Positions 1 through 38,574 of a DNA stretch of 38,574 nt are shown one piece after another (the stretch's first letter is position 1; each line of letters starts with the position of its first letter). Source of the DNA: Actinomycetes bacterium (GTDB lineage: Bacteria; Actinomycetota; Acidimicrobiia; Acidimicrobiales; UBA8190); the NCBI GenBank assembly GCA_021848085.1, contig JAJZNB010000214.1, positions 1-38,574 of the forward strand, given 5' to 3'. The notes below the pieces were generated by a model. It did no database searches. It was not told the origin of the DNA and worked only from the letters and a program-made list of their open reading frames with translations. The position numbers were made by a program, and so were the translations under genes.

Positions 1-142
1 CATGGCCGCCACCCCCGACGGCCACGGCTACTGGCTGGTGGCCCAAGACGGCGGCATCTTCAGCTTCGGCGACGCCCAGTTCTACGGCTCGATGGGTGGC
101 AAGCCCCTCAACCAACCCGTCGTCGCCATGGCCTCGACCTGA
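1..142 (+). CDS. C-terminal fragment of a [15 protein letters not shown] repeat protein
   Basis: The window opens inside a gene whose last 46 codons are readable and end with TGA at 140-142. The peptide contains [20 protein letters not shown] followed by [18 protein letters not shown]. This is one unit of a roughly 35-residue repeat of the form WLVAxDGGIFxFGDAxFYGSxGGxxLNxPVVGMA, often found in tandem at the C-terminus of secreted or surface proteins of Acidimicrobiia and related actinobacteria. The enzyme or adhesion domain that would define a function lies upstream and is missing. The in-frame ATG at position 2 is most likely an internal methionine. I infer an extracellular, possibly beta-propeller-like protein; the substrate is unknown. 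Confidence 0.6.
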
Positions 143-241
143 GCGCGTCGGTCGCCGGGGCGGGGCGCCGGCTGGGCGTCCCGATGGCTCGGGCCGGCGT
201 CGGCCCACGACGGGGCCACCGAACCCGAGGGTGGCCGCCGA

Positions 242-247
242 TAGGAT
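242..247 (+). promoter_or_regulatory. -10 element (TAGGAT) for a leaderless start of the DUF948-like gene
   Basis: TAGGAT ends 9 nt before the ATG at 257, and there is no Shine-Dalgarno. The same hexamer sits 6 nt upstream of the merR gene at 36629. It belongs to the family of start-proximal -10 boxes described in the findings. Confidence 0.5.
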
Positions 248-256
248 GGCGCGCCG

Positions 257-634
257 ATGAACGCCGCCCACGTGGTGCTCCTGATCGGTGCGGCGGCCGT
301 GCTCGGCGCGGCGGCGGCGCTCGCCGTCGTGGCGCTCCGCCTCGGCCGCCGCACCCGCCAGCTGCAGCAGCTGGCCCAGCAGCTGCACCAGGAGCTGGTG
401 CCGCTGGCCCGCCAGGCCCGGTTGGCCGCCGACCAGGCCGCCACCGAGATGACCAGGGTGGGCGACATCCTCGGCTCGGCCGAAGCGGTGTCGGCCACCG
501 TCGACTCGGCCTCACGCCTGGCCTACCGGGCCTTCTCCAACCCGGTGGTGAAGGTGGTGGCCTACGGCAGTGGGGCCCGCGGCGCCCTGCGGCGACTGTT
601 CGGCCGACCCCTGCCGGAGGGGTCGCCACGATGA
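257..634 (+). CDS. DUF948-like single-pass membrane protein
   Basis: This is a 125-residue protein with one N-terminal membrane segment (about residues 5-28, VVLLIGAAAVLGAAAALAVV). A basic stop-transfer stretch and a helical, glutamine-rich segment (QLQQLAQQLHQEL) likely to form a coiled coil follow. The C-terminal third contains the ending FSNPVVKVVAYGSGARGALRRL that is typical of the actinobacterial DUF948 family. In actinobacteria such a gene commonly sits between alaS and ruvX together with a DUF6167 gene, and that order is preserved here downstream. The function is unknown. It is probably cytoplasmic-facing and anchored, possibly envelope-associated. The start is supported by the -10 box close upstream. 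Confidence 0.7.
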   Translation: MNAAHVVLLIGAAAVLGAAAALAVVALRLGRRTRQLQQLAQQLHQELVPLARQARLAADQAATEMTRVGDILGSAEAVSATVDSASRLAYRAFSNPVVKVVAYGSGARGALRRLFGRPLPEGSPR

Positions 635-650
635 GCCGGCTGAGGCAGCG

Positions 651-899
651 GTGATCCGCCGGGCGTTCTGGCTGTCGAGCGGGCTGGTGGTCGGCGCCGG
701 CGCCACCGTGTGGGCCCAGCGCCGGGTGCAGTCCGTCGCCCGGCGCCTGCAGCCCCGGCAGCTGGCGGCGGGCACCGCCGAGGGGGCGGGACGCTCGGCC
801 CGGCGTGCCGCCGGTCATCTGCGCAGCGCCGTCGACGCCGGCCGGCACCAGGCCCGCCGCCGCGAGGACGAGCTCCGCCGCCAGCTGGGCGGTCGGTGA
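651..899 (+). CDS. DUF6167-like small protein
   Basis: This 82-residue protein starts at a GTG, 16 nt after the preceding stop. The start MIRRAFWLSSGLVVGAGATVWAQRRV is a short hydrophobic segment followed by basic residues. It resembles the DUF6167 family, which has RRxFWxxxGxxxGxxxxxKV at its N-terminus and lies between DUF948 and ruvX in Streptomyces and relatives. The remainder is alanine- and arginine-rich and likely helical. Its stop overlaps the GTG of ruvX in a GTGA junction, which implies translational coupling. No catalytic motif is visible and the function is unknown. Confidence 0.6.
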   Translation: MIRRAFWLSSGLVVGAGATVWAQRRVQSVARRLQPRQLAAGTAEGAGRSARRAAGHLRSAVDAGRHQARRREDELRRQLGGR

Positions 900-1333
900 G
901 CGTGCGGGTGCTCGGCGTCGATCTCGGAGACCGCCGCATCGGGGTGGCCGTGTCGGACTCCGCGGGCCGACTGGCCCTGGCACGGGTCACCATCCCCCGG
1001 CGGGCCGGCTCCGACGACCATCGCCGCCAGCTGGTGGACCTGGCCCGCCAGGAAGGCGTCACCCACGTGGTGGTCGGGTTGCCGCTCGGGTTGGATGGCC
1101 GCGACGGGCCGGCGGCCCGGCAGGTGCGGGCCGAGGTGCAGGCCCTGACCCCGCTGCTGCAGGCCGCCGGGGCCGACGTGGAGCTGTGGGACGAGCGCTT
1201 CACCACCGTCAGCGCCCACCGCCACCTGCACCAGGCGGGGATGAGCGGCCGGCGGCGGCGTGCCGTGGTGGACCAGACGGCGGCCGCCGTTCTGCTGCAG
1301 GCGTGGCTCGACGCGGCGGCGGCCCGTGGCTGA
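896..1333 (+). CDS. ruvX: RuvX/YqgF family RNase H-fold nuclease
   Basis: This 145-residue protein has the YqgF/RuvX RNase H fold. Its N-terminus, VLGVDLGDRRIGVAVSD, carries the first catalytic aspartate. A central VVGLPLGLDGRDGP loop is followed by LWDERFTT, the conserved DER[FL]T motif, and by DQTAAAVLLQAWLD at the end with the last acidic position. Family members are implicated in 16S pre-rRNA 5' end processing (YqgF) and were once proposed as Holliday-junction resolvases. The GTG start overlaps the previous stop, and the gene's own end overlaps mltG, so it sits in a coupled operon. Length and motifs are normal for the family. Confidence 0.92.
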   Translation: MSVRVLGVDLGDRRIGVAVSDSAGRLALARVTIPRRAGSDDHRRQLVDLARQEGVTHVVVGLPLGLDGRDGPAARQVRAEVQALTPLLQAAGADVELWDERFTTVSAHRHLHQAGMSGRRRRAVVDQTAAAVLLQAWLDAAAARG

Positions 1334-2555
1334 CGGCGAACGGCACCGGTCGCCGATGGCCCCTCGGGCGGGGACCGAGGCGGTCGACGAACGGCCAGGC
1401 ACCGGCCCGGCCGGCACCGACGGCACGGCCGGGCCCGGCAGCGTGGGCCGGTTCGGTCCGGCTTCGTCTCCGGCCAGCCCAGCCGAACCGAGGCGGTCGG
1501 GGCGCCGCCGCGGCGGCCGCCGCCGGCGCCGGCTGCTGACCACGGCGGCAGTGGCGGCAGGGCTGGGGCTGTGCGCTCTCGGCGCCGGCATCGGCTGGTA
1601 CAAGTCGGCCGCCGGAGGCGGGCGGCCCGGGCCGGCCGTGGTGGTGTCGGTCCGCCCCGGCGCCTCCTTCGCCGCGGTGGCCGGGCTGCTGGCCCGCCAG
1701 CAGGTGGTCGGCTCGGCGCTCGCCTTCCGCCTCTACGCCTTCTTCCACGGCACCCCCACCGTCGAAGCCGGCGACTACCAGCTGCCCCGCCACGACAGCT
1801 TCGCGGCGGCGGCCGCCGTGCTGGGCGCGCCACCCAACGTCATCCCCCTGGTGGTGCAGCCCGGCATCACCATGAGCGAGCTGGCCGCCAAGGCGGCCAC
1901 CATCCCCGGCCACAGCCGCGGCAGCTTCCTGCAGGCGGCGGCGGCGGTGGCACCCAACTCACCGTTCGCACCGGCGGGGGAGACCAGCCTCGAGGGGCTG
2001 CTGGGCCTGGGCCGCTACCTGGTGCGTCCCGGCGAGACCGACCGCCAGGTCCTCACCGCCATGGAGCGCCGCTTCACCGCCGAGGCGCAGAACCTCGACC
2101 TGACCGGCGCCGCCGCCGCCTTGGGCATCACCCCCTACCAGGCCATCATCGTGGCGTCCATCGTCCAGAAGGAGGCGTTCACCTCCGGGGCCAGCTCGGC
2201 CGTGGGGATGGCCAACGCCCCCAAGGTGGCGCGGGTCATCTACAACCGGCTGGCGGCCGGGATGGCGCTGCAGATGGACTCCACCGTGCTGTACGCCGAG
2301 AACCGCGACGGGGGGCCGGTCAGCCGCCAGGACCTGTCGCTGGCCAGCCCGTACAACACCTACCGCACCCCCGGGCTCACCCCCACACCCATCTGCTTCC
2401 CCTCCACCCAGGCGCTGCAGGCGGCCCTGCACCCGGCCGCCGGCCCCTGGCTGTACTTCGTGCTGACCAGCGCCGACGGCGCCGAGACGTTCTCCTCCAC
2501 CTTGGCCCAGCAGCTGCAGGCCGAGGCGGTGGCCCGCCGCCGGGGGCTGCCATGA
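1326..2555 (+). CDS. mltG: Endolytic murein transglycosylase MltG (YceG-like)
   Basis: MltG cleaves nascent peptidoglycan strands at the outer face of the cytoplasmic membrane. The protein of about 409 residues begins with a long disordered Pro/Gly/Arg-rich cytoplasmic tail. One membrane helix follows (LLTTAAVAAGLGLCALGAGIGWY), then the YceG domain. The signature ASIVQKEAF contains the catalytic glutamate, with VARVIYNRL, MDSTVLYA and YNTYRTPGLTPTPIC downstream, all family hallmarks. The start chosen is GTG 1326, overlapping ruvX by 8 nt; ATG 1356 is an alternative. The stop overlaps the aroE start (ATGA). The gene order ruvX-mltG-aroE is conserved in actinobacteria. Confidence 0.9.
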   Translation: MADGERHRSPMAPRAGTEAVDERPGTGPAGTDGTAGPGSVGRFGPASSPASPAEPRRSGRRRGGRRRRRLLTTAAVAAGLGLCALGAGIGWYKSAAGGGRPGPAVVVSVRPGASFAAVAGLLARQQVVGSALAFRLYAFFHGTPTVEAGDYQLPRHDSFAAAAAVLGAPPNVIPLVVQPGITMSELAAKAATIPGHSRGSFLQAAAAVAPNSPFAPAGETSLEGLLGLGRYLVRPGETDRQVLTAMERRFTAEAQNLDLTGAAAALGITPYQAIIVASIVQKEAFTSGASSAVGMANAPKVARVIYNRLAAGMALQMDSTVLYAENRDGGPVSRQDLSLASPYNTYRTPGLTPTPICFPSTQALQAALHPAAGPWLYFVLTSADGAETFSSTLAQQLQAEAVARRRGLP

Positions 2556-3478
2556 CCAGCGGCGGTGCCGACCCGCAGCCGAGGGTCGAGATGAGCGGTG
2601 GACGGCGAGTGGGGCTGGACCGCTGCTCGCCGCGCTGGCCCACCGCGGCGTCGCCGGTGGTGGCCGTGATCGGCGACCCGGTCGCCCACTCGCTGTCGCC
2701 CCGCCTGCACCAGGCCGCCTTCGACGCCTGGGGCCTCGACTGGGTGTCGGTCGGGTTCTTGGTGCCGTCCGGCCAGGCCGCCGCCGCCGTGGCCGGCGTG
2801 CGGGCGCTGGGCCTGCGGGGGGTCTCGGTGACCATGCCTCACAAGGCGGCGGCCGCCGCCGCCGTCGACGTCCTGACACCGGTGGCCCGCCGCCTGCGCG
2901 CCGTCAACTGCATCATCCGTCGCCACGATCAGCTGGTCGGCGACTCGACCGACGGGGAGGGCTTCGTGCAGGCCCTGGCCAGCCAGGCCGGTTTCGACCC
3001 GGCCGGGCGGGTCTGCGCCGTGGTCGGCGCCGGCGGGGCGGCCCGTGCCGTCGTGCTGGCCCTGGCCGAGGCCGGCGCCCGGCGGGTGCTGGTCGTCAAC
3101 CGCACCCGGCGGCGGGCCGAGCAGGCCGCCGCCCTGGCCGGTCCGGCGGGGGAGGCAGCCGGCCCGGCGGCGGTCGCCGACGCCGAGCTGGTGGTCAACG
3201 CCACCCCGCTGGGGATGGCCTCCACCGGCCGGCAGCCGGCCGGCAGCCAGCCCGCCGATCAGCTGCCGGTGGCAGCCGACCGTCTCGGGTCGGGTCAGGT
3301 CGTCGCCGACCTGGTCTACCAGCCGGCCATCACCCCGCTGCTGGCCGCCGCCGGCCAGGCTGGCGCCATCACCGTCGGCGGGCTGGGCATGCTGGTGCAC
3401 CAGGCGGCGCTGGCCCTGACCTCCTGGACGGGCCAGCCCGCCCCGCTCGACGCCATGTGGGCGGCGGCGACCTCGTGA
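2552..3478 (+). CDS. aroE: Shikimate dehydrogenase AroE
   Basis: AroE reduces 3-dehydroshikimate to shikimate with NADPH in aromatic amino acid and chorismate synthesis. Visible motifs in order are VIGDPVAHSLSPRLH (substrate site), VTMPHK with the catalytic lysine, NCI...DSTDGEGF, the Rossmann loop VVGAGGAARAV, VVNRT, VVNATPLGM, and GGLGMLVHQAA near the C-terminus. The length of 308 residues includes an N-terminal extension of about 30 residues before the fold begins at ASPVVAVIGDP, so ATG 2591 is a possible alternative start. The ATG at 2552 overlaps the mltG stop. It is the last gene of the run that began with the DUF948-like gene. Chorismate is also the precursor used by menF further along. 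Confidence 0.92.
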   Translation: MTSGGADPQPRVEMSGGRRVGLDRCSPRWPTAASPVVAVIGDPVAHSLSPRLHQAAFDAWGLDWVSVGFLVPSGQAAAAVAGVRALGLRGVSVTMPHKAAAAAAVDVLTPVARRLRAVNCIIRRHDQLVGDSTDGEGFVQALASQAGFDPAGRVCAVVGAGGAARAVVLALAEAGARRVLVVNRTRRRAEQAAALAGPAGEAAGPAAVADAELVVNATPLGMASTGRQPAGSQPADQLPVAADRLGSGQVVADLVYQPAITPLLAAAGQAGAITVGGLGMLVHQAALALTSWTGQPAPLDAMWAAATS

Positions 3479-3507
3479 GGCGCTGCCGGAAACCGCGCCT
3501 CGACCGG

Positions 3508-3513
3508 TAGCCT
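3508..3513 (+). promoter_or_regulatory. Possible -10 element (TAGCCT) upstream of rodA
   Basis: TAGCCT lies 17 nt before the rodA ATG at 3531, in the 52-nt gap after aroE. The hexamer matches the start-proximal -10 pattern seen elsewhere in the window, but the distance would give a short leader rather than a leaderless mRNA. No convincing -35 was found. Confidence 0.3.
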
Positions 3514-3530
3514 GGGCGCCCGGTACCGCC

Positions 3531-4673
3531 ATGGTGAGCATCCCCTACGACCACCGGACCACCACGCGGCGCCCCCTGGGGCGGCTGCTGCTGCGCGTCG
3601 ACGCCGTCCTGTTGCTCACCACGCTGGCTCTGGCCGTGCTCGGCGTCATCATGGTCTACTCAGCCACCCGCGCCAAGCTGGCCCTGGCCGGCATCGACCC
3701 CCACTACTACCTGACCCGCCAAGCCGAGTTCGTGGTGCTGGGGATCATCGTCATGACGGTGTTCGCCATGCTCGACTACCGCTGGCTCGAGCACGCCAGC
3801 GGCGTGTTCTACGTGGGGATCGTCCTGGCCCTGCTGGCCATGTTCGCCATCGGCAAGACCCAGCTGGGAGCCACCCGCTGGATCAACGTGGGTCCGGTGC
3901 AGCTGCAGCCCTCGGCCTTCGGCACCCTGGTGCTGATCGTGGTGGTGGCCACCTTCTGCGCCCGGCGCAACGACAGCCTGGGCCGGCGCGACCTGGTCCG
4001 GGTGCTGCTCCTGGCCGCCGTGCCGATCCTGCTGGTGGTGAAGCAGCCCGACCTCGGCTCGGGCATCTTGATGATGGTGGTGCTCTTCGTGATGCTGGTG
4101 GTGGCCGGCATCTCCAACCGGCACCTGCTGGTGCTGGTGCTGCTGGCCGCGCTGAGCGCCTTCGCCATGATCCACTTCGGGCTGTTGAAGCACTACCAGC
4201 TGCAGCGGCTGACCAGCTTCCTCAACCAGAGTGCCAACACCACCGGCGGCTACAACCTGGCCCAGTCCAAGGCGGCCATCGGCTCGGGCGGCTTCTGGGG
4301 GGCGGGGCTGTTCCACGGCGCCCAGACCAACCTGGCCTACGTGCCGGCGCAGCAGACCGACTTCATCTTCTCGGCGGTGGGGGAGCAGCTCGGCTTCGTC
4401 GGCGCCGCCTCGGTCATCGGGCTGCTCGGGCTGCTGGCCTGGCGGCTGCTGCGGGCCGCCCAGCTGGCCCGTGACCCCTTCGGGCGGCTGCTCGCCACCG
4501 GCGCCTTCACCCTCATCGCCTTCAGCGCCTTCGAGAACGCCGCCATGACCATGGGGATCATGCCCATCGCCGGCATCCCCCTGCCGTTCCTCAGCTACGG
4601 CGGTTCGGCCACCATCTCCTTCTTCGCCGCCGTGGGGATCGCCATGTCGGTGCTGCTGCACCGGGACCGGTGA
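3531..4673 (+). CDS. rodA: SEDS peptidoglycan glycosyltransferase RodA
   Basis: This 380-residue polytopic membrane protein belongs to the SEDS family (RodA/FtsW/SpoVE), which polymerises lipid II into glycan strands alongside a class B penicillin-binding protein. The sequence begins with a short cytoplasmic N-terminus, then hydrophobic segments including LTTLALAVLGVIMVYSATR. Conserved stretches include VGPVQLQPSAFGTLVLIV, VVKQPDLGSGILMMVVLF, PAQQTDFIFSAVGEQLGF and LPFLSYGGSATISFFAAVGI. The aspartate in QQTDFIF is at the position known to be essential in RodA and FtsW. The compact N-terminus favours RodA over FtsW. No class B PBP is adjacent. The gene overlaps the downstream DUF151 gene by 4 nt. 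Confidence 0.88.
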   Translation: MVSIPYDHRTTTRRPLGRLLLRVDAVLLLTTLALAVLGVIMVYSATRAKLALAGIDPHYYLTRQAEFVVLGIIVMTVFAMLDYRWLEHASGVFYVGIVLALLAMFAIGKTQLGATRWINVGPVQLQPSAFGTLVLIVVVATFCARRNDSLGRRDLVRVLLLAAVPILLVVKQPDLGSGILMMVVLFVMLVVAGISNRHLLVLVLLAALSAFAMIHFGLLKHYQLQRLTSFLNQSANTTGGYNLAQSKAAIGSGGFWGAGLFHGAQTNLAYVPAQQTDFIFSAVGEQLGFVGAASVIGLLGLLAWRLLRAAQLARDPFGRLLATGAFTLIAFSAFENAAMTMGIMPIAGIPLPFLSYGGSATISFFAAVGIAMSVLLHRDR

Positions 4674-5254
4674 GCGACACCGCCCCGGGGGCGAGGTCCG
4701 CCGGCCGGCCAGCCCCAGCCGACACCGCCGCCCCGCCGGCCCCAGCCGACACCGCCGCCCCGCCGGCCCCAGCCGACACCGCCGCCCCGCCGGCCCCAGC
4801 CGACACCGCCGGGGAGCCGACACCGGGTGCCGTCTCCGACGACGAGCTCACCTGGCGTCTGGTGGGGCTGGTGGCGGTCCGGATGGATCTCCCCAGCCCC
4901 CATCCGGTGGTGGTGCTGCACGAGCAGTCGCGTCCGTGGCGCCAGCTCGAGATCCCCGTCGCCCTGGCCGACGGCACCGCCATCGCCGCCGCTTGGCGCA
5001 ACGAGGCCACCCCCCGGCCCCTCACCCATCAGGTCTGGCTCGAGACCCTGGTGCGCCACAACGTGCAGGTGGCCGCGGTGCGCATCACCGCCCGCCGTGG
5101 CGGGGTCTTCTTCGCCGAGCTCGACACCATGGGGCCCCGGGGGCGCCAGGTGGTGCCCTGTCGCCCCTCCGACGCCCTGGCCCTGGTGCTGCGGGCACGT
5201 CCGCCGGTGCCGGTGCTGGTGGCCGATTGGGTGTTCGCCCCGCCGCCGGGCTGA
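4670..5254 (+). CDS. Bifunctional nuclease-like (DUF151/BFN) domain protein with repeat N-terminus
   Basis: This 194-residue protein starts at the GTG in a GTGA overlap with rodA. Residues of about 10-60 are a low-complexity tail built from four copies of the nonapeptide PAPADTAAP. The rest matches the DUF151 bifunctional-nuclease domain: a hydrophobic strand PVVVLHEQ, EIPVALADGTAIAAAW, RPLTHQVWLETLVRHNV, VFFAELDTMG, and the family hallmark CRPSDALALVLRARPPVPVLVADWV. Members were first described in plants as having DNase and RNase activity; the bacterial role is poorly known. Co-transcription with rodA is likely. The stretch from 5255 to 5309, between this stop and the convergent SEDS gene, shows no clear terminator. 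Confidence 0.75.
   Translation: MSDTAPGARSAGRPAPADTAAPPAPADTAAPPAPADTAAPPAPADTAGEPTPGAVSDDELTWRLVGLVAVRMDLPSPHPVVVLHEQSRPWRQLEIPVALADGTAIAAAWRNEATPRPLTHQVWLETLVRHNVQVAAVRITARRGGVFFAELDTMGPRGRQVVPCRPSDALALVLRARPPVPVLVADWVFAPPPG
4709..4818 (+). repeat. 27-nt in-frame tandem repeat, about four copies
   Basis: Four near-identical 27-nt units, differing mainly in the first and last copies, encode the nonapeptide PAPADTAAP in the N-terminus of the DUF151 protein. The near identity at DNA level suggests recent expansion by slippage or unequal exchange. Confidence 0.85.
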
Positions 5255-5309
5255 CCTGGCCTGCCCGGATCGCGGGGGGCCGGACCCGTTGGCTCGCCGC
5301 CGCCCGCGG

Positions 5310-6692
5310 TCAGACCCGGGCCGGCTCTAGCGCCGTCGCCGTGGCGTGGGTCGACACCGCCGGTCGGCTCCCCTCGTCGGAGATCCGCATCAGCAGGGCG
5401 AGCAGGACGTAGTTGGCGACCAGCGACGACCCGCCGTAGGCGATGAACGGCAGCGCCACCCCGGTCAGCGGCAGGAGCCGGACGACCCCGGCCATGATGA
5501 AGAACGACTGCAGCCCGATGGTGACGGTGAGCCCTGCCGCCGTCAGCTTGGCGAACTCGGAGCGGGCTGTCTGGGCGATCCGCAGCCCGGCCCCCACCAG
5601 CAGTAGAAAGGCGAACACCACCAGGCTCGAACCGAGCAGCCCCCATTCGGTGCCGATGGCGGCGAAGATCAGGTCGCTGCCCACCAGCGGCATGTAGCCC
5701 ACCTGGCCGAAGCCGAGCCCGGTGCCGATGACCCCGCCGCTGCCCATGCCGTAGATGCCCTCCATCAGCTGCCCGGTGGCACTGGGGTGCAGCCATTGGG
5801 CGATGCGGGCGTCGACGTGGGCGAAGAGGATGGTGGCCACGTAGGCCCCCACGGCGAACAGCGCCAGGCCGAACAGGATGTAGCGGGCCCGGCCGGTGGC
5901 CAGCCACAGCTGGGCGATGAACAGCAGGAACAGCAGCAAGGTGAAGCCGACGTCGCGCTCGACGACCAGGATCAGCATGGCGAAGCCCCACGCCACCACG
6001 ATCGGCAAGATGGGCCGCGGGTCCATCACCAGCCGGTTGCCGAGGCGGATGGTGGGGATCGACAGCAGCTCGCGCTTCTCGGAGAAGTAGGAGGCGAAGA
6101 AGATCACCAGCAGCAGCTTGGCGATCTCCACCGGCTGGCCGCTGATCGGCCCCAGCTTCACGAACAGGCTCACCGACTGGCCGGTGCCGATGAAGATGCG
6201 GTCGCGCAGCCCCGGGATCAGCGGGGACAGCAGCAGGAACACGGCGGCCAGCAGCAGCAGGTAGCGGTAGCGGTCGAGGTCCCGCGAGCGCTTCACCACC
6301 ACCAGCGTCACCACGTACAGGGCCACGCCGACCGCCGTCCACGCCGCCTGCAGGTGCGGCGGGAAGGTCTTGGGCTGGTCGATGACGGCCAGCATCACGT
6401 AGCCCAGCCCGTTGAGCAGCGAGGCGATGGGGAGCAGCACCGGGTTGGCGTCGGGGACCAGGATCCGGTTGGCGATGTGGGCCACCCCCGACAGGCCCAG
6501 CACGATGACCAAGAACGGCACCAGGTTGGTCGGCACCTTGGAGCTGGTGCCGATGGAGGCCAGCGTGTAGGCGGCCGCCACGATCAGGCAGCTGAAGACC
6601 AGCAGGCCAAGCTCGGTCCGCCGGGCCGGCGTCGCCCGGCGCCGGCCGGCTGCGGTGGCCTCGGTGGGTCGCCTGGAGCGCAGGATCGGCAC
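5310..6692 (-). CDS. Second SEDS glycosyltransferase, actinobacterial long-form RodA/FtsW-like
   Basis: This protein of about 460 residues is a second SEDS-family polymerase. Its architecture matches the mycobacterial RodA (Rv0017c) type: an extra N-terminal set of membrane helices (LGLLVFSCLIVAAAYTLASI through LLPIASLLNGLGYVMLAVID) precedes the SEDS core. Core signatures are GPISGQPVEIAKLLLVIFFA, VERDVGFTLLLFLLFI, GMGSGGVIGTGLGFGQ, LVGSDLIFAAIGTEWGLLG with the conserved aspartate, and ALPFIAYGGSSLVANYVLLALL. The ORF is open back to 7178, but the upstream part lacks protein-like character and overlaps ppk. I chose GTG 6692 because a TAAAGT box lies 7 nt before it; ATG 6776 is an alternative. 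No PBP gene follows it in this window. Confidence 0.85.
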   Translation of the reverse strand: MPILRSRRPTEATAAGRRRATPARRTELGLLVFSCLIVAAAYTLASIGTSSKVPTNLVPFLVIVLGLSGVAHIANRILVPDANPVLLPIASLLNGLGYVMLAVIDQPKTFPPHLQAAWTAVGVALYVVTLVVVKRSRDLDRYRYLLLLAAVFLLLSPLIPGLRDRIFIGTGQSVSLFVKLGPISGQPVEIAKLLLVIFFASYFSEKRELLSIPTIRLGNRLVMDPRPILPIVVAWGFAMLILVVERDVGFTLLLFLLFIAQLWLATGRARYILFGLALFAVGAYVATILFAHVDARIAQWLHPSATGQLMEGIYGMGSGGVIGTGLGFGQVGYMPLVGSDLIFAAIGTEWGLLGSSLVVFAFLLLVGAGLRIAQTARSEFAKLTAAGLTVTIGLQSFFIMAGVVRLLPLTGVALPFIAYGGSSLVANYVLLALLMRISDEGSRPAVSTHATATALEPARV

Positions 6693-6699
6693 CGTCGGG

Positions 6700-6705
6700 A
6701 CTTTA
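6700..6705 (-). promoter_or_regulatory. -10 element (TAAAGT) for the second SEDS gene
   Basis: Reading the minus strand, TAAAGT ends 7 nt before the GTG at 6692, with no Shine-Dalgarno. It supports both the start choice and leaderless transcription. Confidence 0.45.
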
Positions 6706-6762
6706 CCTGCGTCACGCTGCGATCCTGCGGACGCGCCGGGCGCGGCCAGCGGTTGCCGCCGG

Positions 6763-6768
6763 TACCCT
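6763..6768 (+). promoter_or_regulatory. -10 element (TACCCT) for leaderless ppk
   Basis: TACCCT ends 6 nt before the ppk ATG at 6775, exactly the spacing expected if transcription begins at the start codon. No Shine-Dalgarno is present. Confidence 0.5.
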
Positions 6769-6774
6769 GGGTCC

Positions 6775-8934
6775 ATGACCAGCCTCGGCGCGCCGTCTCG
6801 CCCGGTGACCTCGGGGGAACCGGCCGCCGACGGGCAGGCTGGCCTCGAGGCCTTCGGGCCGGACCGCTTCTCCAACCGCGAGCTGTCGTGGCTCGAGTTC
6901 GGTGACCGTCTGCTCGACCTGGCCGGCGACGAGACCCTGCCGCTGCTCGAGCGGGTGCGGTTCCTGGCCATCTTGTCCGAAGGCCTCGACGAGTTCTTCC
7001 AGGTGCGGGTGGCCGGCCTCATGGACCAGGTCGACGCCGGGCTCCGGGCCCGTTCGAGCGACGGGCTGCGCCCCGGCGAGGCGTTGCGGGCGGTGCGCGA
7101 GCGGGTCGGGGAGCTGGTCGACCGCCAGTCGGAGATCTTTCTGGCCAAGGTGGTGCCGGCGCTGGCTGACGCCGGCATCCGGCTGTCGGACTGGTCCTCG
7201 CTCGACGATGACGACCGCTGCCACCTGGTCGACGTGTTCGAGCGGCAGATCTTTCCGGTGCTGACCCCGCTGGCGGTCGATCCGGGCCATCCGTTCCCCT
7301 ACATCTCCAACCTGTCGTTGAACCTGGTGGTCCGGGTGGTCGACCCGATCAGCCACCTGGAGCGGATCGCCCGGGTCAAGGTGCCGCCGCTGCTGCCGCG
7401 CTTCGTGGTCATGCCCGACGGGGAGCGGTTCGTGCCCCTGGAGCAGGTCATCGCCGCCCATCTCGGCCCCCTGTTCCCCGACATGGTGATCGGCGAGCAC
7501 TACTCGTTCCGGGTGACCCGCAACGCCGACCTCAGCCTCGAGGAGGACGAGGCCGACGACCTGCTGGCCGCGGTCGAGATGGAGCTGCGCCGCCGCCGCT
7601 TCGGACGGGCCGTGCGCCTCGAGGTGGCCGCCGACATCTCCCCCGACGTGTTGGACCTGCTGGTGCGCGAGCTCGACCTGACCTCCGACGACGTGACGCG
7701 CAGCACCGCCCCGCTCGACCTCGGTGGCCTGTGGGCCGTCGCCGGGCTCGACCGGCCCGACCTGCAGACCGAGCCGTGGACGCCGATGACCCCACCGCCG
7801 CTGGCCACCGCCGGCAACGAGCCCACCGACCTGTTCGCCGTGCTGCGCGAGCGCGACGTGCTGGTGCACCATCCCTACGACTCGTTCACCACCTCGGTGG
7901 AGGCCTTCGTCGCCCAGGCCGCCGAGGATCCCGACGTGCTGGCCATCAAGCAGACGCTGTACCGCACCTCGGGCGACAGCCCCATCGTCGCCTCGCTCAT
8001 CCGCGCCGCCGAGCTGGGCAAGCAGGTGGCGGCGGTGGTGGAGCTCAAAGCACGCTTCGACGAGCAGAACAACATCTTGTGGGCCCGCGCCCTCGAGGAG
8101 GCCGGGGTGCACGTCGTCTACGGGCTGGTCGGGCTCAAGACCCACTCCAAGCTGGCCCTGGTGGTGCGCCGCGAGGAGCACGGGGTGCGCCGCTACTGCC
8201 ACATCGGCACCGGCAACTACAACCCGAAGACGGCCCGGCTCTACGAAGACCTGGGGCTGCTGTCGGCCGATCCGGACATCGCCGCCGACGTCGGAGACCT
8301 GTTCAACTTCCTCACCGGGTTCAGCCGCCACGACCGCTACCGGGCGCTGTTGGTGGCGCCGATGACGCTGAAGCGTCGGATCCTCGAGATGATCGACGAG
8401 GAGGTGGCCGCCGGCCCTGACGGCCGGATCGTGCTGAAGGCCAACGGCCTGACCCACCCCGAGGTGATCGACGCCTTGTACCGGGCGTCGGCCGCCGGCG
8501 TGCCCGTCGACCTGGTGGTGCGCGGGGTCTGCTGTCTGCGGCCGGGTGTTCCGGGGCTGTCGGACACCATCACCGTCCGCTCCATCGTCGGCCGGTTCCT
8601 GGAGCACTCGCGCATCTTCCGCTTCGGCGGTGGGCAGCGTCCCCTGCGGATCTTCATCGGGTCGGCCGACCTGATGGAGCGCAACCTCGAGCGGCGCATC
8701 GAGACGCTGGTGCCGGTGTGGGATCCCGAGCTGCAGGCCCGGCTGGTCGAGGTGCTGCAGCTCTGCCTGGCCGACGACGTCAACGCCTGGACCCTCGGAC
8801 CGTCCGGGCGCTGGAGTCGGGTGCCGTGCCGGCGGGGCGTCAGCGTGCAGGGGCAGCTGCAGCAGCAGGCCCTGGAGCGGGCCCGGCGCCGGCGCGAGCC
8901 CGAGACGCTCGGCTCAACAGCCGGTCCCGGCTGA
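6775..8934 (+). CDS. ppk: Polyphosphate kinase 1
   Basis: PPK1 makes polyphosphate from ATP by way of a phosphohistidine intermediate. At 719 residues it is of normal size. The N-terminal domain begins RFSNRELSWLEFGDRLLD and FLAILSEGLDEFFQVRVAGL. The catalytic half shows VLAIKQTLYRTSGDSPIV, VVELKARFDEQNNI, GLKTHSKLALV with His457, and CHIGTGNYNPKTARLYEDLGL with His476. These two histidines are spaced 19 residues apart, as are His435 and His454 of the E. coli enzyme. NGLTHPEVIDALYRAS and FIGSADLMERNLERRIE follow. ATG 6775 is chosen because the conserved N-terminus lies about 40 residues later and a -10 box is adjacent. The extreme C-terminus runs into a 31-nt direct repeat. Confidence 0.95.
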   Translation: MTSLGAPSRPVTSGEPAADGQAGLEAFGPDRFSNRELSWLEFGDRLLDLAGDETLPLLERVRFLAILSEGLDEFFQVRVAGLMDQVDAGLRARSSDGLRPGEALRAVRERVGELVDRQSEIFLAKVVPALADAGIRLSDWSSLDDDDRCHLVDVFERQIFPVLTPLAVDPGHPFPYISNLSLNLVVRVVDPISHLERIARVKVPPLLPRFVVMPDGERFVPLEQVIAAHLGPLFPDMVIGEHYSFRVTRNADLSLEEDEADDLLAAVEMELRRRRFGRAVRLEVAADISPDVLDLLVRELDLTSDDVTRSTAPLDLGGLWAVAGLDRPDLQTEPWTPMTPPPLATAGNEPTDLFAVLRERDVLVHHPYDSFTTSVEAFVAQAAEDPDVLAIKQTLYRTSGDSPIVASLIRAAELGKQVAAVVELKARFDEQNNILWARALEEAGVHVVYGLVGLKTHSKLALVVRREEHGVRRYCHIGTGNYNPKTARLYEDLGLLSADPDIAADVGDLFNFLTGFSRHDRYRALLVAPMTLKRRILEMIDEEVAAGPDGRIVLKANGLTHPEVIDALYRASAAGVPVDLVVRGVCCLRPGVPGLSDTITVRSIVGRFLEHSRIFRFGGGQRPLRIFIGSADLMERNLERRIETLVPVWDPELQARLVEVLQLCLADDVNAWTLGPSGRWSRVPCRRGVSVQGQLQQQALERARRRREPETLGSTAGPG

Positions 8935-8972
8935 CCCCGCCGGCTCAACAGCCGGTCCCGGCTGACCCCGCC
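8911..8972 (+). repeat. 31-nt direct repeat (two copies) with internal dyad at the ppk end
   Basis: Two perfect 31-nt copies (8911-8941 and 8942-8972) are followed by a partial third. Each contains the inverted repeat CAGCCG-N4-CGGCTG. The first copy includes the ppk stop codon and the second lies between ppk and the convergent UPF0104 gene, so they could form paired hairpins that terminate transcription. There is no T-tract. Unlike the other repeats in the window, the unit is not a multiple of three. Confidence 0.75.
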
Positions 8973-8975
8973 GGC

Positions 8976-10259
8976 TCAGCGGCGCGTGCCGGCCGGGGGC
9001 GACCCCTCGCCGCCCTCGGCGGGGAGCACGGCGCCGTCTTCGGCGGGGAGCACGGGACCGTCTTCGGCGGGGAGCACGGCGCCGTCCTGGGCGGACAGCA
9101 CGGGCCCGCCCTCGGGCCCGACGCTGGTGGGGCGTGGAGGTCCGCCGGCGGGGCTGGCATCGGCCTGGCCGGCGTCGGTGGCAGGTGGAGGCCCCACCGG
9201 CTCGTGCTCCACCACCTCCTCACGGACCTCCTGGAAGCGTTGGCGCCAGCCTTCCCCGGTGAAGCGCAGCGACATGTAGGCCAGCCCGCCCACCGGGATG
9301 GGCAGCCAGAAGTTCACCAGCCGGTAGCCGAGGATGGCGGGGCCGGCCACGGTGGCGGGGACGTGGAAGCCGATGAGGGTGGCGGCCAGCACGCTCTCGA
9401 CCACGCCCAGGCCACCGGGGGTGATGGGGATGACGGCCAGGATGTTGGCCAGCCCGTAGGCCACCAGCAGGTCGATGGGGGAGAGGTAGACGCCGAAGGC
9501 GGCGATGAACACCCACAGCGACCCGGCGTCGAGCAGCCAGTTGGCGGTGGCCCAGATGATGGCGCTGCGCAGCAGCTCCCGGTCCGACACCAGGGTCCGC
9601 AGCCGCTCGGCGACGCGCTGCAGGCCTTCCGTCAGCCGGTCGGCGTCGATGAACGGCAGCCCCTTGGCCATCCGCCGGGCGGCGTCCACCGTTCGCTGAC
9701 GGCCGCGGGTCAGGGCCACCACCACGGCGGCGAACACCGCCATCAGCAGCACCCCGGCCCCGGCGGCCAGCGTGTAGAGCGGCGAGTAGGGGCGGATGAA
9801 CAGCGACACCATCAGCGCCAGCCAGAAGATGGTGTTGAGGACCAGCGCCGAGCCCACTCCCTGCATGGCCACGGCGAAGCCGCTGTCGGCGGTGCGGACC
9901 CCCTCCTGGGTGAACATCCGGTAGCGCAGGGCCATCCCGAAGGCGCTGGGCACCAGGTGGCTGAGGGCCAGCGTCGACAGGTCGATGCGGACGATCCGCC
10001 ATCGGCGGGGACCGCCGGTGGGCAGCATGGCTCGGGTCAGCTCGGCGTAGGCGGCCAGCGCGGCGGCCTCGAGCAGCAGGCCGACCAGCACGAAGCCGAC
10101 GTTGATGTGGGCGACCTGCGCCAGGGTCCGGTTGAAGCCACCCAGGCGTGGCAGCACCAGGAACTCGACCACGAGCACCACGGCGAAGATGGAGATGCCC
10201 CAGCGGATCTCGCGCCGCAGCCGCCGGCGGTGGCGGCCGCCGTGGGCTCGCAGTCGCAT
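8976..10259 (-). CDS. UPF0104/LPG-synthase-like transmembrane flippase-family protein
   Basis: This 427-residue membrane protein of the lysylphosphatidylglycerol-synthase transmembrane family (YbhN/UPF0104) has about eight hydrophobic segments. Family signatures are SHLVPSAFGMALRYRMFTQEGV, WATANWLLDAGSLWVFIAAFG, YGLANILAVIPITPGGLGVVESVLAATL and GYRLVNFWLPIPVGGLAYMSLR. No soluble lysyltransferase domain is present, so it is a membrane-only member, probably involved in envelope lipid or polyprenol-linked transport. The last 70 or so residues are a Pro/Glu/Gly-rich cytoplasmic tail containing the octapeptide repeat PAEDGAVL. ATG 10259 is chosen; the ORF extends to 10406, but that part is poor in protein character and overlaps the divergent gene. 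Confidence 0.8.
   Translation of the reverse strand: MRLRAHGGRHRRRLRREIRWGISIFAVVLVVEFLVLPRLGGFNRTLAQVAHINVGFVLVGLLLEAAALAAYAELTRAMLPTGGPRRWRIVRIDLSTLALSHLVPSAFGMALRYRMFTQEGVRTADSGFAVAMQGVGSALVLNTIFWLALMVSLFIRPYSPLYTLAAGAGVLLMAVFAAVVVALTRGRQRTVDAARRMAKGLPFIDADRLTEGLQRVAERLRTLVSDRELLRSAIIWATANWLLDAGSLWVFIAAFGVYLSPIDLLVAYGLANILAVIPITPGGLGVVESVLAATLIGFHVPATVAGPAILGYRLVNFWLPIPVGGLAYMSLRFTGEGWRQRFQEVREEVVEHEPVGPPPATDAGQADASPAGGPPRPTSVGPEGGPVLSAQDGAVLPAEDGPVLPAEDGAVLPAEGGEGSPPAGTRR
9016..9111 (-). repeat. 24-nt in-frame tandem repeat, four copies
   Basis: Four 24-nt units encode PAEDGAVL-type octapeptides in the C-terminal tail of the UPF0104 protein. The first three copies differ from each other at only a few positions; the fourth is more diverged. 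Confidence 0.8.
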
Positions 10260-10265
10260 GCCGTC

Positions 10266-10271
10266 ATGGTC
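10266..10271 (-). promoter_or_regulatory. Possible -10 element (GACCAT) for the UPF0104 gene
   Basis: On the minus strand GACCAT ends 6 nt before ATG 10259. Only the second and sixth positions match the -10 pattern of the window, so this is a weak call. It gains some support from the spacing and from the facing promoter of the next gene. Confidence 0.25.
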
Positions 10272-10272
10272 G

Positions 10273-10288
10273 CGCGCCACGTGGCGCG
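10273..10288. promoter_or_regulatory. Perfect 16-bp palindrome in a divergent promoter region
   Basis: CGCGCCACGTGGCGCG reads identically on both strands. It lies between the two opposing -10 candidates (10266-10271 minus, 10297-10302 plus). It covers the expected -35 position of the plus-strand gene and abuts that of the minus-strand gene. The core CCACGTGG is E-box-like. A dimeric repressor or activator site shared by the two divergent genes is the simplest reading. Confidence 0.45.
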
Positions 10289-10296
10289 GGAGATGC

Positions 10297-10302
10297 AATG
10301 CT
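10297..10302 (+). promoter_or_regulatory. -10 element (AATGCT) for the AI-2E-family gene
   Basis: AATGCT ends 6 nt before the GTG at 10309, with no Shine-Dalgarno. The first base departs from the pattern; A at position 2 and T at position 6 fit. Confidence 0.35.
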
Positions 10303-10308
10303 GGCCGC

Positions 10309-11517
10309 GTGCAGCAGCCCGAGGTGCCGGCACCCGAGACGCGACGTGCCCGCCTGTGGGAGGCGGCCGAGGCCCGACAGGTGCCGCTGCGGGCCATCTT
10401 GACCACCGTCGGGGTGGTGGTCGCCGTCTACCTGCTCGGCCGGCTGCTCTACACCCTGCGCGAGGTGCTGCTGCTGCTGGTGGTGTCGGGCTTCGTCGCT
10501 CTGCTGCTCAACCCCATGGTGGTGCTGTTGCAGCGCCGGCTGCTGCGCCGCCGGGGGCAGGCGGTAGCGGTGACGGTGAGCTTCGCCGTGGTGGTCTTCG
10601 CCGGGCTGGCCGCCGCCTTCGGCTACCCGTTGGTCAACGGCCTGACCCACCTGGCCGCCAACCTGCCCGACTACGTCCGCCAGGCCGAGCATGGTCAGGG
10701 GTGGATCGGCCATCTGGTGCAGCGCTACCACGTCCAGAACTGGGTCCAGCAGAACGCGCCGAAGCTGAGCACCTTCGCCAAGAGCCTGTCGAAGCCGGCG
10801 CTGACGCTGGGCAAGGGCGCCCTCAACCTGCTGGTGGCCATGTTCGCCATCTTCATGCTGCTGGTGCTGCTGCTGCTCGAAGGCCCCACCATGCGCCGGG
10901 GTGTGCTGGCCCTGATGAGCCCGGCCCGGGCCCGCCGGGTCAGCCGGGTGGCCGGCGAGGTGTCGCGCTCGGTGACCGGCTACATGCTGGGCAACTTCAT
11001 CACCTCGCTCATCGCCGGCGTGGTGGTGCTGGTGACCCTGGTGGTCTTCGGGGTGCCCTACGCCATCCTGTGGGCGCTGTGGGTGGCCCTGGTCGACTTC
11101 CTGCCCATGATCGGCGGTGCGCTGGCCGGCATCCCCACCGTCCTGTTCGCCCTCACCCACTCGCTGACCGCCGGCATCGTCACCGCCGTGGTCTTCATCC
11201 TCTACACCCAGATCGAGAACCACGCCCTCAACCCGCTGGTCATGAGCCGCACGGTACGGATCAACCCGCTGCTGGTGCTGGTCGCCATCTTGGTCGGAGC
11301 CAACATCGGCGCCCTGGTGGGCGGGGTGTTCGGCGGGTTTGTCGGCACCCTGTTGGCCGTCCCGGTGGCCGCCTCGCTACAGGTGGTGATGCGTGAGGTG
11401 TGGCAGACGACCACACCGTCGCCGTCGACGCCCGATCCGGACCCCGACGCCTACCTGCCGTTCGACACCACCGCCGTCGGCCCGGGCGCGCCGGGGCGCC
11501 GCGACCAACTCCCGTAA
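10309..11517 (+). CDS. AI-2E transporter family (PerM/UPF0118) membrane protein
   Basis: This permease of about 402 residues belongs to the PerM/AI-2 exporter family. Hydrophobic segments begin with LTTVGVVVAVYLLGRLLYTLREVLLLLVVSGFVALLLNPMV, which is the family's typical N-terminal pair. A soluble middle domain runs from ANLPDYVRQ to KPALTLGK, and the C-terminal half contains VGYM-like VTGYMLGNFITSLIAG, LVDFLPMIGGALAGIPTVLFAL, YTQIENHALNPLVMSRTVRINPL and GGFVGTLLAVPVAAS. The substrate cannot be deduced, since family members export AI-2, ions or unknown solutes. The GTG start is supported by the adjacent -10 box. The C-terminal tail is acidic and proline-rich. Confidence 0.85.
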   Translation: MQQPEVPAPETRRARLWEAAEARQVPLRAILTTVGVVVAVYLLGRLLYTLREVLLLLVVSGFVALLLNPMVVLLQRRLLRRRGQAVAVTVSFAVVVFAGLAAAFGYPLVNGLTHLAANLPDYVRQAEHGQGWIGHLVQRYHVQNWVQQNAPKLSTFAKSLSKPALTLGKGALNLLVAMFAIFMLLVLLLLEGPTMRRGVLALMSPARARRVSRVAGEVSRSVTGYMLGNFITSLIAGVVVLVTLVVFGVPYAILWALWVALVDFLPMIGGALAGIPTVLFALTHSLTAGIVTAVVFILYTQIENHALNPLVMSRTVRINPLLVLVAILVGANIGALVGGVFGGFVGTLLAVPVAASLQVVMREVWQTTTPSPSTPDPDPDAYLPFDTTAVGPGAPGRRDQLP

Positions 11518-11520
11518 GCT
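11515..11520 (+). promoter_or_regulatory. -10 element (TAAGCT) for the mannosyltransferase gene
   Basis: TAAGCT overlaps the stop codon of the preceding gene and ends 7 nt before the ATG at 11528. This suggests the glycosyltransferase has its own leaderless transcript. Confidence 0.45.
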
Positions 11521-11527
11521 CAGGCCG

Positions 11528-12307
11528 ATGCGACCGCTCATCGTGCTGCCCACCTACAACGAGTCCGCCAACATCGAGCGGGCACTGCGGCGCATCCGCG
11601 CCGCCCTCCCCGGCGGGGGGGTGCTGGTCGTCGACGACAGCAGCCCCGACGGCACCGCCGACCTGGCCGAGAAGCTCGGCGAGGAGCTGGGCGGCATCGA
11701 GGTGCTGCGCCGTCCCCGCAAGGCCGGGCTGGGCAGCGCCTACCGGGCCGGCTTCGCCTGGGGCCTGCAGCGGGGATGGGACGTGCTGGTGGAGATGGAC
11801 GCCGACCTGTCGCACGAACCCGAGGCGCTGCCGGCGCTGGTGGCGCCGCTGGCCGGCGGCGTCGACCTGTCGGTGGGCTCGCGCTACGTCCCCGGCGGCG
11901 AGATCCCCAACTGGCCGTGGCACCGGCGGCTGCTGTCGCGGGGCGGCAACGTCTACGCCGCCGCCCTGCTCGGCCTCCCCGTCACCGACTCCACCTCGGG
12001 GTTCCGGGCCTACCGGGCCGACATCCTGCGGCGCATCGACCTCGACGCCGTCCACGCCGACGGCTACGGCTTCCAGATCGAGATGGTCCACCAGGTGCTG
12101 CTCCACGGCGGCACCGTCACCGAGGTGCCGATCCGCTTCGTCGACCGCACCGCCGGCACCTCCAAGATGTCGATGCACATCGTGGTGGAGGCCCTGGCGC
12201 TGGTGACCCTGTGGGGCCTGCGCCGGGCCGTCGCCGCCCTGCGAACGGTGGCCGCCGAACCTGGCGAACCGGTCGGGGCGGGTGGGGGGCCTGCCGCCGG
12301 GCCTTGA
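11528..12307 (+). CDS. Polyprenol-phosphate mannose synthase-like GT2 glycosyltransferase
   Basis: This 259-residue family-2 glycosyltransferase, close to dolichol/polyprenol monophosphomannose synthase, transfers mannose from GDP-mannose to a polyprenyl phosphate at the inner membrane face. Motifs are LPTYNESANIERAL at the N-terminus, VVDDSSPDGTADLA, RPRKAGLGSAYRAGF, VEMDADLSHEPEALP with the metal-binding DAD, GSRYVPGGEIPNWPWHRRLLSRGGN, DSTSGFRAYR, YGFQIEM and FVDRTAGTSKMS. There is no C-terminal membrane domain, which is the stand-alone Ppm1 domain-2 form. The product could feed lipomannan or protein mannosylation. The donor sugar is inferred from the family. Confidence 0.88.
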   Translation: MRPLIVLPTYNESANIERALRRIRAALPGGGVLVVDDSSPDGTADLAEKLGEELGGIEVLRRPRKAGLGSAYRAGFAWGLQRGWDVLVEMDADLSHEPEALPALVAPLAGGVDLSVGSRYVPGGEIPNWPWHRRLLSRGGNVYAAALLGLPVTDSTSGFRAYRADILRRIDLDAVHADGYGFQIEMVHQVLLHGGTVTEVPIRFVDRTAGTSKMSMHIVVEALALVTLWGLRRAVAALRTVAAEPGEPVGAGGGPAAGP

Positions 12308-12340
12308 CCGAACCGGCGCCGGGTCGAGGGGAGTTTCTGG

Positions 12341-12346
12341 GATCAT
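12341..12346 (+). promoter_or_regulatory. Possible -10 element (GATCAT) for the response regulator gene
   Basis: GATCAT ends 7 nt before GTG 12354. It fits only the second and sixth positions of the pattern but overlaps the competing ATG at 12345, so it bears on which start is used. Confidence 0.3.
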
Positions 12347-12353
12347 GGGTGCC

Positions 12354-13049
12354 GTGACGCCCCAGCCCCGGATCCTCGTCGTGGACGACGAGCCGTACAT
12401 CACCGACCTGCTGGGCGCCGCCCTGCGCTTCGAGGGGTTCGCCGTCGAGGTGGCTTCGACGGCAACCGAGGCCACCGCCGCCGTGCAGCGCGACTCGTAC
12501 GATCTGGTGCTGCTCGACGTGATGCTGCCCGACGCCGACGGCACCGACGTGTGCCGGCGCCTGCGGGCCGACGGGGTCACCACCCCGGTGCTGTTCCTCA
12601 CCGCCCGCGATGCCACCGAGGACAAGGTGGTAGGGTTGACGGTCGGCGGTGACGACTACGTCACCAAGCCGTTCAGCCTCGACGAGCTGGTGGCTCGGGT
12701 CCGGGCCGTGCTGCGGCGCTCGGGCCTGCCCGACGACCACACCGAGCGCCTGGCGTTCGCCGATCTGGTCATGGACGACGACACCCACGAGGTGTGGCGC
12801 CAGGGCGAGCTGGTGGAGCTGACCGCCACCGAGTTCAACCTGCTGCGCTACCTGCTGCTCAACGTCCGCCGGGTCCTGTCGAAGGCCGACATCCTCGACC
12901 ACGTCTGGACCTTCGAGTTCGACGGCGACCCCAACATCGTCGAGACCTACATCAGCTACCTCCGCAAGAAGGTCGACTGCTACGATCCGCCGCTCATCCA
13001 CACGGTGCGCGGCGTGGGCTACACGCTGCGCCTCCCCCGGGAGGGCTGA
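12354..13049 (+). CDS. OmpR/PhoB-type response regulator
   Basis: This two-domain transcription regulator has about 231 residues. The receiver domain begins RILVVDDEPYITDLL with its acidic pair. The phospho-acceptor is Asp55 in LVLLDVMLPDADG, followed by the switch threonine in FLTARD and the lysine in DDYVTKPFSLDELVARV. The C-terminal winged helix shows VWRQGELVELTATEFNLLRYLL, VLSKADILDHVW, VETYISYLRKKVD and IHTVRGVGYTLR, as in actinobacterial TrcR/PrrA-like regulators. ATG 12345 would add three residues. Its partner kinase begins 2 nt after the stop, so the pair is co-transcribed. Targets are unknown. Confidence 0.93.
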   Translation: MTPQPRILVVDDEPYITDLLGAALRFEGFAVEVASTATEATAAVQRDSYDLVLLDVMLPDADGTDVCRRLRADGVTTPVLFLTARDATEDKVVGLTVGGDDYVTKPFSLDELVARVRAVLRRSGLPDDHTERLAFADLVMDDDTHEVWRQGELVELTATEFNLLRYLLLNVRRVLSKADILDHVWTFEFDGDPNIVETYISYLRKKVDCYDPPLIHTVRGVGYTLRLPREG

Positions 13050-13051
13050 CC

Positions 13052-15022
13052 GTGGTGTCGGCCAAGCGCCGGCCGGGGTCGCTCCGGGTCCGCCTGGTGG
13101 CGGGCACCCTGGTGCTGCTGGTGGCGGCGGTGGTCACCACCGACCTGGTCACCTACTCGTCGCTGCGCTCGTTCCTCCTCGGCAAGCTCGACGCCGAGAT
13201 CGGTGCCACCCAGAGCAAGGACTACAGCTACCTGCGCAGCACCTATCTCCGCGACCTGCGCCGCGATCCGGGCCTGGCGGCGCCGGGGCGCCAGCGGGCC
13301 TGGCTGGCCGGGCTGCAGGGCAGCGCGCCGGGCGGCTGCCTGGTCGACCCGCTGGCGCCCCTGTCGCCCACCAGCACCATCGGCCGCGCGCCGGCCAGCA
13401 CGGGGAGCCCGAGCACCACGCCGGCCGCGGGCCCGGCCCCGAGCAGCTCGACGGCCGGCACCTCCGGGGCCAGCGCCGGCAGCGGATCGGAGCCGTCCGG
13501 CCGCCGCACGCCCGGACGCGGCCCGCTGGGTGATCGTCTCGCCGCCTTGACCAGCCCCAACGCCTACGTGGAGGTGCTGGCCGGCAACCGCCTGGTGTAT
13601 GTCGACCCGTCGGGCTCGTGCCCTCCGGACCCGGCGCCGGTGCTGCCCGCCCACCTGCCCGTGCAGGCCCAGCCGGCAGCCCACCCCCTGGGCGCCCGGC
13701 GGGGCCCGTTCGTCCCGTCGCTGTCGTCGTTCGACACCGCCTCGACCGCCCGCGGCATCCGCTACCGGGCCCAGGCCATCGCCGTGCCCGGCGGCACGCT
13801 GGTGACGGCGGTGCCGCTGCAGCCCACCATGCAGACCCTGGCCTCGGTGGTCCACGTCGAGCTGCTGGTGTCACTGGCTGTGCTGGTGGGGGTGGTGCTG
13901 CTCGGGCTGGTGGTGGTGCGGTTGGGCCTGCGTCCGCTGCAGGACATCACCGTCACCGCCGGCGCCATCGCCGCCGGGGACCTGGGCCGGCGGGTGCAGC
14001 CGTCGCATCCCGGCTCCGAGGTGGGTCGCCTGGGCCTGGCTCTCAACGGCATGCTGGCCCAGATCGAAGCGGCCTTCAGCCAGCGCACCGCCTCTGAGGC
14101 CCGGCTCCGGCGCTTCGTGGCCGACGCCTCCCACGAGCTGCGCACCCCGCTCACCTCCATCCGCGGCTACGCCGAGCTGCTGCGCAAGGGAGCGCTGCCC
14201 GACGAGGACCAGCGTCGGCGGGCCGCCCAGCGCATCGAGCACGAGGCCGCCCGCATGGGCCTGCTGGTCGACGACCTGCTGCTGCTGGCCCGCCTCGACC
14301 GCGGCCGGGCCCTGCAGCACCGGCCCGTGGACCTGGCTCGGGTGGCCGAAGAGGCGGTCGACGCGGCCCGCGCCGTCCACCGCCACCACCAGCTGCAGCT
14401 GCGAAGCGAGGCCCCCGTGGTGGTGCTGGGCGACGCCGACCGGCTGCGCCAGGTCGTCGACAACCTGCTGCACAACGCCGCCCTGCACACCCCCGAGGGC
14501 ACCCGGGTGGACGTGTCGGTGGGCGTCGCCGGCGAGCGCGCCGTGCTGCAGGTGCGTGACGACGGCCCGGGGCTCGAGCCCGAGCAGGCTGCCCGGGTCT
14601 TCGACCGCTTCTACCGCGGCCGGCGGGCCCCGGTGGGAGAGGGCAGCGGCCTGGGCCTGGCCATCGTGGCGGCCTTGGCCCAGGCACACGGCGGCAGCGC
14701 CTCGGTGGAGTCGATGCCCGGGGCGGGCGCCACCTTCACCGTGGAGCTGCCGCTGTCGGGTCCCGAGGCGGTGGGCTACGACCCCGGCCGGCCCGGCGGC
14801 CCAGGCGCCGGGAATGGCGCCGGCACCGGCGGTGGGAATGGCGGTGGGAATGGCGCCGGGGGCGGCGGTGGGAATGGCGCCGGGGGCGGCGGTGGGAATG
14901 GCGCCGGGGGCGGCGGTGGGAATGGCGCCGGGGGCGGCGGTGGGAATGGCGCCGGGGGCGGCGGTGCTGAACCGGTCGTGCCCCAAGGTCCCGATGCCCG
15001 TTCCGCCACCCGACGCCGCTGA
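13052..15022 (+). CDS. Membrane sensor histidine kinase with repetitive Gly/Asn tail
   Basis: This 656-residue kinase is paired with the regulator just upstream. Order of parts: membrane helix 1 (LRVRLVAGTLVLLVAAVVTTDLV), an extracytoplasmic sensor of about 240 residues with a long Ala/Pro/Ser/Thr-rich disordered stretch, membrane helix 2 (LLVSLAVLVGVVLLGLVVV), a HAMP linker, and the HisKA helix with His361 in DASHELRTPLTSIRGYAELL. The ATPase domain carries RLRQVVDNLLHNAALHTP, VRDDGPGLEPEQAARVFDRFYRG and GSGLGLAIVAALAQAHGG. After the catalytic core, at LPLSGPEA, the protein continues for about 80 residues as a GNGAGGGG repeat, which is odd for this family. The signal sensed is unknown. Confidence 0.9.
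   Translation: MVSAKRRPGSLRVRLVAGTLVLLVAAVVTTDLVTYSSLRSFLLGKLDAEIGATQSKDYSYLRSTYLRDLRRDPGLAAPGRQRAWLAGLQGSAPGGCLVDPLAPLSPTSTIGRAPASTGSPSTTPAAGPAPSSSTAGTSGASAGSGSEPSGRRTPGRGPLGDRLAALTSPNAYVEVLAGNRLVYVDPSGSCPPDPAPVLPAHLPVQAQPAAHPLGARRGPFVPSLSSFDTASTARGIRYRAQAIAVPGGTLVTAVPLQPTMQTLASVVHVELLVSLAVLVGVVLLGLVVVRLGLRPLQDITVTAGAIAAGDLGRRVQPSHPGSEVGRLGLALNGMLAQIEAAFSQRTASEARLRRFVADASHELRTPLTSIRGYAELLRKGALPDEDQRRRAAQRIEHEAARMGLLVDDLLLLARLDRGRALQHRPVDLARVAEEAVDAARAVHRHHQLQLRSEAPVVVLGDADRLRQVVDNLLHNAALHTPEGTRVDVSVGVAGERAVLQVRDDGPGLEPEQAARVFDRFYRGRRAPVGEGSGLGLAIVAALAQAHGGSASVESMPGAGATFTVELPLSGPEAVGYDPGRPGGPGAGNGAGTGGGNGGGNGAGGGGGNGAGGGGGNGAGGGGGNGAGGGGGNGAGGGGAEPVVPQGPDARSATRRR
14846..14965 (+). repeat. 24-nt in-frame tandem repeat, five identical copies
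   Basis: Five identical 24-nt units, preceded by degenerate partial copies from about 14805, encode GNGAGGGG in the kinase tail. In the +1-shifted frame every unit supplies an ATG and the peptide MAPGAAVG, in the same frame as the following hydrolase gene. Confidence 0.9.
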
Positions 15023-15815
15023 GCCCCCGGGCGGGGCGCCGCTGGTGCTGTTCGTCCACGGCCAGCCCGGGGTGGGCCGCGACTTCGACGCCGTGGCCGA
15101 GCTGTTGGCCCCCGACCACCGGCTGCTGGCCCCCGACCGGCCGGGCTACGGCAACCATCCGGCGCCGGCAGCCGACCTCGAAGCCAACGCCGACGCCCTG
15201 GCCGAGCTGGTGCGGGCCACGCAGGCCGGCCCGGCGGTGGTGGTCGGCCACAGCTACGGCGGCGGCATCGCCGTGCTGCTGGCCGCCCGCCACCCCACCC
15301 TGGTTCGGGGCCTGGTGCTGGCCGCCTCCATCGGCGGCCCCGCCAGCCTGACCGGCGCCGACCGGGTGCTGGCCCTGCCCGTGATGGGCGAGGTGCTCAG
15401 CGCCGCCGGCCTCTACGCCTTGGGCCGGGTGCTGCCTCGCCTGCGCCGGCAGGTGGCGGGGCACGACACCACCGCCTTGGCCTGGCTCACCACCAGCCTG
15501 CCCGACGAGCGCTACCACGCCCTGGCCGGAGCCCGGGCCCGCCGGGTGCGACGCAGCTTCGTCTACGAGCAGCGGGTGCTGGTGCGCCAGCTGCCTCTGG
15601 TGGAGGCGGCTCTGGCCGCCGTCGACGTCCCGACGGTGGTGGTCACCGGCAGCTGGGACGTGGTGGTGCCGCCAGAGCAGGCGGTGGCCCTGGCCGGCGC
15701 CATCGCCGGCTCGGAGCTGGTGGTGGTGGCCCGCACCGGCCACTTCCTGCCCCGCGACCGTCCCCGGGAGCTGGCCGCCGCCGTACGGCGGGTGGAACGC
15801 CGGGCGCGGCGCTGA
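14994..15815 (+). CDS. Alpha/beta hydrolase
   Basis: This serine hydrolase of about 273 residues has the alpha/beta fold. It shows VLFVHGQPGVGRDFD (oxyanion loop), DRPGYGNHP, the nucleophile elbow VVGHSYGGGIAVLLA with Ser87, TGSWDVVVPPEQA with the acid, and ARTGHFLPRDRP with the catalytic histidine. The cap region from VLALPVMGEV to VYEQRVLVRQ is alpha-helical. Substrate is not predictable. The start at ATG 14994 overlaps the kinase gene by 29 nt. The frame remains open upstream through the kinase-tail repeats, where each unit offers an ATG, so longer products are possible. Likely co-transcribed with the two-component genes. Confidence 0.85.
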   Translation: MPVPPPDAAEPPGGAPLVLFVHGQPGVGRDFDAVAELLAPDHRLLAPDRPGYGNHPAPAADLEANADALAELVRATQAGPAVVVGHSYGGGIAVLLAARHPTLVRGLVLAASIGGPASLTGADRVLALPVMGEVLSAAGLYALGRVLPRLRRQVAGHDTTALAWLTTSLPDERYHALAGARARRVRRSFVYEQRVLVRQLPLVEAALAAVDVPTVVVTGSWDVVVPPEQAVALAGAIAGSELVVVARTGHFLPRDRPRELAAAVRRVERRARR

Positions 15816-15836
15816 CCGGCGGGGGCCGCCGGGTGG

Positions 15837-16274
15837 TCAGCCCGCCGGCAGCGAGCGGAGCTGCAGCTGGCGGTTCCCCTCGTCGGCCATGATCTGGCGG
15901 AGGATGTCCACCGCGTCGAGGATCCGCTGGTAGCGCAGCGAGTACAGCACCTTGTTGCCCTGGCGCTCGGTGGCCACCAGGCCCCGCTGGCGCAGCACGG
16001 CCAGGTGCTGGGAGGTGTTCGACTGGGGGGCGCCGACCAGCTCGCACAGCTCGCCCACGGTGTGGGCCCCGTCACGCAAGGCGTACAGGAGCATCAGGCG
16101 CTTGGGGTCGTTGAGGGCCTTGCACATGGTGTGGACCAGCTCTTCGAGCTGCAGGCGCAGCCGGACGTCGTCGGCTCCGGCCGCGGCGTCCTCGCCGACC
16201 GCCCGGCGCCGACCGGGCGAGCCCGCCGCCGCTACGCCGGCCACCGCCGATCCGTTGCACGCCCGAAGCCCCAC
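15837..16274 (-). CDS. shdrR: ArsR-family repressor, probable sHdrR/SoxR-type sulfur regulator
   Basis: This winged-helix regulator of about 145 residues is transcribed away from the sulfur-oxidation operon. The ArsR fold starts at LQLEELVHTMCKALNDPKRLMLLYALRDG. The recognition region is TVGELCELVGAPQSNTSQHLAVLRQRGLV and the wing is ATERQGNKVLYSLR. Cys51 in HTMCKAL and Cys77 in GELCELV are candidates for persulfide sensing. However, the second, C-terminal cysteine known in SqrR, BigR and sHdrR is not evident, since the last residues (RQIMADEGNRQLQLRSLPAG) contain none. Related ArsR regulators repress sox and shdr genes until reduced sulfur arrives. The start is uncertain: GTG 16274 has a TATGTT box 9 nt upstream, while ATG 16382 would give 181 residues with an unlikely N-terminus. 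Confidence 0.82.
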   Translation of the reverse strand: MGLRACNGSAVAGVAAAGSPGRRRAVGEDAAAGADDVRLRLQLEELVHTMCKALNDPKRLMLLYALRDGAHTVGELCELVGAPQSNTSQHLAVLRQRGLVATERQGNKVLYSLRYQRILDAVDILRQIMADEGNRQLQLRSLPAG

Positions 16275-16283
16275 ATCACCGGC

Positions 16284-16289
16284 AACATA
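16284..16289 (-). promoter_or_regulatory. Possible -10 element (TATGTT) for the ArsR gene
   Basis: On the minus strand TATGTT ends 9 nt before GTG 16274, which fits the start-proximal pattern. If correct, the ArsR mRNA is leaderless and the roughly 185 bp between it and tusA is noncoding. Confidence 0.35.
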
Positions 16290-16389
16290 CACCACGCCTC
16301 GTCGGCCGCCGCCGCCGGGGCGCCACGCCGAGCGCTCAGGACAGCGACAACAACGCATGGCCCACGCCCCGCCTCCCGGCAACGATCCC

Positions 16390-16418
16390 TTGACCGCTCC
16401 GACCCTGGATGTTAGAAA
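16390..16418 (+). promoter_or_regulatory. Candidate sigma-70-type promoter of the sHdr operon
   Basis: TTGACC (16390-16395), a 17-nt spacer and TAGAAA (16413-16418) precede tusA. This is the best -35/-10 pair in the window. Transcription would start near 16425, giving a leader of about 50 nt that includes the inverted repeat at 16435-16454. Confidence 0.45.
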
Positions 16419-16434
16419 TTCGGAGTCGAACGCT

Positions 16435-16454
16435 ATATGCGTCAGTTCGCATAT
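16435..16454. promoter_or_regulatory. Inverted repeat, likely ArsR operator
   Basis: ATATGCG-N6-CGCATAT is a perfect 7-bp dyad in an AT-rich island within otherwise very GC-rich DNA. It sits between the divergent ArsR gene and tusA, where autoregulated ArsR operators are normally found. A third ATAT at 16461-16464 and an overlapping dyad CGAAC...GTTCG (16427-16449) add further symmetry. Confidence 0.6.
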
Positions 16455-16459
16455 GGCCA

Positions 16460-16465
16460 GATATT
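16460..16465 (+). promoter_or_regulatory. Alternative -10 element (GATATT) directly upstream of tusA
   Basis: GATATT ends 9 nt before the tusA ATG at 16475, fitting the leaderless pattern. If used, the dyad at 16435-16454 would cover the -35 region, an ideal place for a repressor. It competes with the TTGACC/TAGAAA promoter. Confidence 0.35.
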
Positions 16466-16474
16466 GGGGGGGAC

Positions 16475-16714
16475 ATGCCGGACACTGGCGCGTCCACGAT
16501 TCTGGACTGCACGGGCCTGCAGTGCCCGCTTCCGGTCATCAAGACCGCGCAGGCGATGAAGCAGCTGACCGACGGTCAGGTGCTCGAGCTGTTGGCCACC
16601 GACCCTGGGGTGGAGCCGGACATGACGGCCTGGGCCTCGCGCACCGGAAACGAGTTGGTGTCGATCACGCAGCAGGACGGGGTCTTCCACGTCCTGTTGC
16701 GCCGGGTGGGCTGA
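16475..16714 (+). CDS. tusA: Sulfur carrier protein TusA
   Basis: This 79-residue TusA-family protein shuttles protein-bound persulfide in the cytoplasm. The hallmark CPxP motif is LQCPLPVIKTAQAMKQL with the sulfur-carrying Cys17; a second cysteine (Cys12) lies at LDCTG, where the family often has one. VLELLATDPGVEPDMTAWASRTGNELV matches the central beta-alpha core. It is the first gene of the sHdr operon, directly after the candidate ArsR operator. In sHdr sulfur oxidisers TusA passes sulfur from DsrE-type proteins to the sHdr complex. The ATG at 16475 gives a protein of exactly family size; an upstream ATG at 16409 would add 22 unlikely residues. Confidence 0.93.
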   Translation: MPDTGASTILDCTGLQCPLPVIKTAQAMKQLTDGQVLELLATDPGVEPDMTAWASRTGNELVSITQQDGVFHVLLRRVG

Positions 16715-16717
16715 GCC

Positions 16718-17107
16718 GTGTCGTTGTGGACCGGTGAGGGGGAGGGCTCGGTCCTCTACGTCCAGACCCACGGCTGCAGCGACCTGGGCCGCTGCGCCAC
16801 ACCGTTCTTCCTGGCCGCCTCGGCCGCCGCCATGGAGGTCGAGACCGGCATCTACTTCACCATGTACGGCCCGCAGCTCCTGCAGAAGGACGTGGTCGAC
16901 AAGGTCGGGCCCAAGGGCGACGTCGGCCAGCCGTTGTCGTACTTCATCAAGCAGGCGACCGATCTCGGTGTGCGTCTGTGGGTCTGTCAGCCGTCGCTCG
17001 ACCTCAACGACCTGCGCCGCGACGACCTCATCGACGAGGTCGAGATGATCGGCGGGGCCGCCTTCAACGACCTGGCCATGACCGCCTCGGCCGTCGTCTC
17101 CTTCTGA
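16718..17107 (+). CDS. dsrE: DsrE-family sulfurtransferase (first copy)
   Basis: This 129-residue protein of the DsrE/DsrF-like fold starts at a GTG 3 nt after tusA. The body FFLAASAAAMEVETGIYFTMYGPQLLQKDVVDKV is typical of the DsrE3 group. The likely sulfur-binding Cys90 lies in GVRLWVCQPSLDLN, at the end of the strand where the active cysteine of DsrE-type proteins is found. Additional cysteines near the N-terminus (GCSDLGRC) are unusual. It probably receives or passes sulfane sulfur together with TusA. It differs clearly from the second DsrE-type gene at 32313, which has the CQMTMDL motif. Confidence 0.87.
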   Translation: MSLWTGEGEGSVLYVQTHGCSDLGRCATPFFLAASAAAMEVETGIYFTMYGPQLLQKDVVDKVGPKGDVGQPLSYFIKQATDLGVRLWVCQPSLDLNDLRRDDLIDEVEMIGGAAFNDLAMTASAVVSF

Positions 17108-17108
17108 C

Positions 17109-17825
17109 GTGGCGTCGACCACCGCCCCCCACCACAAGCGGGACCGGGTGGCCGGTTACGGCGACATCCCGCTCGAGGAGAAGCAGCGCCTGTTCGACCT
17201 GGTCCAGGCCGACCCGCGCTACCCCGACTACCTCTACGGCTGCTACGAGTGCGGCATCTGCGTGGCGGTGTGCCCCTCGGCCCGCTTCTACGACTTCAGC
17301 CCCCGGCGCATCGCCCAGGCCGCCGCCCGCCGGGACGTGGAGCTGATCTACCAGCAGTTCCAAGAGGACATCTGGGAGTGCTCCCAGTGCTTCTCGTGCC
17401 TGCGCTGCCCCCGTGGCAACAACCCCGGCGGCATCGTCACCATCATGCGCGAGGTGGCCATCAACGCCGGGTTGGCTTCGGCCAAGGAGGCCCTCGAGGG
17501 CTACTCGCGCATCATCTACAAGATCATGTCCACCGGCACCCAGGTCTCCCCCGACATGCTGCAGCCCGACGCCTTCCCCGACTGGGGACCCGAGGTCCAA
17601 TCGGTGTCCGAGCACCTCGACCTGTGGCGCCGGGCCCTGCCTCCTGAGACCCACCACACCACCACCACCGGCTGGGCGGTGGCGGAGCGCACCCTGGTGG
17701 AGCTGTACCTGATCTGGCTCGAGACGGGGGCCCTGGACATGATCAAGGACGTCGACGAGGGACTGCACATGATCCTCGAAGAGGTCATGGAAGAGCGGCT
17801 CGAGGAAGAGGGGATCGAGATATGA
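17109..17825 (+). CDS. shdrC1: sHdrC1, ferredoxin-like subunit of the sulfur-oxidising Hdr-like complex
   Basis: This 238-residue subunit carries two [4Fe-4S] sites, CYECGICVAVCP (Cys45, 48, 51, 55) and CSQCFSCLRCP (Cys91, 94, 97, 100). The latter is followed by RGNNPGGIVTIMREVAINAG, characteristic of HdrC of sulfur oxidisers and methanogens. It would connect the catalytic sHdrB1 to the flavin subunit sHdrA. The GTG start is 1 nt after the dsrE stop, and its own stop overlaps the shdrB1 ATG. The acidic C-terminus (EEVMEERLEEEGIE) is helical. The family and the gene order C1-B1-A-hyp-C2-B2 identify it as sHdr rather than methanogen Hdr. Confidence 0.92.
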   Translation: MASTTAPHHKRDRVAGYGDIPLEEKQRLFDLVQADPRYPDYLYGCYECGICVAVCPSARFYDFSPRRIAQAAARRDVELIYQQFQEDIWECSQCFSCLRCPRGNNPGGIVTIMREVAINAGLASAKEALEGYSRIIYKIMSTGTQVSPDMLQPDAFPDWGPEVQSVSEHLDLWRRALPPETHHTTTTGWAVAERTLVELYLIWLETGALDMIKDVDEGLHMILEEVMEERLEEEGIEI

Positions 17826-19012
17826 CCAGCGCCCCCGTCAACGTGATCCTGACCAAGAAGCAGCGCTTCGAGCGCCAGGTCGACCGGCGCTCGGAGGACT
17901 TCCACGCCCGGCTGTTCGAGCTCGAGGCCGCCGGCGAGTGGGTCGTGCACCGAGTGCCCGACGACCACCTGGCCGTCACCACCAAGTACGGCAACACCAA
18001 GAAGATCCCCCGCAGCCACCTGTGGCACCACAAGTCGTGCGGCCAGTGCGGCCACATCCCGGGCTACTCGACCTCCATCTTCTGGCTGATGCGCAAGCTC
18101 GGCTACGACTACGAGGACCCCCGCGACCAGACGTCGTGCACGGCGTGGAACTACTACGCCAGCGCCACCTCCAACCCCGCCGCCCAGGCGGCGGTGGCGC
18201 TGCGCAACTTCGCCGCGGCCTACGAGACCGGCTTCTACCCGCTCATCCACTGCGGCACCTCCTACGGCCACTACAAAGAGGTCCGCGCCGAGCTGCTGCG
18301 CCACCCCGAGCTGCGAGCCGAGGTCCGCCGGGTGCTGGCCAAGCTGGGCAAGCCCATGGTGATGCCCGAGGAGATCGTCCACTACTCGGAGTGGATCCAC
18401 GCCCTGCGACACGAGATCGCCGCCCGCCAGGTGCGTGACCTCTCTTCCATCGCCGTCACCGTCCACCCCGCCTGCCACTACTACAAGCTGGTGGAGGGCG
18501 ACGCCATCTTCGACGCCGACGTCTACGGCGGCCAGCGCACGGCGGTGGTCACCGGCGTCGCCGAGGCTCTCGGCGCCGAGGTCCGCACCTACTCCACCTG
18601 GTTCGACTGCTGCGGGTTCGGCTTCCGCCACATCCTGGTGCAGCGCGACTTCACCCGGTCCTTCGCCACCATGCGCAAGATCGAGGTGATGAAGGAGGAG
18701 GCCGACCCCGACGTCGTCCTCACCCACGACACCGGATGTGTCACCACCTTGGACAAGAGCCAGTTCGCCGCCCAGGCCCACGGCCACAACGTGGGGGTGC
18801 CGGTGATGTCAGAAGCCCAGTTCGCCGCCTTGGCCATGGGAGCCCATCCGTTCAAGGTGTGCCAGCTGCACTGGCACTCGGCCAACTACCGGCCGCTGCT
18901 CGAGAAGATGGGCATCGACTGGCGTGCGGCCTGGGCCGAGTTCGAAGCCGACATCGCCAAGCTCCAGGCCGGCAGCCAGCCCTACCTGACCTGGGCCGAC
19001 GTGGACGCCTGA
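17822..19012 (+). CDS. shdrB1: sHdrB1, CCG-domain catalytic subunit
   Basis: This 396-residue HdrB-type subunit is the presumed site of sulfur-substrate chemistry. Cysteine-rich signatures include HHKSCGQCGHIPGYS, QTSCTAWNYY, IHCGTSYGHY, HPACHYYK, FDCCGFGFRHI and THDTGCVT. The last three resemble the CCG-type ligands of noncubane [4Fe-4S] clusters in methanogen HdrB. It is longer than methanogen HdrB because of an N-terminal segment of about 75 residues. The start codon overlaps the shdrC1 stop (ATGA), so the two are coupled. It is highly conserved in type with sHdrB1 of Hyphomicrobium-like sulfur oxidisers, where shdr genes are needed for thiosulfate oxidation. Confidence 0.92.
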   Translation: MTSAPVNVILTKKQRFERQVDRRSEDFHARLFELEAAGEWVVHRVPDDHLAVTTKYGNTKKIPRSHLWHHKSCGQCGHIPGYSTSIFWLMRKLGYDYEDPRDQTSCTAWNYYASATSNPAAQAAVALRNFAAAYETGFYPLIHCGTSYGHYKEVRAELLRHPELRAEVRRVLAKLGKPMVMPEEIVHYSEWIHALRHEIAARQVRDLSSIAVTVHPACHYYKLVEGDAIFDADVYGGQRTAVVTGVAEALGAEVRTYSTWFDCCGFGFRHILVQRDFTRSFATMRKIEVMKEEADPDVVLTHDTGCVTTLDKSQFAAQAHGHNVGVPVMSEAQFAALAMGAHPFKVCQLHWHSANYRPLLEKMGIDWRAAWAEFEADIAKLQAGSQPYLTWADVDA

Positions 19013-19025
19013 GGAGGCAAGACCG

Positions 19026-20084
19026 ATGCCACACGAGACCGTCGCGGTCATCGGCGGCGGGCCGGCCGGCCTGGCCGCCGCCCAGGCCGCCTCGGACCTG
19101 GGAGCGCCCGTGGTGCTGATCGAGCAGGGCGACGCCCTCGGCGGCACGCCCATCGCCGAGAGCTATGCCTCGCTCACCCCCCACCTCGAATCGGCCGAGA
19201 CGGTCCTCGGGCGGCTGGTGCAGCGCCTGGAGGCCTCTCCCCACACCGACATCCTCCTCGGGGCGCAGGTCACGGCGTGCACCGGCGACGTGGGTCACTT
19301 CGAGCTGCAGGTCGAGATGGGCGCCACCTCGCGCACCGTCAGCTGCGGTGCCGTGGTGCTGGCCACCGGCTTTCAGCACTTCGACCCCGGTCGCGAGACC
19401 CAGATGTACGGCTACTACGAGTTCCCCGACGTGATCGCCCTGCAGGACCTCGAAGCCATGATCAAAGCCGGGTCGATCGCCAAGCCGTCCAACGGCCAGG
19501 CGCCGCGGCGGCTGTGCTTCGTGCAGTGCGTCGGCAGCCGCGACCGCCAGATCGGCAACGAGTACTGCTCCAAGGTGTGCTGCGGCGTCGCCTCCAAGGA
19601 GGCGATCGAGGTGCGCCTGCTGCTGCCCGAGTGCGAGGTGTTCATCTTCTACATCGACATGCGCATGTACGGCTACTGGGAGAGCCAGATCTACTGGCCG
19701 GCCCAGGAGCGTCACCACGTCCAGTACGTGAAGGGGATCATCAGCGAGGTGCTGCCCAAGGGCGACCAGCTGCTGGTGCGCGGGGAGGACACCACCATGG
19801 GCCGCCCCATGGAGATCCTCATGGACATGGTGGTGCTGTCGGTGGGGATGGAGCCTTCCCCGGGGACCCGGGCCATGGCCGGTGTGCTCGGCGTGGAGCA
19901 GAACAGCTACGGCTTCATCGCCGCCGCCCACCCGCCGCTCGACACCGTGTCGACCAGCCGACCCGGCATCTTCGCCGCCGGCGCCGCCCTCGGCCCCGCC
20001 GACCTCGAGGACTGCGCCTCGACCGGGGCCGCCGCCGCCGCCCGCGCCGTGTCGGTCATCCGTTCGGTACCGGCGGCAGGCTGA
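19026..20084 (+). CDS. shdrA: sHdrA, FAD-binding subunit
   Basis: This 352-residue flavoprotein begins at the dinucleotide-binding motif VAVIGGGPAGLAAAQAA. VVLATGFQHFDP follows, then the HdrA cysteine motif CFVQCVGSRDRQIGNEYCSKVCCG (Cys164, 168, 181, 185, 186) for an Fe-S cluster next to the flavin. RPGIFAAGAALGPADLEDCASTGAAAA closes the FAD site. It lacks the extra ferredoxin domains of methanogen HdrA, as expected for the short sHdrA. GAGGAGG upstream of ATG 19026 is a strong ribosome site. It would sit at the centre of the complex, joining the C1B1 and C2B2 arms. Confidence 0.93.
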   Translation: MPHETVAVIGGGPAGLAAAQAASDLGAPVVLIEQGDALGGTPIAESYASLTPHLESAETVLGRLVQRLEASPHTDILLGAQVTACTGDVGHFELQVEMGATSRTVSCGAVVLATGFQHFDPGRETQMYGYYEFPDVIALQDLEAMIKAGSIAKPSNGQAPRRLCFVQCVGSRDRQIGNEYCSKVCCGVASKEAIEVRLLLPECEVFIFYIDMRMYGYWESQIYWPAQERHHVQYVKGIISEVLPKGDQLLVRGEDTTMGRPMEILMDMVVLSVGMEPSPGTRAMAGVLGVEQNSYGFIAAAHPPLDTVSTSRPGIFAAGAALGPADLEDCASTGAAAAARAVSVIRSVPAAG

Positions 20085-20092
20085 GGACGTCG

Positions 20093-20842
20093 ATGGCCCT
20101 GTCGGCGACGCCGGGTGCGGTGATCGACACCGCGGCGACCCGCGAGCTCATGGCCGAGATCCTGGCCCGCGTCGACCGCGGCGACCTCGACACCATGGCC
20201 AGCCAGCTTCTGGCCAAGGCTCGCCAGGTCCAGGGGGTGCTCGACCCCGGTGCCGGCACCCCCGACGCCGAGCAGCTGCACTGGCTGCTGCGACGCTGCT
20301 TCCCCGCCCGCCGCCAGGCCGCCGCCATCGTGGCCCAGGTCGGGGCCCGGCCCCTGGGCCACGCCGTGGCCGACCTGGTGTGGGGCCACGACGACCTGGC
20401 CGAGCGCCTCGACCGCTTCGACCGGCTGCTGGGCGGCTTCCCCGAGGTCGCCGTCGACCTCCCCTGGGAGCTGCTGCACCTGGCCGACCCCCAGCACCAC
20501 TGGCTGTGGGCCCGCTGGATGTGGAACCCCCGCACCGACACCGGCGCTCTGCGGCTGGTGGTGGAGGACGAGGTGGAGCTGGCCGCGCCCACCCGGGTGG
20601 AGGCCTACCGTCGGGTGGGTCGGGCCCTGGCCGTGGTGCAGGGCACCGCCCGCGCCGTCGGCTTCGTCGGCGACGGCCCCTTCGCCGTCGACGCCTTCCT
20701 GGCCTGTGTCTACGGCATCTACATGTACACGGTGCTGCGGATGCGGATGACCCAGGAGTTCAATCGCATCGTCCCCGAGCTGCCCGCGCTGGCCCGCCGG
20801 CTGCTCGGGATCTACCACCGGGAGGAGCCGCCGTGCCGGTAG
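20093..20842 (+). CDS. sHdr-associated conserved protein of unknown function (Hyp)
   Basis: This 249-residue protein occupies the position between shdrA and shdrC2 where sHdr clusters carry a conserved gene called hyp. No catalytic motif is recognisable. It is largely helical, with HWLLRRCFPARRQAAAIVAQVGARPLGHAVADLVWG, a Trp-rich stretch HLADPQHHWLWARWMWNP and a moderately hydrophobic FLACVYGIYMYTVLRMRMTQEFNRIVPEL. I saw few cysteines, so it is unlikely to hold an Fe-S cluster. A scaffold or assembly role for the complex is plausible but inferred only from gene position. The ATG is 8 nt after the shdrA stop; its end overlaps the next start. Confidence 0.75.
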   Translation: MALSATPGAVIDTAATRELMAEILARVDRGDLDTMASQLLAKARQVQGVLDPGAGTPDAEQLHWLLRRCFPARRQAAAIVAQVGARPLGHAVADLVWGHDDLAERLDRFDRLLGGFPEVAVDLPWELLHLADPQHHWLWARWMWNPRTDTGALRLVVEDEVELAAPTRVEAYRRVGRALAVVQGTARAVGFVGDGPFAVDAFLACVYGIYMYTVLRMRMTQEFNRIVPELPALARRLLGIYHREEPPCR

Positions 20843-22143
20843 GAGGGCGCAAGCAGCCGCCTGCGGTTCGCGAGCACGAGAGCGCCACCGTCACCTCGCA
20901 GATCTCGGGGCGCCAGTGGGAGCTGCCCGGCATGTGGAACCGCATGTTCGAGTCGCGGGTGCTCCACGACTACAGCAGCCAGGGCTTCGCCGCCCTGGCC
21001 GCCTTGCCCGGCGGCGAGTCGCTCGAATGGTGCTACGGCTGCGGCAAGTGCGTGCCGGTCTGCCCCGTCGACCTGGTCGGCGAGTACGGGCCGCGCAAGC
21101 TGCACCGCAAGGTGCAGACCGGCGTCGACCTGCTCGCCGACCCGGACCTGTGGCTGTGCACCACCTGCGGCAACTGCCTGCGGGTGTGCCCCAAGCAGGT
21201 CGACATGGTGCAGGTGGCGCCGGCCGGCCGCGAGGCAGCCATCGGCCAGGGCCACGTCCCGGCCGAGCTGCAGGACGTGTTCGAGAAGACCTTCCGCCAG
21301 GGCAACTGCCTGGGCGAGAACCCGCGGCGCCGCCACGCCTGGACCAAGCAGGCCGGCGTGCCGGTCCGGGTGCTGGCCAGCGACCCCGGTCCCGTCGACG
21401 TGCTGTTCTACGTGGAGGACTACTGGAGCTACCACCCCCGCGGCCAGCAGGCGGCCCAGGCCTTCGCCCGGATCCTGACCGCCTTGGACGTCGACTTCGC
21501 CATCTTGGGCCCCGAGGAGAAGACGGTCGGCGACAGCCAGCGCCTGGCCGGCGAGCGGGGCCTGTTCGAGGCGCTGATGGACGACGTGGCGGCCACCTTG
21601 GCCAAGTACGACTTCCGCCGGATCGTCACCCCCGACCCCCAGATCGGAAACGCCTTGCGCCGCGAGTACCCCAAGCACGGACACCACTACGACGTGGTGC
21701 ACACCACCCAGCTGCTGGCCCCGCTGGTGGAGCGCCTCACCTGGCGCACCAGCATCGACGCCACCGTCACCTTCCACGACCCGTGCTACCTCGGCCGGCA
21801 CAACGGCGAGTACGACGCGCCGCGCCGGCTGCTCGAGGCCATCCCCGGCGTCACGCTGGTCGAGATGGGCCGCTGCAAGCAGAACGGCTACTGCTGCGGC
21901 GGTGGCGGTGGCGGCATGTGGCTCGACGGCTTCACCGCCGAGCACACCGACGAGCGCCTGTCGGAACGGCGGGTGCGCGAAGCCGCCGACACCGGCGCCG
22001 ACATCCTGGCCGTGTGCTGCCCCTACGAGGTGTCGCGCTTCGAGGACGCGGCCAAGTCCACCGGCCACGACCACCTGCAGGTCCTCGACATCGTGGAGCT
22101 GCTCGACCAGGCCATGGGCGGGGGTGCCGGCGCCGATGCCTGA
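20833..22143 (+). CDS. shdrC2B2: sHdrC2-sHdrB2 fusion protein
   Basis: This single 436-residue protein combines the second HdrC and HdrB modules, which are usually separate genes in sHdr clusters. The N-terminal ferredoxin-like part has CYGCGKCVPVCP (Cys67-77) and CTTCGNCLRVCP (Cys109-119). The C-terminal HdrB/HdrD-type part has HDPCYLGRHNGEYDAP, NGYCCGGGGGGMW and LAVCCPYEVSRFEDA. The first CCG half has lost its cysteines (VGDSQRLAGERGLF), leaving one intact CCG site. GGGAGGAG precedes GTG 20833, which overlaps the hyp stop. The layout resembles HdrD or GlpC. It probably forms the electron exit or lipoate-facing arm of the complex. Confidence 0.9.
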   Translation: MPVGGRKQPPAVREHESATVTSQISGRQWELPGMWNRMFESRVLHDYSSQGFAALAALPGGESLEWCYGCGKCVPVCPVDLVGEYGPRKLHRKVQTGVDLLADPDLWLCTTCGNCLRVCPKQVDMVQVAPAGREAAIGQGHVPAELQDVFEKTFRQGNCLGENPRRRHAWTKQAGVPVRVLASDPGPVDVLFYVEDYWSYHPRGQQAAQAFARILTALDVDFAILGPEEKTVGDSQRLAGERGLFEALMDDVAATLAKYDFRRIVTPDPQIGNALRREYPKHGHHYDVVHTTQLLAPLVERLTWRTSIDATVTFHDPCYLGRHNGEYDAPRRLLEAIPGVTLVEMGRCKQNGYCCGGGGGGMWLDGFTAEHTDERLSERRVREAADTGADILAVCCPYEVSRFEDAAKSTGHDHLQVLDIVELLDQAMGGGAGADA

Positions 22144-23233
22144 GCGGCCCGCCCTGCGCGTCGTGGACTTCGGGACGGTGAGCCCGCTGCGCTCCCAGAC
22201 CCTGTGGCACGCCGTGGCCTACGGGGTGGGGGCCGGCGCCCCGCCCACCTTGTCCTTCGTGCGGACCCGCAGCCCCTACGTGTCGATCGGCTTCCACCGC
22301 AGCCTCGACGAGCTCGACACCGACCGCTGCGGCCACGCCGGCTGGCCCGTGTACCGGCGCATGGTCGGCGGCGGCCCCGTCTACCTCGATCACGACCAGC
22401 TGTGCTTCCAGCTGACGCTGCCGGCCGCGGCGGTGCCCGCCGACCGCCAGCGGGCCCTGCGCCAGCTGCTCACCCCGGCGGTGGCGGCCTTCCGCGCCGC
22501 CGGGCTCGACGCCCACCTCGACCACGACCTCGAGGTGGTGGTCGGCGACCGCAAGGTGTGCGGCCACGGCGCCGCCCAGATCGGCTCGAGCGTGGTGGTG
22601 GTCGGCAACCTGATCGAGCGCTTCGACCACACCGCCGCCGCCTCGGTGCTGCGCGCCCCCGACGCCGATGAGGCCGGCGAGACCCTGCGCCTCATGCGGC
22701 GCTACGTCGCCTTCGACGGGTCGGGCCCCGATGTCGACGCCGCCGCCTTCGCCGACGCCGCCTGCCGGGCCTACGGCGCCGCGCTCGGCCTCGCCCCCCG
22801 CCCCGGCGCGCTCAGCGCGCTGGAAGCCGCCCAGCTGGTCGGCCTCGACCGGCGCCTGCGCGACCCGGCGTGGACCCGCGGCCGGCCGCGTCTGGCCGGG
22901 CCGGCGGGCACAGCGCCGGTGGGCACAGCGCCGGTGGGCACAGCGCCTACGGGCACAGCGCCGGCGGGCACAGCGCCGGTGTGGAAGGTGAAGGTGCGGG
23001 CCGGGGTGTGGCGGTGCTCGGTGCTCGAGCCCGCCGGCAAGGTGGCTGCTTCGGTGGTGCACGGGCGGGTCCAACGGCTGGTGGTGCAGGCCGACGGCGT
23101 CGACCCGGCGCGGGCCGCCGCGGCCGCCGAAGGGCTCACGGTGGCCGCCGCCGCCGACGCCGCCCGCCGCTGGGGGCCGGCCGGGCCGGCCGTGGCCGGC
23201 GCGCTCCGCCAGATCCAACAGGAGGCTGCATGA
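22136..23233 (+). CDS. Lipoate-protein ligase-like protein 1 with C-terminal accessory domain
   Basis: This 365-residue protein of the BPL/LplA/LipB superfamily is expected to attach lipoate or octanoate to LbpA. Catalytic-fold motifs are YVSIGFHRSLDELD, YRRMVGGGPVYLDHDQLCFQL (RRxxGGG loop) and VVGDRKVCGHGAAQIG with the conserved Lys140. After the catalytic domain come five copies of GTAPV encoded by a 15-nt repeat, then a domain of about 85 residues (VWKVKVRAGVWRCSVLEPAGKVAASVV...) like the LplB or C-terminal domain of LplA. It overlaps shdrC2B2 by 8 nt. It is distinct from the second ligase at 24671, so the operon encodes two. Confidence 0.85.
   Translation: MPERPALRVVDFGTVSPLRSQTLWHAVAYGVGAGAPPTLSFVRTRSPYVSIGFHRSLDELDTDRCGHAGWPVYRRMVGGGPVYLDHDQLCFQLTLPAAAVPADRQRALRQLLTPAVAAFRAAGLDAHLDHDLEVVVGDRKVCGHGAAQIGSSVVVVGNLIERFDHTAAASVLRAPDADEAGETLRLMRRYVAFDGSGPDVDAAAFADAACRAYGAALGLAPRPGALSALEAAQLVGLDRRLRDPAWTRGRPRLAGPAGTAPVGTAPVGTAPTGTAPAGTAPVWKVKVRAGVWRCSVLEPAGKVAASVVHGRVQRLVVQADGVDPARAAAAAEGLTVAAAADAARRWGPAGPAVAGALRQIQQEAA
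22906..22980 (+). repeat. 15-nt in-frame tandem repeat, five copies
   Basis: Five 15-nt units, four nearly identical, encode GTAPV-type pentapeptides that link the catalytic and C-terminal domains of lipoate ligase 1. Confidence 0.88.
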
Positions 23234-23673
23234 TCAGCACCGTCGCCGGTTTCCAGATCCGCCTGGATCTCGCCTACGACCCCGACACCCACCTGTGGGT
23301 GGAGGAGGTCGGCGCCTCGGTCCGGGTCGGGCTCGACCCTCTGGCCGTCGAGTCCAACGGCACCCTGGCCGCCGTGTCGTTCGCCGAGGTCGGCACGGCG
23401 CTGCGGCGCGGCGCCGTCTTCGGCTCGCTCGAGGCGGAGAAGTTCGTCGGCCCGCTGCTGGCCCCCCGGGCGGGCATCTTGGCCGCGGTGAACCCGGCGG
23501 TGCTGGGCCAGCCGTCGCTGGTCCACGCCGACCCCTACGACGCCTGGCTGGCCGTGCTCACCCCGGCCGACCCCAACGACGCCGCCGCCTTGGTGCGCGG
23601 TGCCCAGGCGGTGGAGACCTGGTTCACCCGGGCCGTCCACCACTACCGGCAGCAGGGGGTGCTGGCCGAGTGA
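23230..23673 (+). CDS. lbpA1: Lipoate-binding protein LbpA, first copy
   Basis: This 147-residue GcvH-like protein has its lipoylation site at Lys71 in GSLEAEKFVGPLLAPRAG, in the hairpin turn where GcvH has ESVKA. Flanking strands (HLWVEEVGASVRVGLDPLA, DPYDAWLAVLTPADPND) match the hammerhead fold. The VGP after the lysine is shared with the two other LbpA copies of this operon and separates them from glycine-cleavage GcvH; no gcvT or gcvP is present. LbpA is essential in sHdr sulfur oxidation, where its lipoyl arm is thought to carry sulfur intermediates. AGGAGG lies just upstream of ATG 23230, and the gene overlaps the ligase end. Confidence 0.9.
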   Translation: MISTVAGFQIRLDLAYDPDTHLWVEEVGASVRVGLDPLAVESNGTLAAVSFAEVGTALRRGAVFGSLEAEKFVGPLLAPRAGILAAVNPAVLGQPSLVHADPYDAWLAVLTPADPNDAAALVRGAQAVETWFTRAVHHYRQQGVLAE

Positions 23674-24674
23674 CCACCGTCAGCCACGCCTTCGCCCTGC
23701 GCCAGGCCCAGTTCCCCGACGAGATCGAGTTCTACGCCCCCGGGCTCAAGCGCTGGCAGACCAGCGAGTGGCGACCCCGGCACCCGACCCGCTTCCTGCC
23801 GGTGTCGGTCACCGGCTCGGCCTGCGCCCTGCAGTGCGACCACTGCCAGGCCAAGGTCCTCGACGGCATGATCTCGGTGCGCGCCGGGCAGGACCTGTTC
23901 GACCTGGCCCGCCGCCTGAAGGCCGGCGGCAGCCAGGGCCTGCTGGTGTCGGGAGGCTCCACCCGCACCGGCGGGGTGCCGCTGGCCGGACATCTGCGCC
24001 ACGTGCCGCGCATCCGTCACGAGCTGGGCATGCGGGTGGTCGTCCACTCCGGGGTGGTGACCCCGGCGCTGGCCGAAGCGCTGGCCGACGCCGAGGTCGA
24101 CGCCGTGATGCTCGACATCATCGGCGCCGATGCCACCATCCGCGACGTCTACCACCTCGACCTCACCGTGGCCGACTTCGAGCGCTCCCTGGCCCTGCTG
24201 GCCGGGCGGGGCCTGCGGATCATCCCGCACCTGGTGCTGGGCCTGCACTACGGGCGCTTCCTCGGTGAGCACCACGCCCTCGAGATGGTGGCCCGCCATC
24301 GGGTGTCGACGCTCATCCTGGTGGTGCTGGTGCCGCTGGTCGACACCCCCATGGCCCACCTGGCGCCGCCGGCTGTCGACGAGGTGGTCGGCTTCTTCGA
24401 GCACACCCGGCTGGCCATGCCCACCACCCGCGTCAACCTGGGCTGTGCCCGGCCCATGGGGGCGGCCAAGGTGGAGCTCGACACCGCCGCCGTCGACCTC
24501 GGCCTCAACGGCATCGCCTATCCCGCCGAGGGCATCATCGACTACGCCCGCCGCCGCGGCCTGCAGCCCAAGCTGTTCGAGTGGTGCTGCTCCATGTCGT
24601 GGGCCGGCGCCGAAGGCGCCGGGCTCGCCGAGGTGCGGGTCGGGGGGCCGGTGCCGGTGGAGGCGGCGCCGTGA
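23670..24674 (+). CDS. lipS1: Radical SAM lipoyl synthase component LipS1
   Basis: This 334-residue radical SAM protein starts at a GTG overlapping the lbpA1 stop. The cluster motif is ACALQCDHCQAKVLDG (Cys52, 56, 59; CxxxCxxC). LLVSGGSTRTGGVPL corresponds to the GGE-like SAM-binding region and GLRIIPHLVLGLHYG to a barrel strand. Further cysteines at NLGCARPMG and FEWCCSMSW could hold an auxiliary cluster, which sulfur-inserting synthases need. LipS1 and LipS2 together replace LipA in inserting the two sulfurs into octanoyl groups. The assignment rests on its neighbours (lbpA, two ligases and a second radical SAM gene) and on the known LipS1/LipS2 pairing. Confidence 0.85.
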   Translation: MTTVSHAFALRQAQFPDEIEFYAPGLKRWQTSEWRPRHPTRFLPVSVTGSACALQCDHCQAKVLDGMISVRAGQDLFDLARRLKAGGSQGLLVSGGSTRTGGVPLAGHLRHVPRIRHELGMRVVVHSGVVTPALAEALADAEVDAVMLDIIGADATIRDVYHLDLTVADFERSLALLAGRGLRIIPHLVLGLHYGRFLGEHHALEMVARHRVSTLILVVLVPLVDTPMAHLAPPAVDEVVGFFEHTRLAMPTTRVNLGCARPMGAAKVELDTAAVDLGLNGIAYPAEGIIDYARRRGLQPKLFEWCCSMSWAGAEGAGLAEVRVGGPVPVEAAP

Positions 24675-25780
24675 GCCCCTGGCGGCTGCTTCGCCACCAG
24701 GGGGTCGGCGCCGCCGAAGGCCTGGCCCTCGACGAGGCGCTCGCCGCCGGCTACGGCCGCCACAGCGAGCGGCGACCCCCCACCCTGCGGCTCTACACCT
24801 ACCGCAGCCACTGCGCCCTGGTCGGCCGGTACCAGCATCTGGAGGCCGAGGTCGACCTCGACGCCTGTCGGCGCACCGCCACGCCCGTCAACCGCCGCCC
24901 CACCGGCGGCGGCGCCATCGTCATGGGTGCCGGCCAGCTGGGGGTGGCCCTGGCCACCGCCGCTCCCGCCGCCCAGCGGCCCCGGCAGCTGCTGGAAGGC
25001 TTCGCCGGCGGGCTGATCGCCGGGCTGGCCCGCCTCGGCGTCACCGCCGGCTTCCGGGGCAAGAACGACCTCGAGGTCGACGGCCGCAAGATCGCCGGGC
25101 TCGGCCTGGCCCTCGACGGCTCCGGCGGCCTGCTGCTGCACGCCTCGGTGCTCGCCGACCTCGACGTGGCGTTCATGCTGCAGGTGCTGCGCATCCCCGC
25201 CGCCAAGCTCGGCGGGCACGCCGTGGCGTCGGTGGAAGAGCGCATCACCACCGTCACCGGTCAGACCGGCCAGCGCTGGGACGGTCAGCGCCTGGCCGGC
25301 GTCGTCGCCGCCGGGTTCGCCGAGGCTCTGGGGGTGGAGCTGGCCCTCGACCGGCCCACCGCCGACGAGCAGCGGCGCGCCGCCGCCTTGGTGACCGAGC
25401 GCTACGCCAACCCAACCTGGTGGCACGAGCACAGCCCCCGCCCCGAGGCCACCACCGACGCCGAGCTGCGCCTGCCGGTGGGGCTGGTCCGCCTGTACCT
25501 GGCACTGAGCGGCGACACCATCAAGAGCCTGCTGTTCACCGGTGACTTCACCACCGTGCCCGGCCCGCTGGTGGCCCTCGAGGAGGCGCTGCGCTGGAAG
25601 CGCCTGGAGCGGGCCGTGGTCGAGCCGGCTGTGGCCGCCTGCCTGGCCGGCCACCCCGAGCTCGGGCCGCCCGATGCGGTGGCCGAGGCCGTGCTGTCCG
25701 CCGGCACCCGACGAACCGCCACCGCCGCCCCCCAGCGGCACGGGTCGTGCTACTTCCCGGAGGTCCTCACCCCGTCATGA
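24671..25780 (+). CDS. Lipoate-protein ligase-like protein 2, sLpl(AB)-like
   Basis: This 369-residue lipoate ligase lies between the two lipS genes. Motifs are GLALDEALAAGYG at the N-terminus, YRSHCALVGRYQHLEAEVDLDAC, NRRPTGGGAIVMGAGQLGVAL, and NDLEVDGRKIAGLGLALDGSGGLLLHASVL with the acyl-adenylate lysine at Lys140. KLGGHAVASVEERITTVT follows. The C-terminal 100 residues (LRLPVGLVRLYLALSGDTIKSLLFTGDF...) look like the LplB/accessory domain, giving the AB arrangement described for the sHdr-linked ligase that loads octanoate or lipoate on LbpA. The GTG start overlaps lipS1. Compared with ligase 1 it has the GGGAIxxG loop, so the two are not recent duplicates. Confidence 0.88.
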   Translation: MSPWRLLRHQGVGAAEGLALDEALAAGYGRHSERRPPTLRLYTYRSHCALVGRYQHLEAEVDLDACRRTATPVNRRPTGGGAIVMGAGQLGVALATAAPAAQRPRQLLEGFAGGLIAGLARLGVTAGFRGKNDLEVDGRKIAGLGLALDGSGGLLLHASVLADLDVAFMLQVLRIPAAKLGGHAVASVEERITTVTGQTGQRWDGQRLAGVVAAGFAEALGVELALDRPTADEQRRAAALVTERYANPTWWHEHSPRPEATTDAELRLPVGLVRLYLALSGDTIKSLLFTGDFTTVPGPLVALEEALRWKRLERAVVEPAVAACLAGHPELGPPDAVAEAVLSAGTRRTATAAPQRHGSCYFPEVLTPS

Positions 25781-26886
25781 CCACTCCCACCACCACCACC
25801 ACCGGCCGGCGGCTGCCGGTGCACGGCGAGCGCCCGGCCAGCCCCGACTGGGTGCGGATCTCCGGGGCCAGCGCCATCGCCCTCCGCTTGCGCTCCGGGC
25901 GCTTCAGCCGGCCGTTCCCCTTCGGCGGGATCAACCTGCTGCTGGCCTACGACGACGGCTGCCGGTCGGACTGCTCGTACTGCGGCCTGGCCCGCACCCG
26001 CCCCGGCGCCTACCGCGACAAGTCCTTCATCCGAGTCGAGTGGCCCCTGGTGCGCACCGACGACCTGGTGGAGCGCATGGCCGCCCACGCCGACACCCTG
26101 ACCCGGCTGTGCATCTCGATGGTCACCCACCCCTTCGCCTACCGCGACACCTGCGACATCACCGGGCGCATCCGGGCCCGGGTCGACACCCCGCTGTCGA
26201 TCCTGGTCGCCCCCCCGACCCTCAACCGGCGGCGGATCGAGCAGCTGCACGCCCTGGGCGCCGACATGATCGGCGTCGGCCTCGACGCCGCCACCGAACA
26301 GCTGTTCCGCACCCATCGCCGCGACGTCCCCGCCGGCGGCGCCGGGCTCAGCTGGGACCGGTACTGGGCCGTGGTGGCCGACGCCCGCGACGTGTTCGGG
26401 GCGTGGAAGGTCAACTGCCACGTGCTGGTCGGTCTGGGCGAGAGCGACGCCGACCTGGTCGACCTGTTCACCCGCCTGCGTGACCAGCAGGTGTTCTCCT
26501 ACCTGTTCTGCTTCAACCCCGAACCCGACTCGCGCCTGGGTCAGCAGCCCAAGGCGCCGCTGCGGCGCTGGCGGCGGATCCAGCTGGTGAAGCACCTCAT
26601 CGAGAGCGAGGGGCTCGACCCCGGCCAGCTCGACTTCGACGGCGCCGGCAACCTGACCCATCTGCGTGCCGCGCCGGGCCTGGTCGACACCGCCGTCGGC
26701 AGCGGCATCCCGTTTCTGACCAACGGCTGCCCCGGCGAGCACGGCGAGCCGGGCTGCACCCGCCCCTACGGCTCGTACCGACCCAGCGAACCGTTTCGCG
26801 ACTTCCCGTTCCAACCGACCGACTCCGACCTGCGCCAGGTCCGCGGCGAGCTGGCGCTCCACCAGATCCTCGAGAAGGCGTGGTGA
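25777..26886 (+). CDS. lipS2: Radical SAM lipoyl synthase component LipS2
   Basis: This 369-residue radical SAM protein overlaps the previous gene by 4 nt (ATGA). The cluster motif is DGCRSDCSYCGLART (Cys62, 66, 69). GADMIGVGLDAATEQLF and VNCHVLVGLGESDADLVDLFTRLRD are typical SAM-barrel elements, while LFCFNPEPDSRLG and PKAPLRRWRRIQLVKHLI are seen in lipoyl/biotin-synthase-like enzymes. A C-terminal NGCPGEHGEPGCTRPYGSYRPSEPFRDFPF supplies two cysteines that may hold an auxiliary cluster. It is expected to act with LipS1 to convert octanoyl-LbpA to lipoyl-LbpA. The N-terminus has a run of threonines before the fold. Confidence 0.86.
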   Translation: MTTPTTTTTGRRLPVHGERPASPDWVRISGASAIALRLRSGRFSRPFPFGGINLLLAYDDGCRSDCSYCGLARTRPGAYRDKSFIRVEWPLVRTDDLVERMAAHADTLTRLCISMVTHPFAYRDTCDITGRIRARVDTPLSILVAPPTLNRRRIEQLHALGADMIGVGLDAATEQLFRTHRRDVPAGGAGLSWDRYWAVVADARDVFGAWKVNCHVLVGLGESDADLVDLFTRLRDQQVFSYLFCFNPEPDSRLGQQPKAPLRRWRRIQLVKHLIESEGLDPGQLDFDGAGNLTHLRAAPGLVDTAVGSGIPFLTNGCPGEHGEPGCTRPYGSYRPSEPFRDFPFQPTDSDLRQVRGELALHQILEKAW

Positions 26887-27674
26887 TCCCCGTGCGCATC
26901 ATCGTCGTGGTGAAGCAGCTGCCCGATCTCGTCGAGGAGCTCGAGCTCGACGACGACGGCACCGACGTCGACCGTGAGCTCCTCAGCTTCGTCGCCAACG
27001 AGTGGGACGAGCAGGCCCTCGAAGAGGCGCTGCTGGTGAAGGAGACCGTCGGTGCCGAGGTGGTGGTCGTCGGCCTCGACGAGCCCGACATCGACCAGAC
27101 GCTGTACACGGCCGTGGCTCGCGGCGCCGACGCCGTGGTGAAGCTGACCGGCATCCCCCAGGGCTGGCTGTCCACCCATGCCCGCGCCGACATCCTGGCC
27201 GGCTGGCTGGCCGATCAGCCCTTCGACCTGATCGTCACCGGGGTGCAGGCCGCCGACGACCTCGACGGGCAGCTGGCCGGGCTGCTGGCCGCCCGGCTGC
27301 AGCTGCCGCACGCCGCCGTGGTGGTGGCCATGGAGGTCAAAGACGGGATGCTCAGCGTCTCCCAGGAGCTCGGCGGCGGCGCCGTAGCCGAGTCCGACAT
27401 CCGCCTGCCAGCCGTCATCGGCATGCAGACCGCTCGCCAGGCGCCGCGCTACGCGCCGATCAGCCGGATCCGCCAGGCCATGCAGGCCGGCGGCATCGTC
27501 GAGACCCCCGCCGCCGCCGCTGGCGGCGCCGCGCCGTGGCCCGAGGGGATGACCATCCGACGGCTCTACCCCCCTGAGACGTCGGCCCACGCCGAGATGC
27601 TCGAAGGCGACGCCGGCGCCGTCGCCGAGCGCATCGTGGAGCTGCTCCGGGCCCGGGGCCTGGTCAAGCGATAG
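26883..27674 (+). CDS. etfB: Electron transfer flavoprotein beta subunit
   Basis: This EtfB of about 263 residues opens RIIVVVKQLPDLVEELELDDDG, followed by FVANEWDEQALEEALLVKE and GADAVVKLTG, standard family elements. The nucleotide-binding region reads DLIVTGVQAADDLDGQLAGLLAARLQLPHAAVV. The loop QAADDLDGQLAG lacks the usual threonine of the canonical DDDT segment, so AMP or flavin binding may differ. PRYAPISRIRQAM precedes a C-terminal segment that would wrap around EtfA. GTG 26883 overlaps the lipS2 stop; GTG 26880 and 26892 are alternatives. No acyl-CoA dehydrogenase is nearby, so the partner is probably in the sHdr/LbpA system. Confidence 0.9.
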   Translation: MIPVRIIVVVKQLPDLVEELELDDDGTDVDRELLSFVANEWDEQALEEALLVKETVGAEVVVVGLDEPDIDQTLYTAVARGADAVVKLTGIPQGWLSTHARADILAGWLADQPFDLIVTGVQAADDLDGQLAGLLAARLQLPHAAVVVAMEVKDGMLSVSQELGGGAVAESDIRLPAVIGMQTARQAPRYAPISRIRQAMQAGGIVETPAAAAGGAAPWPEGMTIRRLYPPETSAHAEMLEGDAGAVAERIVELLRARGLVKR

Positions 27675-27682
27675 GAGGATCG

Positions 27683-28639
27683 ATGGCTGACGACGTGCTG
27701 GTGCTCGCCGAGCACACCGACGGGGTCCTGTCGGACCTCACCTTCGAGCTGATCGGCCAGGCTCGCCGGATGGCCGACGCCTTCGGCGGGCAGGTCCGGG
27801 TGGCGTTGCTGGGCGCACCGGAGCTGGCCGACCAGCTCGGCGCGGCCGACGTGGTCCACCTGGCCGAGCACCCCGCCTTGGGCGGCTACCTGCCCGAGGC
27901 CTACGAGCGGGCCCTGACCCAGCTGCTGGGCGAGGTGCAGCCCCGTCTGCTGCTGCTGGGCACCTCCACCGCCGGCATGGATCTCGGTGCCGCCGTGGCC
28001 GTCGCCTGGCAGGCGCCGCTGGCCTCCTACGTCGTCGCCCTCGAGGCCGAGGGCGACACGGTGGTGGCCACCGCCCAGATCTACGCCGGCAAGCTGATGG
28101 CCGAGGTGGCGCTCGACGGGCCGCGGGCGGTGTGCACCGTGATCGGCGGCTCGTTCCCCGCCGACGCCGGGCGCGCCGAGGGACGGCCGACGCTGACGCC
28201 GCTGGCCGTCACCGGCCTCGACGACCTGCGCAGCACCTTCGGGCAGCTTCGCCTGCCCGACGCCTCGGGTCTCGACATCACCGCCGCCGACCTGCTGGTG
28301 TCGGTGGGCCGCGGCATCGGCAGCCAGGACAACCTCGAGGTGGTCCAGGAGCTGGCCGACACGCTCGGCGTGCCGCTGTCCGCCTCGCGGCCCATCATCG
28401 ACCAGGGCTGGCTCCCCAAGCCGCACCAGGTTGGCAAGTCGGGCAAGAAGGTGAAGCCCAAGGCCTACCTGTCGTTCGGCATCTCCGGCGCACCCGAGCA
28501 CCTCGAAGGCATGCGCGGCGCCGAGCTGATCATCGCCTGCAACACCGACCGGCGCGCCCCGATCTTCGACGTGGCCCACTACGGCACCACCGTCGACCTG
28601 TTCGACCTGGTACCCGAGCTGGTCGACCGGCTGGGCTGA
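27683..28639 (+). CDS. etfA: Electron transfer flavoprotein alpha subunit
   Basis: This 318-residue EtfA has the C-terminal FAD domain intact: LVSVGRGIGSQDNLEVVQELADTLG, LSASRPIIDQGWLPKPHQVGKSG, KAYLSFGISGAPEHLEGM and IIACNTDRRAPIFDVAHYGTTVDLFDLVPEL. The N-terminal domain begins VLVLAEHTDGVLSDLTFELIGQA. GGAGG sits 5 nt before ATG 27683 and the gene follows etfB by 8 nt. The two should form a heterodimer that passes electrons to a membrane Etf:quinone oxidoreductase, and the next gene fits that role. No N-terminal ferredoxin domain is present. Confidence 0.93.
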   Translation: MADDVLVLAEHTDGVLSDLTFELIGQARRMADAFGGQVRVALLGAPELADQLGAADVVHLAEHPALGGYLPEAYERALTQLLGEVQPRLLLLGTSTAGMDLGAAVAVAWQAPLASYVVALEAEGDTVVATAQIYAGKLMAEVALDGPRAVCTVIGGSFPADAGRAEGRPTLTPLAVTGLDDLRSTFGQLRLPDASGLDITAADLLVSVGRGIGSQDNLEVVQELADTLGVPLSASRPIIDQGWLPKPHQVGKSGKKVKPKAYLSFGISGAPEHLEGMRGAELIIACNTDRRAPIFDVAHYGTTVDLFDLVPELVDRLG

Positions 28640-28674
28640 ACGGCGGTGGTCGGGGCGCAACCAGGGAGGCGACG

Positions 28675-30936
28675 GTGACGGCCGTGGTGGTCACCCGCCA
28701 CATCTTCGGCGGGATGGGACCGGCCCAGATCGCCGTGTTCTATCTGCTGGCCGTGGCGGCCATCGCCGTCTTCGCCGTCGGCTGGGGACGGCGGGTGGCC
28801 AAGTACCGTGCCGGGCGCCCCTCGCCTCGACCGTGGCTGCGGCGCTCGGGCGCCGGCATCCCCGGGGTGACCGCCCGCCCCGGCACGGTCCGGTCGCTGG
28901 GCACCGTCCTCACCAACCGCACCGTCAGGCGACGCAAGCCGGTGGTGGGCCTCGCCCACCTGCTGGTGCTGTGGGGCTTTCTGGGGCTGCTGCTGGCCAC
29001 CACCATCGTCGGCGTCGACTACGACGTCTACGGCCACCTGATCACCGGCGTGGTGCTGGGCCACCAGCGGTCGTTCCTGACCGGCGTCTTCTACGAGACG
29101 TTCAACGCCGTGTTCAACACCGCCGGGGTGGCTCTGCTCATCGGCACGGTGGTGCTCACCGTCCGGCGGTTGCGGCGGGCCGAGCCGCAGCTGGCCTACA
29201 CCCGCGTCGACCGCGACCGTCGCGACTACTCGCGAGCTGCGCTCGTCGCCGGGGACCACCTGTTCCTCAGCCTGCTGCTGGCCCTGGTGGTCACCGGGTT
29301 CGTCGTCCAAGGGGTGCGCATCGTCGGCGCCGGGTTCCCCGGCTTCGAACGCTTCACCTGGATGGGCTGGCTGGTGGCCAAGGCGCTGTCGGGCCTGGGG
29401 CTCGGCGCCGGCGCGGCCCGGACGCTGCACGGCTACGTGTGGTGGCTGCACGCCGCTTTGGCCCTGGGCTTCGTGGCCTCGATCCCCTTCACCAAGGCCA
29501 GGCACATGCTGTCGTCGCCGGCCAACCTGGTGGCCGCCGACCCCGCCCCCACCCGCCGCCTGCCGCCGGTCAGCGGCGACCACGTCGGCTACGCCAGCCT
29601 GGCCGACTTCACCTGGAAGGAGCTGCTCGACTTCGACGCCTGCACCCGGTGCGGCCGCTGCCATCAGGTCTGCCCGGCCCGCACCGCCGGAGCCGCCTTG
29701 TCGCCGCGCGACCTGATCCTCGACCTGCGCCAGTGGGTCGACCGGCAAAAGCAGCTTCCGGCGCTGCTCGACGGCGAGATCCGCACCGACGGCACCGGGC
29801 CGCTGGCCGATCCACCGGCCGAACCGGCCGGCGACGTCATCGCCGAGCGCACCTTGTGGGCCTGCACCACCTGCATGGCCTGCGTCGAGGTCTGCCCGGT
29901 GGGGGTGGAGCACGTCCCCACCATCGTGCAGCTGCGCCGACGCCTGGTGGACCAGGGCCGCATGGAGCCGACCCTGCAGAGCGCGCTGCAGAACCTGGCC
30001 CAGCAGGGCAATTCGTTCGGGAAGTCGGCCCGCATGCGGGCCCGGTGGACCAAGGCCCTCGACTTCCCGGTCAAAGACGCCCGCAAGGAGCCGGTGCAGC
30101 TGCTGTGGTTCGTCGGCGACCACGCCTCCTACGACGAGCGGATGCAGACCCTGTCGCAGACCCTGGCCCGGGTGCTGCACCGGGCCGGGGTCGACTTCGG
30201 CCTGCTCTACGACGACGAGCGCAACGCCGGCAACGACGTCCGACGGGTGGGGGAAGAGGGGCTGTTCGAGCTGCTGGCCGAGCACAACATCGCCGCCTTG
30301 GGCCGGGCCGAGTTCACCGAGATCTTCACCACCGACCCCCACAGCTTCAACACGCTGCGCAACGAGTACCCCACCTTGGGCCTCAAGGCCACCGTCCGCC
30401 ACTACAGCCAGGTGCTGGCCGACCTGCTCAAAGCCGGCCGCCTGCCGGTGCGACCCCTCGGCCTGCGGGTCACCTACCACGACCCGTGCTATCTGGCCCG
30501 CTACAACAAGGTCACCGAGGCGCCGCGGCGGGTCCTGGCCGCCTTGGGCTGCGAGCTGGTCGAGATGCCCCGCAACCGCGACAACACCTTCTGCTGCGGC
30601 GCCGGCGGCGGCCGGATCTGGATGGACGACTCGCACCTGACCGAGCGTCCCAGCGAGAACCGCATCACCGAGGCCGCCGCCTTGGGGGTGGAGCGCTTCG
30701 TGGTGGCCTGCCCCAAGGACTTCGCCATGTACTCCGACGCGGCCAAGACCACCGGCCACGACGGCGACCTGCTGGTGTGCGACCTGGTGCAGCTGGTGGA
30801 GCTGGCCCTCACCGAGCCGGTGCCGGCCGGGGTCGGGACTGGCACCTCCGAGCCGGCTGGCACCTCCGAGCCGGCTGGCACCTCCGAGCCGGCGGGGACC
30901 GACGGCGCCGGGCGCGTCCCGGCCGGCGGGGGGTGA
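28675..30936 (+). CDS. etfD: Membrane b-heme/Fe-S protein, Etf:menaquinone oxidoreductase-like (EtfD/HdrD-NarI fusion)
   Basis: This 753-residue protein fuses a NarI/HdrE-like membrane domain to an HdrD-like iron-sulfur domain. About six hydrophobic helices lie in residues 10-275, with histidines in PVVGLAHLLVLWGF, AGDHLFLSLLLAL and RTLHGYVWWLHAALALGF suited to b-type hemes. The cytoplasmic part holds CTRCGRCHQVCP and CTTCMACVEVCP clusters and a CCG site (HDPCYLARYNKV, NTFCCGAGGGRIWM, VACPKDF). Its first CCG half is cysteine-free, as in shdrC2B2. Proteins of this build beside etfBA, such as EtfD of mycobacteria, oxidise Etf and reduce menaquinone. AGGGAGG precedes GTG 28675. The tail carries GTSEPA repeats. 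Confidence 0.88.
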   Translation: MTAVVVTRHIFGGMGPAQIAVFYLLAVAAIAVFAVGWGRRVAKYRAGRPSPRPWLRRSGAGIPGVTARPGTVRSLGTVLTNRTVRRRKPVVGLAHLLVLWGFLGLLLATTIVGVDYDVYGHLITGVVLGHQRSFLTGVFYETFNAVFNTAGVALLIGTVVLTVRRLRRAEPQLAYTRVDRDRRDYSRAALVAGDHLFLSLLLALVVTGFVVQGVRIVGAGFPGFERFTWMGWLVAKALSGLGLGAGAARTLHGYVWWLHAALALGFVASIPFTKARHMLSSPANLVAADPAPTRRLPPVSGDHVGYASLADFTWKELLDFDACTRCGRCHQVCPARTAGAALSPRDLILDLRQWVDRQKQLPALLDGEIRTDGTGPLADPPAEPAGDVIAERTLWACTTCMACVEVCPVGVEHVPTIVQLRRRLVDQGRMEPTLQSALQNLAQQGNSFGKSARMRARWTKALDFPVKDARKEPVQLLWFVGDHASYDERMQTLSQTLARVLHRAGVDFGLLYDDERNAGNDVRRVGEEGLFELLAEHNIAALGRAEFTEIFTTDPHSFNTLRNEYPTLGLKATVRHYSQVLADLLKAGRLPVRPLGLRVTYHDPCYLARYNKVTEAPRRVLAALGCELVEMPRNRDNTFCCGAGGGRIWMDDSHLTERPSENRITEAAALGVERFVVACPKDFAMYSDAAKTTGHDGDLLVCDLVQLVELALTEPVPAGVGTGTSEPAGTSEPAGTSEPAGTDGAGRVPAGGG
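30841..30894 (+). repeat. 18-nt in-frame tandem repeat, three copies
   Basis: Three 18-nt units, identical except for the last base, encode GTSEPA in the C-terminal tail of the EtfD-like protein. Confidence 0.9.
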
Positions 30937-31229
30937 CGGTGCGCTGCCCGTGGTGCGACTTCGACGGTGGGCTGCGGCCGCTGCACGCCCACCTGGCCGA
31001 CCGCCATCCCGACCAGGTGCGCTTCGAGCAGCGCGCCGGCGGCACCCGTCAGGTGTACGCCGTGGCCTGCCCGGTGTGCGACGCCGGCTACGAGCAGACC
31101 ATCAAACCCGGTCACGACGCCGGCTTCGTCGACGAGTACCGCCGCGAGATCCGGCTGGTGGCCTTCGACATGTTGTTGAACCACCTGGTGGGTGAGCACC
31201 AGCCGCCCGCCGGCCCGACAGCCAGCTGA
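30933..31229 (+). CDS. Small duplicated CxxC/HxxxxH zinc-finger-like protein
   Basis: I do not recognise this 98-residue protein as a named family. It has two similar metal-binding halves: CPWC (Cys5, Cys8) with HAHLADRH (His20, His25), and CPVC (Cys46, Cys49) with LNHLVGEH (His84, His89). Each could form a C2H2-type zinc site; a rubredoxin-like iron site is less likely because of the histidines. The GTG start overlaps the etfD stop in a GTGA junction, and lbpA2 follows 11 nt after its stop, so it is embedded in the operon. It could be a small regulator, a chaperone for Fe-S or LbpA partners, or a structural linker. Function is unknown. Confidence 0.72.
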   Translation: MTVRCPWCDFDGGLRPLHAHLADRHPDQVRFEQRAGGTRQVYAVACPVCDAGYEQTIKPGHDAGFVDEYRREIRLVAFDMLLNHLVGEHQPPAGPTAS

Positions 31230-31240
31230 GGAAGGCGCCA

Positions 31241-31681
31241 GTGCCGAACGTCCGAGGATGCGACCTCCGCGAGGACCTCTACTACCTGGTCGACAAGCAC
31301 GTGTGGGCCCGCCTCGACGGCGATCTGGTCGAGGTCGGGTTGAGCGACGTCGCCCAGGGGATGGCCAAGACCATCATCTCGGTGTCGCTCAAGGAGCCGG
31401 GCAAGACGGTCAAGAAGGGCCGCAGCCTGGCCACGGTCGAGAGCGGCAAGTGGGTGGGTCCGGTGCCCTCGCCGGTCAACGGCGAGGTGGTGGAGGTCAA
31501 CGCCGCCTTGGTGGCCCACCCCGCCGCCATCAACGAGGACCCCTACGGGGCGGGCTGGGTGGCCAGGGTCCGCTGCGCCGACTGGGCCGCCGACTCCGCC
31601 GACCTGGTGACCGGCCCCGAGGGGGTGGAGCGCTACCGGGCGTTCCTCGAGGCGGAGGGCATCTCCTGCGAGGAGAGCTGA
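31241..31681 (+). CDS. lbpA2: Lipoate-binding protein LbpA, second copy
   Basis: This 146-residue GcvH-like protein has its lipoyl lysine at Lys70 in ATVESGKWVGPVPSPVNGEVV. The core strands YLVDKHVWARLDGDLVEVGLSDVAQ and EDPYGAGWVARVRC are well kept. The ESGKWVGP motif is closer to lbpA3 (ESSKWVGP) than to lbpA1 (EAEKFVGP), which implies that copies 2 and 3 arose by local duplication. GAGGAAGG lies upstream of GTG 31241. Placement directly after the Etf branch suggests a lipoyl carrier working at the electron-transfer end of the pathway, although this is inference. Confidence 0.9.
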   Translation: MPNVRGCDLREDLYYLVDKHVWARLDGDLVEVGLSDVAQGMAKTIISVSLKEPGKTVKKGRSLATVESGKWVGPVPSPVNGEVVEVNAALVAHPAAINEDPYGAGWVARVRCADWAADSADLVTGPEGVERYRAFLEAEGISCEES

Positions 31682-31684
31682 GCG

Positions 31685-32140
31685 GTGGGCACCGTCACCT
31701 GGGCCGGCTGCGCCTTCCCCGACGACCTGCTCTACGACCTGCAGCACGACGTGTGGGTGCGGCTGGGCGACGGCCAGGCCGAGATCGGCATGACCGACGT
31801 GGCCCAGACCCGCTGCGGGCGGCTGGTCGAGGTCACCTGGAAGGCACCGGGCCGTCTCGTGCGGCGGGGCCGGCCGCTGTGCATCGTCGAGAGCTCCAAG
31901 TGGGTGGGCCCGGTGCTGTCGCCGCTGTCGGGCACGGTGGCGGCCTGCAACGCCGAGGGATTCGCCGCCGACATCGCCATCGCCAACCGCGACCCCTACG
32001 GCGCCGGCTGGCTGGTGCGCCTGGACCTGGCCGGCCCCGCCGAGGAGCTGGCGACGCTGCGCGACGGCGCCGCCGCCTACCAGCACTACCGCCAGGTCAT
32101 CGACGAGCAGCAGATCCGCTGCTTTCGCTGCGCCGAGTGA
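31685..32140 (+). CDS. lbpA3: Lipoate-binding protein LbpA, third copy
   Basis: This 151-residue GcvH-like protein has its lipoyl lysine at Lys72 in CIVESSKWVGPVLSPLSGTV. The N-terminal YDLQHDVWVRLGDGQAEIGMTDVAQ and the later NRDPYGAGWLVRLDLAG are the expected strands. It carries extra cysteines (Cys9, Cys44, Cys66 and two in the C-terminal RCFRCAE) that lbpA2 largely lacks. The terminal CFRC pair could bind metal or form a disulfide. GTG 31685 is 3 nt after the lbpA2 stop. A 172-nt gap follows before dsrE. Confidence 0.9.
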   Translation: MGTVTWAGCAFPDDLLYDLQHDVWVRLGDGQAEIGMTDVAQTRCGRLVEVTWKAPGRLVRRGRPLCIVESSKWVGPVLSPLSGTVAACNAEGFAADIAIANRDPYGAGWLVRLDLAGPAEELATLRDGAAAYQHYRQVIDEQQIRCFRCAE

Positions 32141-32312
32141 CCGGCGCGACCGCCGGGCCACCCGGGGAGAGGAGGAGCGTCACCGACAGCGGCTCGGGCC
32201 CGGCCGCCGTGGCCCGGCCCGAGCGGCGGGCGGCACCCGGCCGGGTGTCGCCGCAACCCATGAGCTGTTGAGCGCAGACCGGCCGGGCCGGCTGCGGTCG
32301 TTGGAGGGGGAC

Positions 32313-32813
32313 ATGACACACGGAGACGGACCCGCACATCACAAGACGATGGCCATGGTGTGCTGGAGCTCGGACCTCGACCGGGTGTGGCCGACGTTGA
32401 TCCTGGCCACCACGGCAGCCGCGTCGGGCCTCGAGGTCAGCATCTTCTTCACCTTCTGGGGGCTGCGGGTCCTGCAGAAGAACGAGACCCGCCTCACCGG
32501 CACCAACCTGATGCAGAAGGCCGAGTCGCTGCTCGACCGGGGCGGCACCGACCACCTGAAGCTGGGCAAGCTGCACTTCGGCGGCGCCGGCACCAAGATG
32601 ATCAAGAAGCTCGCCGACGACTACAAGGTGGCCAGCCCGAGCGACCTGCTGTCGATGGCGCTCGACCTCGGGGTGCACCTGTATCCCTGCCAGATGACGA
32701 TGGACCTCTACGGGCTCAGCAAGGACGACTTCATCGACGGGCTCGAGCCCTCCATGGGCGCCGCCTCCTTCATCGACATTGCCGCCGACGCCGACATCAC
32801 CCTCTTCATCTGA
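32313..32813 (+). CDS. dsrE3A: DsrE3A-like sulfurtransferase (second DsrE-family gene)
   Basis: This 166-residue DsrE/DsrF/DrsH-like protein has MAMVCWSSDLDRVWPTLILATTAAASGLEVSIFFTFWGLRVL followed by the active-site segment LGVHLYPCQMTMDLYGLSKDDFIDG with Cys126. The CQMTMDL context is typical of DsrE3A, the sulfurtransferase that hands sulfur to TusA in sHdr organisms. GGAGGGGG precedes ATG 32313, a strong ribosome site, after a gap of 172 nt that also reads open in frame but lacks conserved sequence. It may have separate expression from the genes upstream. It is clearly different from the TusA-linked DsrE at 16718. Confidence 0.9.
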   Translation: MTHGDGPAHHKTMAMVCWSSDLDRVWPTLILATTAAASGLEVSIFFTFWGLRVLQKNETRLTGTNLMQKAESLLDRGGTDHLKLGKLHFGGAGTKMIKKLADDYKVASPSDLLSMALDLGVHLYPCQMTMDLYGLSKDDFIDGLEPSMGAASFIDIAADADITLFI

Positions 32814-32829
32814 CGCCACGCCGCCTTCC

Positions 32830-32889
32830 GCTGGCGCCACGGCTGGCGCCACTGCTGGCGCCACTGCTGGCGCCACGGCTGGCGCCACG
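32830..32889 (+). repeat. 12-nt tandem repeat, five copies, each with a TGGCGCCA palindrome
   Basis: Five 12-nt units (GCTGGCGCCACG or ...CT) follow the dsrE stop. They are in frame with the Rieske gene and would encode AGAT repeats if translation began upstream. Each unit contains the palindrome TGGCGCCA, so RNA from this stretch could fold into several alternative hairpins. Confidence 0.85.
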
Positions 32890-32928
32890 GCACCGGCGGC
32901 CGGTGCCGGCGCGGTGGAGAGGCCCGCC

Positions 32929-33600
32929 GTGGACACCACCGGCCTGTCCGACGCGCTGGTCTTCGTCGGTGCCGACCCCCACCTTCGGCGCCAGCTGCAG
33001 GCGCTGGCCGCCGAGCGCGGTCTGGCCGTCGTCGAGGCGGCGGGCGACCCCGGCGGGGAGGCGCCGGTGGTGGTCGTCGACCTCGGCCTGGCCGGCGGCC
33101 TCCAGGCGGTGCGGGCCTGGCGGGCCCGCTCCGTCGACACCGTGGTGGCCGCCTACCTGGCCGTGCCCGACCGGGGTCGCTGGGAGGAGGCGGAGCGGGC
33201 CGGAGCCGACCTGGTGGTCAACCGCGGCGCGCTGGTGCGGGCGCTGCGCCGCCTGCTCCACGACCTCGGCCCTGACGCCCGCCGGCGGCGGTTCCCGCTG
33301 CTGGACGCGGCCGAGGTGGCCGGCCGGCTGGGCCTCATCGGGGCCGTCGGCACCACTCCGGTCGGCCCGCTGGCCGTGTACCGCGCCGGGCGCGGGCTGG
33401 TGGCCGTCGAGGACCGCTGCCCGCACGCCGGCGCCTGCCTGTCGCAGGGAGCGCTCCAGGGCGGGGTGCTGACCTGCCCCGGCCACGGCAGCCAGTTCCT
33501 GGTCGCCACCGGCGAGCGGATCCGGGGGCCGGCCGACCAGGGGCTGCGGTGCTACCCGGCGGTGGAGGAGGCCGGCCGGGTCTGGCTGGTGTGGACGTGA
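32929..33600 (+). CDS. Pseudo-receiver/Rieske [2Fe-2S] fusion protein
   Basis: From the start chosen the protein has 223 residues. The first 110 resemble a degenerate response-regulator fold: DALVFVGADPHLRRQLQALAAERGL, VVVVDLGLAGGLQAVRAWRARSV and AGADLVVNRGALVRALRRLLHDL, without the acidic pair or clear switch residues. The C-terminal half is a Rieske domain: EDRCPHAGACLSQGALQGGVLTCPGHGSQF, with ligands Cys164, His166, Cys183 and His186. No membrane segment or Tat signal is visible, so it is a soluble cytoplasmic Rieske protein. GTG 32929 has GGAGAGG upstream; GTG 32914 or TTG 32779 (273 residues, including the AGAT repeats) are alternatives. It is the last gene of the operon and its partner is unknown. 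Confidence 0.8.
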   Translation: MDTTGLSDALVFVGADPHLRRQLQALAAERGLAVVEAAGDPGGEAPVVVVDLGLAGGLQAVRAWRARSVDTVVAAYLAVPDRGRWEEAERAGADLVVNRGALVRALRRLLHDLGPDARRRRFPLLDAAEVAGRLGLIGAVGTTPVGPLAVYRAGRGLVAVEDRCPHAGACLSQGALQGGVLTCPGHGSQFLVATGERIRGPADQGLRCYPAVEEAGRVWLVWT

Positions 33601-33654
33601 CCTGCCCAGCTCCTGCCGGCCGACCCGCACCGGCGGTGGCCCGGACCACGGCGT

Positions 33655-33669
33655 GGGCCCGCCGGGCCC
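33655..33669. terminator. GC-rich hairpin between the operon end and menF
   Basis: GGGCCC-N3-GGGCCC forms a 6-bp stem in the 118-nt gap between the converging Rieske and menF genes. There is no T-tract. It is a candidate bidirectional terminator by position only. Confidence 0.3.
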
Positions 33670-33718
33670 GAAGCCCCGGCGAAGTGACCCGACCGGCGCA
33701 GCCGGTGACCACAGCGCC

Positions 33719-35059
33719 TCAGCCGGGGTCGCCGCCCAGCGCGTCGAGGACGGTGCGCAGCTTGACCGACGTCTCGTGCAGCTCGGCCTCGGGATCGGAG
33801 CCGGCCACGATGCCGGCCCCGCCGAAGACGGTGGCTTCGCCGCCGCGCAGCACCGCCGAGCGGATCCCCACCACGAAGGCGCCGTCGCCGCCTGCTTCCA
33901 CCCAGCCCACCGGCCCGGCGTAGGGACCGCGGTCGAACCGTTCGAGCCGGCCCAGCAGCCGCAAGGCCGCCGCCGTCGGGGTGCCGGCCACCGCCGGGGT
34001 GGGATGCAGGGCCAGCGCCAAGGCCAGGGCGTCGCGGGGGGCGTGGAGCCGGCCCTGGAGCCGGGTGCCGAGGTGGGCCACGCCGTGCAGGGCCAGCACC
34101 GACGGGCCCGGCGGGACCTGCAGGTCCACGCCCGCCGCCAACAGCACCGAGGCGATCTGGTCCACCACCCAGCGGTGCTCGGCGGCGTCCTTGGCCGAAG
34201 CCAGCAGCGCCCGGGTGGCGACGTCGTCGACGGCGGCGTCGCCGACCAAGGCGGTGGTCCCGGCCAGCGGATGTGACACCACCAGCTCGCCGTGCCGCTC
34301 CACCAGCAGCTCGGGGCTGGCTCCGACGAAGGCCGTGGTGACGTCCCCGGCGGCGAAGACGGTGCAGGTCGGCTGCAGCTGCCGCAGCCGCCGGACCACG
34401 GCGGCGACCGGGACCGGATGGGCGAAGCGGGCCTGCACGGCGCGGGCCAGCACCACCTTGGTGACGGTGCCGGCGGCGATGGCGTCGAGCGCCTGCCGCA
34501 CGCTGTCGAGGTACTGGGCCTCGGGTGTCACCGGCTGCAGCGCCGGGCGCCCCGGCCGGCACGGCGCGGTGGGGGAGGAGGCCGGTTCGGCGCCGCCGAT
34601 CTCGGCGGCCAGCTCGTCGGGCCGGGGCAGGGGGCTGTCGGGCCCGGCCACCGCCGTGAGCCAGGCTCCACCGTCGGTCAGGACCAGGGTGCGCCACGGC
34701 ACCGTCAGCTCCGCTTCGGCCGCGCCGGCGAACGGCAGGGCACCGACCGCCAGCGGTGCGCTGACCGGGCAGTCGGCCCCGCCGGCGGACTCCACGCCGT
34801 CCAGCCAGATGGCCGGTGCCGAGCGGCGGCACGAGCCCAGCCCGGCGGGAAGGGTCGCCGCCGCCCCTCGGCCGGCGATGGTCACCGACGGAGTCGACAC
34901 CAGGTGGAACCGGCCGGCGCCGGTGGCCAGATCGCGTGCGGCGCCGGGCCCCGGTGCACCTGGCCCGAAGGCGGTGGCGGTGGCGAAGGTCAGCGGGTCG
35001 GGTGCCGCGTCAGAAGGCAGCCGGATGGTCAGGCTTCGGTAGCCGCCGGAGGCCGTCAC
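33719..35059 (-). CDS. menF: Isochorismate synthase
   Basis: This 446-residue chorismate-utilising enzyme probably converts chorismate to isochorismate, the first step of classical menaquinone synthesis. Motifs are GTVTKVVLARAVQ with the catalytic lysine, GASPELLVERHGELVVSHPLAGT, DQIASVLLAAGVDLQVP, ALHPTPAVAGTPTAAAL, GPYAGPVGWVEAGGDGAFVVGIRSAVL and GGAGIVAGSDPEAELHETSVKL. HPTPAVAG and the GPVGW segment favour isochorismate over anthranilate or aminodeoxychorismate synthase. GTG 35059 overlaps the ubiE stop. It is convergent with the sHdr operon and sits downstream of merR and ubiE on the same strand. Confidence 0.9.
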   Translation of the reverse strand: MTASGGYRSLTIRLPSDAAPDPLTFATATAFGPGAPGPGAARDLATGAGRFHLVSTPSVTIAGRGAAATLPAGLGSCRRSAPAIWLDGVESAGGADCPVSAPLAVGALPFAGAAEAELTVPWRTLVLTDGGAWLTAVAGPDSPLPRPDELAAEIGGAEPASSPTAPCRPGRPALQPVTPEAQYLDSVRQALDAIAAGTVTKVVLARAVQARFAHPVPVAAVVRRLRQLQPTCTVFAAGDVTTAFVGASPELLVERHGELVVSHPLAGTTALVGDAAVDDVATRALLASAKDAAEHRWVVDQIASVLLAAGVDLQVPPGPSVLALHGVAHLGTRLQGRLHAPRDALALALALHPTPAVAGTPTAAALRLLGRLERFDRGPYAGPVGWVEAGGDGAFVVGIRSAVLRGGEATVFGGAGIVAGSDPEAELHETSVKLRTVLDALGGDPG

Positions 35060-35802
35060 CGCCGCCGGTCCTCGGTCGGCGGCAGCCCGGCGCGGGTGGC
35101 GGTCAACAGCTGCACGGCGCCGCCGCCGAGCACCCGGCGGTTCACCGACGAGAAGCCGGCGTGGCGGATGAGCGCCTGCAGCTGCGGGGGCGGCGGCAGG
35201 TAGGCCACCGACCGGGGCAGGTAGCGATAGGCGCCAGGATCCGACAGCAGGCGGCCGATGGCCGGCGCCCCGTGACGGAACCACAAGGCGTGGCCGGCCC
35301 GCAACAGCCGGTTGGTGGGCTCCGACACGTCGAGCAGGGCGATGCGGCCGCCGGGGCGCACCACCCTTCCCAGCTCGCCGAGCACGGCGGGCAGATCGGC
35401 GAAGTTGCGCAGGGCGAAGCCGCAGGTGACGCCGTCGACCGAGGCGTCGGCCAGGGGCAGAGCGGCGCCGTCGGCCTGGGCCAGCGGCGCCGCCTGGCGG
35501 GCCGCAGCCAGCATGCCGGCGGACAGGTCGACCCCGATGGGCCGCAGCTGGCGAGCGGTCAGCAGCCGGCACAGATCGCCGGTGCCGCAGGCCACGTCGA
35601 GCACCCGCGCCCCGGGCGCCAGCCCCAGCCCGCTGACGGTGCGTCGACGCCACACCACGTCGAGGCCGAAGGTCATCAGCCGGTTGACCAGGTCGTAGCG
35701 GGGGGCGATGGTGTCGAACATGGCGCGGACCATGGCCCGCTTCTCGCTGCCGGTGGGCAGATCGGCGGGAGGCCGATCGGCGGGAGGCCGGTCGGCGCTC
35801 AC
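35056..35802 (-). CDS. ubiE/menG: Demethylmenaquinone methyltransferase
   Basis: This 248-residue SAM-dependent methyltransferase catalyses the last step of menaquinone synthesis. KRAMVRAMFDTIAPRYDLVNRLMTFGLDVVWRR is the typical UbiE/MenG N-terminus. ARVLDVACGTGDLCRLL is the SAM motif, VTCGFALRNFADLPAVLGELGRVVRPGGRIALLDVSEP is the second signature, and YRYLPRSVAYLPPPPQL is the third. The first residues are a PPADR repeat from a 15-nt tandem duplication. GTG 35802 overlaps the merR stop, and its own stop overlaps menF, so merR-ubiE-menF form one coupled unit. Confidence 0.92.
   Translation of the reverse strand: MSADRPPADRPPADLPTGSEKRAMVRAMFDTIAPRYDLVNRLMTFGLDVVWRRRTVSGLGLAPGARVLDVACGTGDLCRLLTARQLRPIGVDLSAGMLAAARQAAPLAQADGAALPLADASVDGVTCGFALRNFADLPAVLGELGRVVRPGGRIALLDVSEPTNRLLRAGHALWFRHGAPAIGRLLSDPGAYRYLPRSVAYLPPPPQLQALIRHAGFSSVNRRVLGGGAVQLLTATRAGLPPTEDRRR
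35760..35789 (-). repeat. 15-nt in-frame tandem repeat, two perfect copies
   Basis: Two identical 15-nt units plus a degenerate third encode DRPPA at the N-terminus of the menaquinone methyltransferase, upstream of the conserved fold. Confidence 0.75.
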
Positions 35803-36629
35803 CGGCTCGCCTCGGCCCTGACGGCGGCCCGCTCGTCGCTGGTGCCGATGCGCTCGATGTGGTCGAGGGCGGTCTGCAGCAGCACTCGGGTGAAGTGGTG
35901 TGTCACCAAGGTGGTGGCCGCTGGCAGCAGGCTGTGGAAGGCGGCCACCAGCCGTTCGGTGTCAGCCCCGCCGCCGCTTTGCGTCGTGCCCTGGGCACCG
36001 GGCCCGCCGGCGTCGTCCGCCTCGCCGCCGGCACCGGGCCGGCCAGCCCCGGGCAGGGGGAGGCGGCGCTGAGGCTGACGGACGTGCGTGTCGAACAGCT
36101 CCACGGCCCGGCGGGCCAGGTCCTCGACCGCCCGGTGGTGGCGGCGACCCAGGTCGAGCAGCTCCGACAGGGGGATGCCCCACTGCAGCAGGGCCAGCCC
36201 GGCGGCGGCGGCGGCCACGTCGTCCTCGGTGAAGCCCTCCTCGTCGCCCACCCGCCGGGGCACCAGCAGCCCCTCGCCCACCACGGCCTGCAGCAGCGGT
36301 TCGGGGATGCCGGTGCGCTCGGCCATCTGCTGCAGCGACAGGAGCCGGGCGGGGTGCAGCTCGCCGGTCACCGCTCCCACCAGCTCCTCGTCAGCCGCGT
36401 CGAGCTCGCCGGCCAGCACCCGGGCGACGGCCGCCAAGGTCAGCCCTTTGCCCTGCAGCTCCCGGATCCGGGCGATGCGCTGCAGATGGGCGGGCCCGTA
36501 CCAGGCGAGGCGGCCCTGGCGCCGGGGTGGAGCCAGCAGCCCCTTGGCCTGGTAGTAGCGCACCGTGTCCACGCTGACACCGGCCCGCTCGGCCAGCTCC
36601 TCGACCCGCACCTCACCGGCGTCGCCCAC
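35799..36629 (-). CDS. MerR-family transcription regulator
   Basis: This 276-residue regulator has an N-terminal MerR winged helix: VEELAERAGVSVDTVRYYQAKGLLAPPRRQGRLAWYGPAHLQRIARIRELQGKGLTLAAVARVLAG. The rest is longer than in metal-type MerR proteins. It includes EEGFTEDDVAAAAAGLALLQWGIPLSELLDLGRRHHRAVEDLARRAVELFDTHVRQP, a disordered Gly/Pro segment, and a helical C-terminal FHSLLPAATTLVTHHFTRVLLQTALDHIE. No cysteine cluster for metal or redox sensing is visible. It starts at GTG 36629, 6 nt after a TAGGAT box, and heads a unit with menaquinone genes that it may control. The ligand is unknown. Confidence 0.87.
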   Translation of the reverse strand: MGDAGEVRVEELAERAGVSVDTVRYYQAKGLLAPPRRQGRLAWYGPAHLQRIARIRELQGKGLTLAAVARVLAGELDAADEELVGAVTGELHPARLLSLQQMAERTGIPEPLLQAVVGEGLLVPRRVGDEEGFTEDDVAAAAAGLALLQWGIPLSELLDLGRRHHRAVEDLARRAVELFDTHVRQPQRRLPLPGAGRPGAGGEADDAGGPGAQGTTQSGGGADTERLVAAFHSLLPAATTLVTHHFTRVLLQTALDHIERIGTSDERAAVRAEASR

Positions 36630-36635
36630 CCCACC

Positions 36636-36641
36636 ATCCTA
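36636..36641 (-). promoter_or_regulatory. -10 element (TAGGAT) for leaderless merR-ubiE-menF
   Basis: On the minus strand TAGGAT ends exactly 6 nt before GTG 36629, with no Shine-Dalgarno. It is the same hexamer as at 242-247. Confidence 0.5.
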
Positions 36642-36717
36642 TGAGCAGATGCTCGGATCATTGGAGTCGACGGTCGAACGCCGCCCCGGGTGACGGGGGG
36701 TGACCAGCGCCGGGCGG

Positions 36718-37173
36718 TCAGTGGTAGTAGCGGTAGACCACCTGGGCCACGCACGACGGCTTGTCGGCTCCTTCGGTCTCGAGGGTCAGGTCCAAGGTGA
36801 CCTGGGCTCCTCCGTCGAAGGCCTCCACCGAGCCCACCGAGGCGCCGAGGCGCAGCCTCGAGCCGACCGGCACCGGCCGGGGGAAGCGCACCTTGTTGCA
36901 GCCGTAGTTGACGCCGAAGGTGATGCCCTTGACCGTCAGCACCTCCCGGAGCAGCACCGGGGCCAACGACAGGGTCAGGTAGCCGTGGGCGACGGCGCCG
37001 CCGAAGGGTCCGCTGGCGGCGCGCTCGGGGTCGACGTGGATCCATTGGTGGTCGCCGGTGGCGTCAGCGAACAGGTTGACGCGCTGCTGGTCGATCTCGT
37101 GGTAGTCGGACCAGCCCAGGTGGCTGCCCACCAGCGAGGTGAGCTCCTCGATGCCGTTGACGGTCGTGCTCAT
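36718..37173 (-). CDS. MaoC-like hot-dog dehydratase
   Basis: This 151-residue hot-dog fold protein belongs to the MaoC/(R)-specific enoyl-CoA hydratase family. The catalytic segment is FADATGDHQWIHVDPERAASGPFGGAVAHGYLTLSLAPVL, with the Asp and His of the D-x5-H dyad. VNYGCNKVRFPRPVPVGSRLRLGASV is the second half of the fold. The size and the N-terminal GIEELTSLVGSHLGWSDYHEIDQQRVNLF match actinobacterial NodN-like or MaoC proteins. It likely hydrates an enoyl thioester in lipid metabolism; chain length is not predictable. It has its own promoter and appears single-gene. Confidence 0.88.
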   Translation of the reverse strand: MSTTVNGIEELTSLVGSHLGWSDYHEIDQQRVNLFADATGDHQWIHVDPERAASGPFGGAVAHGYLTLSLAPVLLREVLTVKGITFGVNYGCNKVRFPRPVPVGSRLRLGASVGSVEAFDGGAQVTLDLTLETEGADKPSCVAQVVYRYYH

Positions 37174-37179
37174 GGCCCG

Positions 37180-37185
37180 ACCATA
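37180..37185 (-). promoter_or_regulatory. -10 element (TATGGT) for the MaoC-like gene
   Basis: On the minus strand TATGGT ends 6 nt before ATG 37173, again with leaderless spacing and no Shine-Dalgarno. Confidence 0.5.
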
Positions 37186-37272
37186 GGCGGCCGCGCACCG
37201 TCGTGGCGAGGATCGGCAATGTCGTGACCGGCGGGGCGACGACCGGCGGGACGGTTGACCGGCGGGCGCCGC

Positions 37273-37644
37273 TCAGTGGAACCAGAGCCGCTGGTAGGAG
37301 CGGCTCTGGGGGTGCAGCAGGAGCGCCACCAGGGCGATGGCGAACGCCAGCTGCAAGATGACGCTCAGGTTGAGACCGCCGGCGCCGGCCAGGCCCAGCA
37401 GCGACACGGTCGACAGCACGGCCAGCAGCGCCACCAGCACGGCCAGACCCACTCCGACGCGGTACCCCCAGCGGCGCCCGTTGGCGATGGCGTAGGCGGC
37501 CAGCCCCTGGGCCAGGCCCACCACCCCGATGACGTCGGCCTGCAGCAGCACCAGCAGGGCCAGCACGGCGTTGATGTAGGACAAGATGACGGCGATCTGC
37601 AGCGTCTGGGGCTGCGACGGGTCCGTCCACCGGCCGGTCTCCAT
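37273..37644 (-). CDS. Small four-helix membrane protein of unknown function
   Basis: This 123-residue protein has about four hydrophobic segments: IAVILSYINAVLALLVLLQ, VIGVVGLAQGLAAYAIANG, YRVGVGLAVLVALLAVLSTVSLLGL and LSVILQLAFAIALVALLLH. The C-terminus is PQSRSYQRLWFH. I do not recognise a named family with confidence, though small integral membrane proteins of this shape are common in actinobacteria. ATG 37644 has a CATCAT hexamer 6 nt upstream. The ORF remains open to 38148, but the upstream part is antisense to the VIT gene and is not protein-like. Confidence 0.7.
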   Translation of the reverse strand: METGRWTDPSQPQTLQIAVILSYINAVLALLVLLQADVIGVVGLAQGLAAYAIANGRRWGYRVGVGLAVLVALLAVLSTVSLLGLAGAGGLNLSVILQLAFAIALVALLLHPQSRSYQRLWFH

Positions 37645-37650
37645 CCCGCC

Positions 37651-37656
37651 ATGATG
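37651..37656 (-). promoter_or_regulatory. Possible -10 element (CATCAT) for the small membrane protein
   Basis: On the minus strand CATCAT ends 6 nt before ATG 37644. Only positions 2 and 6 fit the pattern, so the call rests mainly on spacing. Confidence 0.3.
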
Positions 37657-37706
37657 CCAGGCTCGCTGCCGGCTGGGCCGTCGCGGCCGCCGGGAGCACC
37701 CGACAG

Positions 37707-37712
37707 TAGGCT
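37707..37712 (+). promoter_or_regulatory. -10 element (TAGGCT) for the VIT-family gene
   Basis: TAGGCT ends 7 nt before ATG 37720, with no Shine-Dalgarno. It faces the minus-strand promoter about 50 bp away. Confidence 0.5.
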
Positions 37713-37719
37713 GCGGCCG

Positions 37720-38460
37720 ATGCCAGCCACGGACGGATCGGGCGCCGGTGCCGAGCTGCACCCCCACGAACACCACCACCGTCAGGTCAGCTCGGGCGGG
37801 GCCCGGGCCGCCGTGTTCGGCATCAGCGACGGGCTGGTCACCAACGTGTCGCTCATCCTGGGCATGGCTGGAGCCCATCCCGGGGCCCACGTGGTGCGGC
37901 TGGCCGGGCTGGCCGGGCTGGTGGCCGGGGCGTTCTCCATGGCTACCGGCGAGTACGTGTCGATGCGGGCCCAGACCGAGCTGTTCGAGCGGGAGCTGGC
38001 CCGCGAGCGCCTGTCTCTGCACCAGGCGCCCGAAGGCGAGCGGCGGGAGCTGGCCGCCCTCTACACCAGCCGGGGAGTGGCCCCCGAGCTGGCCGACCAG
38101 CTGGCCGAGGAGATGATGCGGACCCCGGAGCTGGCGCTTCAGACCCATGCCCGCGAGGAGCTGGGCTTCGATCCCGAGTCGCTGGGATCCCCGCTGGTGG
38201 CGGCGGTGTCGTCGTTCGTGATGTTCGCCGTCGGGGCGCTGCTGCCGTTGATCCCGTGGCTGGTGAGCCGGGGCAACGGCGCCCTGGTCGCGTCGGTGGC
38301 GGTGGGAGCGGTGTGCTCGCTGGCGGTCGGAGCCGCCCTGTCGCTGTTCACCGAGCGTCCCCTGGTCCGCTCGGCCCTGCGCCAGCTGGTGCTGTCGGGT
38401 GTGGCCGCGGCGGTCACCTTCGGCATCGGCCGGGCTGTCGGCGTTTCAGGCTTGGGCTGA
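37720..38460 (+). CDS. VIT1/CCC1 family iron/manganese transporter
   Basis: This 246-residue membrane protein of the vacuolar-iron-transporter family moves Fe2+ or Mn2+ out of the cytoplasm. A histidine-rich N-terminus (HPHEHHHRQ) precedes helix 1, AAVFGISDGLVTNVSLILGMAG. Next come LAGLVAGAFSMATGEYVSMRAQTELFERELARE, the metal-binding cytoplasmic loop ELAALYTSRGVAPELADQLAEEMM, and HAREELGFDPESLGSPLVAAVSSFVMFAVGALLPLIPWLV. Two more helices complete the fold. The FxxSDGLVTN and GEYVSMRAQ signatures are diagnostic. ATG 37720 is supported by the adjacent -10 box. Iron handling suits an Fe-S-rich sulfur oxidiser, but no operon link exists. Confidence 0.92.
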   Translation: MPATDGSGAGAELHPHEHHHRQVSSGGARAAVFGISDGLVTNVSLILGMAGAHPGAHVVRLAGLAGLVAGAFSMATGEYVSMRAQTELFERELARERLSLHQAPEGERRELAALYTSRGVAPELADQLAEEMMRTPELALQTHAREELGFDPESLGSPLVAAVSSFVMFAVGALLPLIPWLVSRGNGALVASVAVGAVCSLAVGAALSLFTERPLVRSALRQLVLSGVAAAVTFGIGRAVGVSGLG

Positions 38461-38466
38461 GCGGGT

Positions 38467-38574
38467 TCAGTCGTCGGCCCGATCGACCCGGCCCTCGTCG
38501 GCCCGATCGACCCGGCCCTCGTAGGCCCGATCGACCCGGCCCTCGTAGGCCCGATCGACCCGGCCCTCGTAGGC
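38467..38574 (-). CDS. C-terminal end of a minus-strand gene with AYEGRVDR repeats
   Basis: The last 108 nt read on the minus strand as 35 codons and a TGA (38469-38467) with no interruption, giving repeated AYEGRVDR octapeptides and ending in ADEGRVDRADD. It is convergent with the VIT gene, whose stop is 6 nt away. The repeat follows the pattern of other in-frame gene-end repeats in the window, which supports a real gene starting beyond the right edge. The main domain is not visible. Confidence 0.5.
   Translation of the reverse strand, partial: AYEGRVDRAYEGRVDRAYEGRVDRADEGRVDRADD
38478..38574. repeat. 24-nt tandem repeat, four copies at the right edge
   Basis: Four 24-nt units (core CGATCGACCCGGCCCTCG) run to the end of the window with only one variable base (C or A). 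The array probably continues outside the window. Confidence 0.9.

Follow-up and report, generated by a model that had tools for sequence, protein, structure and literature searches.

A Rieske-type ferredoxin fused to a pseudo-receiver domain in one lineage of type II sHdr sulfur operons of Actinomycetota

The route by which electrons exit the type II sHdr system has, to our knowledge, not been established. The core operon of the DNA analyzed here is of the kind termed type II in PMC11582611 and Group III in PMC6067878; the former defines it by the clustering of shdrC1-B1-A-H-B3 with etfAB, a set that is found here at positions 17109-28639. A mycobacterial EtfD is described as carrying electrons from ETF to menaquinone (PMC13083937). 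The term "Rieske" is missing from the main text of both sHdr papers, and our literature searches, with subscription papers outside their coverage, found no paper linking sHdr to a Rieske protein and no title or abstract on a fusion of a Rieske domain with a receiver or pseudo-receiver. The closest described relatives of the two halves of the protein considered below are the ferredoxins of dioxygenases, and the receiver domains (PF00072) together with the pseudo-receiver of FrzS, in which the phospho-acceptor Asp is missing (PMC1974792).

The window, i.e. the whole stretch of 38,574 nucleotides that was analyzed (contig JAJZNB010000214.1), is like other type II sHdr-EtfAB-LbpA operons in possessing shdrC1-B1-A-hyp-B3, etfBA, three lbpA genes and maturation genes. 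It differs by a fusion gene that is carried by a single lineage of these operons. The genes upstream of the fusion are as follows:

17109-22143, forward strand: shdrC1, B1, A, hyp and the fused B3, the type II sHdr core (conservation; definition in PMC11582611)
22141-26886, forward strand: lipoate maturation genes, namely a ligase-like gene, LbpA (first copy), a radical SAM gene, a second ligase-like gene and a radical SAM gene (radical SAM by Pfam; the others by sequence reading and conservation)
26880-28639, forward strand: etfB and etfA (Pfam ETF and ETF_alpha)
28702-30936, forward strand: EtfD-like membrane Fe-S/CCG oxidoreductase, start approximate (Pfam CCG and Fer4)
30936-31229, forward strand: small CxxC/H-rich protein, conserved in the type II sHdr loci examined (locus comparison)
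31241-31681, forward strand: LbpA (GcvH-like lipoate-binding protein), second copy (Pfam; locus comparison)
31685-32140, forward strand: LbpA (GcvH-like lipoate-binding protein), third copy (Pfam; locus comparison)
32313-32813, forward strand: DsrE2-subtype sulfur carrier gene, directly 5' of the fusion, with the ATG at 32313 chosen as start (Pfam DrsE_2, 5e-44; co-occurrence)

The small CxxC/H-rich protein has only a sub-threshold Pfam match, to zf-Di19. It is present with and without the fusion, wherever this region exists in type II sHdr loci, and lies 5' of the LbpA pair in L085, L086, L088, L091, L092, L107-L110 and L112.

The open reading frames of the window place the fusion gene at 32929-33600 of the forward strand, with a GTG start and 223 codons for amino acids. 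It stands 115 bp 3' of the DsrE2 gene in the type II sHdr locus and is the last gene of a long sulfur operon, in keeping with the place at the operon's end proposed in the sequence-only reading that this analysis followed up. Its features and those of its leader are:

32830-32891, forward strand: 12-bp tandem repeat, 5.2 copies, in the spacer between the DsrE2 and Rieske genes (Tandem Repeats Finder)
32916-32922, forward strand: GGAGAGG, likely ribosome binding site, 6 nt 5' of the GTG (sequence)
32929-33600, forward strand: pseudo-receiver/Rieske fusion coding sequence (open frame; Pfam; full-length conservation in relatives)
32941-33267, forward strand: pseudo-receiver domain, residues 5-113, without α2 (AlphaFold pLDDT 92; Foldseek; hhalign)
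33079-33081, forward strand: codon of D51, the phospho-acceptor Asp position (alignment)
33286-33597, forward strand: Rieske-type ferredoxin domain, residues 120-223 (Pfam PF00355; CarAc-type ferredoxins top in Foldseek)
33418-33432, forward strand: cluster box 1, CPHAG, with C164 and H166 (sequence)
33475-33492, forward strand: cluster box 2, CPGHGS, with C183 and H186 (sequence)

An alternative in-frame TTG at 32779 would prepend a low-complexity leader of AGAT repeats, and a scan of the window for promoters and terminators returned nothing. The AlphaFold model of the whole protein is confident (pLDDT 91.9) and has two domains. This two-domain architecture is kept in relatives down to about 34% identity, indicating that the fusion is neither a chance product nor a mis-assembly. 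Further short tandem repeats occur at 22900-22979, 30839-30893 and 38471-38574 (Tandem Repeats Finder), in-frame inside the lipoate ligase-like and EtfD-like genes and at the end of the window; the four repeats have units of 12, 15, 18 and 24 bp, and several are near-perfect.

On its sequence, the C-terminal half is a Rieske-type ferredoxin. PF00355 matches residues 147-210 with an E-value of 4e-13 and 49.5 bits (cut-off 20.3), and the full ligand set noticed earlier (CPH and CPGH) is borne out, with both boxes intact and the ligands C164, H166, C183 and H186 (CxH...CxxH) invariant in 10/10 full-length fusion proteins, across which the mean column identity of the two boxes is 0.93 and 0.97. 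In Foldseek the best matches of this fold are single-domain dioxygenase ferredoxins (E 1.7e-8 to 2de5_E); CarAc (PDB 2de5, 1vck) and the naphthalene dioxygenase ferredoxin (2qpz) have the same fold with a target-normalised TM of about 0.8, and like the fusion they use CxH/CxxH ligands, lack disulfide cysteines and are soluble. However, they are single-domain proteins that serve oxygenases, whereas the fusion carries a pseudo-receiver at its N-terminus and is encoded in a sulfur operon. As an ordinary Rieske-type ferredoxin is a single domain of about 100 residues and the present protein has an extra N-terminal domain of about 110 residues, we describe it as a fusion variant. These fold matches could also mean that the protein serves a Rieske oxygenase or a nitrite reductase as its ferredoxin subunit and lies here by chance, but the identified neighbours include no oxygenase, reductase or NirB gene and the sulfur context is conserved across families, so that this already disfavoured explanation is very improbable.

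In the Rieske proteins of bc1 and b6f complexes additional cysteines make a disulfide. The corresponding second cysteines are absent from all ten fusion proteins, position 169 being A or S and position 185 G, R or A. Moreover, no membrane segment or N-terminal membrane helix was found in the fusion, whose maximum 19-residue hydropathy is 1.33, in agreement with the earlier statement that it lacks a membrane anchor. The absence of both the extra cysteines and the membrane segment underlies the assignment to the Rieske-type ferredoxins, and a bc1-type Rieske subunit was rejected on the same grounds.

The N-terminal half, modeled alone with AlphaFold from ten relatives (pLDDT 92), has the order β1-α1-β2-β3-α3-β4-α4-β5-α5, with α2 missing. 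The top 50 PDB matches in Foldseek are all response-regulator receivers (query TM about 0.66-0.81), with no non-receiver fold among them; the receiver fold suspected from the sequence was thus recovered by fold prediction. The PF00072 gathering score is not reached, the window's protein having no match and the best E-value being 0.05 in one relative (Pfam). When the profile of this half was aligned with that of 12 receivers of the same genome, the match covered 63 columns and scored 36; in the controls, 20 column shuffles reached no more than 18.8 and the reversed profile 12.5. Together, the structure prediction and the profile comparison support the reading of this half as a predicted receiver fold. 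It also has a weak Pfam match to KDPG aldolase (best E 9.5e-4, in one relative) and PDB sequence matches to IMPDH/GMP reductase; a half TIM barrel or aldolase reading was ruled out, as the model and its Foldseek matches are receivers. KDPG aldolases sought among the relatives as a control set were too few. A Pfam match to diol dehydratase reactivase (E 0.02-0.08) is under the cut-off and was set aside.

The phosphorylation residues had been taken as lost, which is true of part of them. The Thr/Ser at the end of β4 and the Lys at the end of β5 are lost in 10/10 proteins, with A/G and R/V/A/T in their place (alignment by eye, anchored on the GAD motif), and the acidic pair at the end of β1 is reduced: the window has GAD, two adjacent Asp occur only in L027 and L106, and one Asp of the pair (D16) remains in 9/10 proteins. 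Contrary to that claim, the Asp at the end of β3 (D51) is present in 8/10, including the window, and is replaced by Pro in L091 and L092. Switching by phosphate has probably been lost from the receiver half. Its highest conservation is in the α4-β5 region, where P80, W85, E89 and G92 are invariant; in ordinary receivers the α4-β5 face contacts partners. The fold is common to the PF00072 receivers and the FrzS pseudo-receiver (PMC1974792), and the phosphorylation features are eroded as in FrzS. Unlike these, the half described here falls below Pfam detection, lacks α2 and is joined to an electron carrier; it has lost the Thr/Ser and Lys but mostly retains the Asp that FrzS lacks.

The closest relatives found for the N-terminal half are standalone degenerate receivers, with a 98% probability over 101 columns in profile comparison. 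Such proteins, of about 105-120 residues, occur in other Actinomycetota (L131, L132, L133, L143), and Pfam returns no family above cut-off for the three of them that were searched. They match the fusion's half over nearly its full length, but are themselves unfused. Since these nearest relatives are standalone and already degenerate, the sequences suggest that the degeneration of the receiver preceded the fusion.

The fusion is encoded by 9/296 genomes of the class, and a profile of the N-terminal half recovers from the same genomes the identical nine and one weak match, a standalone receiver. Further copies are found in G482 and in G296, which belongs to another class; a scan of genome contigs reached a single full-length relative. 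A tree of Rieske domains (90 rows) groups the fusions in a single clade (support 100/98). It looks like the fusion arose once, and it spans several actinobacterial families. The reading frame of the copy in L090 (G290:C123) is interrupted within Rieske box 2, reflecting decay or an assembly error.

In the window, L085, L086, L091 and L092 the gene order is etfBA, EtfD-like, small CxxC protein, LbpA, LbpA, DsrE2 and fusion, with the last two close together. A search for sHdrB1 in the 296 genomes found 14 sHdr-positive ones, 7 with the fusion and 7 without. The 3' DsrE2 gene is also missing from all five fusion-less genomes with a readable downstream side, and the DsrE2 subtype, taken at ≥70% identity, is missing from all seven. 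This subtype occurs in 8/296 genomes (G000, G014, G134, G048, G191, G197, G212 and G221), each of which has the fusion; the DsrE2 that comes next has 54% identity, and the ninth fusion genome, G290, has only a distant DsrE2. sHdrB1 was not found in G197, which is taken as sHdr-bearing from its DsrE2 subtype and from other members of its genus. The co-occurrence counts are not independent of one another, given that the whole operon may be passed on as a unit. What they do show is that the fusion gene belongs specifically to a single lineage of type II sHdr operons and is unneeded by sHdr in general; it was found in related sHdr loci, but its link is to this lineage and not to sHdr loci at large. 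The fusion-less sHdr operons L108, L109, L110 and L111 have a different DsrE2-like gene (about 31-37% identical) on their 5' side.

Elsewhere the neighbourhood is rearranged. In L087, L088 and L089 the fusion is near an EtfD-like gene, together with TauE (L087, L088) or sat-aprBA-qmo (L089). In G212 the fusion and the EtfD-like gene are a few kb from the LbpA-LbpA-DsrE2 end, adjoined by genes for TauE/SafE, DUF1634 and an ArsR regulator, and the G197 contig has the same arrangement. In G221 the fusion adjoins sat, aprB, aprA, HdrA-like genes and qmoC (the sat-aprBA-HdrA-like-qmoC cluster spans L089:3481-12346, in a genome that also has sHdr genes), while in G296 it lies on the opposite strand about 1.5 kb before an shdrC1B1A operon. 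Given that only part of the sHdr-positive genomes carry the fusion and that the G290 copy is broken, it might be a passenger inherited with one operon lineage and having no important role. This is quite improbable, because the ligands and the RGPAD motif are invariant across proteins only about 34-50% identical to that of the window, and because the gene stays near sulfur genes after rearrangement in G197, G212 and G221, and even in another class (G296). Several actinobacterial families have the joined gene in their sulfur operons, so that it probably belongs to the sulfur-oxidation pathway as an accessory part that has not been described before.

We propose, with about an even chance of being right, that the protein acts as a Rieske-type [2Fe-2S] ferredoxin in the cytoplasm and uses its N-terminal pseudo-receiver as a protein-docking domain; electron transfer, docking and the identity of the partner are what we infer here. 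The cluster would be reduced one electron at a time by a redox step of the sHdr/LbpA/DsrE2 machinery and would pass these electrons in the direction of Etf/EtfD and the menaquinone pool, or else work the opposite way. The pseudo-receiver would hold the ferredoxin on its partner through the conserved α4-β5 face, making it a carrier dedicated to a partner of the DsrE2/Etf/EtfD type. A protein whose purpose lies in a working cluster would be expected to have invariant ligands in near-invariant boxes, as seen here, and no DNA-binding or other output domain was found in it by Pfam or in the AlphaFold model; with a complete cluster, eroded switch residues and a conserved partner face, a carrier with a docking domain reads best. 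Against it, a path from sHdr to EtfD already exists in EtfAB, seven genomes are sHdr-positive yet lack the fusion, the co-occurrence may be no more than the inheritance of a single operon lineage, and the retention of D51 in 8/10 proteins is odd for a pure docking domain. The argument for a docking face is drawn from conservation rather than from a model of a complex.

Alternatively, the carrier might act in sulfite handling, serving EtfD-like or QmoC-like quinone-linked enzymes and not sHdr itself. The adjoining sat, aprB, aprA, HdrA-like (QmoA/B-type) and qmoC genes in L089, the TauE/SafE and DUF1634 genes in L087 and the EtfD-like gene near most copies are consistent with this. However, AprA was not found in the window's genome (89% complete) beyond a weak flavoprotein match, and the commonest setting of the fusion is directly 3' of DsrE2, which makes a role confined to sulfite handling unlikely.

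Returning to the docked carrier, the analysis leans towards it over a redox sensor, in which the cluster would report the electron load of sHdr and the pseudo-receiver would relay this to a partner, e.g. by allosteric control of sHdr, DsrE2 or a kinase/regulator. A sensor role is possible because D51 is mostly retained, D16 persists likewise in 9/10 proteins, and receiver folds are signalling modules. An ArsR-type regulator gene adjoins the fusion in L087 and L088, and sHdr operons of Hyphomicrobium are known to be under the control of ArsR-type repressors (PMC10451225, PMC12423496). Nevertheless, there is no output domain, the Thr/Ser and Lys of the switch are gone from every protein, no kinase or response regulator was recognised beside the fusion in the loci examined, and the ArsR gene is adjacent in one genus only; we accordingly regard a sensor as a minority prospect. 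A bolder proposal, and a rather unlikely one, is that the Rieske cluster and receiver fold form a redox-driven, phosphate-free switch gating a DsrE2-linked step of type II sHdr, with redox state replacing phosphorylation as the input.

If the docked carrier is correct, a dedicated Rieske protein tied to one DsrE2 subtype would be an added one-electron component of type II sHdr, and its joined cluster and receiver fold would clearly exemplify how a signalling module can be given a new use in redox docking. Genome G000 also encodes a second Rieske ferredoxin (G000:C146, L093:4609-4926), which on sequence reading lies among SUF cluster-assembly-like genes.
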